Source of the DNA: a virus
Direction: 5' to 3' (one strand)
Length of the DNA: 44,611 bases
Virus record (IMG/VR): IMGVR_UViG_3300025168_000165
Location: 1 to 44,611 of that record
Within the stretch, counting starts at the first letter, position 1. The number at the start of each line of letters is the position of its first letter. The notes under the pieces were generated by a model. It ran no database searches, was not told the DNA's origin, and saw only the letters and a list, made by a program, of their open reading frames with translations. Below are positions 1-44,611 of this stretch, piece by piece. The translations under genes were made by a program, and so were the position numbers.

Positions 1-4
1 GAGT

Positions 5-1528
5 GTGAAAAGGTTTATCCAACGCGGCCCCTTTGAAGACTACGCACAGTACACCAAGCAATTTAAGGCTGGGGATTTTATTAAAGATAACGCTGCCCAG
101 TCGATAAAATTTGCACAGGACATTGGGAATGCGTTGCAAACAGTAGAGAACTCGCGAGCACAACATGCTCAAGCGGGCGCTGATCCGGCCTCGGGCCACA
201 ACCCCACACAGCAGAGCAAAAACCAAATAGCTGCCGCCTTAGCAGCGGTCAACCCAGATACTAACACACTATCCTTCTTTTACGTGAGCACCCTGATCGA
301 TACAATTTTACATAATATCGAATCTGAACTCAAAACCCTACCTGAGAAGTTGTCTCAAGCGCTCCCAAACGCAACTGGACTTCCGGGCGCCAATCCCATT
401 GAAGACACGACTAACTGTGATATAAAACAAAAAATACACGAAATGAAGCTGTATAAGAAGAATTTCGCTCGCTTCCGAATTTTAATGGGACCGGTAGAGG
501 TAGTACATCAGCGCCCAGACGAAGGGATGATGAGCACTTTTGTAAACTTTGGCGATATTCCCGTCTCAGTAAAGTATTTTGTGGAATGGTTGGCTACAAA
601 AGTGCTTCAACGCAACGAAGTGCATTATCCTCTAACTAAATTTTTAAATGATTTCTTTAACAATCTAATTCGAGAGTTTTTAAATAACGATAGCTGTTTT
701 GTCTACAACATAGCTCAAAAGGTGCGTGTCAATCAGGCAGTGGTAACAGCATACAACGGGCTGGGTGATCCCGACGTAGATAGTATCTCAGCGAATATAA
801 TAACGAAGCGAGGAAGCAAGGCCCGACGAATAAGCACAGCAGACTTCAAAATGCCCCAGCTTTGTGCCGGTGAAGGATACGTGTCGCCACGTGATAGCGA
901 TTTGCCTATTTTAAATATTGCAGGCCCACGTGGAAGTGCGGACACTTATGCGCCACTATCCTCAGAGATGAATTATTTTGTATTCTTTGCGGGCCGAACG
1001 ATGCCAACTGAACGACAGAAAGGAATTCGATGCGAGGATTCAAGTCGAGGCATACACCACTATTTGCTGGGAAGAGACAAGGGCCTCATTAAGAACATAA
1101 AACTAAGCAAGACAGATAGCCCGGGCTTAGCAGAGGTCCGATTTGAACAAGATGGGTATGACGGCTTGCGCCAACTGCGAGTAGTCTATGATGTGCAAAT
1201 CGATTCATTTGCCAGCGTACAAACCTTTCCAGGCACCTACATATATGTTGATCCGCGAGGATTTGATCCGTCTGTCCACGTAGACAATGACGGGTTTGAT
1301 CTGACAGATATGGGAATTGGAGGATATTGCATGATTGTGCGTTCCGAACATGAGTTCGGCGAAGGGTACGCAAACAGCACCATTCACGCTAAGTGGGTTG
1401 CTTCAGTGGATTCCACTAACAACCCCAACAACAACGGTGTCAAAAGTGATTCGATCCAGTCGTCACCTGGCAAATGTGGCATATATGCCCGTCGTCAGGG
1501 AGTTAATGCTAGCACCCCACGGGAGTAA
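5..1528 (+). CDS. Probable virion protein, possibly 5' partial
   Basis: Not recognised with certainty. The frame is open to the left edge of the window and the first start is a GTG at base 5, so the true start may lie outside. At least 507 residues: an N-terminal part rich in Gln and Ala, a helical middle, and a C-terminal beta-rich part (about 380-475) with FPGTYIYVDPRGFDP and DLTDMGIGGYCMIVRSE. No signal peptide or membrane segment is visible. The size, lack of enzyme motifs and glycine/aromatic-rich C-terminal part suggest a structural protein such as a tail or baseplate component, but that is inference. It is followed 10 bases later by another unrecognised large protein, probably in the same operon. 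Confidence 0.5.
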   Translation: MKRFIQRGPFEDYAQYTKQFKAGDFIKDNAAQSIKFAQDIGNALQTVENSRAQHAQAGADPASGHNPTQQSKNQIAAALAAVNPDTNTLSFFYVSTLIDTILHNIESELKTLPEKLSQALPNATGLPGANPIEDTTNCDIKQKIHEMKLYKKNFARFRILMGPVEVVHQRPDEGMMSTFVNFGDIPVSVKYFVEWLATKVLQRNEVHYPLTKFLNDFFNNLIREFLNNDSCFVYNIAQKVRVNQAVVTAYNGLGDPDVDSISANIITKRGSKARRISTADFKMPQLCAGEGYVSPRDSDLPILNIAGPRGSADTYAPLSSEMNYFVFFAGRTMPTERQKGIRCEDSSRGIHHYLLGRDKGLIKNIKLSKTDSPGLAEVRFEQDGYDGLRQLRVVYDVQIDSFASVQTFPGTYIYVDPRGFDPSVHVDNDGFDLTDMGIGGYCMIVRSEHEFGEGYANSTIHAKWVASVDSTNNPNNNGVKSDSIQSSPGKCGIYARRQGVNASTPRE

Positions 1529-1538
1529 GTGATAAATT

Positions 1539-2795
1539 ATGTCAGACATTTATACTAAAGATAACAGCGAAACCTCCTTGGAGCTTTTTAATAAGCGTAC
1601 AATATATCGTAATCAGCTGCGCGTTGACAACCCAGGTAATGTGGTAGATTTTTTTGAAGGAGAGAAGATATTATATGGCCGGATATCTCCTCGCTTCGAG
1701 CCTGTTGCAGTAGATCAAAGCAACTTGGCGTCTACCCGAGGAAGTGAACCACAGTCACCGGTTATGGCAGTTAATTTTGTTGCTGCAGTATTTGAGCAAA
1801 TGGTCCTTCAGTTTCAAAAAAGCATGGCTTCGGGACAAATTACCACAACAGATCCATATCTTTCTCAACTGAAGGCTTATAAGGCGTATGTCAACCCGCG
1901 CACAGTTTATACCACCTACACAGATGCGTACTACGATGCAATTGTCAAGAATTTCCGCATTTTAGATATTAAGGTAAAAGACTTCGATCACTTCATTGAA
2001 CATCTGATGCCCATTATAAAGGTTGCATTACCGCGGAAGCCACTAACTTTTCCTGGTTTTATAAAGAGCACCGATTGTTCTACCCTCTCGACTGGTTTGG
2101 CGATAGAAGTAGCTGATTTAAGATATTCGGATGACGAAGAGAAGGTCAGCGCTTTTATCGAAAGTAAAAACTGGCCCTTCTTTGTTAACGCTTGCAATTC
2201 ATATGGATTTATGATAGACTATAATGTACCTTGGAGAATAGTGGCAGATTTAAAATCAGATATTATGAAACAAATAGCCGCGCGTTATGGCTACCAATCA
2301 TTTGTGGCCAGCGGATTCAACAGCGCATGCGTAATATATTTGCGCAGTTTTATTTATGAACTAAAAACGTTATATGACAGAGTGAGGCTGCCACAGTTTA
2401 TTGAAATTGAAGAATGTATGGATGGTACCCTGATAGAGAGGGTGGTAGTACCCAAACAATATTCTCAAGATCAGCTAAATTATAATTATAATCTTTCTTA
2501 TTTTCTAAAAATATATTTGCAAATGAGAATAGAAGAAGAACAACCCGAATTGCCCCCAGAAGAAAAGGCACATATTATTCGTGAATATATTAATGTGACG
2601 AAGGCAACACACTCCCTTAAAGCGGTTGCGCACGGATTTGAAAGTATAATAAATAAAACATTTGACAAACGAGGCTCAGCAAGTTATATTGATAAACAGT
2701 TCAAAGCCCAAGCAGAAGCCGGCTTTAATCAAGGCACCCTTGACAACCTATTAATGAGCGACTTGTACACAGCAGATGATTTTTCAAACTATTGA
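1539..2795 (+). CDS. Unrecognised 418-residue protein, possibly virion-related
   Basis: I do not recognise this family. The protein is rich in Tyr, Phe and Ile and mostly helical in appearance. It has no Cys-pair motif, Walker motif, signal peptide or membrane segment. The C-terminal third (about 330-400) is charged (EEEQPELPPEEKAHIIREY). It follows the preceding probable virion gene after 10 bases without a strong Shine-Dalgarno at the usual spacing, so it may be translated from the same message. Its 3' end overlaps the polymerase gene by 20 bases. The pairing with the upstream gene suggests a shared structural role, while the overlap ties it to the replication genes; the sequence does not settle which. 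Confidence 0.5.
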   Translation: MSDIYTKDNSETSLELFNKRTIYRNQLRVDNPGNVVDFFEGEKILYGRISPRFEPVAVDQSNLASTRGSEPQSPVMAVNFVAAVFEQMVLQFQKSMASGQITTTDPYLSQLKAYKAYVNPRTVYTTYTDAYYDAIVKNFRILDIKVKDFDHFIEHLMPIIKVALPRKPLTFPGFIKSTDCSTLSTGLAIEVADLRYSDDEEKVSAFIESKNWPFFVNACNSYGFMIDYNVPWRIVADLKSDIMKQIAARYGYQSFVASGFNSACVIYLRSFIYELKTLYDRVRLPQFIEIEECMDGTLIERVVVPKQYSQDQLNYNYNLSYFLKIYLQMRIEEEQPELPPEEKAHIIREYINVTKATHSLKAVAHGFESIINKTFDKRGSASYIDKQFKAQAEAGFNQGTLDNLLMSDLYTADDFSNY

Positions 2796-3948
2796 CGATA
2801 AAACTGAATGCATCGGAGTTTATACCAACGGTGCACTACATTTTGAAGACCACCCCGCCAACCTGACAAAAACATGGAAATACAGTGGGTCGATTCAGGA
2901 TGAAGATGTAGAGTATGCGTGGATCCGGGCGCAGGGAGGCGATCTAATAACGTGTTGCCCACCAGAGCTATGTCCGGAGTTAGAGGCTACCCAAAAGAAG
3001 ATGCGTGCCTATGTAAAGTCATTTAAGATAGCTAAAGTTAATCTGAATGAGCATTGCATTTTTGACCTTATACCGCATGATTTTCTGATGCGTTTCTGCG
3101 AGATTAAGAACAAGATCACGGCCCACGTTTTCGAAGAATACGCAGAACCACCCAATTACCAGCACCTGTCAGACGTCCAGAAGCTTCTGCATAAAATTAG
3201 ATACCAGAAACTGAATTTAAACATGGAGAATAACCGAAGCCTTCTCTGTTCGACCCGAGATCGTAAAAAAATACAGTCCCTTATTTCTAACCACCACTAC
3301 GTGGATTATAATTTATTTGGTACCGTAACAGGGAGACTTACAACTCGACCCGATTCTTTTCCCATATTAACTTTGAAGAAGGAGTTGAGATCTATACTGA
3401 AACCCACTAACAACCTCTTTATTAGTTTAGATTATAATGGGGCCGAAGTGCGCACCTTGTTAGAACTTTGCGGAGAAGCACAACCCCAAGAGGACATACA
3501 CACTTGGAACGCCAAACATTTATTTGAACAGGATATTACACGAGAAGAATGTAAAGTCCGCTTTTTCGCGTGGTTATACGATCCCGCCTCTACCGACATA
3601 ACAACTTCTCATTATGATAAAGAAAAAGTACTTGACAAGTGGTACGATAACGGTTATATTACTACTCCATACCAACGAAAAATTGAAGTTGAGGAGAGAA
3701 AAGCATTGAACTACCTTATCCAAAGCACCACTGCTGATCGCGTTTTATCGAAGGCTGTTGAGATTGATCGGATGCTTGAAGGCCGGCCCTCCTTTATCTC
3801 TCATATCGTACATGACGAAATAGTCATAGATTATGATGATGAGGACCGGGATATTATAGTAGACATCAAAAAAATCTTTGAAGATGGGTACATGGCGAAC
3901 ATTCAAGGCGGGAAAGATTATTATAATCTAAAAGAGATAGAAGTATGA
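2776..3948 (+). CDS. Miniature family A (PolI-like) DNA polymerase
   Basis: Family A DNA polymerase of only 390 residues. The family hallmarks are in order: TGRLTTRP (about 184-191, compare TGRLSS), motif A LDYNGAEVRTL with the catalytic Asp (about 218-228), motif B REECKVRFFAWLYD (about 256-269), which keeps the Arg, Lys, Phe and Tyr of the O helix, the Q-helix-like ERKALNYLIQSTTADR, and motif C HIVHDEIVID with the second catalytic Asp. No 3'-5' exonuclease domain precedes them, and the stretch between motif B and the Q helix is about half the E. coli Pol I length. The start overlaps the upstream gene by 20 bases. A full DnaE polymerase sits 14 kb downstream, so this enzyme may serve gap filling, primer removal or repair. 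Activity is inferred from the retained residues. Confidence 0.88.
   Translation: MIFQTIDDKTECIGVYTNGALHFEDHPANLTKTWKYSGSIQDEDVEYAWIRAQGGDLITCCPPELCPELEATQKKMRAYVKSFKIAKVNLNEHCIFDLIPHDFLMRFCEIKNKITAHVFEEYAEPPNYQHLSDVQKLLHKIRYQKLNLNMENNRSLLCSTRDRKKIQSLISNHHYVDYNLFGTVTGRLTTRPDSFPILTLKKELRSILKPTNNLFISLDYNGAEVRTLLELCGEAQPQEDIHTWNAKHLFEQDITREECKVRFFAWLYDPASTDITTSHYDKEKVLDKWYDNGYITTPYQRKIEVEERKALNYLIQSTTADRVLSKAVEIDRMLEGRPSFISHIVHDEIVIDYDDEDRDIIVDIKKIFEDGYMANIQGGKDYYNLKEIEV
3945..3948 (+). other. ATGA stop-start overlap, polymerase to FtsZ-like gene
   Basis: The TGA stop of the small polymerase is shared with the ATG of the next gene. This four-base overlap recurs in the window (for example 9884, 16460, 24895, 25874, 27249, 40389) and indicates coupled translation of neighbouring genes. 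Confidence 0.85.
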
Positions 3949-4811
3949 TCTCAATTATTGGGCTTGGCAATGCTGCCAGCGCAATTGTGGAAAAGTTCAA
4001 GGACACTCCTCAATATAGCGTATACACTTTGAACGACAAAGTTGGTCGTAACTCAAAACGCAAGTTTAAGCTAAAAGCTTATGAGAATCCCGAAGAGTAC
4101 GAGCAGAATATTCCGAACGTCAGTAAATTCTTTTCAGATGTAAGCAACAGAATACAGTTCTTCGTTGTAGGGGGCTCATTTAGCTCTAATTACTCATTAG
4201 GAATTCTTGAGCAACTGAACGACAAAACAATTGACGTTATCTATATTAAGCCCGACACAGAACTTCTGACGGGATACCCGGTGCTGATAGAGAATACGGT
4301 TTTTGGTGTTTTACAAGAATACGCACGCTCCGGAATTTTCAATTCCATGACAATAATCTCTAATTTAGAATTGGAGCGCGCCCTCGGCGAGTTGCCCATT
4401 AAATCTTATTATGAATCCCTAAATCAATTTATCTTTTCCGCAGTTCATCATGTAAATTATTTTACTCACGCAGAACCAGAGATTGGCCAGGTATCACGCC
4501 CAGCGGAAATCAACCGCATTAGAAGCCTTGCTGGAATTAATTTAGCAAATCTTGAAGAAAAGTGGTTCTTTGAGCTTGACAGCCCGCGTGAACTGTGTTA
4601 TTATTTAGCTATAAAGACAGAGAGATTAGAAAACGAAGGAGGATTGCACAAACGTCTTGTTGATATGTTGAAGGATAAACCCCGAAATGCATTTCGCAAG
4701 ATCTCATACGCAATCTATGAAACACCTTATAACGACTTTGGGTTCTGCGTTGCCCACACTAACGTAGTACAAAACAACCAAAAGACTCTTGACAAGCTAG
4801 ATCAAGAGTGA
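3945..4811 (+). CDS. Divergent FtsZ/tubulin-like protein (degenerate GTPase motifs)
   Basis: 288 residues, start overlapping the polymerase stop as ATGA. The order of segments matches an FtsZ/tubulin GTPase domain: an N-terminal strand and loop IIGLGNAAS (4-12), a signature-like VVGGSFSSN (74-82) where FtsZ has GGGTG(S/T)G, a strand plus loop VIYIKPDTEL (98-107, compare VVTKPF), a helix, then TIISNLELE (136-144, compare IVIPNDKLL), and a C-terminal loop AEINRIRSL (187-195) at the T7 loop position. The signature Gly and Thr residues and the acidic residues of the T7 loop (NxDxxD) are not conserved, so nucleotide turnover may be lost or altered. Phage tubulins (PhuZ) are of similar size. No specific similarity to PhuZ is claimed, and an unrelated Rossmann-like fold is possible. 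Confidence 0.45.
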   Translation: MISIIGLGNAASAIVEKFKDTPQYSVYTLNDKVGRNSKRKFKLKAYENPEEYEQNIPNVSKFFSDVSNRIQFFVVGGSFSSNYSLGILEQLNDKTIDVIYIKPDTELLTGYPVLIENTVFGVLQEYARSGIFNSMTIISNLELERALGELPIKSYYESLNQFIFSAVHHVNYFTHAEPEIGQVSRPAEINRIRSLAGINLANLEEKWFFELDSPRELCYYLAIKTERLENEGGLHKRLVDMLKDKPRNAFRKISYAIYETPYNDFGFCVAHTNVVQNNQKTLDKLDQE

Positions 4812-4817
4812 TATAAT
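4789..4817 (+). promoter_or_regulatory. Consensus sigma70 promoter of the SSB gene
   Basis: TTGACA at 4789-4794, a 17-base spacer, then TATAAT at 4812-4817 with an extended -10 (TGA directly before it). Both hexamers are perfect. The -35 lies inside the last codons of the preceding gene. The strength fits a protein needed in large amounts, such as SSB. Confidence 0.92.
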
Positions 4818-4819
4818 AG

Positions 4820-4840
4820 ATATCAAGGAACGCTTGATAT
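4820..4840 (+). promoter_or_regulatory. Palindrome over the SSB transcription start
   Basis: ATATCAAG (4820-4827), 5-base loop, CTTGATAT (4833-4840): a perfect 8-bp inverted repeat beginning two bases after the -10. The expected +1 is near 4824, inside the left arm. It could be an operator for a dimeric repressor or a 5' RNA stem. No run of T follows, so it is not a terminator. Confidence 0.6.
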
Positions 4841-4870
4841 ACTTTAATAACCATTAAAAAGGAGAAAAAA

Positions 4871-5641
4871 ATGGGAATTGATATGGAACTAATGCGACGA
4901 AAGCTCGCCACCCTTCGCGGAGAAGGAACTAAGGATTCAAACTCACCCTGGTTTAAGCCAGATGAGGGAGATACCGACATTCGGATCGTACCGACAAATG
5001 ACGGCGATCCACTTAAGGAAATGTTCTTCCACTATAATGTGGGGGATCATAAGGGCGGTATCATGTGTCCGAAGCGAAACTTCGGTGATGAGTGCCCAAT
5101 TTGCGAATTCGCTTCCAAGCTTTGGCGCGAGGGAGTTGATAACCACGACGAGGAGAGTAAGAAGCTTGCAAAGAGCCTCTTTGTACGCACCCGCTACTTC
5201 TCGCCAGTCGTGGTAAGAGGTCGAGAAGACGAAGGAGTGAAGGTTTATGGCTACGGCAAGCAGGCCTACGAACTTCTTCTTGGATATATCCTCGATCCCG
5301 AATACGGAGATGTCACAGATTCCTTGGAGGGAACCGACATCACCCTGACTTACACTAAGCCTAATAAGCCTGGTGCATACCCACAGACGAGCCTCAAGAT
5401 GCGTCGAAACACATCCACCTTGCTTGAAGATAAGGAAGCTATCCCCGCCCTCCTCGATGGTATTCCTGATTTTGATGGTCTTTTTGACCGCCTTACGCCT
5501 CAGCAAGTCGATGCCATCTTGGACGAACAGCTTTCAGGAGATTCTTCTGCTGAAAGTCGTTCCCATTCAACAGCCAAATACGGTCCCGCCAACGGTAAGA
5601 GCAGTGTAGACCGAGCATTTGATGAATTGATGTCCGGCTAA
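4871..5641 (+). CDS. gp32-like single-stranded DNA-binding protein
   Basis: T4 gp32-type SSB of 256 residues. It coats single-stranded DNA at the fork and organises replication and recombination proteins. Seen: a basic N-terminus (RRKLATLRG), the core start WFKPDEGDTDIRIVP (27-41), and a zinc site formed by His54 or His60 with Cys66, Cys75 and Cys78 (CPICE), as in gp32. A low-complexity Ser-rich linker (about 222-240) leads to a short C-terminal DRAFDELMSG that resembles the partner-binding tail. An excellent Shine-Dalgarno (GGAG) precedes the ATG. It has its own consensus promoter and ends in a hairpin terminator, so it is a separately controlled, probably strongly expressed unit. T4 gp32 regulates its own translation; the palindrome upstream may hint at control here. 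Confidence 0.92.
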   Translation: MGIDMELMRRKLATLRGEGTKDSNSPWFKPDEGDTDIRIVPTNDGDPLKEMFFHYNVGDHKGGIMCPKRNFGDECPICEFASKLWREGVDNHDEESKKLAKSLFVRTRYFSPVVVRGREDEGVKVYGYGKQAYELLLGYILDPEYGDVTDSLEGTDITLTYTKPNKPGAYPQTSLKMRRNTSTLLEDKEAIPALLDGIPDFDGLFDRLTPQQVDAILDEQLSGDSSAESRSHSTAKYGPANGKSSVDRAFDELMSG

Positions 5642-5665
5642 GTAAATAGGTTCGTCTGTAACCGA

Positions 5666-5701
5666 TGGCAGAGCGGGACTAAAATACTCTGCCATATTTT
5701 T
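5666..5701 (+). terminator. Hairpin terminator after SSB (repeat copy 1)
   Basis: TGGCAGAG (5666-5673) pairs perfectly with CTCTGCCA (5687-5694), followed by T-rich TATTTTT. It is the most diverged of four related hairpins between 5.6 and 7.5 kb. It ends the SSB message, probably with some read-through into the next small gene, whose Shine-Dalgarno starts just after the T tract. Confidence 0.8.
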
Positions 5702-5718
5702 AACATAAAGGAGAAAAG

Positions 5719-5994
5719 ATGTTAGATAAATTGAAGGGACTATGGTCTCAATGGAAAGTACAGGTTAGCGTAGTAGGGGGAATTTTAGTTCTTTCTAGCG
5801 TCTACGGTACGTGTTCTTACGAGCCCGCCACTGTGTCAGAAGCAGAGGTAGTCCCAGCGGCGTCAACAACGACGCCAACAACCACAACATCGGTTGAGGT
5901 TTCTACGACGGTTGATAACGAAACAACTGAGAACGGTGGTACCAGTACGGATACCACCAATGAAACCACCACCACCAATACTACAAACGAGTAG
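5719..5994 (+). CDS. Small Thr-rich membrane-anchored protein
   Basis: 91 residues. A short charged N-terminus (MLDKLKGLWSQWK) is followed by one hydrophobic segment (about 14-30) ending in YGTCS, then about 55 residues almost entirely Thr, Ser, Glu, Asn and Val with runs of four Thr. The layout is that of a membrane-anchored or lipid-modified protein with an extended, mucin-like periplasmic tail. The Cys at about 32 sits where a lipobox Cys would be, but the -1 Thr is atypical. It lies between two hairpin terminators directly after SSB, with a good Shine-Dalgarno (AAGGAG). Roles such as superinfection exclusion or envelope modification are possible; I do not recognise a family. Confidence 0.7.
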   Translation: MLDKLKGLWSQWKVQVSVVGGILVLSSVYGTCSYEPATVSEAEVVPAASTTTPTTTTSVEVSTTVDNETTENGGTSTDTTNETTTTNTTNE

Positions 5995-6007
5995 TAAGAA
6001 AGCCGCT

Positions 6008-6036
6008 GGCAGACCGGTCTAAAGTCTGCCGCTTTT
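6008..6036 (+). terminator. Hairpin terminator (repeat copy 2)
   Basis: GGCAGAC (6008-6014) pairs with GTCTGCC (6024-6030), followed by GC and four T. It shares the flanking core GCCGCTGGCAGACCGG with copies 3 and 4. The weak T tract suggests partial read-through into the tiny lipoprotein gene that starts 17 bases later. Confidence 0.7.
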
Positions 6037-6052
6037 AAGGAGACAAAGCACA

Positions 6053-6163
6053 ATGAGACTAGTTCTACCAGTCCTTGCTGCAACCCTATTCATGGGTTGT
6101 GGGGATAAGGATGAAGACACGGCGGGAGATACCGCTGCCTCTGCTGATACTGCAGCAGAGTAA
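6053..6163 (+). CDS. 36-residue putative lipoprotein
   Basis: ATG at 6053 with Shine-Dalgarno AAGGAG at 6037-6042. The product begins MRLVLPVLAATLFMGCGDKD: a basic residue, a hydrophobic stretch, then a lipobox-like FMGC with Gly before Cys15. An acidic, Ala/Thr/Asp-rich tail of about 21 residues follows. This is the layout of very small phage lipoproteins such as Rz1-type spanins or lysis and exclusion factors, although Rz1 is usually Pro-rich. It sits alone between two copies of the hairpin repeat. The lipid modification and the function are inferred. Confidence 0.65.
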   Translation: MRLVLPVLAATLFMGCGDKDEDTAGDTAASADTAAE

Positions 6164-6176
6164 AACTAAAGCCGCT

Positions 6177-6208
6177 GGCAGACCGGTAAAAAGTCTGCCG
6201 CATTTTTT
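6177..6208 (+). terminator. Hairpin terminator (repeat copy 3)
   Basis: GGCAGAC (6177-6183) pairs with GTCTGCC (6193-6199), followed by GCA and six T: a typical intrinsic terminator. It is nearly identical to copy 4, including the loop CGGTAAAAA. It ends the SSB-lipoprotein stretch just before the next promoter. Confidence 0.85.
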
Positions 6209-6219
6209 AAAGAAAGTCC

Positions 6220-6247
6220 TTGACATTTATAACCAAGGTGATATAAT
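6220..6247 (+). promoter_or_regulatory. Sigma70 promoter of the ParB-domain gene
   Basis: TTGACA at 6220-6225, 16-base spacer, TATAAT at 6242-6247, extended -10 (TGA before it). The leader to the ATG is about 85 bases, longer than for other genes here. Confidence 0.9.
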
Positions 6248-6253
6248 AAGAAT

Positions 6254-6323
6254 ATCTCAAGACAAGCTTTTGAGATTTTAACCCCCGCGGGCTAGCCCCG
6301 CAACAACCCCGGCAGAACGCCGG
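6254..6323 (+). promoter_or_regulatory. Structured 5' leader with three stem-loops
   Basis: Starting at the expected +1, three inverted repeats follow in a row: ATCTCAA/TTGAGAT (6254-6260 with 6270-6276, then TTT), GCGGG/CCCGC (6287-6291 with 6297-6301), and CCGGC/GCCGG (6309-6313 with 6319-6323). The first resembles a weak terminator right after the start. The leader could act as an attenuator, an RNA-stability element or a binding site for the gene's own product. Confidence 0.5.
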
Positions 6324-6337
6324 AAAGAGAGAAGAAG

Positions 6338-7456
6338 ATGAACAGAATTCAATTCATCTTAGAAACAACCAAAGATCCCCTCTGGGAATCTAACAACGTA
6401 AGGACCATTTCGGTGGACTTTATCGAAGGTAGTGAGCAATCACTATCGCAAGTGCGACAAGGTGGGATTGATAATTCTCACCTTTCGGAATTGCAAGATA
6501 GCATTATCTTGCGAGGCCAAGAAGTCCCAATTACCATTGAGGACACAGGAGAAACTAATGAACTGGGTCAAACAGTTTATAAGTTGATCGATGGAGGTCA
6601 CCGCTTCTTAGCAATTACAAAATTGCGAAAGAAGAATAAACATGACTTGCGATGGTCGGTTATCCGAGCATATGTAACTCAATTTCAAGATGATTTTGAG
6701 AGAGTGCAATATCAACACAAGGCCAATGATCATTCATTGCCAGCCAAGAACAACTCAAATGATGATGCTGTTCTGTGGTTGAGTGACCTTGTACACACGG
6801 GTTTTACAGGTGCACCGCCAAATTTGGTGGCGTTGCTTGATAGCACAGCCCGAAACAAAACAGATCCTGACGCTTATGAGCAGGATCTGAGAGAGGCGTT
6901 GTCATTCCAGTTCCCAGATATGGGATCTCGACGACGTAACAACATCGTTCGGGGTTTTATGAAAAAAATCCCGGGTAAGTTCAAAACATATGATGGTGAA
7001 CGCGCAAGAGCGGATTTGCTGCGCCATGTTATGAACACTGAGGGGACTGCACTTCCTGAGAAGTATACGTTCGTTCTGGTTCGCGAAGTGAACCATGTGT
7101 TCCATAATGCCGCTGGTAACTGCCTGTCTGCTACTTTGGCCAACAAGGACAAGGATCGCGACATTGTTGCGATTGTTTGGACTAACAAGACAAGCGGGCG
7201 CAAGTCTAGCGATATTGATAATGATCGTGTTGAAGCGATTCGTAAAATCAACGAGCTTAACTCGCACAACCGTCTTGGTCGAGGTAAGAAGCTTGTTAAT
7301 CGAGTGTTTATTGCTCCACAAAAACTGGACGATAACGAAGAGATTGGCTTCTATGAGGTCCCAATGACCGGAAACAACAAGTTCAGCTTGTCTATGTCGA
7401 CCCGTGGTTGGGATACCACGCGCCCCGTAGGCAAACAAGAACTAGCTGCTAAGTAA
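6338..7456 (+). CDS. ParB/sulfiredoxin-fold domain protein
   Basis: 372 residues. The N-terminal part shows a ParB-like nuclease domain: an SVDFIEG strand, a helix with SELQDSIILRGQEVPI (about 49-64), and the box LIDGGHRFLAITKL (83-96) that matches the (D/E)GxHRxxA signature. The rest is charged and unassigned, and it may include a DNA-binding helical region (about 120-230). ParB-fold proteins in phages act as nucleases, CTP-switch clamps, or adaptors in modification or partition, and no parA is seen next to it. It has its own promoter and structured leader and ends in the fourth hairpin. Its place between SSB and the recombinase suggests a DNA-related role. Confidence 0.75.
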   Translation: MNRIQFILETTKDPLWESNNVRTISVDFIEGSEQSLSQVRQGGIDNSHLSELQDSIILRGQEVPITIEDTGETNELGQTVYKLIDGGHRFLAITKLRKKNKHDLRWSVIRAYVTQFQDDFERVQYQHKANDHSLPAKNNSNDDAVLWLSDLVHTGFTGAPPNLVALLDSTARNKTDPDAYEQDLREALSFQFPDMGSRRRNNIVRGFMKKIPGKFKTYDGERARADLLRHVMNTEGTALPEKYTFVLVREVNHVFHNAAGNCLSATLANKDKDRDIVAIVWTNKTSGRKSSDIDNDRVEAIRKINELNSHNRLGRGKKLVNRVFIAPQKLDDNEEIGFYEVPMTGNNKFSLSMSTRGWDTTRPVGKQELAAK

Positions 7457-7475
7457 CAACTTTGCATAAGCCGCT

Positions 7476-7506
7476 GGCAGACCGGTAAAAAGTCTGCCGC
7501 ATTTTT
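7476..7506 (+). terminator. Hairpin terminator (repeat copy 4)
   Basis: GGCAGAC (7476-7482) pairs with GTCTGCC (7492-7498), followed by GCA and five T. With its flanks it repeats copy 3 almost base for base over about 35 bases. It separates the ParB-domain gene from the recombinase gene, which has no promoter of its own in the gap and so must rely on read-through. Confidence 0.82.
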
Positions 7507-7530
7507 ATCAACATAACTCAAGGAGAGCAC

Positions 7531-8676
7531 ATGGCCAAGAAAGCCACAAAAGCAGGTCGCGTTGACATGCATGACCTAATGAAATTAGTGAACAAGAAGG
7601 CAGGTCGAAATGTAGCACACGATCTGACTGGCGATAATCCAACTTCTGTGAAAGAGTGGATACCTACAGGCTCTCGTTGGTTAGATTCTATTATCTGCAA
7701 AGGAAAGATTGCCGGCATTCCCGTGGGCAAAGTGACAGAGATTGCAGGGTTGGAATCAACCGGAAAATCATACATGGCCGCACAGATCGCCGCAAACGCC
7801 CAGAAACAGGGGAAGGTCGTGGTATATTTTGATTCCGAATCAGCCATTGACCCAAGTTTTTTGGAGCGAACAGGGTGCGATCTAGCTAGGCTTATGTACG
7901 TCCAAGCATCGTCTGTAGAGTTTGTTTTGGAAACGATAGAAGAACTTCTCAGTGCAGCTGAGGACCAGATAGTATTTATTTGGGATTCTCTAGCATTTAC
8001 TCCATCTGTTTCGGATGTCGAAGGTGACTTTAATCCGCAATCCTCGATGGCCGTTAAAGCCAGGATCCTTGCGAAGGGAATGTCCAAGCTGACGATCCCC
8101 ATTGCAGATACACAAGCAACTTTAATTGTTCTGAACCAGCTTAAGACAAATATTCCTCAAGGCCCCAATGCGAGAATTGTTGCAATGACAACTCCATATA
8201 CAACCCCAGGCGGCAAGGCAATGCACTACTCGTATTCCTTACGTATTTGGTTAACAGGCCGCAAGGCAAAGTCCGCGTTTATTGAAGATGAAAAAGGATT
8301 TCGTATTGGCTCCGAAGTAAAGATTAAACTTGAGAAATCACGCTTCGGTACTCAGGGACGCTCCTGTGCGTTCCGTATCTTGTGGGGAACTGAAGAGATT
8401 GGTATTCGCGATGAAGAAAGTTGGTTTGATGCAATCAAGGCTTCCGACAGTTTAACTTCCGCAGGGGCATGGTATACGCTGACTACCGCGGACGGTTATA
8501 CAAAGAAATTCCAACCATCTAAATGGACTGCGCTGGTAACCTCCGACGAAGAATTCAGAACTCAGGTTATAAAAGTCATGGATGAAGAGATTGTACAAAA
8601 ATTTCAGAATCGTGAAGGAAATGCTGACGCTTTTTACGCTGACCCTGAAGATCTAACGGTTCCAGTAAAAGAATAA
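7531..8676 (+). CDS. RecA/UvsX-family recombinase
   Basis: 381 residues. RecA-like strand-exchange ATPase that forms filaments on single-stranded DNA for recombination-dependent replication and repair. Seen: Walker A GLESTGKS (73-80), the strand VVVYFDSESAIDP with the acidic residue expected after strand 2 (about 95-107), Walker B-like IVFIWDSLA (about 148-156), and an LNQLKTNIP stretch matching the loop 2 region of RecA. The protein lacks the long RecA C-terminal domain and is close in length to T4 UvsX. The Shine-Dalgarno is AAGGAG. Its partners here would be the gp32-like SSB just upstream and the helicase downstream. Confidence 0.92.
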   Translation: MAKKATKAGRVDMHDLMKLVNKKAGRNVAHDLTGDNPTSVKEWIPTGSRWLDSIICKGKIAGIPVGKVTEIAGLESTGKSYMAAQIAANAQKQGKVVVYFDSESAIDPSFLERTGCDLARLMYVQASSVEFVLETIEELLSAAEDQIVFIWDSLAFTPSVSDVEGDFNPQSSMAVKARILAKGMSKLTIPIADTQATLIVLNQLKTNIPQGPNARIVAMTTPYTTPGGKAMHYSYSLRIWLTGRKAKSAFIEDEKGFRIGSEVKIKLEKSRFGTQGRSCAFRILWGTEEIGIRDEESWFDAIKASDSLTSAGAWYTLTTADGYTKKFQPSKWTALVTSDEEFRTQVIKVMDEEIVQKFQNREGNADAFYADPEDLTVPVKE

Positions 8677-8685
8677 AGAAAGTAC

Positions 8686-8714
8686 TTGACTTTCCCTCTG
8701 GGATTGGCTATAAT
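8686..8714 (+). promoter_or_regulatory. Sigma70 promoter of the UV endonuclease gene
   Basis: TTGACT at 8686-8691, 17-base spacer, TATAAT at 8709-8714, no extended -10. It is followed 30 bases later by the Shine-Dalgarno AAGGAGG. Confidence 0.88.
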
Positions 8715-8743
8715 AAGATATAATCAATTAAGGAGGGTTATTC

Positions 8744-9721
8744 ATGCGAAACTACGGCTATGCTTGCATCAACATGGGGTTCTCAAACCGCCCCAAATCG
8801 CAACGTATCACAACTAACAGGACTATGATCAAACGCACGTTCCAAGAACGTGGTATTGGCTATGCTTCAGAGCTTGCGCTCCAAAATCTACGCGACCTGC
8901 GTAAAATTCTAGAGTGGAATCTAGAAAATGACATCTACTTTTACCGACTGTCATCGGACATTGTTCCCTGGGCTTCCGAGTACGACCTCGTAGACATGCC
9001 CAACTTCGGTGCCATCCATGCAGCCGCATTGTCTGCCGGCAACTTTGCTCGCAAGCACGGCATGCGTATTACCTCACATCCCGGCCCGTTCAACAAGCTA
9101 GCATCTCCCAAGGAGCGTGTGTTCGAACTTACCAAGACTGACTTATCAGTCCATGGCGATTTGTTCGACCTCATCGGCCTACCACAGACACCCTATGCTA
9201 AGCTCAATATTCATGTCGGCGCCGCCTACGGTGACAAGCCGTTTGCTCTCGACAACTTTTGTCGCAACTTCGAACGCCTACCTGACAATGTGCGTACGCG
9301 CCTCACAGTCGAGAATGACGACAAAGCTTCGTTATACTCTACCAAAGAATTGTATGACGGCGTTTACAAGCGTATCGGCATCCCAATCGTGTTTGACTAT
9401 CATCATCACATGTTGCACCCCGGCGGCCAGTCCGAACAAGAAGCACTTGAGCTTGCCTTGTCTACGTGGGGCGATATCAAGCCAGTTGTACATTATGCAG
9501 AGTCTCGCTCAATTGAACACAACAACCCAAAGATCAAGCCGCAGGCACACTCAGATATGATTCGTAATCCATTCAGCGATTACGGTCATGATCTCGATGT
9601 TATGATCGAAGCCAAGCACAAAGAGCTTGCGTTGTTAGAATATCGTGCTATAATGAACGAACAAGAAATGATACCATTAAAAAAACAAACACTAAATCGT
9701 AGGAGAGAGAATGTGGTTTAA
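8744..9721 (+). CDS. uvdE: UV damage endonuclease (UvdE family)
   Basis: 325 residues. UVDE cuts DNA 5' to UV photoproducts and starts excision repair. It is a TIM-barrel enzyme with metal ions bound by His, Asp and Glu. Seen in order: an N-terminal GYACINMGF, YRLSSDIVPW (67-76), SHPGPFNKL (111-119), LNIHVGAAYGDK (154-165), LTVENDD (187-193), and FDYHHHMLHPGG (217-228). These carry the metal-ligand pattern H112, H157, E190, D218, H220-222. Full length compared with bacterial members. Own promoter and strong Shine-Dalgarno; the 3' end overlaps the next small ORF by 11 bases. A repair gene of this kind fits a phage exposed to sunlight. Confidence 0.93.
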   Translation: MRNYGYACINMGFSNRPKSQRITTNRTMIKRTFQERGIGYASELALQNLRDLRKILEWNLENDIYFYRLSSDIVPWASEYDLVDMPNFGAIHAAALSAGNFARKHGMRITSHPGPFNKLASPKERVFELTKTDLSVHGDLFDLIGLPQTPYAKLNIHVGAAYGDKPFALDNFCRNFERLPDNVRTRLTVENDDKASLYSTKELYDGVYKRIGIPIVFDYHHHMLHPGGQSEQEALELALSTWGDIKPVVHYAESRSIEHNNPKIKPQAHSDMIRNPFSDYGHDLDVMIEAKHKELALLEYRAIMNEQEMIPLKKQTLNRRRENVV

Positions 9722-9887
9722 AATAACTGGGAAGCATATGCAAGTAAATGCTCCTACTGGAAAAGTACTGACTTTTTGGCTTGGCGCACCAAGCCGGTCA
9801 TTAGCACTGGAGAGGTGCAAGAAACTAAATATCGTAGACATTGAGTTGTGCGAGGAAGATCCGGGCTTCGAAGAGAGGATCGGATGA
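9711..9887 (+). CDS. 58-residue unrecognised protein
   Basis: ATG at 9711 preceded by AGGAGAG (9701-9707); stop TGA at 9885-9887 overlaps the ATG of the exonuclease. It begins 11 bases inside the end of the UV endonuclease gene. The product starts MWFKITGKHMQVNAPTGK and ends with an acidic stretch (ELCEEDPGFEERIG). No family is recognised. The good Shine-Dalgarno and the stop-start overlap with the following gene make it a likely real gene translated together with the exonuclease. It could be a small partner or regulator of that enzyme. Confidence 0.72.
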   Translation: MWFKITGKHMQVNAPTGKVLTFWLGAPSRSLALERCKKLNIVDIELCEEDPGFEERIG

Positions 9888-10864
9888 AGCGAGTATTAAT
9901 AGTTGATGCACTGAACGCATATCTGCGAGCTTATATCGTCGACCCAAGCCTGTCCACCAATGGTCAACCAATCGGTGGCCTTAAAGGGTTTATTAAGATC
10001 CTACAGAAGTTGGTGCGACAGACAAAACCTGATGCAGTTGTAGTTTGCTGGGACGGACCTAATGGATCCAAGAAACGCAAGACAATGGATAAGAATTATA
10101 AGGCCGGCCGCAAGCCGATCCGCTTGAATAGGGCTTTCCATAACCTCACGGACGATGAAGAATTGCAGAATAAGATTTGGCAACAAGGTCGAGTGGTTGA
10201 ATATTTAAACAATATGCCAATCATTCAAACCATGTTGCCAGAAATCGAAGCCGATGATGTTATCTCTTATGTTTGTAGCATGGAGTTTTTCAAGGGATGG
10301 CAAAAGATCATTGTATCAAATGATAACGATTTCATGCAAGTTTGTGATGATGAGACTGTGTTGTGGCGCCCGGTGAAGGACGAGATACTCAACACGAAAA
10401 GAATTGTTGAGAAGACTGGAGTGCACCCAACCAACATGGCATTAGCCCGAGCTATCATTGGAGATAGCTCAGATAACCTTCCTGGGATCAAGGGGGCTGG
10501 ATTTAAGACAGTAGGAAAGCGATTGGGCTTCCTTGGGGAGAGTAAAACGTATACTATTGACGATGTGATTGAACATTGTGCTGAAAAAAGCATCACCAGT
10601 AACTTAAAGTTCTATAATGCTATCTTAGAGAGCAAGAAAACTGTCGAGCATAACTATAAAATGATGCAACTATATGCCCCAGTAATGTCAATCCAGTCCA
10701 AGCTACAAGTAAAAGAATCAATAGAAAATTTCGGGTGCGAATTTAACAAAACTGAGTTGTTAAAGCTTATGCATTCGGATGGATTTGGCGAGCTAAATTG
10801 GGAAGAACTCAAAGCACACTTAAACAAGATTAGTATCGATTGTCTTGACAGTACAATCGAATAA
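9884..10864 (+). CDS. 5'-3' exonuclease / RNase H of the FEN family
   Basis: 326 residues from the ATG at 9884. This start is preferred over an upstream in-frame GTG because it overlaps the previous stop as ATGA and yields the canonical N-terminal strand. FEN-type nucleases remove RNA primers and flaps. Metal-binding acidic clusters in order: VLIVDALN (Asp8), VCWDGPNG (Asp57), PEIEADDVISY (119-129), VSNDNDFMQ (145-153), and GDSSDNLPGIKGAG (193-206), the helix-hairpin-helix-like end. The length and C-terminal shape resemble T4 RNase H and the PolI 5' nuclease. Since the small PolA in this window lacks such a domain, the two may act together on Okazaki fragments. Confidence 0.92.
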   Translation: MKRVLIVDALNAYLRAYIVDPSLSTNGQPIGGLKGFIKILQKLVRQTKPDAVVVCWDGPNGSKKRKTMDKNYKAGRKPIRLNRAFHNLTDDEELQNKIWQQGRVVEYLNNMPIIQTMLPEIEADDVISYVCSMEFFKGWQKIIVSNDNDFMQVCDDETVLWRPVKDEILNTKRIVEKTGVHPTNMALARAIIGDSSDNLPGIKGAGFKTVGKRLGFLGESKTYTIDDVIEHCAEKSITSNLKFYNAILESKKTVEHNYKMMQLYAPVMSIQSKLQVKESIENFGCEFNKTELLKLMHSDGFGELNWEELKAHLNKISIDCLDSTIE

Positions 10865-10878
10865 ATCTTAAAATGAAC

Positions 10879-10906
10879 TTGACTTTAAGTTCAAATCAGT
10901 TATAAT
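10879..10906 (+). promoter_or_regulatory. Sigma70 promoter of the helicase-RNR unit
   Basis: TTGACT at 10879-10884, 16-base spacer, TATAAT at 10901-10906. It is followed about 20 bases later by the helicase start and probably also drives the ribonucleotide reductase and the GroES-like gene. Confidence 0.87.
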
Positions 10907-10928
10907 TATAAACATAAACGAGGGTGTG

Positions 10929-12308
10929 ATGACAGCAGAGAAAATCAATTTTGGAAGGTACGGTAAGACCTTCCAGGAAGGCTTAGTACAACTTATTTTC
11001 GAAGACAGGCCCTTTGCGGATCAGATAACTGAAGTCTTAGACATAAGTTTTATTGAGCTTGAATATCTGCGCGTCTTCCTTCGTAAGACATTGAATTTTA
11101 GAGAGCGATACGACAAGCACCCCTCTGTGGATGCCATGCTCACGATCATAAAGACCGACCTCGACGAAGAGGATGAGACACTGCAGCATCAAGTGCAAGA
11201 TTACTTTGGGCGCATGCATACCCGAGAAGTTACCGACGTTGGCTACATCAAGGAGACTTCATTAGATTTTTGTCGCAAACAGAATCTCAAAGAAGCTATG
11301 CTAACATCCGTTGGTTTGCTTCAAAATTGCTCTTTTGACGAGATTTCTAAAACTATTAATGATGCGCTAAAGCTTGGTTCCGAAAACAATTTTGGATATG
11401 ATTACTTAAGTGATTTCGAAGCTCGCTTTGAACCCAAATTTCGCAATCCCGTAACCACCGGCTGGCCAGACATCGATAGCATTACAGGTGGTGGCTTAGG
11501 AAAGAGCGAATTGGGAGTAGTCATTGCCCCCACCGGCGCAGGAAAATCCATGGTTCTTGTACATTTAGGCTCAGAAGCTTTAAAAGAGGGAAAAACCGTG
11601 GTACACTATACATTAGAACTGCAAGACACAGTAATCGCGACTAGATATGATAGCTGCATTACTGGGTACCCACTTTCAGACATTATAAATTTTAAGGAAG
11701 AAGTTTATGAAGAAATTAAAGATATTGATGGCAACCTTATTATTAAGGAGTATCCAACTAAATCTGCTTCCACAAATACAATCCGAGCACATCTTTCTCG
11801 GTTGGTTAAGCGTGGAATTAACCCGGGACTTATTATTGTAGATTATGCCGATTTGCTCAAGCCGGTACAGATGAGAAAGGAAAAGAGAGAAGAACTGGGT
11901 TCGATCTATGAAGAAATCCGCGCCCTCTCGACAGAATTTCAATGCCCCATCTGGACCGCTTCACAGACAAATCGCTCAGGCTTAAGCGCGGAAGTAATCA
12001 CAATGGAACAAATCTCAGAGGCATTCAATAAGTGCTTTGTTGCGGATTTTATTTTCTCTGTATCCCGAACGATCGAGGACAAACAAAATAATCAGGGAAA
12101 GATTTTTATTGCTAAAAATAGAAATGGTCCCGATGGCATGATACACCATATCTTTATGGATACCTCAAATGTGAATATTAAAATTTTACCAAAGACCCCA
12201 CAACTTAGCGGGAATAGCAGTCAAGTAGTCACTGCTCCCGTGGCTTTAACTACAAAAGATCAACAAGAACTACTCAAAGCAAAATACACTAAATTAAGAA
12301 GGAAATAG
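10929..12308 (+). CDS. DnaB-like replicative helicase
   Basis: 459 residues from the ATG at 10929, chosen over the adjacent GTG at 10926 for better spacing from GAGGG. RecA-fold hexameric helicase that unwinds DNA at the fork. Seen: an N-terminal helical domain (about 1-150), then the ATPase core with TTGWPDIDSITGGGLGKSEL (about 176-195), Walker A APTGAGKS (200-207), Walker B LIIVDYADLL (about 301-310), and WTASQTNRSG (about 341-350), the H3 sensor with Gln. An arginine-rich stretch AKNRNGPDG follows. No primase domain is fused, and no separate primase was seen in the window. It is followed 3 bases later by the reductase. Confidence 0.9.
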   Translation: MTAEKINFGRYGKTFQEGLVQLIFEDRPFADQITEVLDISFIELEYLRVFLRKTLNFRERYDKHPSVDAMLTIIKTDLDEEDETLQHQVQDYFGRMHTREVTDVGYIKETSLDFCRKQNLKEAMLTSVGLLQNCSFDEISKTINDALKLGSENNFGYDYLSDFEARFEPKFRNPVTTGWPDIDSITGGGLGKSELGVVIAPTGAGKSMVLVHLGSEALKEGKTVVHYTLELQDTVIATRYDSCITGYPLSDIINFKEEVYEEIKDIDGNLIIKEYPTKSASTNTIRAHLSRLVKRGINPGLIIVDYADLLKPVQMRKEKREELGSIYEEIRALSTEFQCPIWTASQTNRSGLSAEVITMEQISEAFNKCFVADFIFSVSRTIEDKQNNQGKIFIAKNRNGPDGMIHHIFMDTSNVNIKILPKTPQLSGNSSQVVTAPVALTTKDQQELLKAKYTKLRRK

Positions 12309-12311
12309 GAG

Positions 12312-14279
12312 ATGAGAACACGCAATAACATTCGCAGATTCAGACTATCGGATACTTTCGTAGAGCCGTATATAAAAGCAACAGTCCCATGGGGCCCGCT
12401 TGGGTATATAACATATAAGCGAACCTACTCTCGTCGCCTTAGCGAATTTGATCCTGAAGCCACTGGCACAGAAGAGTGGTGGCAAACATGTCGCCGCGTT
12501 ATTGAAGGGATGTTTGATATGCAAAAACAGCATGTCTTTTTATTGGGGTTAGAGTGGAATGATAGCAAGGCACAGCAAACCGCCAAGGATGCTTACGACC
12601 GCTTATTTAATCTCAAATGGACACCCCCGGGCCGCGGCCTTTGGATGATGGGGACCAAATTTATTGAAGAACGTACTGCTGCTGGATTGTTTAACTGTGC
12701 TTTTCGCTCCACTAAAGATCTTCCCACCAAAGGAGGCTATCTTTTTGCCTGGATGATGGATGCGTTAATGGTTGGCATCGGTGTTGGTTTTGACACAGAA
12801 GGTGCAAATTCGATCACGATCCAAGAACCACAGTATACAAAGGAAGTTTTGGTGATCGACGATTCCCGAGAAGGGTGGGTAGATTCAGTACACACACTAT
12901 TGGATGGCTTCTTCTTTGGTGCCAAATTACCTAAGTTTGACTATTCTGTTATTCGCCCTGAAGGTGCACTAATTCACGGGTTCGGAGGAACATCATCAGG
13001 CGCTGGCCCCCTCAAAGAATTACATCAGAGTTTGACCGAATTGTACACGCCCAAAATTGGCGAACAAATAACCTCCGTAGACATCGTTGATACTGAAAAC
13101 CTTATTGGCCGCTGTGTTGTGGCCGGCAACGTTCGGCGCTCTGCTGCTCTAGCGATGGGAAGACACGATGACGTTCACTATCTTGAGATGAAAAACGATT
13201 CTGAGAAATTACACCATCACCGCTGGGGCTCCAACAACTCGTTCAATGCCCAAGTAGGAATGGACTATAGTTGGCACGCAGAGCAGTCACAAAAGAATGG
13301 GGAGCCTGGATATATTTGGCTGGAGAATGCGCGCACCCGCGGCCGCTTTAAAGATGGCGAGCGCTTAGATGATATCAATGTAGCTGGATTTAATCCATGC
13401 GTGGAGCAGCAATTGGAAGATGCGGAATTGTGCTGCTTGGTGGAGACGTTCCCAGCAAAGCACGATGATTTGGAAGATTACCTAAAGACCCTTAAACTCG
13501 CATACCTCTATGGAAAAACCATCACCTTATCAAACACTCATTGGCCAGAGACAAATGCCAAGATGCTTAAAAATCGTCGCATCGGCCTTTCCCAGTCGGG
13601 TGTAGTCCAAGCATTTAATAAGCATGGGCGTAGACAAATGTATAAGTGGTGTGATCAAGCGTACGATTATATTCAGGAATTGGACGAAGAATATTCCAAC
13701 TGGCTGTGTGTACCTAAATCGATCCGCACCACCTCGATTAAGCCATCGGGTACGGTATCTCTGCTAAACGGCTCAACTCCGGGAATACACTTCCCAGAGG
13801 ATGAATATTACATTCGCCGCATTCGGTTTGGCAAGGACTCTGCTCTGTTACCCTCATTGTCAGCAGCTGGCTATAAGATAGAGGATGATGTATATTCGCC
13901 AAATACTGTGTGCGTGGAGTTTCCTGTGCATGAGCCTTATTTTGTTAAGGGCAAGAGAGATGTCAGTATGTGGGAGCAGCTAGAAATTGCCTCCCAATAT
14001 CAGCACTTTTGGGCTGATAATTCGGTATCGATTACTGTCACCTTTAAGCCCGAAGAAGCTTCTCAGCTTAAAGATGCACTAGAATTATATGAATCACGAT
14101 TGAAAGCGGTGTCTTTCCTTAAATATGAAGAAACAGGATACCAGCAAGCTCCTTACGAGCCGATCACAAAAGAGAAATATGATGAACTGACTGATGGCAT
14201 CAAGCCTGTCACTCGCATCAATACAGATACATCTGGTGCGGGTACTAAATTCTGCACTAACGATAGTTGTGAATTTTAA
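12312..14279 (+). CDS. nrdJ: Adenosylcobalamin-dependent (class II) ribonucleotide reductase
   Basis: 655 residues. Class II RNR reduces ribonucleotides to deoxyribonucleotides using a thiyl radical made with coenzyme B12, so no small radical subunit is needed. The Cys pattern matches the monomeric Lactobacillus-type enzyme: FNCAF with Cys129, NPCVE with the thiyl Cys363 and Glu365, the redox partner Cys374 eleven residues on, and a C-terminal pair CTNDSC (648, 653) spaced by five. IKPSGTVSLLNGSTPGIH is the conserved phosphate-binding stretch. The protein is shorter than the family type (about 740), with a reduced N-terminal region. It needs cobalamin from the host and an external dithiol; a thioredoxin-like and a glutaredoxin-like gene lie in the window. 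Confidence 0.93.
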   Translation: MRTRNNIRRFRLSDTFVEPYIKATVPWGPLGYITYKRTYSRRLSEFDPEATGTEEWWQTCRRVIEGMFDMQKQHVFLLGLEWNDSKAQQTAKDAYDRLFNLKWTPPGRGLWMMGTKFIEERTAAGLFNCAFRSTKDLPTKGGYLFAWMMDALMVGIGVGFDTEGANSITIQEPQYTKEVLVIDDSREGWVDSVHTLLDGFFFGAKLPKFDYSVIRPEGALIHGFGGTSSGAGPLKELHQSLTELYTPKIGEQITSVDIVDTENLIGRCVVAGNVRRSAALAMGRHDDVHYLEMKNDSEKLHHHRWGSNNSFNAQVGMDYSWHAEQSQKNGEPGYIWLENARTRGRFKDGERLDDINVAGFNPCVEQQLEDAELCCLVETFPAKHDDLEDYLKTLKLAYLYGKTITLSNTHWPETNAKMLKNRRIGLSQSGVVQAFNKHGRRQMYKWCDQAYDYIQELDEEYSNWLCVPKSIRTTSIKPSGTVSLLNGSTPGIHFPEDEYYIRRIRFGKDSALLPSLSAAGYKIEDDVYSPNTVCVEFPVHEPYFVKGKRDVSMWEQLEIASQYQHFWADNSVSITVTFKPEEASQLKDALELYESRLKAVSFLKYEETGYQQAPYEPITKEKYDELTDGIKPVTRINTDTSGAGTKFCTNDSCEF

Positions 14280-14319
14280 AAACAACAAGCCTACCACCAA
14301 TCACAAAGGATAATTAGAA

Positions 14320-14598
14320 ATGTTTGAGCCTTTAAATAGATATATTCAAATTGAAGTTGAACAGAACACACACGAAACAGAGACAGGGATACTTTTACCA
14401 GCCGACTTCGCGCCGAAAGAAGAAAGATATATTTCAGCTCGCATTTTGTCTTGGGCCCCCGATGTGCGTTTTGCAGATCAGCTGACTGCAGGCACTCAAA
14501 TCTTAATTGATACCTCAATGGCAGAGGAAATCAATGTTAATGGCACTACCACTCGTGTCATATTAGATAATTACGTATTAGGACTAATTAATAGGTAG
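14320..14598 (+). CDS. GroES/gp31-like cochaperonin
   Basis: 92 residues. The sequence follows the GroES beta-barrel: an N-terminal strand EPLNRYIQIEVE (3-14), a loop region ending GILLPADFAPKE that corresponds to the mobile loop, RYISARILSWAPDVR (a strand with the GroES VVAVG position), the AGTQILIDTSMAEEINVNG segment, and a C-terminal strand NYVLGLINR like the GroES end (diLaii). The central glycine-rich roof hairpin is reduced, as in T4 gp31. It would cap a GroEL ring during folding of virion proteins. A phage GroEL lies about 17 kb downstream, so the pair is encoded apart. It follows the reductase after 40 bases with the weak Shine-Dalgarno AAAGGA. Confidence 0.78.
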   Translation: MFEPLNRYIQIEVEQNTHETETGILLPADFAPKEERYISARILSWAPDVRFADQLTAGTQILIDTSMAEEINVNGTTTRVILDNYVLGLINR

Positions 14599-14635
14599 AT
14601 GTGTCACAACCACCACATCGCAAGAGTCGCCTAAG

Positions 14636-15592
14636 ATGCCAATAGATAAGAATTTTTACAATGAATCCTCCGCTAAGAATTTAGGGTGGGAACCATCCTG
14701 GTTTGGCGAGAAGTATTTTGACGACAAACTCGTAAGAGCTATCAAAAAATGGCAACGAAGTCACGAAATTTCCGCAGATGGCCTCTGTGGTCCAATGACT
14801 TATCGCCGACTTTTGACTGAGCGCCAAAGTCACATAGCGGATCACAGGCCAAAAGATCACCACTACTCAAACTATATCGTATATAATGGAGACTTTTATC
14901 CGATTGAGTGGGATAAGATGGTGTTGTGGTCCGAGCGCGGCGGCCTACCCGCCCGCAAGGGCACCTACTATGATTATACCGGCCGGCCACAGAGAAACGT
15001 TCGCTATTTCGTAAATCATTGGGACGTATGCCTTAATTCTCGATCTTGCCAGAGCGTGCTCGATAAGAGAGGGATCTCAGTCCACTTTCTAATAGATAAT
15101 GATGGCACTATCTATCAAACACTAGACATGCAACATGGCGCATGGCATGCCGGATCTGAAAGAAGCAATCGGGCCAGCGTGGGAGTTGAGATATCTAATG
15201 CCTATTATACTAAATATCAAGAATGGTACAAAAGAAATGGTTTTGGCGAAAGACCTCTCGTTGAAGGCGCCCGCGTACACGGCGAGTTGCTTCAGCCGTT
15301 CACTGGGTTTTATCCGGTTCAGATTGAAGCGTTAAAGGCTCTGTGGAAAGCTATTCACAAAAGTACGAACATAGCCTATAAGGCACCCCTCAATCAATTT
15401 GGGAAAACTTCAAAGGGGTACGAACAAGAAGTAAAATACGGCAACTTCTCTGGTTTTGTTAGTCACTATCATGTTAGTAAGAACAAAATCGATTGTGCCA
15501 GCCTGGATATCAAATCTCTGTTAGAAGAGGTTGAGCAAGAAGAAGCCACTGGTTACGTCAGTAGCAGTGACTTCTGCAAAGATGAAACATAA
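14636..15592 (+). CDS. N-acetylmuramoyl-L-alanine amidase endolysin with peptidoglycan-binding domain
   Basis: 318 residues. The N-terminus (about 15-62) matches a peptidoglycan-binding domain: FDDKLVRAIKKWQRSHEIS, ADGLCGPMTYRRLL. The amidase_2 (type 2, zinc) domain follows (about 115-295): YFVNHWD with His128, ISVHFLIDNDGTIYQTLD, HGAWHAGSERSN, SVGVEISNAYY, and FVSHYHVSKNKIDCA, which supplies the second His and Cys287. It cleaves the amide bond between MurNAc and the stem peptide to lyse the cell. No signal peptide is visible, so export would need a holin or similar factor. The Shine-Dalgarno is poor. A short Ser/acidic tail follows the catalytic part, and the 3' end overlaps the next gene by 11 bases. 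Confidence 0.92.
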   Translation: MPIDKNFYNESSAKNLGWEPSWFGEKYFDDKLVRAIKKWQRSHEISADGLCGPMTYRRLLTERQSHIADHRPKDHHYSNYIVYNGDFYPIEWDKMVLWSERGGLPARKGTYYDYTGRPQRNVRYFVNHWDVCLNSRSCQSVLDKRGISVHFLIDNDGTIYQTLDMQHGAWHAGSERSNRASVGVEISNAYYTKYQEWYKRNGFGERPLVEGARVHGELLQPFTGFYPVQIEALKALWKAIHKSTNIAYKAPLNQFGKTSKGYEQEVKYGNFSGFVSHYHVSKNKIDCASLDIKSLLEEVEQEEATGYVSSSDFCKDET

Positions 15593-16463
15593 ATATAAAA
15601 ACATTGTAGTCGGAAGCTCCCTGGAAGCGCTGCTGTTCGCCTTCACCAATAGATACCCAGTCTTTTATACAATACCCCAGCGCCCGTTCAGGTTTGATTA
15701 CTTCGCACCTGGCGCAGATCTTTCGTGTCTCAAAATTGCTGGAGCTGGGAAAAGTTTAACGACATTTGAAGGGGAGAGACACGTTGGCGTGGCTAAAGAG
15801 ATTCTTTGGGAAAGAGTTCTTTTTTTATTATCGCTTGATGGACTTGTGCCTCTTTCCAGTTTGTGTCACACGCTAAGATGTGATGGCAAACAAATAACTT
15901 GCCTTACCGAGTATAGCAAAATCGCCGAGATAACATTCGATGTGTGTCACTACTTTGGTGATACCAATAGCATAGGATTTATCAAAGAGAAATCGCTTGC
16001 TATTAGTGAATACCTGTGTTATGATTGGGTAGCGTTCAACAGAGGAGGAAAACATGCAATTGATTATTTCAAGACTAAAGATGATTTGGTTCACGAAATT
16101 TGGTTCTACCCGTCCGATCGAATTGATGGCGAGACCCCAGTTAAAGATGCCTGCGTGGTTTCCAAACTTACTGAGCCTCAACTATTGGATTTTAACTACT
16201 CAGAAACGATGGTAAGATTTAAACTAATCCACGAAATGGAAAGTCGTGGAATGAAAGGATTATTTAATGGATACAGCCCCACAGGAAAGCCGAAATATTA
16301 CAAATTTAGAACAAATAGCATATCTCGCACAAAACATTGCGTCACGGATACCCCCGCACCACAAGCCCAAAATATTAAAATACAGGGCCCGGGCGAAGAA
16401 AACTTACTTAAAGATTTACCGACGGCTTGTCTGGACTACGATAGATTTTTGAACCACCTATGA
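15582..16463 (+). CDS. Rossmann-like (possibly FAD-binding) protein of unknown function
   Basis: 293 residues from the ATG at 15582; an upstream TTG frame exists, but this ATG gives the usual N-terminal strand. It starts KHKYKNIVVGSSLEALLFAF, then PVFYT: a strand, a glycine/serine turn, a helix and a second strand, as in FAD or NAD binding proteins of the mutase/oxidoreductase type, though the full GxGxxG is not kept. The rest is unassigned, and it carries LTEPQLLDFNYSETMVRFK and a C-terminal segment ending in CLDYDRFLNHL. It overlaps the amidase by 11 bases and the nucleotidyltransferase by 4, so the two likely act in one pathway, perhaps sugar-nucleotide metabolism or glycan modification. 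Confidence 0.6.
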   Translation: MKHKYKNIVVGSSLEALLFAFTNRYPVFYTIPQRPFRFDYFAPGADLSCLKIAGAGKSLTTFEGERHVGVAKEILWERVLFLLSLDGLVPLSSLCHTLRCDGKQITCLTEYSKIAEITFDVCHYFGDTNSIGFIKEKSLAISEYLCYDWVAFNRGGKHAIDYFKTKDDLVHEIWFYPSDRIDGETPVKDACVVSKLTEPQLLDFNYSETMVRFKLIHEMESRGMKGLFNGYSPTGKPKYYKFRTNSISRTKHCVTDTPAPQAQNIKIQGPGEENLLKDLPTACLDYDRFLNHL

Positions 16464-17335
16464 AGCACACACATGTAGCCGGCATCATCCCTGTTGCTGG
16501 GCTAAAAACTGATTTTGAATTAGATACTCCTCCGATTTTATTGCCGGTCGAGGCAGGCTTCACTGCGATTCAAAAATCAGTGTACGAGTGTGCGCTAGCT
16601 GGATGTCAGACCATTTGGATCGTGGCCAATAGTGACCTGGCTCCGATTGTGCGTAAGCGTATCGGTGAATGGGTATACGATCCAGTTTATTATAATCGTC
16701 TACAATATGGAGACAACTCAGACACTAGAAGAGAGGTTCCCATTTACTACGTTCCCATCTCGCCCAAAGACCGCGGCCGGCGAGATTCTTACGGGTGGTC
16801 GATATTAAATGGCATCTATGGTTCATGGCGCGCCGCTAACCATATCTCCAAGTGGATCGTTCCAGAGAAATATTTTATATCGTTCCCGATGAGCGCTCAT
16901 AATATACATGAAATTAGAAACCACAGAAAAGCAATAGCTGATCCACTCACTAATTTTTTTATGCAGTATGAAGGGGGCACTGTTTTAGATAACTTGCCAT
17001 TATCATTCACAATGAGAGGCAGTGATTATATTCAGTGCCGGCGCGATGTTAATAAAAGAACGACACGCGAATTTTATAACACTGAAGAAGGGGAGACCTA
17101 TCCTTCGAAAAAACTTCCATTAGAGGAGAGGTGGTCAGCCCGCCACTTTAACCTGTCCGAAGTTTTTGAAAAATTGAGTTGCAGTGAAGCACATATTTAC
17201 GAGCCAGAATGGTTCTATGATCTATCTACGTGGGCAGGCTACCGCAATTTTCTTTCTTCAGAAAATTGTATAAAAAAGCCCGCAGATAGCTTGACACGGC
17301 CGAGAAGCCATGGTATAATACCTTATAAAGCTTAA
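16460..17335 (+). CDS. Nucleotidyltransferase-like protein (sugar-nucleotide type)
   Basis: 291 residues, start overlapping the upstream stop as ATGA. The N-terminal part is laid out as a sugar-phosphate nucleotidyltransferase: VAGIIPVAGLKT (compare the nucleotide loop AAGxGTR, here without the basic residue), ILLPVEAGFTAIQKSVYECALAGCQTIWIVANSD (read as a strand, helix and strand, about 31-64), then IYYVPISPKDRGRRDSYGWSI (98-118) and a YFISFPMSAHNI stretch where the family has the acidic metal site. The missing basic loop residue leaves activity uncertain. It may work with the Rossmann-like neighbour and the phosphomannomutase-like protein at 34.8 kb in making an activated sugar. Confidence 0.68.
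   Translation: MKHTHVAGIIPVAGLKTDFELDTPPILLPVEAGFTAIQKSVYECALAGCQTIWIVANSDLAPIVRKRIGEWVYDPVYYNRLQYGDNSDTRREVPIYYVPISPKDRGRRDSYGWSILNGIYGSWRAANHISKWIVPEKYFISFPMSAHNIHEIRNHRKAIADPLTNFFMQYEGGTVLDNLPLSFTMRGSDYIQCRRDVNKRTTREFYNTEEGETYPSKKLPLEERWSARHFNLSEVFEKLSCSEAHIYEPEWFYDLSTWAGYRNFLSSENCIKKPADSLTRPRSHGIIPYKA
17291..17319 (+). promoter_or_regulatory. Sigma70 promoter of dnaE
   Basis: TTGACA at 17291-17296, 17-base spacer, TATAAT at 17314-17319 with an extended -10 (TGG). It lies within the last codons of the nucleotidyltransferase gene. It probably drives dnaE, the first ClpP-like gene and the J-domain gene. Confidence 0.92.
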
Positions 17336-17348
17336 TAGAGGAGGCATT

Positions 17349-20300
17349 ATGAATCGTATTGATTCTAAGATTAAATTTGTGGGTCTGCATGCACATAGCG
17401 TAGCAGGATCTATTTTCGATGCAATTGGGTACCCGCAGGCACATATGGATTTTGCATATGAGAATGGTAACGATGCGCTAGCACTGACTGATCACGGCAA
17501 TATGAACGGGTTGGCGTACCAGGTTTTACATGCTAAGAAGATGAAGGAAGAGGGTAAGGATTTTAAACCTATCTTTGGATGCGAGGCATACTTCATCCCC
17601 TCTATTGAAGAGTGGCGTTCTGAATACACTAAGGCTATGGAAGATAAGAAGCGCGCCCGTTCGGTTAAGAAAGACGAACAATCGGGAGCCACTGTAGAAG
17701 ATGAGGGTGCTTCCAAGAAGACACAAGACATCTTGCGGCGCCGGCGCCATCTAGTCCTTTTGGTGCAAAACCAGACAGGATTGAATAATCTATTTAAGCT
17801 GGTCTCAGAGAGCTACCAGCCCGAGAATTTTTATAGGTATCCTCGTATAGACTATAAGCTTTTAAAGAAGTACAACGAGGGTATTATAGCCGCTAGCGCG
17901 TGTCTAGGTGGGGTCTATGCTGGCAACTACTGGGAAAACCGCGAACAAGGTGACGAGGCTGTGTTGGAAGCCATGCGCGAGACGACACAGAACATGGTAG
18001 ATATTTTTGGTGACCGCTGGTATGCTGAAGTTCAGTGGAACAATATTAAAGAACAACATGAGCTTAACCAGTATGTTGTTCAGACGGCACAAGAGATGGG
18101 TGTTAGTTTGATCACTACCGCAGACAGCCACTACCCCACACCAACCGCTTGGAAAGATCGTGAATTGTACAAGCGTCTTGGTTGGCTCGGCAAGGGTCGT
18201 CCTTCGTGGGCAGACGAGGAATCACAGCTTCCCGATGGAGTCGAGGAAATTGGTTATGAGCTGTATCCAAAGAATGGTGATCAAATCTGGGAAAGCTACA
18301 AGCAATATTCAGAATCCACGGGGTTTGAGTACGATGATGATGTAGTCTTGAAAAGTATTGAAGAAACGCATAGGATTGCCCACGATAGGATCGAATCGTT
18401 TATGCCTGACAATACAGTTCGTCTGCCCGAATTCGTTGTGCCGGCCGGCTTCACCGCCACGCAGGCGCTTGTTAACTTTGCCCTAGAGGGCCTGAAAGAT
18501 AAGGGCCTCCACACGAATAAAGAATATACAGATCGTCTCCGCAGTGAGTTGAATGTTATCGATGACCGAGGCTTCTCTAAATATTTCCTCACAATGAAGT
18601 CTATTGTAGATGTGGCCACCGGTATGATGCTTACAGGCCCGGGCCGAGGATCCGCCGCTGGTTCTTTGGTAGCGTACGCCTTGAACATTACACAGGTCGA
18701 CCCGATTAAGTATGATCTTCTATTTTCTCGGTTCCTTCGTTCAGACGCTGAGGACTATCCAGATATCGATTACGATGTGTCGGATAGTATGGCCTTGAAG
18801 GAAAAGCTCGTCGAGATGTGGGGCGCCGATTGCGTCGCGCCAATCTCCAACTGGAATACACTGCAGCTTAAGTCCTTGATTAAGGATATTTCAAAGCTGT
18901 ATAACATTCCTTTCACCGAAGTGAACACAGTCACATCTATCATGATTAGAGAGGCCACTCCAGAAGCAAAGCGAAAGCATGGTATTAAGGCCGGCGTGTA
19001 TGCTCCCACGTGGGAAGAAGTCATGGAATTCTCTCCATCCCTGAGTGCCTACTTAAATAAATACCCAGAAGTCAAGACCCACGTTGAAGGTCTTGTTGGC
19101 CAAGTCCGCTCCTGCTCGCGACATGCCGGCGGCGTAGTCATCGCGGAAAACCTAGACCAAAGCATGCCGCTGATTAATTCAGGTGGTGTGCGACAAGCAC
19201 CGTGGGCAGAGGGTCAGAACGTACGACACCTTGAACCGATGGGTTTCATTAAATTCGATTTGCTTGGGCTATCTACCCTTAAGATGATGGAGGGTTGCAT
19301 CGAGCATATCCTGCGTCGTCATCACGGAGTGGAGAACCCAACTTTTGCACAAGTAAGAGAGTATTACGATACGAAGCTCCATCCAGATATCCTTGATATG
19401 AATGACACAGCGATCTACGAGAATATTTTTCACAAAGGAAAGTGGGCTGGTGTATTCCAGTTCACAGAGCATGGAGCCCAACAGTTCTGCGTAAGGGCGA
19501 AGCCCAACAACATCATTGATGTTTCAGCTATCACGTCTATCTTCAGGCCCGGCCCACTATCGGCCGGAGTAGATGCAGATTATGTAGAAGCCAAGGGACA
19601 CCCACAGCGTATCAGTTATCTGTCAGAAGAGGCGCGAGAACTCACCGAGGAGACTTACGGGTTCTTGATCTTCCAAGAGCAAATTGCTCTCCTGGCTCAC
19701 AAGCTTGGCGGTCTAACGCTGGACGAAGGTAATATGCTTCGCAAGGTTCTCACGAAGAAAGGAACAGGTAAGGGATCCGTCAAGGGCAAGCTCCATGATA
19801 AATTCATCAAGGGTTGTGTGGCTAAAAACATTAACATAGATGAGGCACAAGCCCTTTGGGATAAGTTTGAATTCTTCTCTGGATATGGCTTTAACAAGTC
19901 GCATGCTGTAAGCTATTCGATCATCTCTTATCAGTGCGCATGGTTATGGAACTACTATCCAGCAGAATGGATGGCCGCGTTCTTGGACAAAGAGCCAGAA
20001 GTGCGGAAGGAGAAGGCCATTAATATTGCCAAGAAGTTTGGGTTTGATATCGAACCACTTGATGTCAACAAGTCGGGAACTGTCTGGGAGATTAGTCAAG
20101 ATGGGAACACACTGATTCAGCCGCTGACGTCAATCAAAGGTTTGGGAATGGCAGCCATCGAGCAAATACTTGCTAATCGGCCCATTAACAGTGCAGAAGA
20201 TATGTTGTTTAATGAAAACATTACTTATTCAAAATTGAACAAGAAGTCTCTTGATGCCCTCTGCCGCGGCGGCGCGCTTGACAATATTGTGGACGATAGG

Positions 20301-20780
20301 TTCACCGGCCGAAAACATTTTTGGTCAGCATGTATTGTAGACCGCCCCAAGAACGCAAAAAAGTTGGCAGAGAATCTAGAGCTTTATCGACCAGAAGGAG
20401 ACTTCAGTGAAACTGAGATTATCCAGTTCAAGTCAGATTTGACAGGCGTGTTTCCCATGAACCTTGTTATCAGCGTAGAAACTATACAAAAACTACAGGA
20501 TAAATTTATCCCGCCGATCTCTGAGTTCGATCAAGAACTTCAAGTATGCTGGTTCATCCCTCGTAAGATCGTCCCAAGAAAAACTAAGAAGGGTAAAGAT
20601 TATTGGATTGTTGAGGTGATTGACTCTAACAACGAACTAACTAGAATAAGGTGCTGGGGTATCAAACCCGAAAAAGATCGGGTGCATCTTAACCGCCCGT
20701 ATATGGCTAGATTGAACTATGACGAAAACTGGGGATTTTCTACTTATGCGGTTGGTAAAACATTTCGACTATTAGGGTAA
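17349..20780 (+). CDS. dnaE: DNA polymerase III alpha subunit (DnaE-type, family C)
   Basis: 1143 residues, close to bacterial DnaE (about 1160). An N-terminal PHP domain starts KFVGLHAHSVAGSIFD (9-24) with ALTDHGNMNGL (about 45-55) and IFGCEAYF. The polymerase core follows with GPGRGSAAGSLVAY (430-443) and the catalytic acidic pair in YPDIDYDVSD (about 470-479), then QVRSCSRHAGGVVI, and GYGFNKSHAVSYSIISYQ (about 844-861). A helix-hairpin-helix-like TSIKGLGMAAIEQI lies near 930, and a C-terminal OB-like segment ends the protein. No separate epsilon proofreader or clamp was seen in this window. The enzyme probably replicates the phage genome; its coexistence with the small PolA is unusual. Strong Shine-Dalgarno (GAGGAGG). 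Confidence 0.95.
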   Translation: MNRIDSKIKFVGLHAHSVAGSIFDAIGYPQAHMDFAYENGNDALALTDHGNMNGLAYQVLHAKKMKEEGKDFKPIFGCEAYFIPSIEEWRSEYTKAMEDKKRARSVKKDEQSGATVEDEGASKKTQDILRRRRHLVLLVQNQTGLNNLFKLVSESYQPENFYRYPRIDYKLLKKYNEGIIAASACLGGVYAGNYWENREQGDEAVLEAMRETTQNMVDIFGDRWYAEVQWNNIKEQHELNQYVVQTAQEMGVSLITTADSHYPTPTAWKDRELYKRLGWLGKGRPSWADEESQLPDGVEEIGYELYPKNGDQIWESYKQYSESTGFEYDDDVVLKSIEETHRIAHDRIESFMPDNTVRLPEFVVPAGFTATQALVNFALEGLKDKGLHTNKEYTDRLRSELNVIDDRGFSKYFLTMKSIVDVATGMMLTGPGRGSAAGSLVAYALNITQVDPIKYDLLFSRFLRSDAEDYPDIDYDVSDSMALKEKLVEMWGADCVAPISNWNTLQLKSLIKDISKLYNIPFTEVNTVTSIMIREATPEAKRKHGIKAGVYAPTWEEVMEFSPSLSAYLNKYPEVKTHVEGLVGQVRSCSRHAGGVVIAENLDQSMPLINSGGVRQAPWAEGQNVRHLEPMGFIKFDLLGLSTLKMMEGCIEHILRRHHGVENPTFAQVREYYDTKLHPDILDMNDTAIYENIFHKGKWAGVFQFTEHGAQQFCVRAKPNNIIDVSAITSIFRPGPLSAGVDADYVEAKGHPQRISYLSEEARELTEETYGFLIFQEQIALLAHKLGGLTLDEGNMLRKVLTKKGTGKGSVKGKLHDKFIKGCVAKNINIDEAQALWDKFEFFSGYGFNKSHAVSYSIISYQCAWLWNYYPAEWMAAFLDKEPEVRKEKAINIAKKFGFDIEPLDVNKSGTVWEISQDGNTLIQPLTSIKGLGMAAIEQILANRPINSAEDMLFNENITYSKLNKKSLDALCRGGALDNIVDDRFTGRKHFWSACIVDRPKNAKKLAENLELYRPEGDFSETEIIQFKSDLTGVFPMNLVISVETIQKLQDKFIPPISEFDQELQVCWFIPRKIVPRKTKKGKDYWIVEVIDSNNELTRIRCWGIKPEKDRVHLNRPYMARLNYDENWGFSTYAVGKTFRLLG

Positions 20781-20786
20781 CCAATC

Positions 20787-21392
20787 ATGAACATATTAAA
20801 AACATTTAGCCCGCTATTGAAAGAAGCAAAGCTTATTGACAACCTACCTATTGTAATTCGGGTACGAAAATTTGATGAGACAGCAGCAAAGGAATTTTCT
20901 TCGCTTATTAGCAAAGCTCAGAATACTGGCCAGCCAGTTGTCCCCGTGGTTATAGATAGTTATGGGGGTCAGGTGTACAGCTTGATGTCAATGATATCCG
21001 ACATAAAACACTGTCGTATACCCGTAGCAACTGTTGTACAAGGGAAAGCAATGTCCTGCGGTGCAATTTTGTTTAGCTTTGGCGCAGAGGGAATGCGTTA
21101 TATGGATCCAGATGCAACGTTAATGATACACGATGTTAGCTCGATGGCCTGGGGCAAAGTAGAAGAGGTTAAGGTGAGCGCAGACGAGACGGATCGCCTA
21201 AACCAGAAGATCTATACGATGATGGCAGAAAATTGTGGAAAACATAAGGAATATTTTCTCGACATAGTGCACGACAAGGGCCATGCTGATTGGTTTTTGG
21301 AAGCTGACGAATGTAAAAAACACAATCTTGCCAATCACTTACGGGTACCAGAATTAAAAATAGAGACAAAGGTTAAGTTCGACTTTAAATAA
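20787..21392 (+). CDS. ClpP-like serine protease 1 (S14)
   Basis: 201 residues of ClpP fold. Seen: VPVVIDSYGGQVYSLMSMI (residues 53-71, the GG loop), QGKAMSCGAILFSFGA with nucleophile Ser90 (85-100), DATLMIHDVSSMAWG with His115 (109-123), and HADWFLEADE with Asp168. The triad is therefore complete. The N-terminus is not that of a canonical ClpP axial loop, and the handle insert is short. Possible roles are capsid maturation, head scaffold removal or regulated proteolysis together with a host Clp ATPase. It lies 6 bases after dnaE and 13 before the J-protein. A second, unlike ClpP sits at 28.8 kb. Confidence 0.87.
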   Translation: MNILKTFSPLLKEAKLIDNLPIVIRVRKFDETAAKEFSSLISKAQNTGQPVVPVVIDSYGGQVYSLMSMISDIKHCRIPVATVVQGKAMSCGAILFSFGAEGMRYMDPDATLMIHDVSSMAWGKVEEVKVSADETDRLNQKIYTMMAENCGKHKEYFLDIVHDKGHADWFLEADECKKHNLANHLRVPELKIETKVKFDFK

Positions 21393-21405
21393 AACTAGTT
21401 AGAGC

Positions 21406-22119
21406 ATGTCTATAACCCGCAAGATCAAATGGAAGCGCAATGTCGAGCACCTTAAGTTCATGTATTATGAGCTAGAATCCTTGAAAGAGCTTACTAGTTC
21501 GGCCGCCGGCGAGTTTCAAGAATATTATGAAACGTTTTGCACCAACAATAACGTTGATCGCCAAGGGCTAAACGAAGAACACCAGGACAGAGTAAGCGAA
21601 TTATATGGTTCCGGAGAAGAAGAGCCACCCAGCGCAAACGAGGATGAACCCGATATAGATTGCGCGGACCAAGCGCCCATAGTTTTGCATACCAACCCCT
21701 CCAAAGTTATAAGCGTTCCGGAAACAGTTGAGGATAAAGAGATGCATGAAGCGTTCTCTAAGCTCTTCAAAAGTATCGCCCTCATTCTCCATCCGGATCG
21801 TGTGGATAAAAACTTACCCGACCATATCCAAAAAGATATGATAAGTAGGTTCCAATTGGCCAACAAGGCAATGGATGAGAAAAAGTATTTTATTTTGTTG
21901 GATATTTGTTTTGATTATGATATCAAACCACCGCGCAACCAAGCTCAACAATTGAAGTGGATGAAGAGAGAGATGGAAAACATGAAACAGCAAATCAGTA
22001 AGATAAAGAGCACCTATAGTTATAAGTTTGCAGAGTCAGATACTGATACTGAGCGCGATACACTGATAGAACAGTTTTTATATCAATTATTTCGGTTTAA
22101 AATGCCAGAAAAGAGTTGA
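21406..22119 (+). CDS. J-domain (DnaJ-like) protein
   Basis: 237 residues. The centre to C-terminal half carries a J-domain (about 112-170): EAFSKLFKSIALILHPDRVDKN with the HPD signature at 129-131, then SRFQLANKAMDEKKYFILLDI as the third helix. J-domains stimulate the ATPase of Hsp70 (DnaK). The N-terminal 110 residues are helical, then acidic, and probably select a client. The C-terminal part is Lys/Met-rich helix (KREMENMKQQISKIK) and may be a coiled coil. It would recruit the host DnaK to a phage target, perhaps replication proteins as lambda P and O need, or feed clients to the phage chaperonin. Its stop codon lies within the -35 of the next promoter. Confidence 0.85.
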   Translation: MSITRKIKWKRNVEHLKFMYYELESLKELTSSAAGEFQEYYETFCTNNNVDRQGLNEEHQDRVSELYGSGEEEPPSANEDEPDIDCADQAPIVLHTNPSKVISVPETVEDKEMHEAFSKLFKSIALILHPDRVDKNLPDHIQKDMISRFQLANKAMDEKKYFILLDICFDYDIKPPRNQAQQLKWMKREMENMKQQISKIKSTYSYKFAESDTDTERDTLIEQFLYQLFRFKMPEKS

Positions 22120-22144
22120 CAGCACGTCCTCAAAATGGTATATT
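22116..22144 (+). promoter_or_regulatory. Sigma70 promoter of the dUTPase-methylase unit
   Basis: TTGACA at 22116-22121, 17-base spacer, TATATT at 22139-22144 with an extended -10 (TGG). The preceding stop codon is inside the -35. It probably reads through dUTPase, nuclease and methylases. Confidence 0.85.
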
Positions 22145-22168
22145 AATAGAGTAATAAAGGAGGCTATA

Positions 22169-22423
22169 ATGGCTACAACAAATGAAGAGCGCAAGCGCTA
22201 TGTCAAGGAGTATATCCGCTCACTGGCAGCAATCGAAGAGGCAATGGAGCCGTACAAGGATCAAAAGCGAGATCTGCGAACCGAGTTTAAAGAAAACAAC
22301 TGGCTTAGCACTGATGAAATTAGTGCAGCAGTGAAAGCTTATCGGTTATTTAAAGGAAAAGTAAACATTGATGAAGTGGTAGAAAACTTTAATATGTTTA
22401 ATGGAGGCGAAAATGATTCTTGA
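22169..22423 (+). CDS. 84-residue helical protein of unknown function
   Basis: Strong Shine-Dalgarno AAAGGAGG before the ATG. The protein is highly charged and predicted helical: RKRYVKEYIRSLAAIEEAMEPY, then KDQKRDLRTEFKENNWLS and ISAAVKAYRLFKGK. The order of a helical pair followed by a lysine-rich turn and a second helix recalls the small nucleoid protein GapR (DUF2312), but the match is loose and not asserted. It overlaps the dUTPase start by 11 bases, so the two are translated together from the promoter just upstream. Confidence 0.65.
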   Translation: MATTNEERKRYVKEYIRSLAAIEEAMEPYKDQKRDLRTEFKENNWLSTDEISAAVKAYRLFKGKVNIDEVVENFNMFNGGENDS

Positions 22424-22874
22424 ATATTCTAAAGCTCGCCAAAACTCACGCACACCAGAGCGTGCCAACCCCTCCGACGCCGGCTTGGATATCTTCTTTT
22501 GTCCAGAAGAAGAAAATGCTGCCGGCACCTGGTTAAGTCCGGGAGAATCGGGACTGTTCCCTACTGGTCTCAAATTCGGAGTACCTCATGGGTATATGTT
22601 GGAGGTAAAGAATCGTTCTGGCAACGCTGCCAAGCGCCACTTGTTGGTGGGCGCGTGTGTTATTGATTCGGGCTACGAAGGTGAGGTATTTGTCAACCTG
22701 CACAATGTGGGACGCGAGCCTCAATTTATTGATGCTGGAATGAAGATAGCGCAAGTGGTAATGAGCCCGGTGGTGCATTTTCGCCCCCAAGAGGTCGAAG
22801 AATCAAAGATTTACAGTTACCCGATCACCATCAGCGATAGGGGCGCCGGCGCACTAGGGAGCACTGATGCGTAG
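22413..22874 (+). CDS. dut: dUTP diphosphatase
   Basis: 153 residues from the ATG at 22413; the upstream in-frame ATG at 22401 is part of the Shine-Dalgarno region (GGAGG). Trimeric dUTPase converts dUTP to dUMP and PPi, keeping uracil out of DNA and providing substrate for dTMP synthesis. The five motifs are present: SDAGLDIFF (21-29), NRSGNA (67-72), ACVIDSGYEGEV (81-92) with the catalytic Asp85, AGMKIAQVV (108-116), and the C-terminal RGAGALGST (143-151), which closes on the base. Full length. No thymidylate synthase is seen in the window. Confidence 0.94.
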   Translation: MILEYSKARQNSRTPERANPSDAGLDIFFCPEEENAAGTWLSPGESGLFPTGLKFGVPHGYMLEVKNRSGNAAKRHLLVGACVIDSGYEGEVFVNLHNVGREPQFIDAGMKIAQVVMSPVVHFRPQEVEESKIYSYPITISDRGAGALGSTDA

Positions 22875-23472
22875 CGCCATACATGAGACATTCAAAAATA
22901 GAATAGTTCCTGGAATGGTCCACAAAGCACTTAACCCAACCTCCACTTCACCTGTTAAGAGGTGGACGGGAGTTTATACATTGCCGCAATCAGTCAGCAT
23001 TGTTTTTGGAAGACTATATGAAGAAGCAATGAACGACCTCATTATGCAATCAACAGTCTATCAGGAAATTACAAACTCTGCTGAGAAAACATTTGTCACG
23101 CCTGACTGCAAACTAACAAACGTTTCTAAGGGTAACAAGGATGTTGATATTCTCTTTAGGAAAGGTAATACAATATATTACCGTGAGAGTAAGTGCAATA
23201 TGCTACTTGATAGTGAAAAGAGTAAAGCTACTGCTAATAAGATAAAGGATATTTCCAGCCGACTGCAGGTGCTTTATCCAAATTGTAAGATAGATGCAGC
23301 ACTGCTTAATATGGACTGGGCCGGCAAGAAGACTACCTTTCATGGTATTCACATTGAATATGCCGGAGAGTTTATCAATCGCTTGAATATTGAAAATGTT
23401 TCTGAGCAAGATTACCTTGACATTGGTAAGGCAATAGGGTATGATTATAAAGAAGGTGTAAATGGGAGATAA
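22867..23472 (+). CDS. PD-(D/E)XK nuclease, restriction-endonuclease-like
   Basis: 201 residues. A PD-(D/E)XK catalytic core is visible: a helix with Glu52 (FGRLYEEAMNDLI), then KDVDILFRK with Asp92 and Asp94, and YYRESKCNMLLDSEK with Glu107 and Lys109, after which a helix KATANKIKDISSRL follows. The tight layout (nuclease immediately followed by a Dam-type methylase) resembles a type II restriction-modification pair; the general style reminds me of the Bsp6I type, not verified. It overlaps the dUTPase stop by 8 bases. In a phage it might degrade host or competitor DNA while the methylase protects its own. A recombination or repair nuclease is the alternative. Confidence 0.68.
   Translation: MRSAIHETFKNRIVPGMVHKALNPTSTSPVKRWTGVYTLPQSVSIVFGRLYEEAMNDLIMQSTVYQEITNSAEKTFVTPDCKLTNVSKGNKDVDILFRKGNTIYYRESKCNMLLDSEKSKATANKIKDISSRLQVLYPNCKIDAALLNMDWAGKKTTFHGIHIEYAGEFINRLNIENVSEQDYLDIGKAIGYDYKEGVNGR
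23417..23445 (+). promoter_or_regulatory. Possible internal promoter for the Dam methylase
   Basis: TTGACA at 23417-23422, 17-base spacer, TATGAT at 23440-23445, inside the last codons of the nuclease gene and about 28 bases before the methylase ATG. It has the same geometry as the clear promoters here, but lying in coding sequence it could be chance. Confidence 0.4.
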
Positions 23473-23473
23473 A

Positions 23474-24412
23474 ATGTTACCTATGTTTAAGTGGTCTGGC
23501 GGCAAACGCAGAGAACTACAGCACGTACAAAAGCTAGCACCAACACAGTTTACTAATTATTGCGAACCGTTTGTAGGTGGTGGTGCCGTATGGTTTAGCC
23601 TGGCGCACAAGAAAAATCACATCGGTGACACCAATGCAGATGTGATTAATTTTTATAATGTTGTAAAGCAGCATGGTAAAGTTTTCATCGATGACTTAAA
23701 CTCCATGAGTACATTCTACACAGATACCATGGCTGATCTTAAAGTGTTTATGGATGCTACCGCCGAGCACGGCTCCTGGGAACCAACAAGGGATCCACTT
23801 CTTTGGGTTCCAATGGAGCATCCACAAGAAATGTGTGCGAAAAAGTGGAGAAAGCAGAAGAGAGATGAGTACCGGCCCCTAGCTGAATTTTATTATAATT
23901 GGAGAGATGGTGAGCACGCTACTGACTATGACATAGCAAAGAGATTCTATGTTCTTAGAAATTTGGCATTCGGTGGCATGCTCAGATACAACAGCGAGGG
24001 AAAGTTTAATGTACCATATGGTTATTATAAAAACTTTAAAAAGCTTGCATGGAACTCGGACTACGAGGGACTGTTCAGCAACTCCAAATTCGAATGTCAA
24101 CCTTGGAAATCAACGGTGTCCAAGATGACAACCAACGATTTTGTTTTCTTAGACCCACCTTATACTCGCGAGTTTACAAAATATTCTGCTGACGGTGATT
24201 TTGGTGAGCAAGATCATCGTGAGTTAGCTAAGTGGTTTAGCTCAAAAAGCACAAAGGCCATGATTATTCTCAATAAAGACGACTTTACTGAGAGCCTTTA
24301 TTCCAACTTTATTAAGAACGAATATGAATTTTCATATGGTGTTCGATATAGAAAAGATCGCCTGAACAAAGATGATGTTACAACTTATCACTTTGTCGCA
24401 ACCAACTATTAA
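23474..24412 (+). CDS. Dam-type DNA N6-adenine methyltransferase (D12 class)
   Basis: 312 residues from the ATG at 23474, chosen because the upstream ATG at 23462 contains the Shine-Dalgarno (GGGAG). It transfers a methyl group from S-adenosylmethionine to adenine in DNA. Seen: FKWSGGKRREL (5-15), EPFVGGGAVWFSL (31-43), the SAM-binding motif, a long insert region, and FVFLDPPYTREF with the catalytic DPPY (about 227-230). Its close relatives methylate GATC, which would have to be tested. It directly follows the PD-(D/E)XK nuclease, consistent with protection of phage DNA. A smaller second methylase follows 12 bases later. Confidence 0.9.
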   Translation: MLPMFKWSGGKRRELQHVQKLAPTQFTNYCEPFVGGGAVWFSLAHKKNHIGDTNADVINFYNVVKQHGKVFIDDLNSMSTFYTDTMADLKVFMDATAEHGSWEPTRDPLLWVPMEHPQEMCAKKWRKQKRDEYRPLAEFYYNWRDGEHATDYDIAKRFYVLRNLAFGGMLRYNSEGKFNVPYGYYKNFKKLAWNSDYEGLFSNSKFECQPWKSTVSKMTTNDFVFLDPPYTREFTKYSADGDFGEQDHRELAKWFSSKSTKAMIILNKDDFTESLYSNFIKNEYEFSYGVRYRKDRLNKDDVTTYHFVATNY

Positions 24413-24424
24413 CGAGAAATTATA

Positions 24425-24898
24425 ATGAACAGAACAACACAAAAAACAATGTTTAGCTCTGCCACTGGCAACTGGGCAACCCCGCAAGACTTTTTTGATA
24501 AGTTAAGTTGGCGTTTTGGACCCTTTGATTTGGATCCCTGCGCAAGTACACACAACACTAAATGTGCCAACTTCTTTACAGAAGCCGAGAACGGCCTGGA
24601 AAAGAATTGGGAAGGATTTACATGCTTTGTTAACCCTCCCTACGGAAGAGGTATTGACAAGTGGATTGAAAAAGGTTACAATGAGGCTATGAAGAATGAA
24701 ACAAAGGTAGTGATGCTCATCCCCGCACGAACTGATACCAAGTATTGGCATCAATATGTTATGAAGGCATCAGAGATTCACTTTGTGAAGGGGCGCCTAA
24801 AGTTTGGTGATAGCAAGAATTCCGCACCGTTCCCGTCAGCAGTCGTAGTATTCGATGGTGGCGATGACCTATGGCGAGTAGAAGGCATCAACCGATGA
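24425..24898 (+). CDS. Phage N6-adenine methyltransferase (small Dam type)
   Basis: 157 residues. Typical of the small phage methylase family (PF05869 type): MFSSATGNWATPQDFFDKL (9-27), FDLDPCASTHNTKCANFF, CFVNPPYGRGIDKWI with the catalytic NPPY, VVMLIPARTDTKYWH, and HFVKGRLKFGD with SAPFPSAVVVF. It modifies adenine in phage DNA, giving protection from host restriction. Two adjacent methylases of different families suggest protection of two sites or a backup. The stop overlaps the next start as ATGA. Confidence 0.9.
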   Translation: MNRTTQKTMFSSATGNWATPQDFFDKLSWRFGPFDLDPCASTHNTKCANFFTEAENGLEKNWEGFTCFVNPPYGRGIDKWIEKGYNEAMKNETKVVMLIPARTDTKYWHQYVMKASEIHFVKGRLKFGDSKNSAPFPSAVVVFDGGDDLWRVEGINR

Positions 24899-25179
24899 AT
24901 CGCAAACAACGACGAGCTTTTGATAAAAAGCTATCTAAGGAGACCTCAAAGAATATCTCCCAAAAAATTTCCCAATTTGGAAAATTGGCTGACGAATGTT
25001 TAAGCTGCCTGAAGCCCTTCGACAAGAAGAATAAGGAAATGGTTCAAACATGGAATGTGGTCGTAAAAGATGAGGATACTGTCAGATTGTATTGTCCAGA
25101 TTGTTGGACCTTGGCCACTAGCATGGCGGCTGAATATTTAAAAACTAAAGAAACTAAGGAGAAAGAAGATGCAAGTTGA
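24895..25179 (+). CDS. 94-residue protein with a zinc ribbon-like Cys pattern
   Basis: Start set at ATG 24895, which overlaps the methylase stop; the longer upstream reading is less likely. It begins MNRKQRRAFDKKLSKE, a basic stretch often seen at phage protein N-termini, and has ECLSCLKPF and LYCPDCW, two CxxC pairs about 35 residues apart, consistent with a zinc ribbon. The end is charged (KETKEKEDAS). Function unknown; DNA or RNA polymerase binding would be a natural guess for such ribbons. The 3' end overlaps the thioredoxin start by 11 bases. Confidence 0.65.
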   Translation: MNRKQRRAFDKKLSKETSKNISQKISQFGKLADECLSCLKPFDKKNKEMVQTWNVVVKDEDTVRLYCPDCWTLATSMAAEYLKTKETKEKEDAS

Positions 25180-25528
25180 AAGACTTTCAGAAGAGGCACT
25201 AGAAAAAATACTGAGTGGAAAAACACAGGATGCAACGTCTGTAATTAAGTTTTACTCCAATGGCTGTGAGTTTTGTCATGCCCTGAGTGACTATTACAAA
25301 GACATAGCTAATTCCTACGATGATATTTACTTTTTTGCTTTCAATGTAGATGACAGCCCCGGAATGGCAGAAAAAATTGGTATTAACGGGGTACCTAGTA
25401 TCTCTCTAATCAAAACTAGAGACAACAGGCGAAAGAAAATGAAGATTCTCAACGATCCCGAGAACCCAAACAAGAAGACATGGTATACTTCTAAGCACAT
25501 TACTGACTTTATCGACAAGGAGAAATAA
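25169..25528 (+). CDS. Thioredoxin-like protein
   Basis: 119 residues of thioredoxin fold. The strand SVIKFYSNGCEFCHAL contains the redox pair Cys33 and Cys36 (CEFC). The partner loop GVPSISLI gives the cis-proline (Pro76), and the acidic strand FNVDDSPGMAEKIGING before it fits the family. A basic insert (RDNRRKKMK) is unusual. It probably delivers electrons to the class II ribonucleotide reductase, and phage polymerase processivity is an alternative known role for thioredoxin. Shine-Dalgarno AAGGAG. Confidence 0.85.
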   Translation: MQVERLSEEALEKILSGKTQDATSVIKFYSNGCEFCHALSDYYKDIANSYDDIYFFAFNVDDSPGMAEKIGINGVPSISLIKTRDNRRKKMKILNDPENPNKKTWYTSKHITDFIDKEK

Positions 25529-25529
25529 G

Positions 25530-25877
25530 ATGAGCGCTCGACACAACCTTAAATTTGTAGAGGCCGCTATCCTTAGACTGCAGGCGCAGCTGGCATCAGA
25601 GATAGCATCACTGGAGGGCTTACTTAAAGATCCGTCAGCATCGACGCACCACCCGGATTTGGTCGACACAATATGCGAGATTGCACATCGATGCGTGAGC
25701 GTAACCGGTGCAATTTCAATGCTGCAGAAAAGTATTGGCGTCGTACCAGCCGGCCCTGTAGTAGCGCCGGCAACTCCCCCTTTGACAGAAAAAGATTTAA
25801 AAGAACGCTCGGCTGCTTTTAGAAAGTCCATTGGTGACCCGCCAGCCCCTCCCCCTAAAAAGAAGAAGAAGACATGA
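25530..25877 (+). CDS. 115-residue unrecognised protein with Pro-rich, poly-Lys tail
   Basis: No family recognised. The N-terminal half looks helical (LKFVEAAILRLQAQLASEIASLEGLL), while the C-terminal third is rich in Pro, Ala and Lys and ends in PPKKKKKT, which could bind DNA or acidic partners. It begins one base after the thioredoxin stop and overlaps the GuaB-like start as ATGA. A structural, DNA-associated or partner role is possible; nothing in the sequence decides. Confidence 0.6.
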   Translation: MSARHNLKFVEAAILRLQAQLASEIASLEGLLKDPSASTHHPDLVDTICEIAHRCVSVTGAISMLQKSIGVVPAGPVVAPATPPLTEKDLKERSAAFRKSIGDPPAPPPKKKKKT

Positions 25878-26923
25878 TCACTATCGAAGGACGAACTTTG
25901 TTTAATCGGGGATTATCTTATGATGATGTACTGCTGGTGCCCAAATATTCTGATATTGAATCCAGATCTGAAATAGATATAACCGCTGATTTGGGAAATA
26001 ACTTATCCTTAAGGGTACCTATTCTTTCGTCACCTATGGATACAGTGTCAGGCGCCGAGATGGCTACTGCATTAAGTAAGATAGGAGGCGCTAGCATCCT
26101 ACATCGTTATAATACAGTAATAGAGCAAGCGGGAATGTTATCCCAGGCTACGGACAACGGCGCCACCAATATTGGTATCGCTGTAGGCGTTAGTGGAGAC
26201 TATCTTGAGCGCGCCCTCTGCGGTGTGAAATTAGGCGCCACCTTTGTGTGCGTCGACGTCGCCCATGGTCACCACATCATGATGAAAGAAGCTGTTAGCG
26301 TATTACGTTCAGAGCTAGGCCCAACTGTTCATATCATGGCCGGCAATGTAGCTACGCTAGCCGGGGTTAACGATTTGGCTGACTGGGGCGCGGACAGTGT
26401 ACGTTGTAATATAGGTGGCGGCTCCATTTGTTCCACTCGTATTCAGACTGGCCACGGAGTACCAGGCCTGCAGACCATTATGGATTGCGCCCAAACTGAC
26501 CGCGATGTAAAGATTATAGCAGACGGAGGAATTCGTAATTCCGGCGATATTGTAAAAGCATTAGCCGCCGGCGCCGATGCGATTATGTGTGGTTCGCTCT
26601 TGGCAGGCACACAAGAAACGCCGGGTGTCGCTTATAAGGATTCACAAGGTCAGTCGTGGAAGGAATACCGAGGGATGGCATCCAAAGAGGCGCAAATGAG
26701 TTGGCGAGGAAAATACTCGTCCTTCGAAGGTGTTTCAGCGCGCGTGCCCTGCCGCGGCCCCGTAGCTGAGGTGGTAAACGACTTAGAGAAGGGAATACGT
26801 TCTGGTCTCTCATACTCTGGTTCACGAACAATTGCTGAGTTGCAAGCGTACGCGGAGTTCATAGTCCAAACACCGGCCGGACAATCAGAGAGTAATACTC
26901 ATATCACTCATAGGAATTGGTAA
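25874..26923 (+). CDS. IMP dehydrogenase / GMP reductase family protein without CBS domains
   Basis: 349 residues of the GuaB/GuaC TIM barrel. Seen: GLSYDDVLLVPKYSDI (14-29), PILSSPMDTVSG (49-60), a barrel-core Asp in DVAHGHH (128-134), GNVATLAGVNDLADWGADSVR, the active-site loop GGGSICSTRIQTG with Cys186 (181-193), DGGIRNSGDIVKALAAGADAIM, and YRGMASKEAQ. The CBS pair of typical IMP dehydrogenase is absent and the length is that of GMP reductase, while EGVSARVPCRGPVAEVV resembles IMP dehydrogenase. It therefore makes XMP from IMP or IMP from GMP, controlling guanine supply during phage replication. Confidence 0.88.
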   Translation: MITIEGRTLFNRGLSYDDVLLVPKYSDIESRSEIDITADLGNNLSLRVPILSSPMDTVSGAEMATALSKIGGASILHRYNTVIEQAGMLSQATDNGATNIGIAVGVSGDYLERALCGVKLGATFVCVDVAHGHHIMMKEAVSVLRSELGPTVHIMAGNVATLAGVNDLADWGADSVRCNIGGGSICSTRIQTGHGVPGLQTIMDCAQTDRDVKIIADGGIRNSGDIVKALAAGADAIMCGSLLAGTQETPGVAYKDSQGQSWKEYRGMASKEAQMSWRGKYSSFEGVSARVPCRGPVAEVVNDLEKGIRSGLSYSGSRTIAELQAYAEFIVQTPAGQSESNTHITHRNW

Positions 26924-27252
26924 TGTCAAATGATGGCATCGACTACGGAAAGCTTAACAAGCGAATTGTTTTTACTGAAAACGACCACCGACATGTAAAG
27001 CTGCTGATGAAACTGAAGGCCGATGGCCTCACACAATCTAAATTTTTTCGATGTTTAATCACCGGCTACATCGATGGCGACGCCCGAATACATGAGTATA
27101 TTGATGAGGTCGGAGGCTTATCGATCAAAAGAAGAAACAAAAGCAAAAAACTAAGGGAAGAAGGAATGAAAAAGCTAAGTGACTTTTCGTTAAATGATGG
27201 AGAGATAGAGAATATATTCGACATCATCGCAGAGGAACATCCAGAGCTATGA
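26923..27252 (+). CDS. 109-residue unrecognised protein, possible ribbon-helix-helix
   Basis: ATG at 26923 overlaps the previous stop codon by one base (TAATG), with AGGA at 26912. The N-terminal KRIVFTENDHRHVKLLMKLK followed by TQSKFFRCLITGYI has the strand-helix-helix layout of a ribbon-helix-helix regulator, a weak call. The centre is basic (RRNKSKKLREEGMKK) and the end acidic. It overlaps the sigma-like gene as ATGA, suggesting that the two belong to one regulatory unit. Confidence 0.6.
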   Translation: MSNDGIDYGKLNKRIVFTENDHRHVKLLMKLKADGLTQSKFFRCLITGYIDGDARIHEYIDEVGGLSIKRRNKSKKLREEGMKKLSDFSLNDGEIENIFDIIAEEHPEL

Positions 27253-27509
27253 AAACCAACGGATTGTTACCCTGCTCAGAAAAATGCAGAGAACTAAAAA
27301 CAGACTGTCCAGTTAAAGATTGTCGCCACTGGATTGAATACAGCGAAGAATATAATTGCAGTTTAATATCAGTTTATGAGAATGGACCGATGACACTGCG
27401 GCAGATTGCGGAGAGGCTACACCTGTCTTTTGCGCGTATAAAACAGATAGAGACGAAAGCCCTTCTTCATATTAAAAAGCGCGCTTCTCAGCTCAATCCG
27501 TTTTTTTAG
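27249..27509 (+). CDS. Small sigma region 4-like transcription protein with a Cys-rich N-terminus
   Basis: 86 residues. The C-terminal half (about 48-78) reads MTLRQIAERLHLSFARIKQIET, KALLHIKKR, which matches the sigma70 region 4 helix-turn-helix (compare LTLEEIG, SRERIRQIE, KALRKLR). The N-terminal half has Cys9, 13, 20, 25 and 37 and may bind zinc. Region 4 normally reads the -35 box or docks on the polymerase flap. A stand-alone version could redirect RNA polymerase to late phage promoters, as T4 gp55 and gp33 do. The ACTATTTAT motif begins 20 bases after its stop, before the next gene. Confidence 0.72.
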   Translation: MKTNGLLPCSEKCRELKTDCPVKDCRHWIEYSEEYNCSLISVYENGPMTLRQIAERLHLSFARIKQIETKALLHIKKRASQLNPFF

Positions 27510-27528
27510 GTGTTTAACCAAATACATT

Positions 27529-27538
27529 ACTATTTATT
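27529..27538 (+). promoter_or_regulatory. Candidate late promoter motif, copy 1
   Basis: ACTATTTATT, about 39 bases before the ATG of the acidic protein. The same core precedes two virion-like genes at 35625 and 41402. No sigma70 -35 box sits at the right distance. Only three copies were noticed, so this is a motif call, not a proven promoter. Confidence 0.35.
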
Positions 27539-27576
27539 TTTGAGTTTCTATAAAAGAAATAAGGAGAATTTTTCAC

Positions 27577-28353
27577 ATGGCTCGTAAAACTTTGTTAACA
27601 GAGGGCGAAATCCGACAGTTCATGAAACTGGCTCGTTTGGCTCCAATCGGGGCGCCAGCGCTCCAAGAAATGGGTGGCTACCCCACCCCAGGTGCTCGCG
27701 ACGAGGACCATATGGAAGACGAACTCGGTGCAACCGAGGATGAGTTGGGCGCAGAAGATGAGTTTGCTGATGAAGAAGCAGACGAATTAGATGTTGCCGA
27801 TGATGAATTAGCTGATGACGATATGGACATGTCGGGCATGGCTGATGATGAGAGAGAAACATTGATGGCTGATGTAGTACAGGCTGTCGCTGATGCACTC
27901 GGAATTTCCGATCAAGTATCTATTGAAGCTGGCGCCGAAGGGGGTGACTTGGATGAACCAGCCGTAGACGATATGATGGGAGGCGATGAGGTTGAGGTTG
28001 ACGCCATGGCCATGGAGCCCGAAATGGGTGATATGGGTGGTGAAGAAGAAGTCGTCGTCGATGACGAGGAAGAGCCAATGATGGAAAAGGCGCAAGGTTA
28101 CGACGATAAGGAAGACGAGTCGTTGGGCATGCGCACTGGCAAAGAGGCTGATAAAGAGCAGAGCGACAAAGATCGTCGCGATGACTCCTACGGCAAATTT
28201 GGCAAACGCGGCAATAAGAACGAATCTCTTTCCGAAGATGATATCGTTGCTGAAGTAGCAAAACGTGTTGCAGCGCGCCTTCAAGATAACAAAAATCGCA
28301 ATGAGATGGTCGATCGGTTAGCCGAACGAATTATGAAGAGACTTACAAAGTAG
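27577..28353 (+). CDS. Very acidic 258-residue protein, possible head core or scaffold
   Basis: The N-terminal 25 residues are mildly basic (RKTLLTEGEIRQFMKLARLAP), then about 130 residues are dominated by Asp, Glu, Ala, Gly and Met. A charged linker (about 170-215, KEDESLGMRTGKEADKEQSD) leads to a helical C-terminus (VAKRVAARLQDN). Such acidic proteins act as prohead core or scaffold components and are cut by a prohead protease. The short N-terminal block LLTEG, also near the start of the 1213-residue protein, may be a peptide signal. A ClpP-like gene lies four hundred bases downstream. Its function is inferred only from composition. Good Shine-Dalgarno (AAGGAG). Confidence 0.7.
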   Translation: MARKTLLTEGEIRQFMKLARLAPIGAPALQEMGGYPTPGARDEDHMEDELGATEDELGAEDEFADEEADELDVADDELADDDMDMSGMADDERETLMADVVQAVADALGISDQVSIEAGAEGGDLDEPAVDDMMGGDEVEVDAMAMEPEMGDMGGEEEVVVDDEEEPMMEKAQGYDDKEDESLGMRTGKEADKEQSDKDRRDDSYGKFGKRGNKNESLSEDDIVAEVAKRVAARLQDNKNRNEMVDRLAERIMKRLTK

Positions 28354-28354
28354 C

Positions 28355-28383
28355 TTGACAAAGTAATTGCGAGATGTTATAAT
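28355..28383 (+). promoter_or_regulatory. Sigma70 promoter overlapping a hairpin
   Basis: TTGACA at 28355-28360, 17-base spacer, TATAAT at 28378-28383 with extended -10 (TGT). Two bases after the -10 the inverted repeat begins, so the expected start (near 28390) is inside the repeat. Confidence 0.9.
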
Positions 28384-28385
28384 AT

Positions 28386-28417
28386 AACCACTGCATGATT
28401 GCGGTGGTTATTTTTTT
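28386..28417 (+). terminator. Terminator-like hairpin at the transcription start
   Basis: AACCACTGC (28386-28394) pairs with GCGGTGGTT (28401-28409) with one G-T wobble, then A and seven T: a strong intrinsic terminator. It ends the acidic-protein message arriving from upstream. A transcript that starts at the overlapping promoter near 28390 would lack the first bases of the left arm and should not fold the full stem. Confidence 0.75.
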
Positions 28418-28428
28418 GGGGATGCAAG

Positions 28429-28821
28429 ATGGAATGGTTATTACACCTGTTAGTGTTTTTCTTTGGGTACTACACCTGTAAAACGTTTTATGTGTTTAGG
28501 AGCGGAGCGCTTACAGTGGGCATGTTTAAAATGACACAGCTGACCGCGCTGATGATCCTATCCCGCAGCATGGAACAGTATGCATATGTTAAGACATTCG
28601 GTGAGATGCAGCTTAAGCAAAAAGGCGCCTCCGAAAAAGTTATTTCCAATTATCATATCTACGTTGATAACGATGCAAACTTTTTTAAAACCAAATCAAT
28701 TAAGAGTATACTTTCTACAACACCTAGTTACTTTAAGCACCTTCTGGAATTTGAAGACTGGGAGACTGCGATGAGGTACCTTAATGACAATAAGCCAATT
28801 GTTAATCAGATTCTTAAATAA
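28429..28821 (+). CDS. 130-residue protein with an N-terminal membrane segment
   Basis: ATG at 28429, preceded by GGGG at 28418-28421. The frame reads further upstream into the hairpin, so this start is preferred. Hydrophobic segment at residues 2-15 (EWLLHLLVFFFGYY), then a soluble part of about 110 residues with a basic centre and helical appearance (MILSRSMEQYAYVKTF). A single-pass membrane protein with cytoplasmic or periplasmic tail; not recognised. It comes from its own promoter and precedes the second ClpP-like gene by 10 bases. Confidence 0.68.
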   Translation: MEWLLHLLVFFFGYYTCKTFYVFRSGALTVGMFKMTQLTALMILSRSMEQYAYVKTFGEMQLKQKGASEKVISNYHIYVDNDANFFKTKSIKSILSTTPSYFKHLLEFEDWETAMRYLNDNKPIVNQILK

Positions 28822-28831
28822 AGGGGGCAAG

Positions 28832-29467
28832 ATGATTAAAAAAATTAAAAGCTTAATAAGCTCAGAGCCAGAAGTAGCCGGCACCAATGAGAAAAAAATT
28901 GTTATCCTTGATCCAAATGCGGGAGGGCCTCCAGAGCCAGATCTCCGCATCGTCGGATTATTTTCAGATGTGCAAGAAGAAAAGGTCGCAGAGATCGTGC
29001 ATGCACTAATCTATTTGGACGAAGTCAACAAGCTCACACCACCTGAAGAGCAACAACCAATTAAATTTTATATTTCTACGTATGGTGGGAGTGCCGACGA
29101 CATGTTCGCTCTTTACGATATCATACGTCAAGCAAAAGAGACTAGCGAAATTCATACTATCGGCTTAGGCAAGGTAATGTCGGCTGGTGTTTTGCTGCTA
29201 GCGTCAGGCACAAAAGGTAAGCGACAAATCGGCAAGAACTGTCGTGTTATGATCCATTCAGTGATGGGTGGAAATCATGGCTCGTTGCACAACATGATGA
29301 ATGAACTGGAAGCTATTGAGCAGCTACAAGATATGTACTGCGATGCTCTGATTGCGGAGACAAAGATGACTAGAGCCAAACTTAAAAAGATGATAGAACG
29401 CAAAGTGAATGTCTATTTAACTGCAGAAGAAGCGATTGAAATGGGCATCGCAGACATTATTATTTAA
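28832..29467 (+). CDS. ClpP-like serine protease 2 (S14) with altered triad
   Basis: 211 residues from the ATG at 28832, which has a strong Shine-Dalgarno (AAGGGGG); the longer in-frame reading upstream is rejected. ClpP fold: PIKFYISTYGGSADDMFALYD (76-96), GLGKVMSAGVLLLASGTKG with nucleophile Ser117 (111-129), CRVMIHSVMGGNHG with His142, and YLTAEEAIEMGIADIII at the end (195-211), matching the ClpP C-terminus. At the catalytic Asp position (DRFLSA in E. coli) the sequence is NVYLTA, so the third residue is Asn193. Activity may be lowered or depend on a partner. It may be the head-maturation protease or form a mixed ring with ClpP-like 1. Confidence 0.87.
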   Translation: MIKKIKSLISSEPEVAGTNEKKIVILDPNAGGPPEPDLRIVGLFSDVQEEKVAEIVHALIYLDEVNKLTPPEEQQPIKFYISTYGGSADDMFALYDIIRQAKETSEIHTIGLGKVMSAGVLLLASGTKGKRQIGKNCRVMIHSVMGGNHGSLHNMMNELEAIEQLQDMYCDALIAETKMTRAKLKKMIERKVNVYLTAEEAIEMGIADIII

Positions 29468-29479
29468 AGGAAAAAACAC

Positions 29480-31174
29480 ATGTCAGAATTGAGCGATATT
29501 TTAAAAGAAGAGTACATCAAAAAAAACCAGCAACTTGATCTTAAAGTGCTGCTGAGTATGATTACCGAGGCTGTGGAGGATACAATAAAAGCCCCTGTTA
29601 ACGAGGAAGTTAGCATTCCTTCCGGCGACGATCAGGAGACTTTGGAAATGATCTTGAAGATGATACCAAACATCGAGGTATCGGAACTTGGGTGGTCAGA
29701 TGTACGCGCCGATGGCCAAGGTGGTGAAATAAAAGGCGCCCAAAGACAACTATTAGAGGATTACCTGAAAAATATCCAGGGCACCGACTTCGCCGATAAG
29801 ATCCGCAGTATTTCTCAATTCTATGATGATGGAGTTGACATGATGGTAGAGCAGGCAGGAGAAGACCGCACCAAGAGGATCGTTCAGGTCATATCATACT
29901 TGGTTTTTTATAAAACTTTGACAAAGGTTATCACAAACTTTAACGCGTCTTCTGCGGGCTTTAGTTTCGAATCTTTCCTCGCTGCCTTGGTGGACGGAGA
30001 ACAGATTCCAACTGGTAATAAAACAATTGCAGATTATCTAGACCGAGCCTCTGGTGAAACAATCCCCGTCAGTTTGAAGCTCTACAAAGAAGGTAACCTG
30101 GAAGTCGGAGGTAGTTATACTGATTTAGTGAACGATATGGTAGACCCCAAATATCCCCAAGCCATCAACGGAGGCATGCGCTATGTTATTTGTACAAAAG
30201 AATTTGACAAACAAGAAAAAGGCTCATCACCTCTAGAGCAAGAAGGGAAGATTAATTTCTATCAGTTTGATTTTAATTTGAAGAATATTGCAGATATACT
30301 TTTGAATTCTAAATATTCATATGTAATAAGGATGCCTGAAATGGTCATGAGCGCATTGGCCTCTGGCCAGCAGTCAGGCACCGCAGAGTTGCTTGGCCTT
30401 GCTTCGGCCGACAAAGCATTATCGGCCGAAGAGTTGACCCCGTTATTTAAAACAGAATTAGAAAAGCAGATAGCTGCCATCGCCGAAGAGAACCCGCAGA
30501 GCCCAATACGCAATGTAAGAGAAAAGGCCCTTGATAATTTAATGGCTGCTCTTAATTGGGAAAAGAACGATGAGTTGTTTAACCAAGACAAGCGCCGCGG
30601 CAAAGGTAAGATGTCCTCTATTGCTGTGGGTAACTGGGTAAAAAGCAATTACAAGTCTGCCCCAGCTGTACACACAGATTTAAAAAATGCTATTGTTAAC
30701 GCTAATGCTGCCGTGATGCAGTCACAGGCCGCGGCCACCAAGAAAAGTGAGAGAAATCAGCAAATTGAAGATATGGTCAAAAACAACGAATTTCTTTCGG
30801 CCGAAGAATCTGCGCGCCAATATAGTATGTTAGGCGTTCGACAGAGGAAGCAGGCTCTTTTGAGTAGCTATGGCTATTTGAAAACTCTGCACTTTGCCTT
30901 GAACCAAACCCAGTCGACAAACCCCGGCGAGCCCACAAATACTGAGTTTGTTGGCTCCATCATGATTGGCCAAGCACAAGTAGGTAAGGTCGTCGCTGAT
31001 ATCCGCGAGATACTTAACCAAGAAGTTATGGAAATTTTCCAATCCCTTAAAATTCTATCTGATAGTTTGAACCAGTACTTCGCTGGTGGCCTTGAAAATG
31101 ATTCGCTAGCGAGTGCGTCAATATCTAATGCGGAAAATATCAGCTCAAAAGAAATTCTTCAATCTGATAAATAA
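29480..31174 (+). CDS. 564-residue unrecognised protein with a possible nuclease-like core
   Basis: No family confidently recognised. In the middle (about 155-215) the run FSFESFLAALVDGE, then TIADYLDRASGETI and PVSLKLYKEGNLEVGGSY, has a Glu in a helix, an acidic residue and an SLK, which loosely fits a PD-(D/E)XK layout; that could be coincidence. The C-terminal third is helical and Gln/Ala-rich (NANAAVMQSQAAATKKSER) and could form a coiled coil. It follows ClpP-like 2 by 12 bases and precedes the groEL promoter. It may be a virion protein, a nuclease or both, as large virion proteins can carry nuclease folds. Confidence 0.6.
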   Translation: MSELSDILKEEYIKKNQQLDLKVLLSMITEAVEDTIKAPVNEEVSIPSGDDQETLEMILKMIPNIEVSELGWSDVRADGQGGEIKGAQRQLLEDYLKNIQGTDFADKIRSISQFYDDGVDMMVEQAGEDRTKRIVQVISYLVFYKTLTKVITNFNASSAGFSFESFLAALVDGEQIPTGNKTIADYLDRASGETIPVSLKLYKEGNLEVGGSYTDLVNDMVDPKYPQAINGGMRYVICTKEFDKQEKGSSPLEQEGKINFYQFDFNLKNIADILLNSKYSYVIRMPEMVMSALASGQQSGTAELLGLASADKALSAEELTPLFKTELEKQIAAIAEENPQSPIRNVREKALDNLMAALNWEKNDELFNQDKRRGKGKMSSIAVGNWVKSNYKSAPAVHTDLKNAIVNANAAVMQSQAAATKKSERNQQIEDMVKNNEFLSAEESARQYSMLGVRQRKQALLSSYGYLKTLHFALNQTQSTNPGEPTNTEFVGSIMIGQAQVGKVVADIREILNQEVMEIFQSLKILSDSLNQYFAGGLENDSLASASISNAENISSKEILQSDK

Positions 31175-31177
31175 ACC

Positions 31178-31206
31178 TTGACAAAGTTTTGATTTAAGAT
31201 TATAAT
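31178..31206 (+). promoter_or_regulatory. Sigma70 promoter of groEL
   Basis: TTGACA at 31178-31183, 17-base spacer, TATAAT at 31201-31206, no extended -10. The ATG lies 22 bases downstream of the -10, so the leader is very short, with AGAGG as a modest Shine-Dalgarno. Confidence 0.88.
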
Positions 31207-31228
31207 ATAATATAACATAGAGGTACCA

Positions 31229-32812
31229 ATGAGTCGAACTTACGACGACAACCAAACACTGCAACAGAAGATTTTGAGAGGCGCAAACATATTGGCAGAC
31301 AATGTCTCTTCTACCCTGGGCCCCAGGGGGAGAAATGTTTTGTTACAAGAAAAAGATAAGATGCCATTTATCACCAAAGACGGAGTAACAGTCGCTGCGT
31401 TTGTGGAGCTAGAAGATCCGATGGAGAACGCGGCCGCCCAAATAATTAGACAAGCTGCTGTGGAGACTAACAACCACGCCGGCGACGGAACTACCACTGC
31501 TACAGTGTTAGCCCGGGCTATCCTAAGAGAATCACAGAAATTTGTAGCCTCCGGAGTTTCACCGATAGAACTTCAGAGAGGTATCAACCTAGCTGTTACT
31601 GAGGTAGTACACAACTTGAAAGAGATCTCGCGTCCGATTACTAGCGCAGAAGATATCCAGCACATCGCCACAATTTCAGCCAACAACGATGAAACTATCG
31701 GAAAGCTAATCGCTATGGCAGTTGATAAAGTCGGCCAGGATGGCTCCATAACTATCGATGAATCCAGATCACTGGAGACTTTAGTTGATATTACTGAAGG
31801 CTTCCGCATTCCCGCTGGGTTTTGTGCGGGCGCATTTGTAACAGACGATCGCCGCAACACTATGGTACACGAGGAGCCTCTAGTTCTTGTAACCGATTAT
31901 AAGATTTCTAATGTAGAGACAATCTTGCCTATCCTAGAAATGGTAGCCCGTGAAGGGCGCCCCTTGATCTTTGTTGCAGAAGAGGTCGAGGGTCAGGCGC
32001 TCTCCGCTATGATAATGAATGCTATACGAGGCACGCTTAAGATTGCGGCCATCAAGGCTCCCCTCTATGGAGAAGAGCGCCGTAACCTACTTAGCGATCT
32101 AGCAACTTCCGTGGGTGCTAATTTTATTACACGCGAGGGAGAGAAAAACCTATCCGATGTCAAACTATCTGATTTAGGAGTTGCAAAATCAATTGAGAGT
32201 ACCAAGTACGACACAATTATTGTTGGAGGAGGGTGCGACCATGAAGAGGTAGAGAGGAAAATAGAAAACCTCAAAGCACAAATACAAAGCACAGACTCAC
32301 TCCCTGAATGTGAGCGACTACAAGGTCGGATCAGTCGGCTTTCCTCTGGAGTAGCAGTAATTCGTGTAGGAGGCTCCACAGAAGTTGAGATGACAGAGAA
32401 AAAGCACCGCATCGAGGATGCACTAGAAGCAGTACGCTCTGCGCAAGAAGAAGGCATTGTTCCCGGTGGTGGTACAGCGCTTCTGCGAGCAGCTAGTTCT
32501 TTAATCATCACCACTGAGCGATCAGATCAGGCCCTCGGTGCCTCTATAATTCAGGCTGCGTGTCGCGAACCACTTCGCCAGATGGCGATTAACGCCGGCG
32601 AATCTGCAGACATTATTATGGGGCAGATAAACCTTGGCGACGACAACCCCAATATGGGCTGGGATTTCCGGCGACAAGAGTTAACCGATCTATTTAAATC
32701 AGGGATAATTGACCCTGCCAAGGTTACACGCATCGCACTACAGAATGCAGCGAGTTGTGCGGGTACCTTGATCACTACTAATTTTGGTATAATCCAAACG
32801 GAGGATAAATGA
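31229..32812 (+). CDS. groEL: GroEL-like chaperonin
   Basis: 527 residues, nearly full length against bacterial GroEL (about 545), lacking the C-terminal Gly-Gly-Met tail. It forms double rings that enclose folding proteins with a GroES-type cap. Seen: STLGPRGRNVLLQ (28-40), the phosphate loop; DGVTVAAF with Asp51 (51-58); AGDGTTTATVLARAI with Asp86 (84-98); an apical region around 190-330, less conserved; then RIEDALEAVRSAQEEGIVPGGGTALL with the catalytic Asp of the family, and LLITTEDK-like end replaced by IIQTEDK. The apical domain differs from the host type, so client range and cap may be specific. The GroES-like partner is at 14.3 kb. Confidence 0.95.
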   Translation: MSRTYDDNQTLQQKILRGANILADNVSSTLGPRGRNVLLQEKDKMPFITKDGVTVAAFVELEDPMENAAAQIIRQAAVETNNHAGDGTTTATVLARAILRESQKFVASGVSPIELQRGINLAVTEVVHNLKEISRPITSAEDIQHIATISANNDETIGKLIAMAVDKVGQDGSITIDESRSLETLVDITEGFRIPAGFCAGAFVTDDRRNTMVHEEPLVLVTDYKISNVETILPILEMVAREGRPLIFVAEEVEGQALSAMIMNAIRGTLKIAAIKAPLYGEERRNLLSDLATSVGANFITREGEKNLSDVKLSDLGVAKSIESTKYDTIIVGGGCDHEEVERKIENLKAQIQSTDSLPECERLQGRISRLSSGVAVIRVGGSTEVEMTEKKHRIEDALEAVRSAQEEGIVPGGGTALLRAASSLIITTERSDQALGASIIQAACREPLRQMAINAGESADIIMGQINLGDDNPNMGWDFRRQELTDLFKSGIIDPAKVTRIALQNAASCAGTLITTNFGIIQTEDK

Positions 32813-33024
32813 TGCAACAAGGAGATTTGGTGCACATCCCACAAGGTACACAGCTTTTTGGTTGTGACAACGCCTACTTAAAAAAAACACAAAAACCAAT
32901 AGTGGCTGTCTTCATTGAAGATAATACGCTGGGCTGGCAAGGTGGAACCTACACAGTCTATGCTCTGGGGCGAGAAGCTCTTGTGAAGAAGAAGCACGTA
33001 TACCCCATGGAGAGCACATGCTAG
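32812..33024 (+). CDS. 70-residue beta-rich protein of unknown function
   Basis: ATG codons at 32809 and 32812; the stop of groEL is shared. The second is slightly better spaced from GGAGG. The product starts MQQGDLVHIPQGTQLFG and has the look of a small beta barrel (KOW/SH3 style: short strands, PIVAVFIED, GWQGGTYTVYALG). It ends in basic KKKH. No family recognised. It overlaps the next gene by 7 bases. Confidence 0.6.
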   Translation: MQQGDLVHIPQGTQLFGCDNAYLKKTQKPIVAVFIEDNTLGWQGGTYTVYALGREALVKKKHVYPMESTC

Positions 33025-33308
33025 TTAAACTTACAGAAGTTTGTCAGAATACAACATTAACCACCCAACAAGATTACACCCTTAGAGATGTATTCGTCAA
33101 CCCCGAACACGTCGTGATGATCCGTGAAGAAGCCCGGATAAGAGCCTTAAACGAACAGGGCCTTATAGCAGAAGGACTAAACCAATCTCACCGTTTCACC
33201 AAGCTAACAATTAATCGTGGCCATACTGGCACCGAGATAGTCGTCGTAGGAGCCCCTGATATAGTAGAGGGTTCCTTGAGTACCAACAAAAAACTAATAA
33301 GAGGATAA
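33018..33308 (+). CDS. 96-residue unrecognised protein
   Basis: Begins MLVKLTEVCQNTTLTTQQDY. A DVFVNPEHVVMIREEARIR stretch (about 24-42) and FTKLTINRGHTGTEIVVVGAPDIVEG (about 60-85) resemble a small beta-sandwich of the FlbD style, a loose impression only. It overlaps the preceding gene by 7 bases and ends two bases before the next ATG. Probably part of one operon with the following two genes. Confidence 0.6.
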   Translation: MLVKLTEVCQNTTLTTQQDYTLRDVFVNPEHVVMIREEARIRALNEQGLIAEGLNQSHRFTKLTINRGHTGTEIVVVGAPDIVEGSLSTNKKLIRG

Positions 33309-33309
33309 A

Positions 33310-33750
33310 ATGGGACAACGAGTTAATATACAATATTCGATAGATATCGATGAGCTACCAAGTGCGGTGGCCACACTATTAGAGGGAGCTATTACAGACT
33401 TGACTGACGTGGCTCATGACGCGTCGGGCGGCATTAACAAGATAACTGTTATGGAACTTAATACCCTACAAGAAATTCAGCAAATTCGAACTAATCTGGA
33501 GAGCATAGATCACCGACTAGGTGATGTTGCTGCTTTGGTAAATTCCTATATAAATTATCACACGAATAGCGCACAACCCCAAGAACAGGAAGAAGCGCGC
33601 TCTCCGGAAGCCACTAATTCTGAACAGTTATTCTCTCCCTTACAGGGTCAGACTACAACAACTGATTTGGACAACTTACAGTCGCAAATCGAGCGCTTCC
33701 GAGAAGTCATCGCCGCCCCACCGGAAGACTCCAATGAAGCCACCAGTTAA
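33310..33750 (+). CDS. 146-residue unrecognised protein with acidic Gln-rich tail
   Basis: The N-terminal 90 residues look helical: MGQRVNIQYSIDIDELPSAV and NKITVMELNTLQEIQQIRTN with leucines and isoleucines at heptad-like spacing, then DVAALVNSYINYH. The remainder is Gln, Glu, Ser and Thr-rich and likely disordered, ending in a short acidic helix (QSQIERFREVIAAPPE). A small oligomerising protein is plausible. It overlaps the degenerate Dam-like gene by 17 bases. Confidence 0.6.
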   Translation: MGQRVNIQYSIDIDELPSAVATLLEGAITDLTDVAHDASGGINKITVMELNTLQEIQQIRTNLESIDHRLGDVAALVNSYINYHTNSAQPQEQEEARSPEATNSEQLFSPLQGQTTTTDLDNLQSQIERFREVIAAPPEDSNEATS

Positions 33751-34501
33751 GGACCTGCGCCGGCCATATATCAGCACCCAGTTTCATCGCGAGCTTATCC
33801 CAAGAGGGAGTGTTGTTGAGACTTTTCTCTTTTATTCCGGCCAGTTAGAATTTTCACTAACTGATTATGAAAGATTTGTGTTGGCCCATACCACCCGGCC
33901 ACCACTCCATGAGTTCTGGGCTTGCATTAACGACGACGCCTCTCGCGTGTATGAAATACTCACGTCAGACATCTTTAAGTTTGACAACGAAAACATGTTT
34001 GAGATCTTGCAAGAAACGTGGCCCACTTACCCCAATCCCTATGTGCGCAGTGCTTTGTTCTTTTTAATGAATGTGTGTTCTGAAAAAGGGCTACCATCGA
34101 GCGGTAACTTAAACATCACCAATTTCAATAAACATTCTTTAAATCGTTTAAAAACTTATAAGAAACCCTCCAATCTGTTTATCACATTAGATAAAGAACA
34201 AGAACTGATAGACAGCATTATAGAAACTAACCCCACCGACTTTTTGGTATTCCCCCTTCCTTCATACGATTATAACTTATTTGATCACGGAACCAGCGTT
34301 GGCTTCGAAGAAACGCGGGTGAATCACACACGCCTTTTGAAAAAGCTGTCAGCGATTGATAAGAAGTGGATAGTTTCGTATCCGCATCACGAGGGCGCCC
34401 AAGAGCTTTATAAGGGGTTTGAGCAGATTATGATAGACAAATACGGAAAGAAAACTAACTCGGCCGCGGCATGCGAGGAGTTAATAATTGTTAACTTCTA
34501 A
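33734..34501 (+). CDS. Degenerate Dam-like methyltransferase fold, catalytically unlikely
   Basis: 255 residues. The layout matches the D12 class methylase of this window: VETFLFYSGQLEF (28-40) where the active protein has EPFVGGGAVWF; then a helical region and FLMNVCSEKGLPSSG near the RNLAFGGMLRYNSEG position; then FLVFPLPSYDYNLF (170-183) at the FVFLDPPYTREF position. Here DPPY has become LPSY, so the catalytic Asp is gone, and the glycine-rich SAM loop is lost. It may bind DNA or a methylase without modifying it, for example as a decoy, regulator or specificity partner. It overlaps the membrane protein gene by 14 bases. The relation to Dam is my alignment by eye. Confidence 0.55.
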   Translation: MKPPVKDLRRPYISTQFHRELIPRGSVVETFLFYSGQLEFSLTDYERFVLAHTTRPPLHEFWACINDDASRVYEILTSDIFKFDNENMFEILQETWPTYPNPYVRSALFFLMNVCSEKGLPSSGNLNITNFNKHSLNRLKTYKKPSNLFITLDKEQELIDSIIETNPTDFLVFPLPSYDYNLFDHGTSVGFEETRVNHTRLLKKLSAIDKKWIVSYPHHEGAQELYKGFEQIMIDKYGKKTNSAAACEELIIVNF

Positions 34502-34838
34502 ATTAATGTTCGCTTGTCTCCTGTTCGCCATAGGACAAACTCTTGGTTGGTTCCAACTAAATTCACAATTTGTGTGGGACTGGTGGAAAGATAAACCGCT
34601 TTTATCTGCTGCAGTATTCTCCGTACCTACGGGGATTTGTTTCTGGTATGGCATCAAACTTTGTTACGAAGAATGGGGAGAAGTTTGGGGGCCCCGCTTT
34701 CTAATTTTTAGCATGTCTTATTTCACCTTCCCTATACTCACCTATTATTTCTTAAATGAAAGTATGTTTACTATGAAGACTATGTTGTGCGTTGCTTTGT
34801 CGTTTGCCATCGTAGGCGTTCAGTTATTTTGGAGATAA
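34488..34838 (+). CDS. Four-segment membrane protein (EamA/small transporter-like)
   Basis: 116 residues from a TTG start with GAGGAG at 34475-34480; an in-frame ATG at 34506 lacks such a signal. Four hydrophobic stretches are visible: about 3-20 (LMFACLLFAIGQTLGWF), 38-56 (LLSAAVFSVPTGICFWYGI), 69-85 (RFLIFSMSYFTFPILTY), and 95-113 (KTMLCVALSFAIVGVQLFW). The size and topology recall half-size drug/metabolite transporters or the EamA fold, not certain. It overlaps the degenerate Dam-like gene. Possible roles include membrane modification during infection or a partner of that gene. Confidence 0.68.
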   Translation: MLTSKLMFACLLFAIGQTLGWFQLNSQFVWDWWKDKPLLSAAVFSVPTGICFWYGIKLCYEEWGEVWGPRFLIFSMSYFTFPILTYYFLNESMFTMKTMLCVALSFAIVGVQLFWR

Positions 34839-34839
34839 G

Positions 34840-35613
34840 ATGAGTATTACCTATTTGTTCGATGTAGATGGGACCCTGACCCCTCCCAAAAAGAAAATAG
34901 ATGCCCAGTTTGCTAAAGATTTTTATAAGTGGCAGAAAGGAAAGGACGTATATATTGTATCCGGCGGCTCGTTCACCAGAATTCTTGATCAATTAGGAAG
35001 AGAGATAGTCGATGCTACTGTGGGAGTGTTTGGGTGCATGGGCAACACTTTCTATAAAAAGATAGTTGTACATTCAGATGGATATAGTGAGTGGGCCAAA
35101 ATATACGAGAGTTCTTTTGACGTAGAAAAGCCCGCTCTATTCTATAGCATGCTAGAGCAAGTTGTTATGGCCTCATCCTATCCTACAAAAACGGGCAACC
35201 ATTACGAAAAGAGACCAGGCATGGTTAATTTTTCTATTGTAGGGGCCAATGCTAGCCCACAACAGCGCAACAACTATACTCAATATGACCGCGAGCACGG
35301 GGAGCGTAAAGAAATAATTAGTAAATTAGCGTCTAAATATCCCGCACTTGACTTTGTAATTGGTGGTGCCGTCAGCATCGATATATTCAACAAAGGCAAT
35401 GATAAATCCCAGATAATTAAAAAATACTTAAACTCCACTCTTAAATTTGTCAACAACAAGGTCGTTTTTGTTGGGGATCGGATAACAAGCCCGGGCAATG
35501 ATCACGCTTTGGCTAATTTATTAGAGAATCACCCATCTGGATACGTACTTGAAGTGGAATCATGGAAAGATACAGCCGCACTGCTATCGACTGACCTTTT
35601 TGCCAGCGGTTAG
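34840..35613 (+). CDS. HAD phosphatase of the eukaryotic phosphomannomutase type
   Basis: 257 residues. The N-terminal HAD motif is FDVDGTLTPPKKKI (7-20) with nucleophile Asp8 and acid Asp10. The second motif is VSGGSFTRILDQLG, and the cap domain includes KRPGMVNFSIVGANASPQQ, where phosphomannomutases have RNGMLNVSPIG. Then VIGGAVSIDIFNKGNDKSQI matches GGQISIDVFP, GWDK of that family, and VFVGDR closes the core. It would interconvert mannose-6-phosphate and mannose-1-phosphate, the precursor of GDP-mannose, or act as a related sugar phosphatase. Together with the nucleotidyltransferase at 16.4 kb it suggests a phage glycan pathway. Specificity is not known. Confidence 0.8.
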   Translation: MSITYLFDVDGTLTPPKKKIDAQFAKDFYKWQKGKDVYIVSGGSFTRILDQLGREIVDATVGVFGCMGNTFYKKIVVHSDGYSEWAKIYESSFDVEKPALFYSMLEQVVMASSYPTKTGNHYEKRPGMVNFSIVGANASPQQRNNYTQYDREHGERKEIISKLASKYPALDFVIGGAVSIDIFNKGNDKSQIIKKYLNSTLKFVNNKVVFVGDRITSPGNDHALANLLENHPSGYVLEVESWKDTAALLSTDLFASG

Positions 35614-35624
35614 TTATAAAGAAG

Positions 35625-35634
35625 ACTATTTATA
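35625..35634 (+). promoter_or_regulatory. Candidate late promoter motif, copy 2
   Basis: ACTATTTATA, 20 bases before the start of the 1213-residue protein and 12 bases after the HAD gene stop. It shares its first nine bases with the copies at 27529 and 41402. Confidence 0.35.
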
Positions 35635-35653
35635 GTGACAAGAGGAAAATTTA

Positions 35654-38600
35654 ATGGATATTGCCACCGGAAATTGGTTTAGCTACCTAAACGAAAACAT
35701 ATTAACAGAAGGTCTGCGAGACATCGGGTTGCCCGAGTTCGTGGCCGACTACATCGAAGAGGCGATGCCGAACGCATCCGAGAAAGCCAAGGTCTATATT
35801 GGCAAGAACTGGAAGGGGAGCAAGGGGCAGACGCGCGGCACGTTCATGATAACAAATCTCCAGTATGAGATGGTGGATAAGCTAGTTCGTGATTATGGTG
35901 ATTACGTGATCGACACCCAACAGGGTCCTGGGCAGTACGAAGATTTAGAAGCCCGCACCGTAGAGCCTTATGATATGAGTGCTATCCGAACGACGCCTCG
36001 CGCTGAATATAGCGAAGAAAGGATCAAACAAGGCGAACAAGTCAAGTTTGTTATCCAGAACCTCAAGAATACCGTCGGCAATCCAATGGGAACTTGGCGC
36101 AAAGCCTTTATGAAAGCTGTCAAGGCTCTAAGCAAAGCCGGCCTCCCAAGCGAAAAGGTCGAGGACACAAAAGAATACCTCGCCAATTTTTACCAAAACA
36201 ACTTTGATTATTGGGCTACCAAATACACTGAATTGATTGCATTCTTAAATGATGATCCTACCAACTACGAATTAATCAAAGGCGAAGAGAACACTGATCA
36301 AGCCCAAAAGATCGCCGTCGAATACCTAGAAAACAAAGAAGACCCAGAGAATATCCTGCACACATTTGATGATGGATCATACTGGTATAACCTTGATGTA
36401 TCCAATTGTGATGTTGAGGGTGCTCGCATGGGACACTGTGGTTCTGATAGTCGTGGCGTTCTTGTATCTCTCCGCAAGAAGCAGAGCAAGCGTAGAGAGT
36501 CCTCGTCGTATGTCACAATGACTTGGAGCAGCTATGAGAACACAGTATACCAAATCAAAGGACGAAGTAATGATGCACCCCCCGAAGAAATTTGGGGTCA
36601 CATCGCGTGGTTCATCAACAACATGGGTGTCGAAAAAGTAGAAGAAACCGGCGAGCATTCAAATGATGCAGAAACCATCGCCGAGATGATCGAATACTTA
36701 TCGCGAGAAACCTCCGCAGAGTTCCACGGATCCATTGAGGATCGCATGGAGAAAGCCACTGAGTATTGTGATGGTGTTGATGAACGCTTCTGGGACAACC
36801 GCGATGAGTTAGAGAACGCTGAGATTAGCTACAGTGTTGAGGAAGCCGACGGCGCTATGGAAGTGTATGTTTATATGTCTGCTCACTATAGCTTTGATAT
36901 TAACTTGGGCTGGACTGGGTTAGAAGAGACGGACGACGGGTATCAAGCTACAAACCCACAAGACTTCACGCCAATCCCGCGCACATACTCAGGACAACGA
37001 GACTTCACCAACGAAGTGGGCATTGACGATATGATGTATGAGATGCCCGGTGATGATGGTGACTACGAGTATGAAATTAAGATGCTCCAAGGCGCCCAAC
37101 CAGAAGGCGAAGCTATAGATCAAGACTACCCGGCAACCGCACATTTGTCTATTACTTTGAGAACATCTGAGACAGCCGCAGCAGACGAGGACGGCGAGGT
37201 CCGCGAGTATGACGACTTTGCTGATAGCATGCTGGTCTTCGAGGCAGATGCCGCCGCCAACGCAATCGAGGGCATCAGACAAGCGCTGTCCGCTGGTGGC
37301 TATATGGCGAAGACTGCTTACGATAGAAACAAAGAAGGGCTCGAAAGTTTAACGGACTTAGATAAGTGGCACGTCAAGAAAGAAAAAGGCGGTCTTGAGT
37401 TTGATTGGACCGCAGAAGATGGTCAACCAATTCACTCATATCCACAGCCCGTGCCACAGCGCGCGCATATGTATGGTATGGGAACTGGCAACCAGATGGG
37501 CACCCCACCCGCCGGCGGCATTTTTAGAGAGATATTTGGATACGGAAAAAGCTATACTTATGGACGCAGTATGGGAATGATGGATGTAACCATCGCCGGC
37601 GTTTTCGCAGCGAAATTAGGCAATCTCGTAAAAAATAGCTTGAAAGCCGTATCAAAAGATCAACAGTCGTTCGACTTCGGTGATAAATACGAAGCAATCG
37701 ATCCCATTAAAGTTCTTGCCGACGACACAGACTTTGTAATTTTCTATGAAGCAAAACATAACCACGAAGGCAACATAGATAAGTATCCACTGATGACCAT
37801 TAGCTGGCTTTATCGTATGCGTGTTAGCCCCAATTCGGAAGAAGGTGAGTTCGAAGTCATAAGAGACATCGCAGAATACCTAAACGAGAAGCCAGAGCTT
37901 GTCACCGACGCCGCCAACGAAACCATTAAGTTTTACCTTGACACCTTCATGCAAAAGATTAACACCCGCAGAGACAAGGTGATAAGCAACGAAGAGATCC
38001 AGTCATTAATTAACGGAGCCAAAGAAATTTATGGTCGTGAGGCTGATGCATCCTCGGAAAACTCTAGTGAAGGCGAGGTTTCAAGAAAGATTTATACTAT
38101 GGCAACTTGGTTCGAGGAAAACTATAACGACATGAACGAAGCTGAAAGGTATATAGCTATAACACGGTTCCTTGGTCCGATGGCAGCAAGACGGTTCCGC
38201 GCTTACAGCAATGAAGGCTCTATTGACAATGACACCGGTGCTCCCGTTATGTTCCCCGAGATGGTTGAGGCACAACTCTTAAAGATGGGTGCCCCCGAGA
38301 AGAGGTTACGCCCAACGCAAGAATCAGTGGAACAACAGATACAGAGGATTGACCAACTGTTAGGTGAAGCAAAGCAAGATACTCGCCCGACAAAGGAGCC
38401 TACTCCCTTTAAAAGTAAGGCTCAGAAGAGATACAAACGCTCACGCAAAAAGAATAGCAAGATGTATAATACGGCTGGGCACAAGAACTTAAAGACTGGC
38501 GCGCCGTATACCAAGAAAGGCAAACGTGCCGGCACAGACAGACTGAGATTTGAGGAAGTGGATATCCGTTTATATAAGATGCAAATAGATGCGGTAGTTT

Positions 38601-39295
38601 CTTCCGAGCGCGCCACTGGGGGATCAAAGTTGCTGCAAGATGAGCTGAGAAGTATCCCTGGCGTCACCGTTGTTTCTGTGGAGGAAACGCGCGATTTAGC
38701 AACAGGCGCAGATTTTGCACGCTTTAACGTGAAGTTCTCGCTAATGGGACAGGCTGCTCGCCTTGATTTCGTAGAAGCACAGTTAATGCCTGCATTGCGT
38801 AAAGTGCAGGGCTTTGAAGTTAAAGACTGGTCACTACCAAAAGAAGTCACCCCTGGCAAGAAATTGAGAGAATCAGCTGCGTTGCATGAATATGGCTTTG
38901 GTGGGGTTGCAGGAAATCTTGGCGCCCAGCGGTTTGATCGCGGAAATCAAATGGTGACCCCGCGCCCGTCCCTTCAAACGATTGTTGATGATTGGGCTGA
39001 AGGCGGCGTGATGGCTTACGATGTACCCACTGACACTACTGATATGCGATATAACGTGATGATGCCAGTAGAAGAGTTGCTTCCATATATTAATCAGATG
39101 TATCGTGGAGATATGCGCGATTTCACCGGGCGCTATCATGAGTTTATTAAAAATGGAGCCGCGGCACCTGTATACTTAGCCATTGGAATGAATGGGCGAG
39201 TAAAGATCACAGGCGGCGAAGATATAGTCTGGTTTGCCAAAAAATCAGGGCTAGCGGAGGTCCCAGTGTTTTTTAGTTATCAAAAACAAGTTTAA
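35654..39295 (+). CDS. 1213-residue mosaic protein, possible virion or ejected protein
   Basis: No family spans it. The N-terminus contains LTEGLRDIG (17-25). Around 235-330 comes a segment with ILHTFDDGSYWYNLD, MGHCGSDSRGVLVSLRKK (259-276) and VYQIKGRSNDAPPEEIW; the MGHC and QIKG boxes recall a PcfJ-type domain of mobile elements and phages. Acidic, Ala-rich stretches follow (about 480-545), then a long helical middle. At about 960-1060 (FEEVDIRLYKMQIDAVV, IPGVTVVSVEETRDL, FNVKFSLMG) there is a ferredoxin-like pattern. The end (about 1150-1213), VYLAIGMNGRVKITGGEDIVWFAKK, PVFFSYQKQ, looks like a ParB/Srx fold. Such size and mixture suit a virion or injected protein with catalytic parts. All domain calls are visual and weak to moderate. 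Confidence 0.6.
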   Translation: MDIATGNWFSYLNENILTEGLRDIGLPEFVADYIEEAMPNASEKAKVYIGKNWKGSKGQTRGTFMITNLQYEMVDKLVRDYGDYVIDTQQGPGQYEDLEARTVEPYDMSAIRTTPRAEYSEERIKQGEQVKFVIQNLKNTVGNPMGTWRKAFMKAVKALSKAGLPSEKVEDTKEYLANFYQNNFDYWATKYTELIAFLNDDPTNYELIKGEENTDQAQKIAVEYLENKEDPENILHTFDDGSYWYNLDVSNCDVEGARMGHCGSDSRGVLVSLRKKQSKRRESSSYVTMTWSSYENTVYQIKGRSNDAPPEEIWGHIAWFINNMGVEKVEETGEHSNDAETIAEMIEYLSRETSAEFHGSIEDRMEKATEYCDGVDERFWDNRDELENAEISYSVEEADGAMEVYVYMSAHYSFDINLGWTGLEETDDGYQATNPQDFTPIPRTYSGQRDFTNEVGIDDMMYEMPGDDGDYEYEIKMLQGAQPEGEAIDQDYPATAHLSITLRTSETAAADEDGEVREYDDFADSMLVFEADAAANAIEGIRQALSAGGYMAKTAYDRNKEGLESLTDLDKWHVKKEKGGLEFDWTAEDGQPIHSYPQPVPQRAHMYGMGTGNQMGTPPAGGIFREIFGYGKSYTYGRSMGMMDVTIAGVFAAKLGNLVKNSLKAVSKDQQSFDFGDKYEAIDPIKVLADDTDFVIFYEAKHNHEGNIDKYPLMTISWLYRMRVSPNSEEGEFEVIRDIAEYLNEKPELVTDAANETIKFYLDTFMQKINTRRDKVISNEEIQSLINGAKEIYGREADASSENSSEGEVSRKIYTMATWFEENYNDMNEAERYIAITRFLGPMAARRFRAYSNEGSIDNDTGAPVMFPEMVEAQLLKMGAPEKRLRPTQESVEQQIQRIDQLLGEAKQDTRPTKEPTPFKSKAQKRYKRSRKKNSKMYNTAGHKNLKTGAPYTKKGKRAGTDRLRFEEVDIRLYKMQIDAVVSSERATGGSKLLQDELRSIPGVTVVSVEETRDLATGADFARFNVKFSLMGQAARLDFVEAQLMPALRKVQGFEVKDWSLPKEVTPGKKLRESAALHEYGFGGVAGNLGAQRFDRGNQMVTPRPSLQTIVDDWAEGGVMAYDVPTDTTDMRYNVMMPVEELLPYINQMYRGDMRDFTGRYHEFIKNGAAAPVYLAIGMNGRVKITGGEDIVWFAKKSGLAEVPVFFSYQKQV

Positions 39296-39320
39296 ACAAG
39301 TTTAACGACATAAGTACTGT

Positions 39321-40133
39321 ATGGGCAGAACTTTAAATAACCTTATAGGTTGGACGATAATATTGCTACTGAGCGCCGGCGCAGCAACCTCTTCCTATTA
39401 TTCTGCTAAACAAAAAACTGAGCTGCCCTTACTAAGTGAGATAACTGATTTTAAAAACAACTCTGACGTCCTCTTAATAAAGAATCAGCGCAAAGTGCTG
39501 CAAAAATCTCGCGCCAGCACTGTGCAGGTGTTTTCGGCTAACATTGAACAACATCTTGCTATGCAGTCGGGAACATACGTAACTGTTTTTGACAGATATT
39601 TTGTCCTTACCACCAACCATGGAATAGTCGGTAGCTGCGCTCTTACAAAAATCTATTTCGAGGATAAGCTAACGAACTGTATGCGCTTTATAGAATTGAA
39701 TCGCGAGGCTGATTATGCTCTTATTGAGGTAGAAGAGATAGCGACGCTAACACCCATAAGAGTGCCAGATGATTTACCCTCCGGACGCAGAGAGTGGACA
39801 CGTGCACTTTCGGTTATGAATCGTGTTTTCTATACTGGGTATCCCAATAGTGTAGGCCCGCTCACGATCGAGGGAAAAATTTCAGGGTACCACCGAGATG
39901 ATCATCTGTATATGATTTCATATGCCTGGTCAGGCTCTTCCGGCTCCGGAGTTTTTTCCCAAGAGGGAAAATATATTGGATATGTTCTAGCAATTGATGT
40001 AGGGGAGAGTAATCTTGGGGGCCCAGCTATTTTAGAGAACGTGGTCCTGGTTATCCCAGCCTTCAAAATAAATTGGGCCGCGGCTTTAGACGTGGCCGAA
40101 GAAGTGCCGGAAGTCAACGACACAGCTAATTAG
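39321..40133 (+). CDS. Membrane-anchored trypsin-like serine protease
   Basis: 270 residues. A hydrophobic N-terminal segment (about 7-23, NLIGWTIILLLSAGAAT) acts as signal-anchor, so the protease likely faces the periplasm or envelope. Trypsin/chymotrypsin-fold catalytic residues are in order: VLTTNHGIVG with His100, READYALIEVE with Asp131, and WSGSSGSGVFSQEGKYIGYVL with the nucleophile Ser207 in a GxSG box. Cys106 and Cys120 could form a disulfide. Phages rarely encode such enzymes. It might degrade envelope or host-defence proteins or mature tail components. No Shine-Dalgarno stands out upstream of the ATG. Confidence 0.82.
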   Translation: MGRTLNNLIGWTIILLLSAGAATSSYYSAKQKTELPLLSEITDFKNNSDVLLIKNQRKVLQKSRASTVQVFSANIEQHLAMQSGTYVTVFDRYFVLTTNHGIVGSCALTKIYFEDKLTNCMRFIELNREADYALIEVEEIATLTPIRVPDDLPSGRREWTRALSVMNRVFYTGYPNSVGPLTIEGKISGYHRDDHLYMISYAWSGSSGSGVFSQEGKYIGYVLAIDVGESNLGGPAILENVVLVIPAFKINWAAALDVAEEVPEVNDTAN

Positions 40134-40161
40134 TAATACTTAACAACGAGGTTTTAACAGC

Positions 40162-40392
40162 ATGGCTGACAACAAGAAGCAATGTTATAATAATATACTG
40201 TCTAAAATTGATCTAATGGAAGACCAGATATTCAAAATATATGATAACATTATGAAACTAAAGAAAGAAATCAATCCGGGACACGAAGAAGTGTGCCCAG
40301 ATGTGGCTGCGTCAGAGCGCGCCATTGTGGACGCAATCGGAAATGTATACGCCGATGAACTTCTTACTCGCGACCCGGACGGCGACGCATGA
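40162..40392 (+). CDS. 76-residue coiled-coil-like protein
   Basis: Begins MADNKKQCYNNILSKIDLME. The first 40 residues are a probable amphipathic helix (QIFKIYDNIMKLKKEI), then an acidic C-terminal half with a single Cys (EEVCPDVAASE). No family recognised. Overlaps the next gene as ATGA, so the two are likely cotranslated. ACGAGG at 40146 may be its ribosome site. Confidence 0.55.
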   Translation: MADNKKQCYNNILSKIDLMEDQIFKIYDNIMKLKKEINPGHEEVCPDVAASERAIVDAIGNVYADELLTRDPDGDA

Positions 40393-40724
40393 GTGACATT
40401 ATAGAACTGGCCGAGCTATCGACGGAACCAGATGATTTAAAGCCCAAGAAGCCAACCAATAGGGCGCCCCAAGGTATTAGAACCTTTACCGTGTGTCGCC
40501 AGAGCGATGAGACAGGTATATCAGGCGAGGGAGTGGTAATAGAAGGCGCCACCTTTGCTACAGGACACACTGTTATCCATTGGTTAACACCTGCTCCCCG
40601 CGGCTCAATCGCATTTTTTGATGCATTTGATGATTTTTTAAAAATACATATTAAGCCCCACCCCACAAACCGCACGATTATCACGTTTGAGGATGGCGAA
40701 CAGACTATGTACGACGGAGGATAA
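40389..40724 (+). CDS. 111-residue beta-rich unrecognised protein
   Basis: The N-terminal 30 residues are acidic then basic (ELSTEPDDLKPKKP) and probably flexible. A compact domain follows: RTFTVCRQSDETGISGEG, VVIEGATFATGHTVIHW, ending IHIKPHPTNRTIITFEDG. Repeated short strands with glycine turns suggest a small beta-barrel. It starts by an ATGA overlap and ends 5 bases before a fibre-like gene, so it may be virion or fibre-associated. Confidence 0.6.
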   Translation: MSDIIELAELSTEPDDLKPKKPTNRAPQGIRTFTVCRQSDETGISGEGVVIEGATFATGHTVIHWLTPAPRGSIAFFDAFDDFLKIHIKPHPTNRTIITFEDGEQTMYDGG

Positions 40725-40729
40725 AATAC

Positions 40730-41383
40730 ATGGCTTATAAATATTCAGTAGGAAGGAGAGACTTTGGAGACATTGACTACGAAGGAGATGACAATACTCA
40801 AATAGACTTTGATGTTGATTTCATTTCCCTTGTCACCAATGGCGCACAAATGCTCACTGTTTCAGGTTCAAATGTGGGCATAGGTACAGGGACGCCCACT
40901 GCGGCTCTAACTTTGAACGCTACCGATCCAACTATTCGGTTTGAAGAGGGCGGTACCTTTAAGGCAACAATTGGTGTAAACTCCGCCGATAATATCTTGA
41001 TTGAAAACAAAACAATAAATAAACACATTGTCTTCAAAGTTAATGATCAAGGCACTATCCGAGAGGGGTTCCGGCTCAATGGTGCGGTACCCGAGGTAGT
41101 AGTCAATGAAAGTTCTGAATCTCTTGTCGATTTTCGAGTTGAGTCTGATAACAACACGCACATGTTATTTGTCGACGGTGGAAACGACAAGATTGGAATT
41201 AATACCGACCAACCCACAGAGGCGTTAGACATTAACGCCAACTCTATCAGGCTCCGCAATAACTTAACGCCGCAAAATGCCACAGCGCTTGGTGCAGCCG
41301 GCCAGATCTGCTGGGACGCAAACTATCTATACATTTGTGTGGCCACTGATACTTGGCGAAGAATTCCTCATGATACTTGGTAG
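40730..41383 (+). CDS. Fibre-like virion protein
   Basis: 217 residues. Two copies of a repeat typical of phage fibres: SGSNVGIGTGTPTAALTLNA (45-64) and NDKIGINTDQPTEALDIN, A (about 152-170), each with a GIxT-P-AL core. The C-terminal end has the common fibre finish GAAGQICWDANYLYICVATD, TWRRIP. The N-terminal part looks beta-rich (DYEGDDNTQIDFDVDFISL). It may be a tail or head fibre subunit that attaches to a host surface, forming a trimer. It follows the beta-rich protein by 5 bases; a gap of 32 bases separates it from the next gene. Confidence 0.78.
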   Translation: MAYKYSVGRRDFGDIDYEGDDNTQIDFDVDFISLVTNGAQMLTVSGSNVGIGTGTPTAALTLNATDPTIRFEEGGTFKATIGVNSADNILIENKTINKHIVFKVNDQGTIREGFRLNGAVPEVVVNESSESLVDFRVESDNNTHMLFVDGGNDKIGINTDQPTEALDINANSIRLRNNLTPQNATALGAAGQICWDANYLYICVATDTWRRIPHDTW

Positions 41384-41401
41384 GAACTAACCTTTAAACG
41401 T

Positions 41402-41411
41402 ACTATTTATT
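41402..41411 (+). promoter_or_regulatory. Candidate late promoter motif, copy 3
   Basis: ACTATTTATT ends only 4 bases before the ATG at 41416 of the next fibre-like gene, which has no Shine-Dalgarno. If this is the -10 of a late promoter, the transcript would start at or near the ATG, giving a leaderless message. Confidence 0.35.
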
Positions 41412-41415
41412 ATTG

Positions 41416-41757
41416 ATGGCCAAAAAGAAGATAGTTTTTGTTAACTCCACTAATCACTGTGAACCCATGTACACCATGGGCAAGACGGGTGATGTTATCT
41501 TATGTGATACAAGACCGACACCAGAAGGCGGCATTGGGAGCAGTTTAACTGTCCTCTTGCCCATAGCCTCAGATAATCCCGGTCGCACGGTGACGATAAA
41601 GGATGCCGGCGCCTATATAAGAAATAATGGTATCACAATTGAACGGAGAATTCCGGATATAATTGATGCCGGCAGTACGGCGGTGACATTCGATATCGCC
41701 GGGGAGTATAGAACTTTTGTTTCTGACGGTAAACACACTTGGTACCAAATAGGATAA
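41416..41757 (+). CDS. 113-residue beta-rich virion or fibre-like protein
   Basis: ATG at 41416 is preferred over the adjacent TTG at 41413. The product MAKKKIVFVNSTNHCEPMYT is followed by beta strands with glycine turns: LTVLLPIASDNPGRTVTIKD, AGAYIRNNGITIERR, TFDIAGEYRTFVSDGKHTWY. This resembles a short fibre or decoration protein C-terminal domain (the TVTIKDAG stretch recurs in phage fibres). No ribosome-binding site is visible; the upstream sequence is the candidate late motif. The next gene starts 5 bases after its stop. Confidence 0.7.
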   Translation: MAKKKIVFVNSTNHCEPMYTMGKTGDVILCDTRPTPEGGIGSSLTVLLPIASDNPGRTVTIKDAGAYIRNNGITIERRIPDIIDAGSTAVTFDIAGEYRTFVSDGKHTWYQIG

Positions 41758-41762
41758 ATTAA

Positions 41763-42686
41763 ATGGATAAATGGCAAACATATGTAGATGAAGCGCGCAA
41801 GAAGAAACGCAAGTCATCGCGCAAAAGTGGAAAGGGCTTAGAAAGATCTCTGAATTGGTTTCTTGACAAAGGCCCTCAAAAGAAAGGTGGTTACCCCAAT
41901 AAGCGCCGTCCGAACTTCTCGAAGAAAAAGTTTAATAACATTTCCGCTCCCCCTGGCGCGCCAGGTGGCTTAGAAGAAGAAGTTCCCGCCTCTAGTTTTG
42001 AAAAAAAGCCCACCCTTAATCCTAAATTTTGGAAGGATGATCAGTTGGAGAGTAGAGTAAGTGAGCGGCTCACCACAATAGCACAAGATTTCATGAAAAA
42101 CCTTGAATTTGACGTAGGGATGGAAGATCTTAGATTCACGGGGAGCCTCGCAAATTATAACTGGTCTAAGTACTCCGACATAGACCTTCATATCGTCGTA
42201 GACTTTTCTAAAATTGATGAGGACACTGAGCTAGTCAAATCATTTTTTGATGCGGTCAGGATGCGCTGGAACGATACTCACGACATTAAAATCTACGGTT
42301 ACGAGGTAGAACTTTATGTGGAGAATGTGGGTGAGCCACATAAATCATCTGGAGTATACTCTCTACCCACTCATACATGGATCACCAAGCCCGACCCTAC
42401 GACCGTTGAGATTGACATTCCGCTTGCACGCAAAAAGAGCGATGACATTGCAACCCAAGTACATTTGCTCCGTTATGTGGTGGACAAAGGAAGGTATGAG
42501 GCGGCTTTAAAAAGTATTGATAGAATTAAAAAGAAGATCCGACGCATGCGTTCAGCGGGTCTATCTAGCACTGAGCAAGAGTTTTCGGCAGAAAATATAG
42601 CCTTTAAAATTTTAAGGCGTGAGGATATCCTACAAAAATTAAATGATTTGAAGTATGATGCATATGATAAACTAATGAGTATGTGA
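41763..42686 (+). CDS. Pol beta-like nucleotidyltransferase with a basic N-terminus
   Basis: 307 residues. The first 70 are Lys/Arg/Pro-rich (EARKKKRKSSRKSGKG, KKKFNN), likely nucleic acid-binding or disordered. From about 84 a nucleotidyltransferase domain is visible: LRFTGSLANYNWSKYSDIDL with the GS box (127-128) and the Asp pair D139 and D141, HIVVDF, then EVELYV as the third acidic position (Glu), and a C-terminal helical region. Nucleotidyltransferases of this fold add nucleotides to RNA, proteins or antibiotics; some act as toxins. Two fibre-like genes precede it, so packaging in the virion is possible. No partner of HEPN type is seen next to it. Confidence 0.78.
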   Translation: MDKWQTYVDEARKKKRKSSRKSGKGLERSLNWFLDKGPQKKGGYPNKRRPNFSKKKFNNISAPPGAPGGLEEEVPASSFEKKPTLNPKFWKDDQLESRVSERLTTIAQDFMKNLEFDVGMEDLRFTGSLANYNWSKYSDIDLHIVVDFSKIDEDTELVKSFFDAVRMRWNDTHDIKIYGYEVELYVENVGEPHKSSGVYSLPTHTWITKPDPTTVEIDIPLARKKSDDIATQVHLLRYVVDKGRYEAALKSIDRIKKKIRRMRSAGLSSTEQEFSAENIAFKILRREDILQKLNDLKYDAYDKLMSM

Positions 42687-42693
42687 AGAGAAA

Positions 42694-42933
42694 ATGAAAT
42701 TAATAGATATCGAGACAACCGATGATGTGTTCCCCGGCGAGTATGTCTTTCACGAGCCGACTAACACGATGGGTCTTTGCGGCAGCTCAAATAAAATTGA
42801 TAACACTCTCAAAGTGTTGCTCGGTGGAAAGTTGGTAGAGGACAGTATTTCTAATTTTAAGAAAATGTCCCTCACGCCAGAAGAAGCCCGACGATCAAGG
42901 GCCGGCCGCTGTAAAGGGTGCACTGGTGGATAA
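42694..42933 (+). CDS. 79-residue unrecognised protein with a C-terminal CxxC
   Basis: MKLIDIETTDDVFPGEYVFH, then PTNTMGLCGSSNKID and a C-terminal basic tail ARRSRAGRCKGCTGG. The CxxC at the end (CKGC) may bind metal with upstream Cys. It is the first of eight small genes that run to the window end and are closely spaced. Not recognised. Confidence 0.55.
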   Translation: MKLIDIETTDDVFPGEYVFHEPTNTMGLCGSSNKIDNTLKVLLGGKLVEDSISNFKKMSLTPEEARRSRAGRCKGCTGG

Positions 42934-43108
42934 GAATAAGCCGCCCTCTGGTCACCAGCAAGTATTAACTTTCTGTCAGATTCAGCTTGTTATAAATGCA
43001 GAGCGAGAACAGCGTCTGCGCAAAGAGATATTAGATTGCAAAATTCAAAGGGAGTTTTTAACCCAAACGATTGCTGAACTAAGCAAAGGAGAAACCGATG
43101 CGGGATAA
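42926..43108 (+). CDS. 60-residue helical protein (GTG start)
   Basis: GTG at 42926 with AAAGGG upstream; it overlaps the preceding gene by 8 bases. Predicted helix for most of its length (VLTFCQIQLVINAEREQRLR, KEILDCKIQREFLTQTIAEL), a small coiled coil. Overlaps the following gene by 11 bases. Not recognised. Confidence 0.5.
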   Translation: MDKNKPPSGHQQVLTFCQIQLVINAEREQRLRKEILDCKIQREFLTQTIAELSKGETDAG

Positions 43109-43367
43109 CAAAAGGCCCAAGATAGGTCCGTTCGCCTCGGCGGCCACTAATCTTGAGACGTTTGCCAACAATCTTTACATAAATACTCTGTATATGCAGA
43201 CCTTGGAACAGATGAAAAAAGCAGAAGAAGAGTATGAAGCAGCAGTCCTCCATGGAGATGCTATGCTTATTGAAAAAAAGCTATCTGAACTGTCCTTCAT
43301 CGAAGAGATAATAAAACTCACAGGAGTCAACTACAACATTCACCAGGCTGATGGAATTTCTGAATAA
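43098..43367 (+). CDS. 89-residue helical unrecognised protein
   Basis: ATG preceded by AAAGGAG. The N-terminus is basic (MRDNKRPKIGPFAS), followed by long amphipathic helices (LYMQTLEQMKKAEEEYEAAV and MLIEKKLSELSFIEEIIKL), probably coiled coil. No family. It overlaps its upstream neighbour by 11 bases and shares one base with the next start (TAATG). Confidence 0.52.
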   Translation: MRDNKRPKIGPFASAATNLETFANNLYINTLYMQTLEQMKKAEEEYEAAVLHGDAMLIEKKLSELSFIEEIIKLTGVNYNIHQADGISE

Positions 43368-43630
43368 TGACCAAGTTATACATATACTGTCTTTTTGACA
43401 GGTTAGATACTCTGTTAGGTGTTTACTCTTCATTGCAGGCGGTACACCGTGACGCCCTTAAAATATGCAACTGTGGTACTGGGCAGGTTTATATGAGAAC
43501 TGGAGATGGATATGTAACTCCATCTCTGAAGACGTTACGCAATACATTCAAAGGCGTCTGTGACACACAGATAGAATATCGCAGCGACCGGCAAATGGTA
43601 AAAATATTAAAAACTAAGATAAAGGAATAA
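43367..43630 (+). CDS. 87-residue unrecognised protein
   Basis: Begins MTKLYIYCLFDRLDTLLGVY. Mixed alpha/beta, with LKICNCGTGQVYMRTGDGY in the middle (two Cys close together) and a basic end. The YIYCLFDRLDTLLGVYSSL part resembles short host-modulating proteins in style only. No family recognised. It is followed 4 bases later by the glutaredoxin gene. Confidence 0.5.
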   Translation: MTKLYIYCLFDRLDTLLGVYSSLQAVHRDALKICNCGTGQVYMRTGDGYVTPSLKTLRNTFKGVCDTQIEYRSDRQMVKILKTKIKE

Positions 43631-43634
43631 TATT

Positions 43635-43880
43635 GTGTATACAATCCATGGCATTTCAGATTGTCCATCTTGTTTACGAGCAGAGGCTCTCTTAATGGAG
43701 AGAGGCTACGAATACGTAGTGGTGGTGGCTGACTTCTCTAAAACCTACCGCACACTCATTAGAGCCCAATTAAAGTGGCCTACATTTCCGATAGTTGTTT
43801 TGACGGAAGGTACAAAAAATACTGTTATCGGAGGGCTAGAAGAGCTTGAGGTCCACACAGAAGGGCGGTGCGCTCTATAA
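43635..43880 (+). CDS. Glutaredoxin-like protein
   Basis: 81 residues from a GTG start with AAAGGAA upstream. The N-terminus MYTIHGISDCPSCLRAEALL has the redox pair Cys10-P-S-Cys13. The following strand-turn VVVVADFSKTYR, then FPIVVLTEG supplies the cis-proline and IGGLEELEVH the last helix. This is a small glutaredoxin fold. It may reduce the class II reductase or maintain thiols of virion proteins. A 6-bp inverted repeat overlaps its stop codon (TATAAC at 43876-43881 with GTTATA at 43888-43893). Confidence 0.82.
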   Translation: MYTIHGISDCPSCLRAEALLMERGYEYVVVVADFSKTYRTLIRAQLKWPTFPIVVLTEGTKNTVIGGLEELEVHTEGRCAL

Positions 43881-43895
43881 CCTCATAGTTATAAT

Positions 43896-44138
43896 GTGGA
43901 CGGGAGATTTCATAAAGGAGATTATGTGCGTTGGATTACCGGGCATAGCGTCTATGAAGCATATGAGGATCGAATTGTGGGTGCAAAACCAATTTATAGA
44001 TATGGGATCATAATAGAGGTATCGGCCGTCGATCCTGGCGCTATCATAGTGCACTCAGCAGTCTACAACAAACTGCCCAAGCTCATAATTTTATCAAACG
44101 AAATAGACGAAATAGAGGTCTTGAGCAGTGTCCAGTAA
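43896..44138 (+). CDS. 80-residue small beta-barrel-like protein
   Basis: The GTG at 43896 has no Shine-Dalgarno; an in-frame GTG at 43926 is preceded by AAAGGAG, so the true start may be there. The reading begins MDGRFHKGDYVRWITGHSVYEA and has GDYVRW and RYGIIIEVSAVDPGAIIVHS, typical of a KOW/SH3-like beta-barrel. Overlaps the next gene by 11 bases. Not recognised. Confidence 0.5.
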   Translation: MDGRFHKGDYVRWITGHSVYEAYEDRIVGAKPIYRYGIIIEVSAVDPGAIIVHSAVYNKLPKLIILSNEIDEIEVLSSVQ

Positions 44139-44424
44139 GCACCTAACCGGCAAAAAAGCTTCTAAGAAAGAGGCTGAAAAGGCGCTCATGGCACACGCCG
44201 CAGGCATTTTCGACGGCCGTTATGCAGTCAAGTTTGACAATGATGATGGTGGTTCTGTTATTAATCTTTATTTAGAAGTGGAAGAGCCTAGCGAACCTCT
44301 TCCCATTTTTTTAAGCAGCGCACTTCACGAACCAAAGTGGATGGGGTGGCGATATGTGATTACAAAATGTCCCCCCGGATATATTGACGCAATATTGCTC
44401 GCTACTAAGAGCGACGACTACTAA
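44128..44424 (+). CDS. 98-residue unrecognised protein (GTG start)
   Basis: GTG at 44128 with GAGG about 10 bases upstream. Begins MSSKHLTGKKASKKEAEKAL, a basic helix, then an alpha/beta domain (VKFDNDDGGSVINLYLEVEE, and MGWRYVITKCPPGY). Ends in SDDY. No family. It overlaps the previous gene by 11 bases; a promoter-like gap of 70 bases follows. Confidence 0.55.
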   Translation: MSSKHLTGKKASKKEAEKALMAHAAGIFDGRYAVKFDNDDGGSVINLYLEVEEPSEPLPIFLSSALHEPKWMGWRYVITKCPPGYIDAILLATKSDDY

Positions 44425-44446
44425 CAATTCCTTGACAACTAATCGC

Positions 44447-44474
44447 TTGCATTTGGCTGTCAGTGTGATATATT
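44447..44474 (+). promoter_or_regulatory. Possible sigma70 promoter of the last gene
   Basis: TTGCAT at 44447-44452, 16-base spacer, TATATT at 44469-44474 with extended -10 (TGA). The -35 is imperfect. A TTGACA at 44432-44437 lies too far (31 bases) to pair with this -10. Confidence 0.6.
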
Positions 44475-44494
44475 AGTTAATGAAAGGAGGCCAA

Positions 44495-44611
44495 ATGGCT
44501 AAAATTAACGTAGGCGATCTTGTTTGTATGTATCGTCGCAAAAAGAAAGGCATGGGGATTGTGCTTGAGAAGACCGATGATATTATCGAAAGTGCAAACA
44601 TCGAAGCTACT
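44495..44611 (+). CDS. Small protein, cut by the window end
   Basis: ATG with excellent Shine-Dalgarno AAGGAGG at 44484-44490. The first 39 residues, MAKINVGDLVCMYRRKKKG, then IVLEKTDDIIESANIE, show the start of a KOW/SH3-like barrel (GDLV and the lysine turn). The 3' end is outside the window, so length and function are unknown. Confidence 0.6.
   Translation, partial: MAKINVGDLVCMYRRKKKGMGIVLEKTDDIIESANIEAT

Follow-up and report, generated by a model that had tools for sequence, protein, structure and literature searches.

Genes and features of the window

The window, meaning the whole stretch of DNA that was analysed, is an IMG/VR virus record, linear and 44,611 bases long, which is probably a fragment of a virus genome; its main genes all lie on the + strand. 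The phage is a marine T4-type phage; the T4-type markers gp23 capsid protein and gp21 protease are present in its large relatives and fall outside the window fragment. Three chaperone-related genes follow one another on one strand in the order GroES, J and GroEL (Table 1), and all three open reading frames were found where the earlier note had placed them. That note had described the set as spread over 17 kb. The spread is real, but the total span is 18.5 kb. Two ClpP-like peptidase genes, which it had overlooked, also occupy the GroES-GroEL stretch.

Table 1. Positions of the chaperone-related genes, the peptidase genes and the GroEL promoter in the window.
Feature	Position	Strand	Remarks
GroES/gp31-like co-chaperonin	14320..14598	+	92 aa; Pfam, PHROG, AlphaFold model
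ClpP-like peptidase a	20787..21392	+	201 aa; directly 5' of J; Ser-His-Asp aligned with ClpP
J-domain protein	21406..22119	+	237 aa; closes the run dnaE, ClpP-like a, J
ClpP-like peptidase b	28784..29467	+	227 aa; about 2 kb 5' of GroEL; Ser and His kept
Sigma-70 promoter of GroEL	31178..31206	+	TTGACA-17-TATAAT; perfect consensus, kept in relatives
GroEL-type (group I) chaperonin	31229..32812	+	527 aa; GGM tail missing, catalytic residues kept

Several other genes are of note in their own right. A DnaE-type polymerase III alpha subunit (17349-20780) shares this phage fragment with a 390-aa protein (2776-3948) that is similar in its C-terminal part to phage DNA polymerase I (phrog_17). A ParB-like protein (6338-7456) is encoded in what is presumably a lytic T4-type phage, and the product of 25874-26923 belongs to PHROG 9582, annotated as dehydrogenase (E=1.3e-94). 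Proteins of 564 aa (29480-31174, between ClpP-like b and GroEL) and 1,213 aa (35654-39295) are without a significant Pfam or PHROG family match.

The co-chaperonin and the chaperonin

The GroES gene begins 40 bases 3' of a class II ribonucleotide reductase gene and ends 37 bases 5' of an amidase gene. Its product scores 22.0 bits against Pfam Cpn10 (cut-off 21.1) and matches the GroES family phrog_3188 with E=1.5e-5, while a tblastn search for cultured relatives of this protein found none. An AlphaFold model built with 41 sequences has a pLDDT of 87.8. It matches Cpn10 structures with Z scores of about 8-10 (maximum 9.9), as expected of a Cpn10 beta-barrel fold, and it superimposes on T4 gp31 in the GroEL complex (2cgt) with a Z score of 9.1 and 1.9 A over 68 residues. 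The mobile-loop motif TGILLP occupies residues 22-27, and the loop pattern [GS]I[VLM]LP is kept in most family members. The roof connection (residues 46-59) is short: its length of about 14 residues is near the 13 of gp31 and below the roughly 20 of E. coli GroES, in a by-eye count based on the sequences and on the strand limits of the GroES model. The protein is thus a Cpn10-type co-chaperonin with a GroEL-binding loop and a shortened, gp31-like roof.

The chaperonin is full length, with 229.7 bits across the whole Pfam domain, a match to phrog_5725 at E=4.6e-138 and 43% identity to E. coli GroEL. The residues K51, D52, D87 and D398 are present in the window protein and in 37/37 family sequences. 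As judged from its sequence, this is an intact group I chaperonin gene. The earlier description of it as nearly complete was right as to GroEL and understated its extent, since only the disordered tail is missing; none of the family GroELs read has a GGM tail. That loss and the reduced roof of the cap, both claimed previously, are borne out by the sequences and the cap model.

The surface of the ring that would receive the cap is largely retained. In the window, the apical positions L234, L237, L259, V263I, V264M and F204 are kept or conservatively replaced, and across the family the cap-contact positions L237, L259 and N265 occur in all 37 GroELs and L234 in 30 of them. Y203 of E. coli GroEL is important for binding both cap and substrate; the corresponding residue is Ala in the window and in 32/37 GroEL sequences. 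R197, D83 and E461 of the E. coli protein take part in allosteric or inter-ring contacts, and they are replaced in nearly all family members, in a comparison made with E. coli GroEL only.

Bacterial contamination or recent capture of GroEL from a host was rejected as an origin of the gene, the nearest bacterial GroELs found being about 45-48% identical as against up to 96% for viral contigs. The statement that phage-encoded GroEL is uncommon holds among isolate records (287/50,697), but not within the marine lineage considered here, where it is standard.

The GroEL promoter is a perfect sigma-70 consensus 51 bases upstream of the gene, which has its own leader. At this site, at least 11 of 12 consensus positions match in 36/41 relatives, compared with 1.7% of random places. 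The upstream regions of GroES and J in the relatives, scored for the same consensus, gave nothing clearly above background. The proposal of separate promoters for the three genes is therefore valid for GroEL alone. The GroEL promoter looks like a host-type promoter, and its sequence would suggest early expression. Two further perfect sigma-70 sites were observed in the window. One (17291-17319) lies immediately 5' of dnaE. The other, within 28355-28411, has a strong hairpin of terminator type (28384-28411) directly behind it, which makes an odd pairing of promoter and terminator.

The constancy of the cap and ring was assessed in 45 viral records searched with family profiles. Both genes are present in 37 of them, always with GroES first, on the same strand and with starts 13.7-20.2 kb apart; every GroEL-bearing record with enough upstream sequence (37/37) has GroES. 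Seven GroEL records lack GroES, and in these the contig reaches no further than 13.6 kb upstream of GroEL. When records were retrieved separately by means of their GroES, GroEL was found in 12/12 of those with enough room, 15.0-18.4 kb away, and the 11 records of this set that lack GroEL have at most 17.7 kb of room. The GroELs range from 55 to 96% identity to that of the window, and near-duplicates among the records bring the number of independent cases below 37. Both the synteny and the co-occurrence may reflect shared descent as well as function.

Because co-occurrence is complete in both directions, the cap and ring form, on this genomic evidence, an obligate pair in this marine T4-type lineage, in line with the earlier suggestion that they are a cognate pair. 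A different reading is that the cap serves the host GroEL, as T4 gp31 does, while the phage ring acts alone on other clients in the manner of the EL, OBP and AR9 chaperonins. Gp31 and CocO provide a precedent for the first half and the co-chaperonin-independent phage rings for the second (PMC9598537), and the two genes are non-adjacent and differ in promoter. This reading is nevertheless unlikely, given the complete co-occurrence and a ring in which most of the hydrophobic cap-binding positions are retained, as are the catalytic residues of a group I chaperonin that depends on a cap.

The J-domain protein and the ClpP-like peptidases

The J-protein is the weakest identification of the three. 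It reaches 14.1 bits against Pfam DnaJ, below the cut-off of 27.8, although a distant family member, G035, exceeds that cut-off with 28.7 bits. The His-Pro-Asp motif is invariant in 21/21 aligned family members and is found in 49/50 family matches (fetched loci, duplicates counted), the remaining one ending at a contig edge. In the window protein it occupies residues 129-131, between predicted helices at 108-128 and 139-157, and the model contains a three-helix bundle at residues 107-173. When the family profile was compared with the PDB, 33/35 matches were J-domain proteins (best E=0.0023). Foldseek and VIA-align searches with the model returned general helical matches, with DnaJ not among the matches listed, and for this reason the protein is termed a divergent J-domain protein, which in all likelihood it is. 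A tblastn search for cultured relatives of the window J-protein found none. Chance resemblance was ruled out for GroES, J and GroEL by the profile matches, the conservation of HPD and the GroEL residues.

Unlike the cap and ring, J is not constant. It is present in 24/37 cap-ring records, in 23 between GroES and GroEL and in one elsewhere, and its distribution on the GroEL tree requires at least six gains or losses. The other 13 intervals lack it. In 11 of these that were fetched, a hidden or divergent J gene is not the explanation, as the HPD-containing open reading frames were only DNA polymerase, spurious or unrelated. The unit is therefore formed by cap and ring, to which J is an accessory; this contradicts the earlier view of a three-part unit. 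Similarly, the relay by which J would route clients from host DnaK to the phage ring is possible but not essential, as so many relatives do without J, and it cannot stand as a required step. No phage Hsp70 was found in the 15 records in which it was sought, so J would act on the host DnaK.

It is about an even chance that J, considered by itself, has nothing to do with the chaperonin and instead takes over host DnaK in the interest of replication or of heat-shock control, as would be compatible with the main explanation given below. The gene starts 13 bases after ClpP-like a, which itself follows the DnaE-type polymerase gene, and it closes this dnaE-ClpP-like run downstream of the perfect sigma-70-type site at 17291; it has also been gained and lost independently of GroES and GroEL. 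The J-protein Rki of RB43 binds DnaK and stabilises sigma-32 and has no generic cochaperone activity (PMC3486835). The layouts outside the J-domain differ, however, in that the domain is N-terminal in Rki and lies after residue 105 in the window protein.

Both ClpP-like proteins are close to true ClpP, although the catalytic Asp appears to be absent from ClpP-like b. They hold fixed places between GroES and GroEL, b in 36/37 records and a in 28/37. A role as head (prohead) protease is unlikely, because gp21 is encoded separately in the large relatives. The regularity of these genes, their probable exclusion from head maturation and the host-type, early look of the GroEL promoter would all be in keeping with a general cassette for proteostasis or host takeover, in which ring, cap, J and the two ClpP-like proteins keep up the folding and turnover of a broad range of phage and host proteins during infection, with no special role for the capsid protein as client. 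Searches of large relatives for a Clp/Hsp100 ATPase found none and, with Hsp70 likewise missing, such a cassette would be incomplete and dependent on host partners. We regard this reading as possible but doubtful.

A more specific connection between the cap and the peptidases is suggested by the cap family profile, whose top sequence match in the PDB is Chlamydomonas Cpn11 (7ekq, E=1.1e-6), a protein that also carries a GILLP loop. In Chlamydomonas the Cpn11/20/23 cap docks on the chloroplast ClpP (PMC8889267). By analogy, one cap might serve two machines, closing the phage GroEL over the capsid protein and docking on a phage ClpP-like peptidase. The shared loop and the fact that ClpP-like b is as constant as the ring are the basis of this idea, which we consider very improbable.

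The capsid protein as a probable client and comparison with known systems

A T4-type Gp23 match was obtained in 10/15 searched records; the window gave none, nor did four fragments of 50-74 kb. In seven relatives the gp23-type proteins are 587-607 aa long (62-65 kDa) and about 30% identical to T4 gp23, which has 521 aa and 56.0 kDa; the variable middle part is longer than in the T4 protein. The gene lies about 27-34 kb upstream of GroES, and the gp21 protease is also present. T4 gp23 is unable to fold with GroES and requires gp31, a larger cage being thought to be the reason (PMC3012670). The bigger capsid protein fits in with the reduced roof of the cap and with a ring that has lost its tails, and the size of the capsid protein in relatives lends support to the earlier suggestion of adaptation to a large client. 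The gp23-type gene is known from the relatives and lies outside the window, so that its product is a candidate client of the window proteins.

Based on this evidence, the explanation that we favour, with a probability of roughly 0.6, is that phages of this lineage possess a full group I chaperonin of their own, a phage-specific cage whose main client is an oversized gp23-type capsid protein, with J as a DnaK-recruiting accessory. The gp31-like cap would bind the phage GroEL ring to form a folding cage, which may be enlarged by the reduced roof of the cap and the loss of the C-terminal tails of the ring, and which would act mainly on the phage's own major capsid protein. The ring would be made from its own strong sigma-70-type promoter, and the cap would be expressed as part of a transcription unit further upstream, to which the ribonucleotide reductase gene also belongs. 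J would recruit host DnaK, as RB43 Rki does, without being an obligatory step in a transfer of clients from DnaK to GroEL. If this explanation is right, the lineage offers a natural triplet of cap, ring and client under phage selection, and with it a testing ground for the size limit of the chaperonin cage, namely whether a cap with a reduced roof and a ring without tails can accept a capsid protein of 62-65 kDa. It would also suggest that an entire marine lineage of T4-type phages no longer depends on the host GroEL to fold its capsid protein, and would add to the known J-proteins a phage family unaccompanied by a phage Hsp70.

T4 gp31 and RB49 CocO are likewise Cpn10-fold phage caps with a reduced roof, and gp23 and gp21 of the T4 type are common to these systems. 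In T4 the host GroEL is used, whereas the present lineage encodes a ring of its own, and its gp23-type protein exceeds that of T4 by 66-86 residues. Marine et al. 2017 (ISME J 11:2479) reportedly described marine viral GroEL that is deeply diverged from that of bacteria and accompanied by a small-subunit gene. The virioplankton GroEL/GroES carriers of that study very probably overlap the present lineage. To our knowledge, it does not describe the J-protein, the ClpP-like pair, the promoter or the link to gp23. A later paper also refers to it for ocean viral chaperonins (Marine et al. 2017, as cited in PMC7185714).

Phages with both GroEL and GroES were already known (PMC7185714), among them Vibrio phage Pv27 (PMC12063606). 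The Flavobacterium Immutovirus also has both chaperonin genes; its GroEL is the closest cultured match (44%), and its capsid protein is among the closest matches to that of the lineage (49%). In contrast to the present arrangement, with the genes 14-20 kb apart, its groES and groEL are adjacent. EL, OBP and AR9 encode a GroEL-like ring, as here, yet these chaperonins are independent of a co-chaperonin; those of OBP and AR9 form single rings, and those of EL and AR9 were assayed on endolysin, not on capsid protein (PMC9598537). These precedents count against the explanation favoured here.

Among phage J-proteins, which are also known from moraphages (PMC12619734), the closest parallel is Rki of the T4-related phage RB43, which bears HPD, acts on host DnaK and has 237 aa like the window protein; no accompanying phage ring is reported in the accessible sections of its description (PMC3486835). 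Phage GroEL/GroES pairs and phage J-proteins were thus each already known separately. What is new, as far as we have checked, is the strict, fixed and non-adjacent pairing of cap and ring in a T4-type lineage, together with the GroEL promoter, a J family that members can lack, the two ClpP-like genes and the connection with an oversized gp23.
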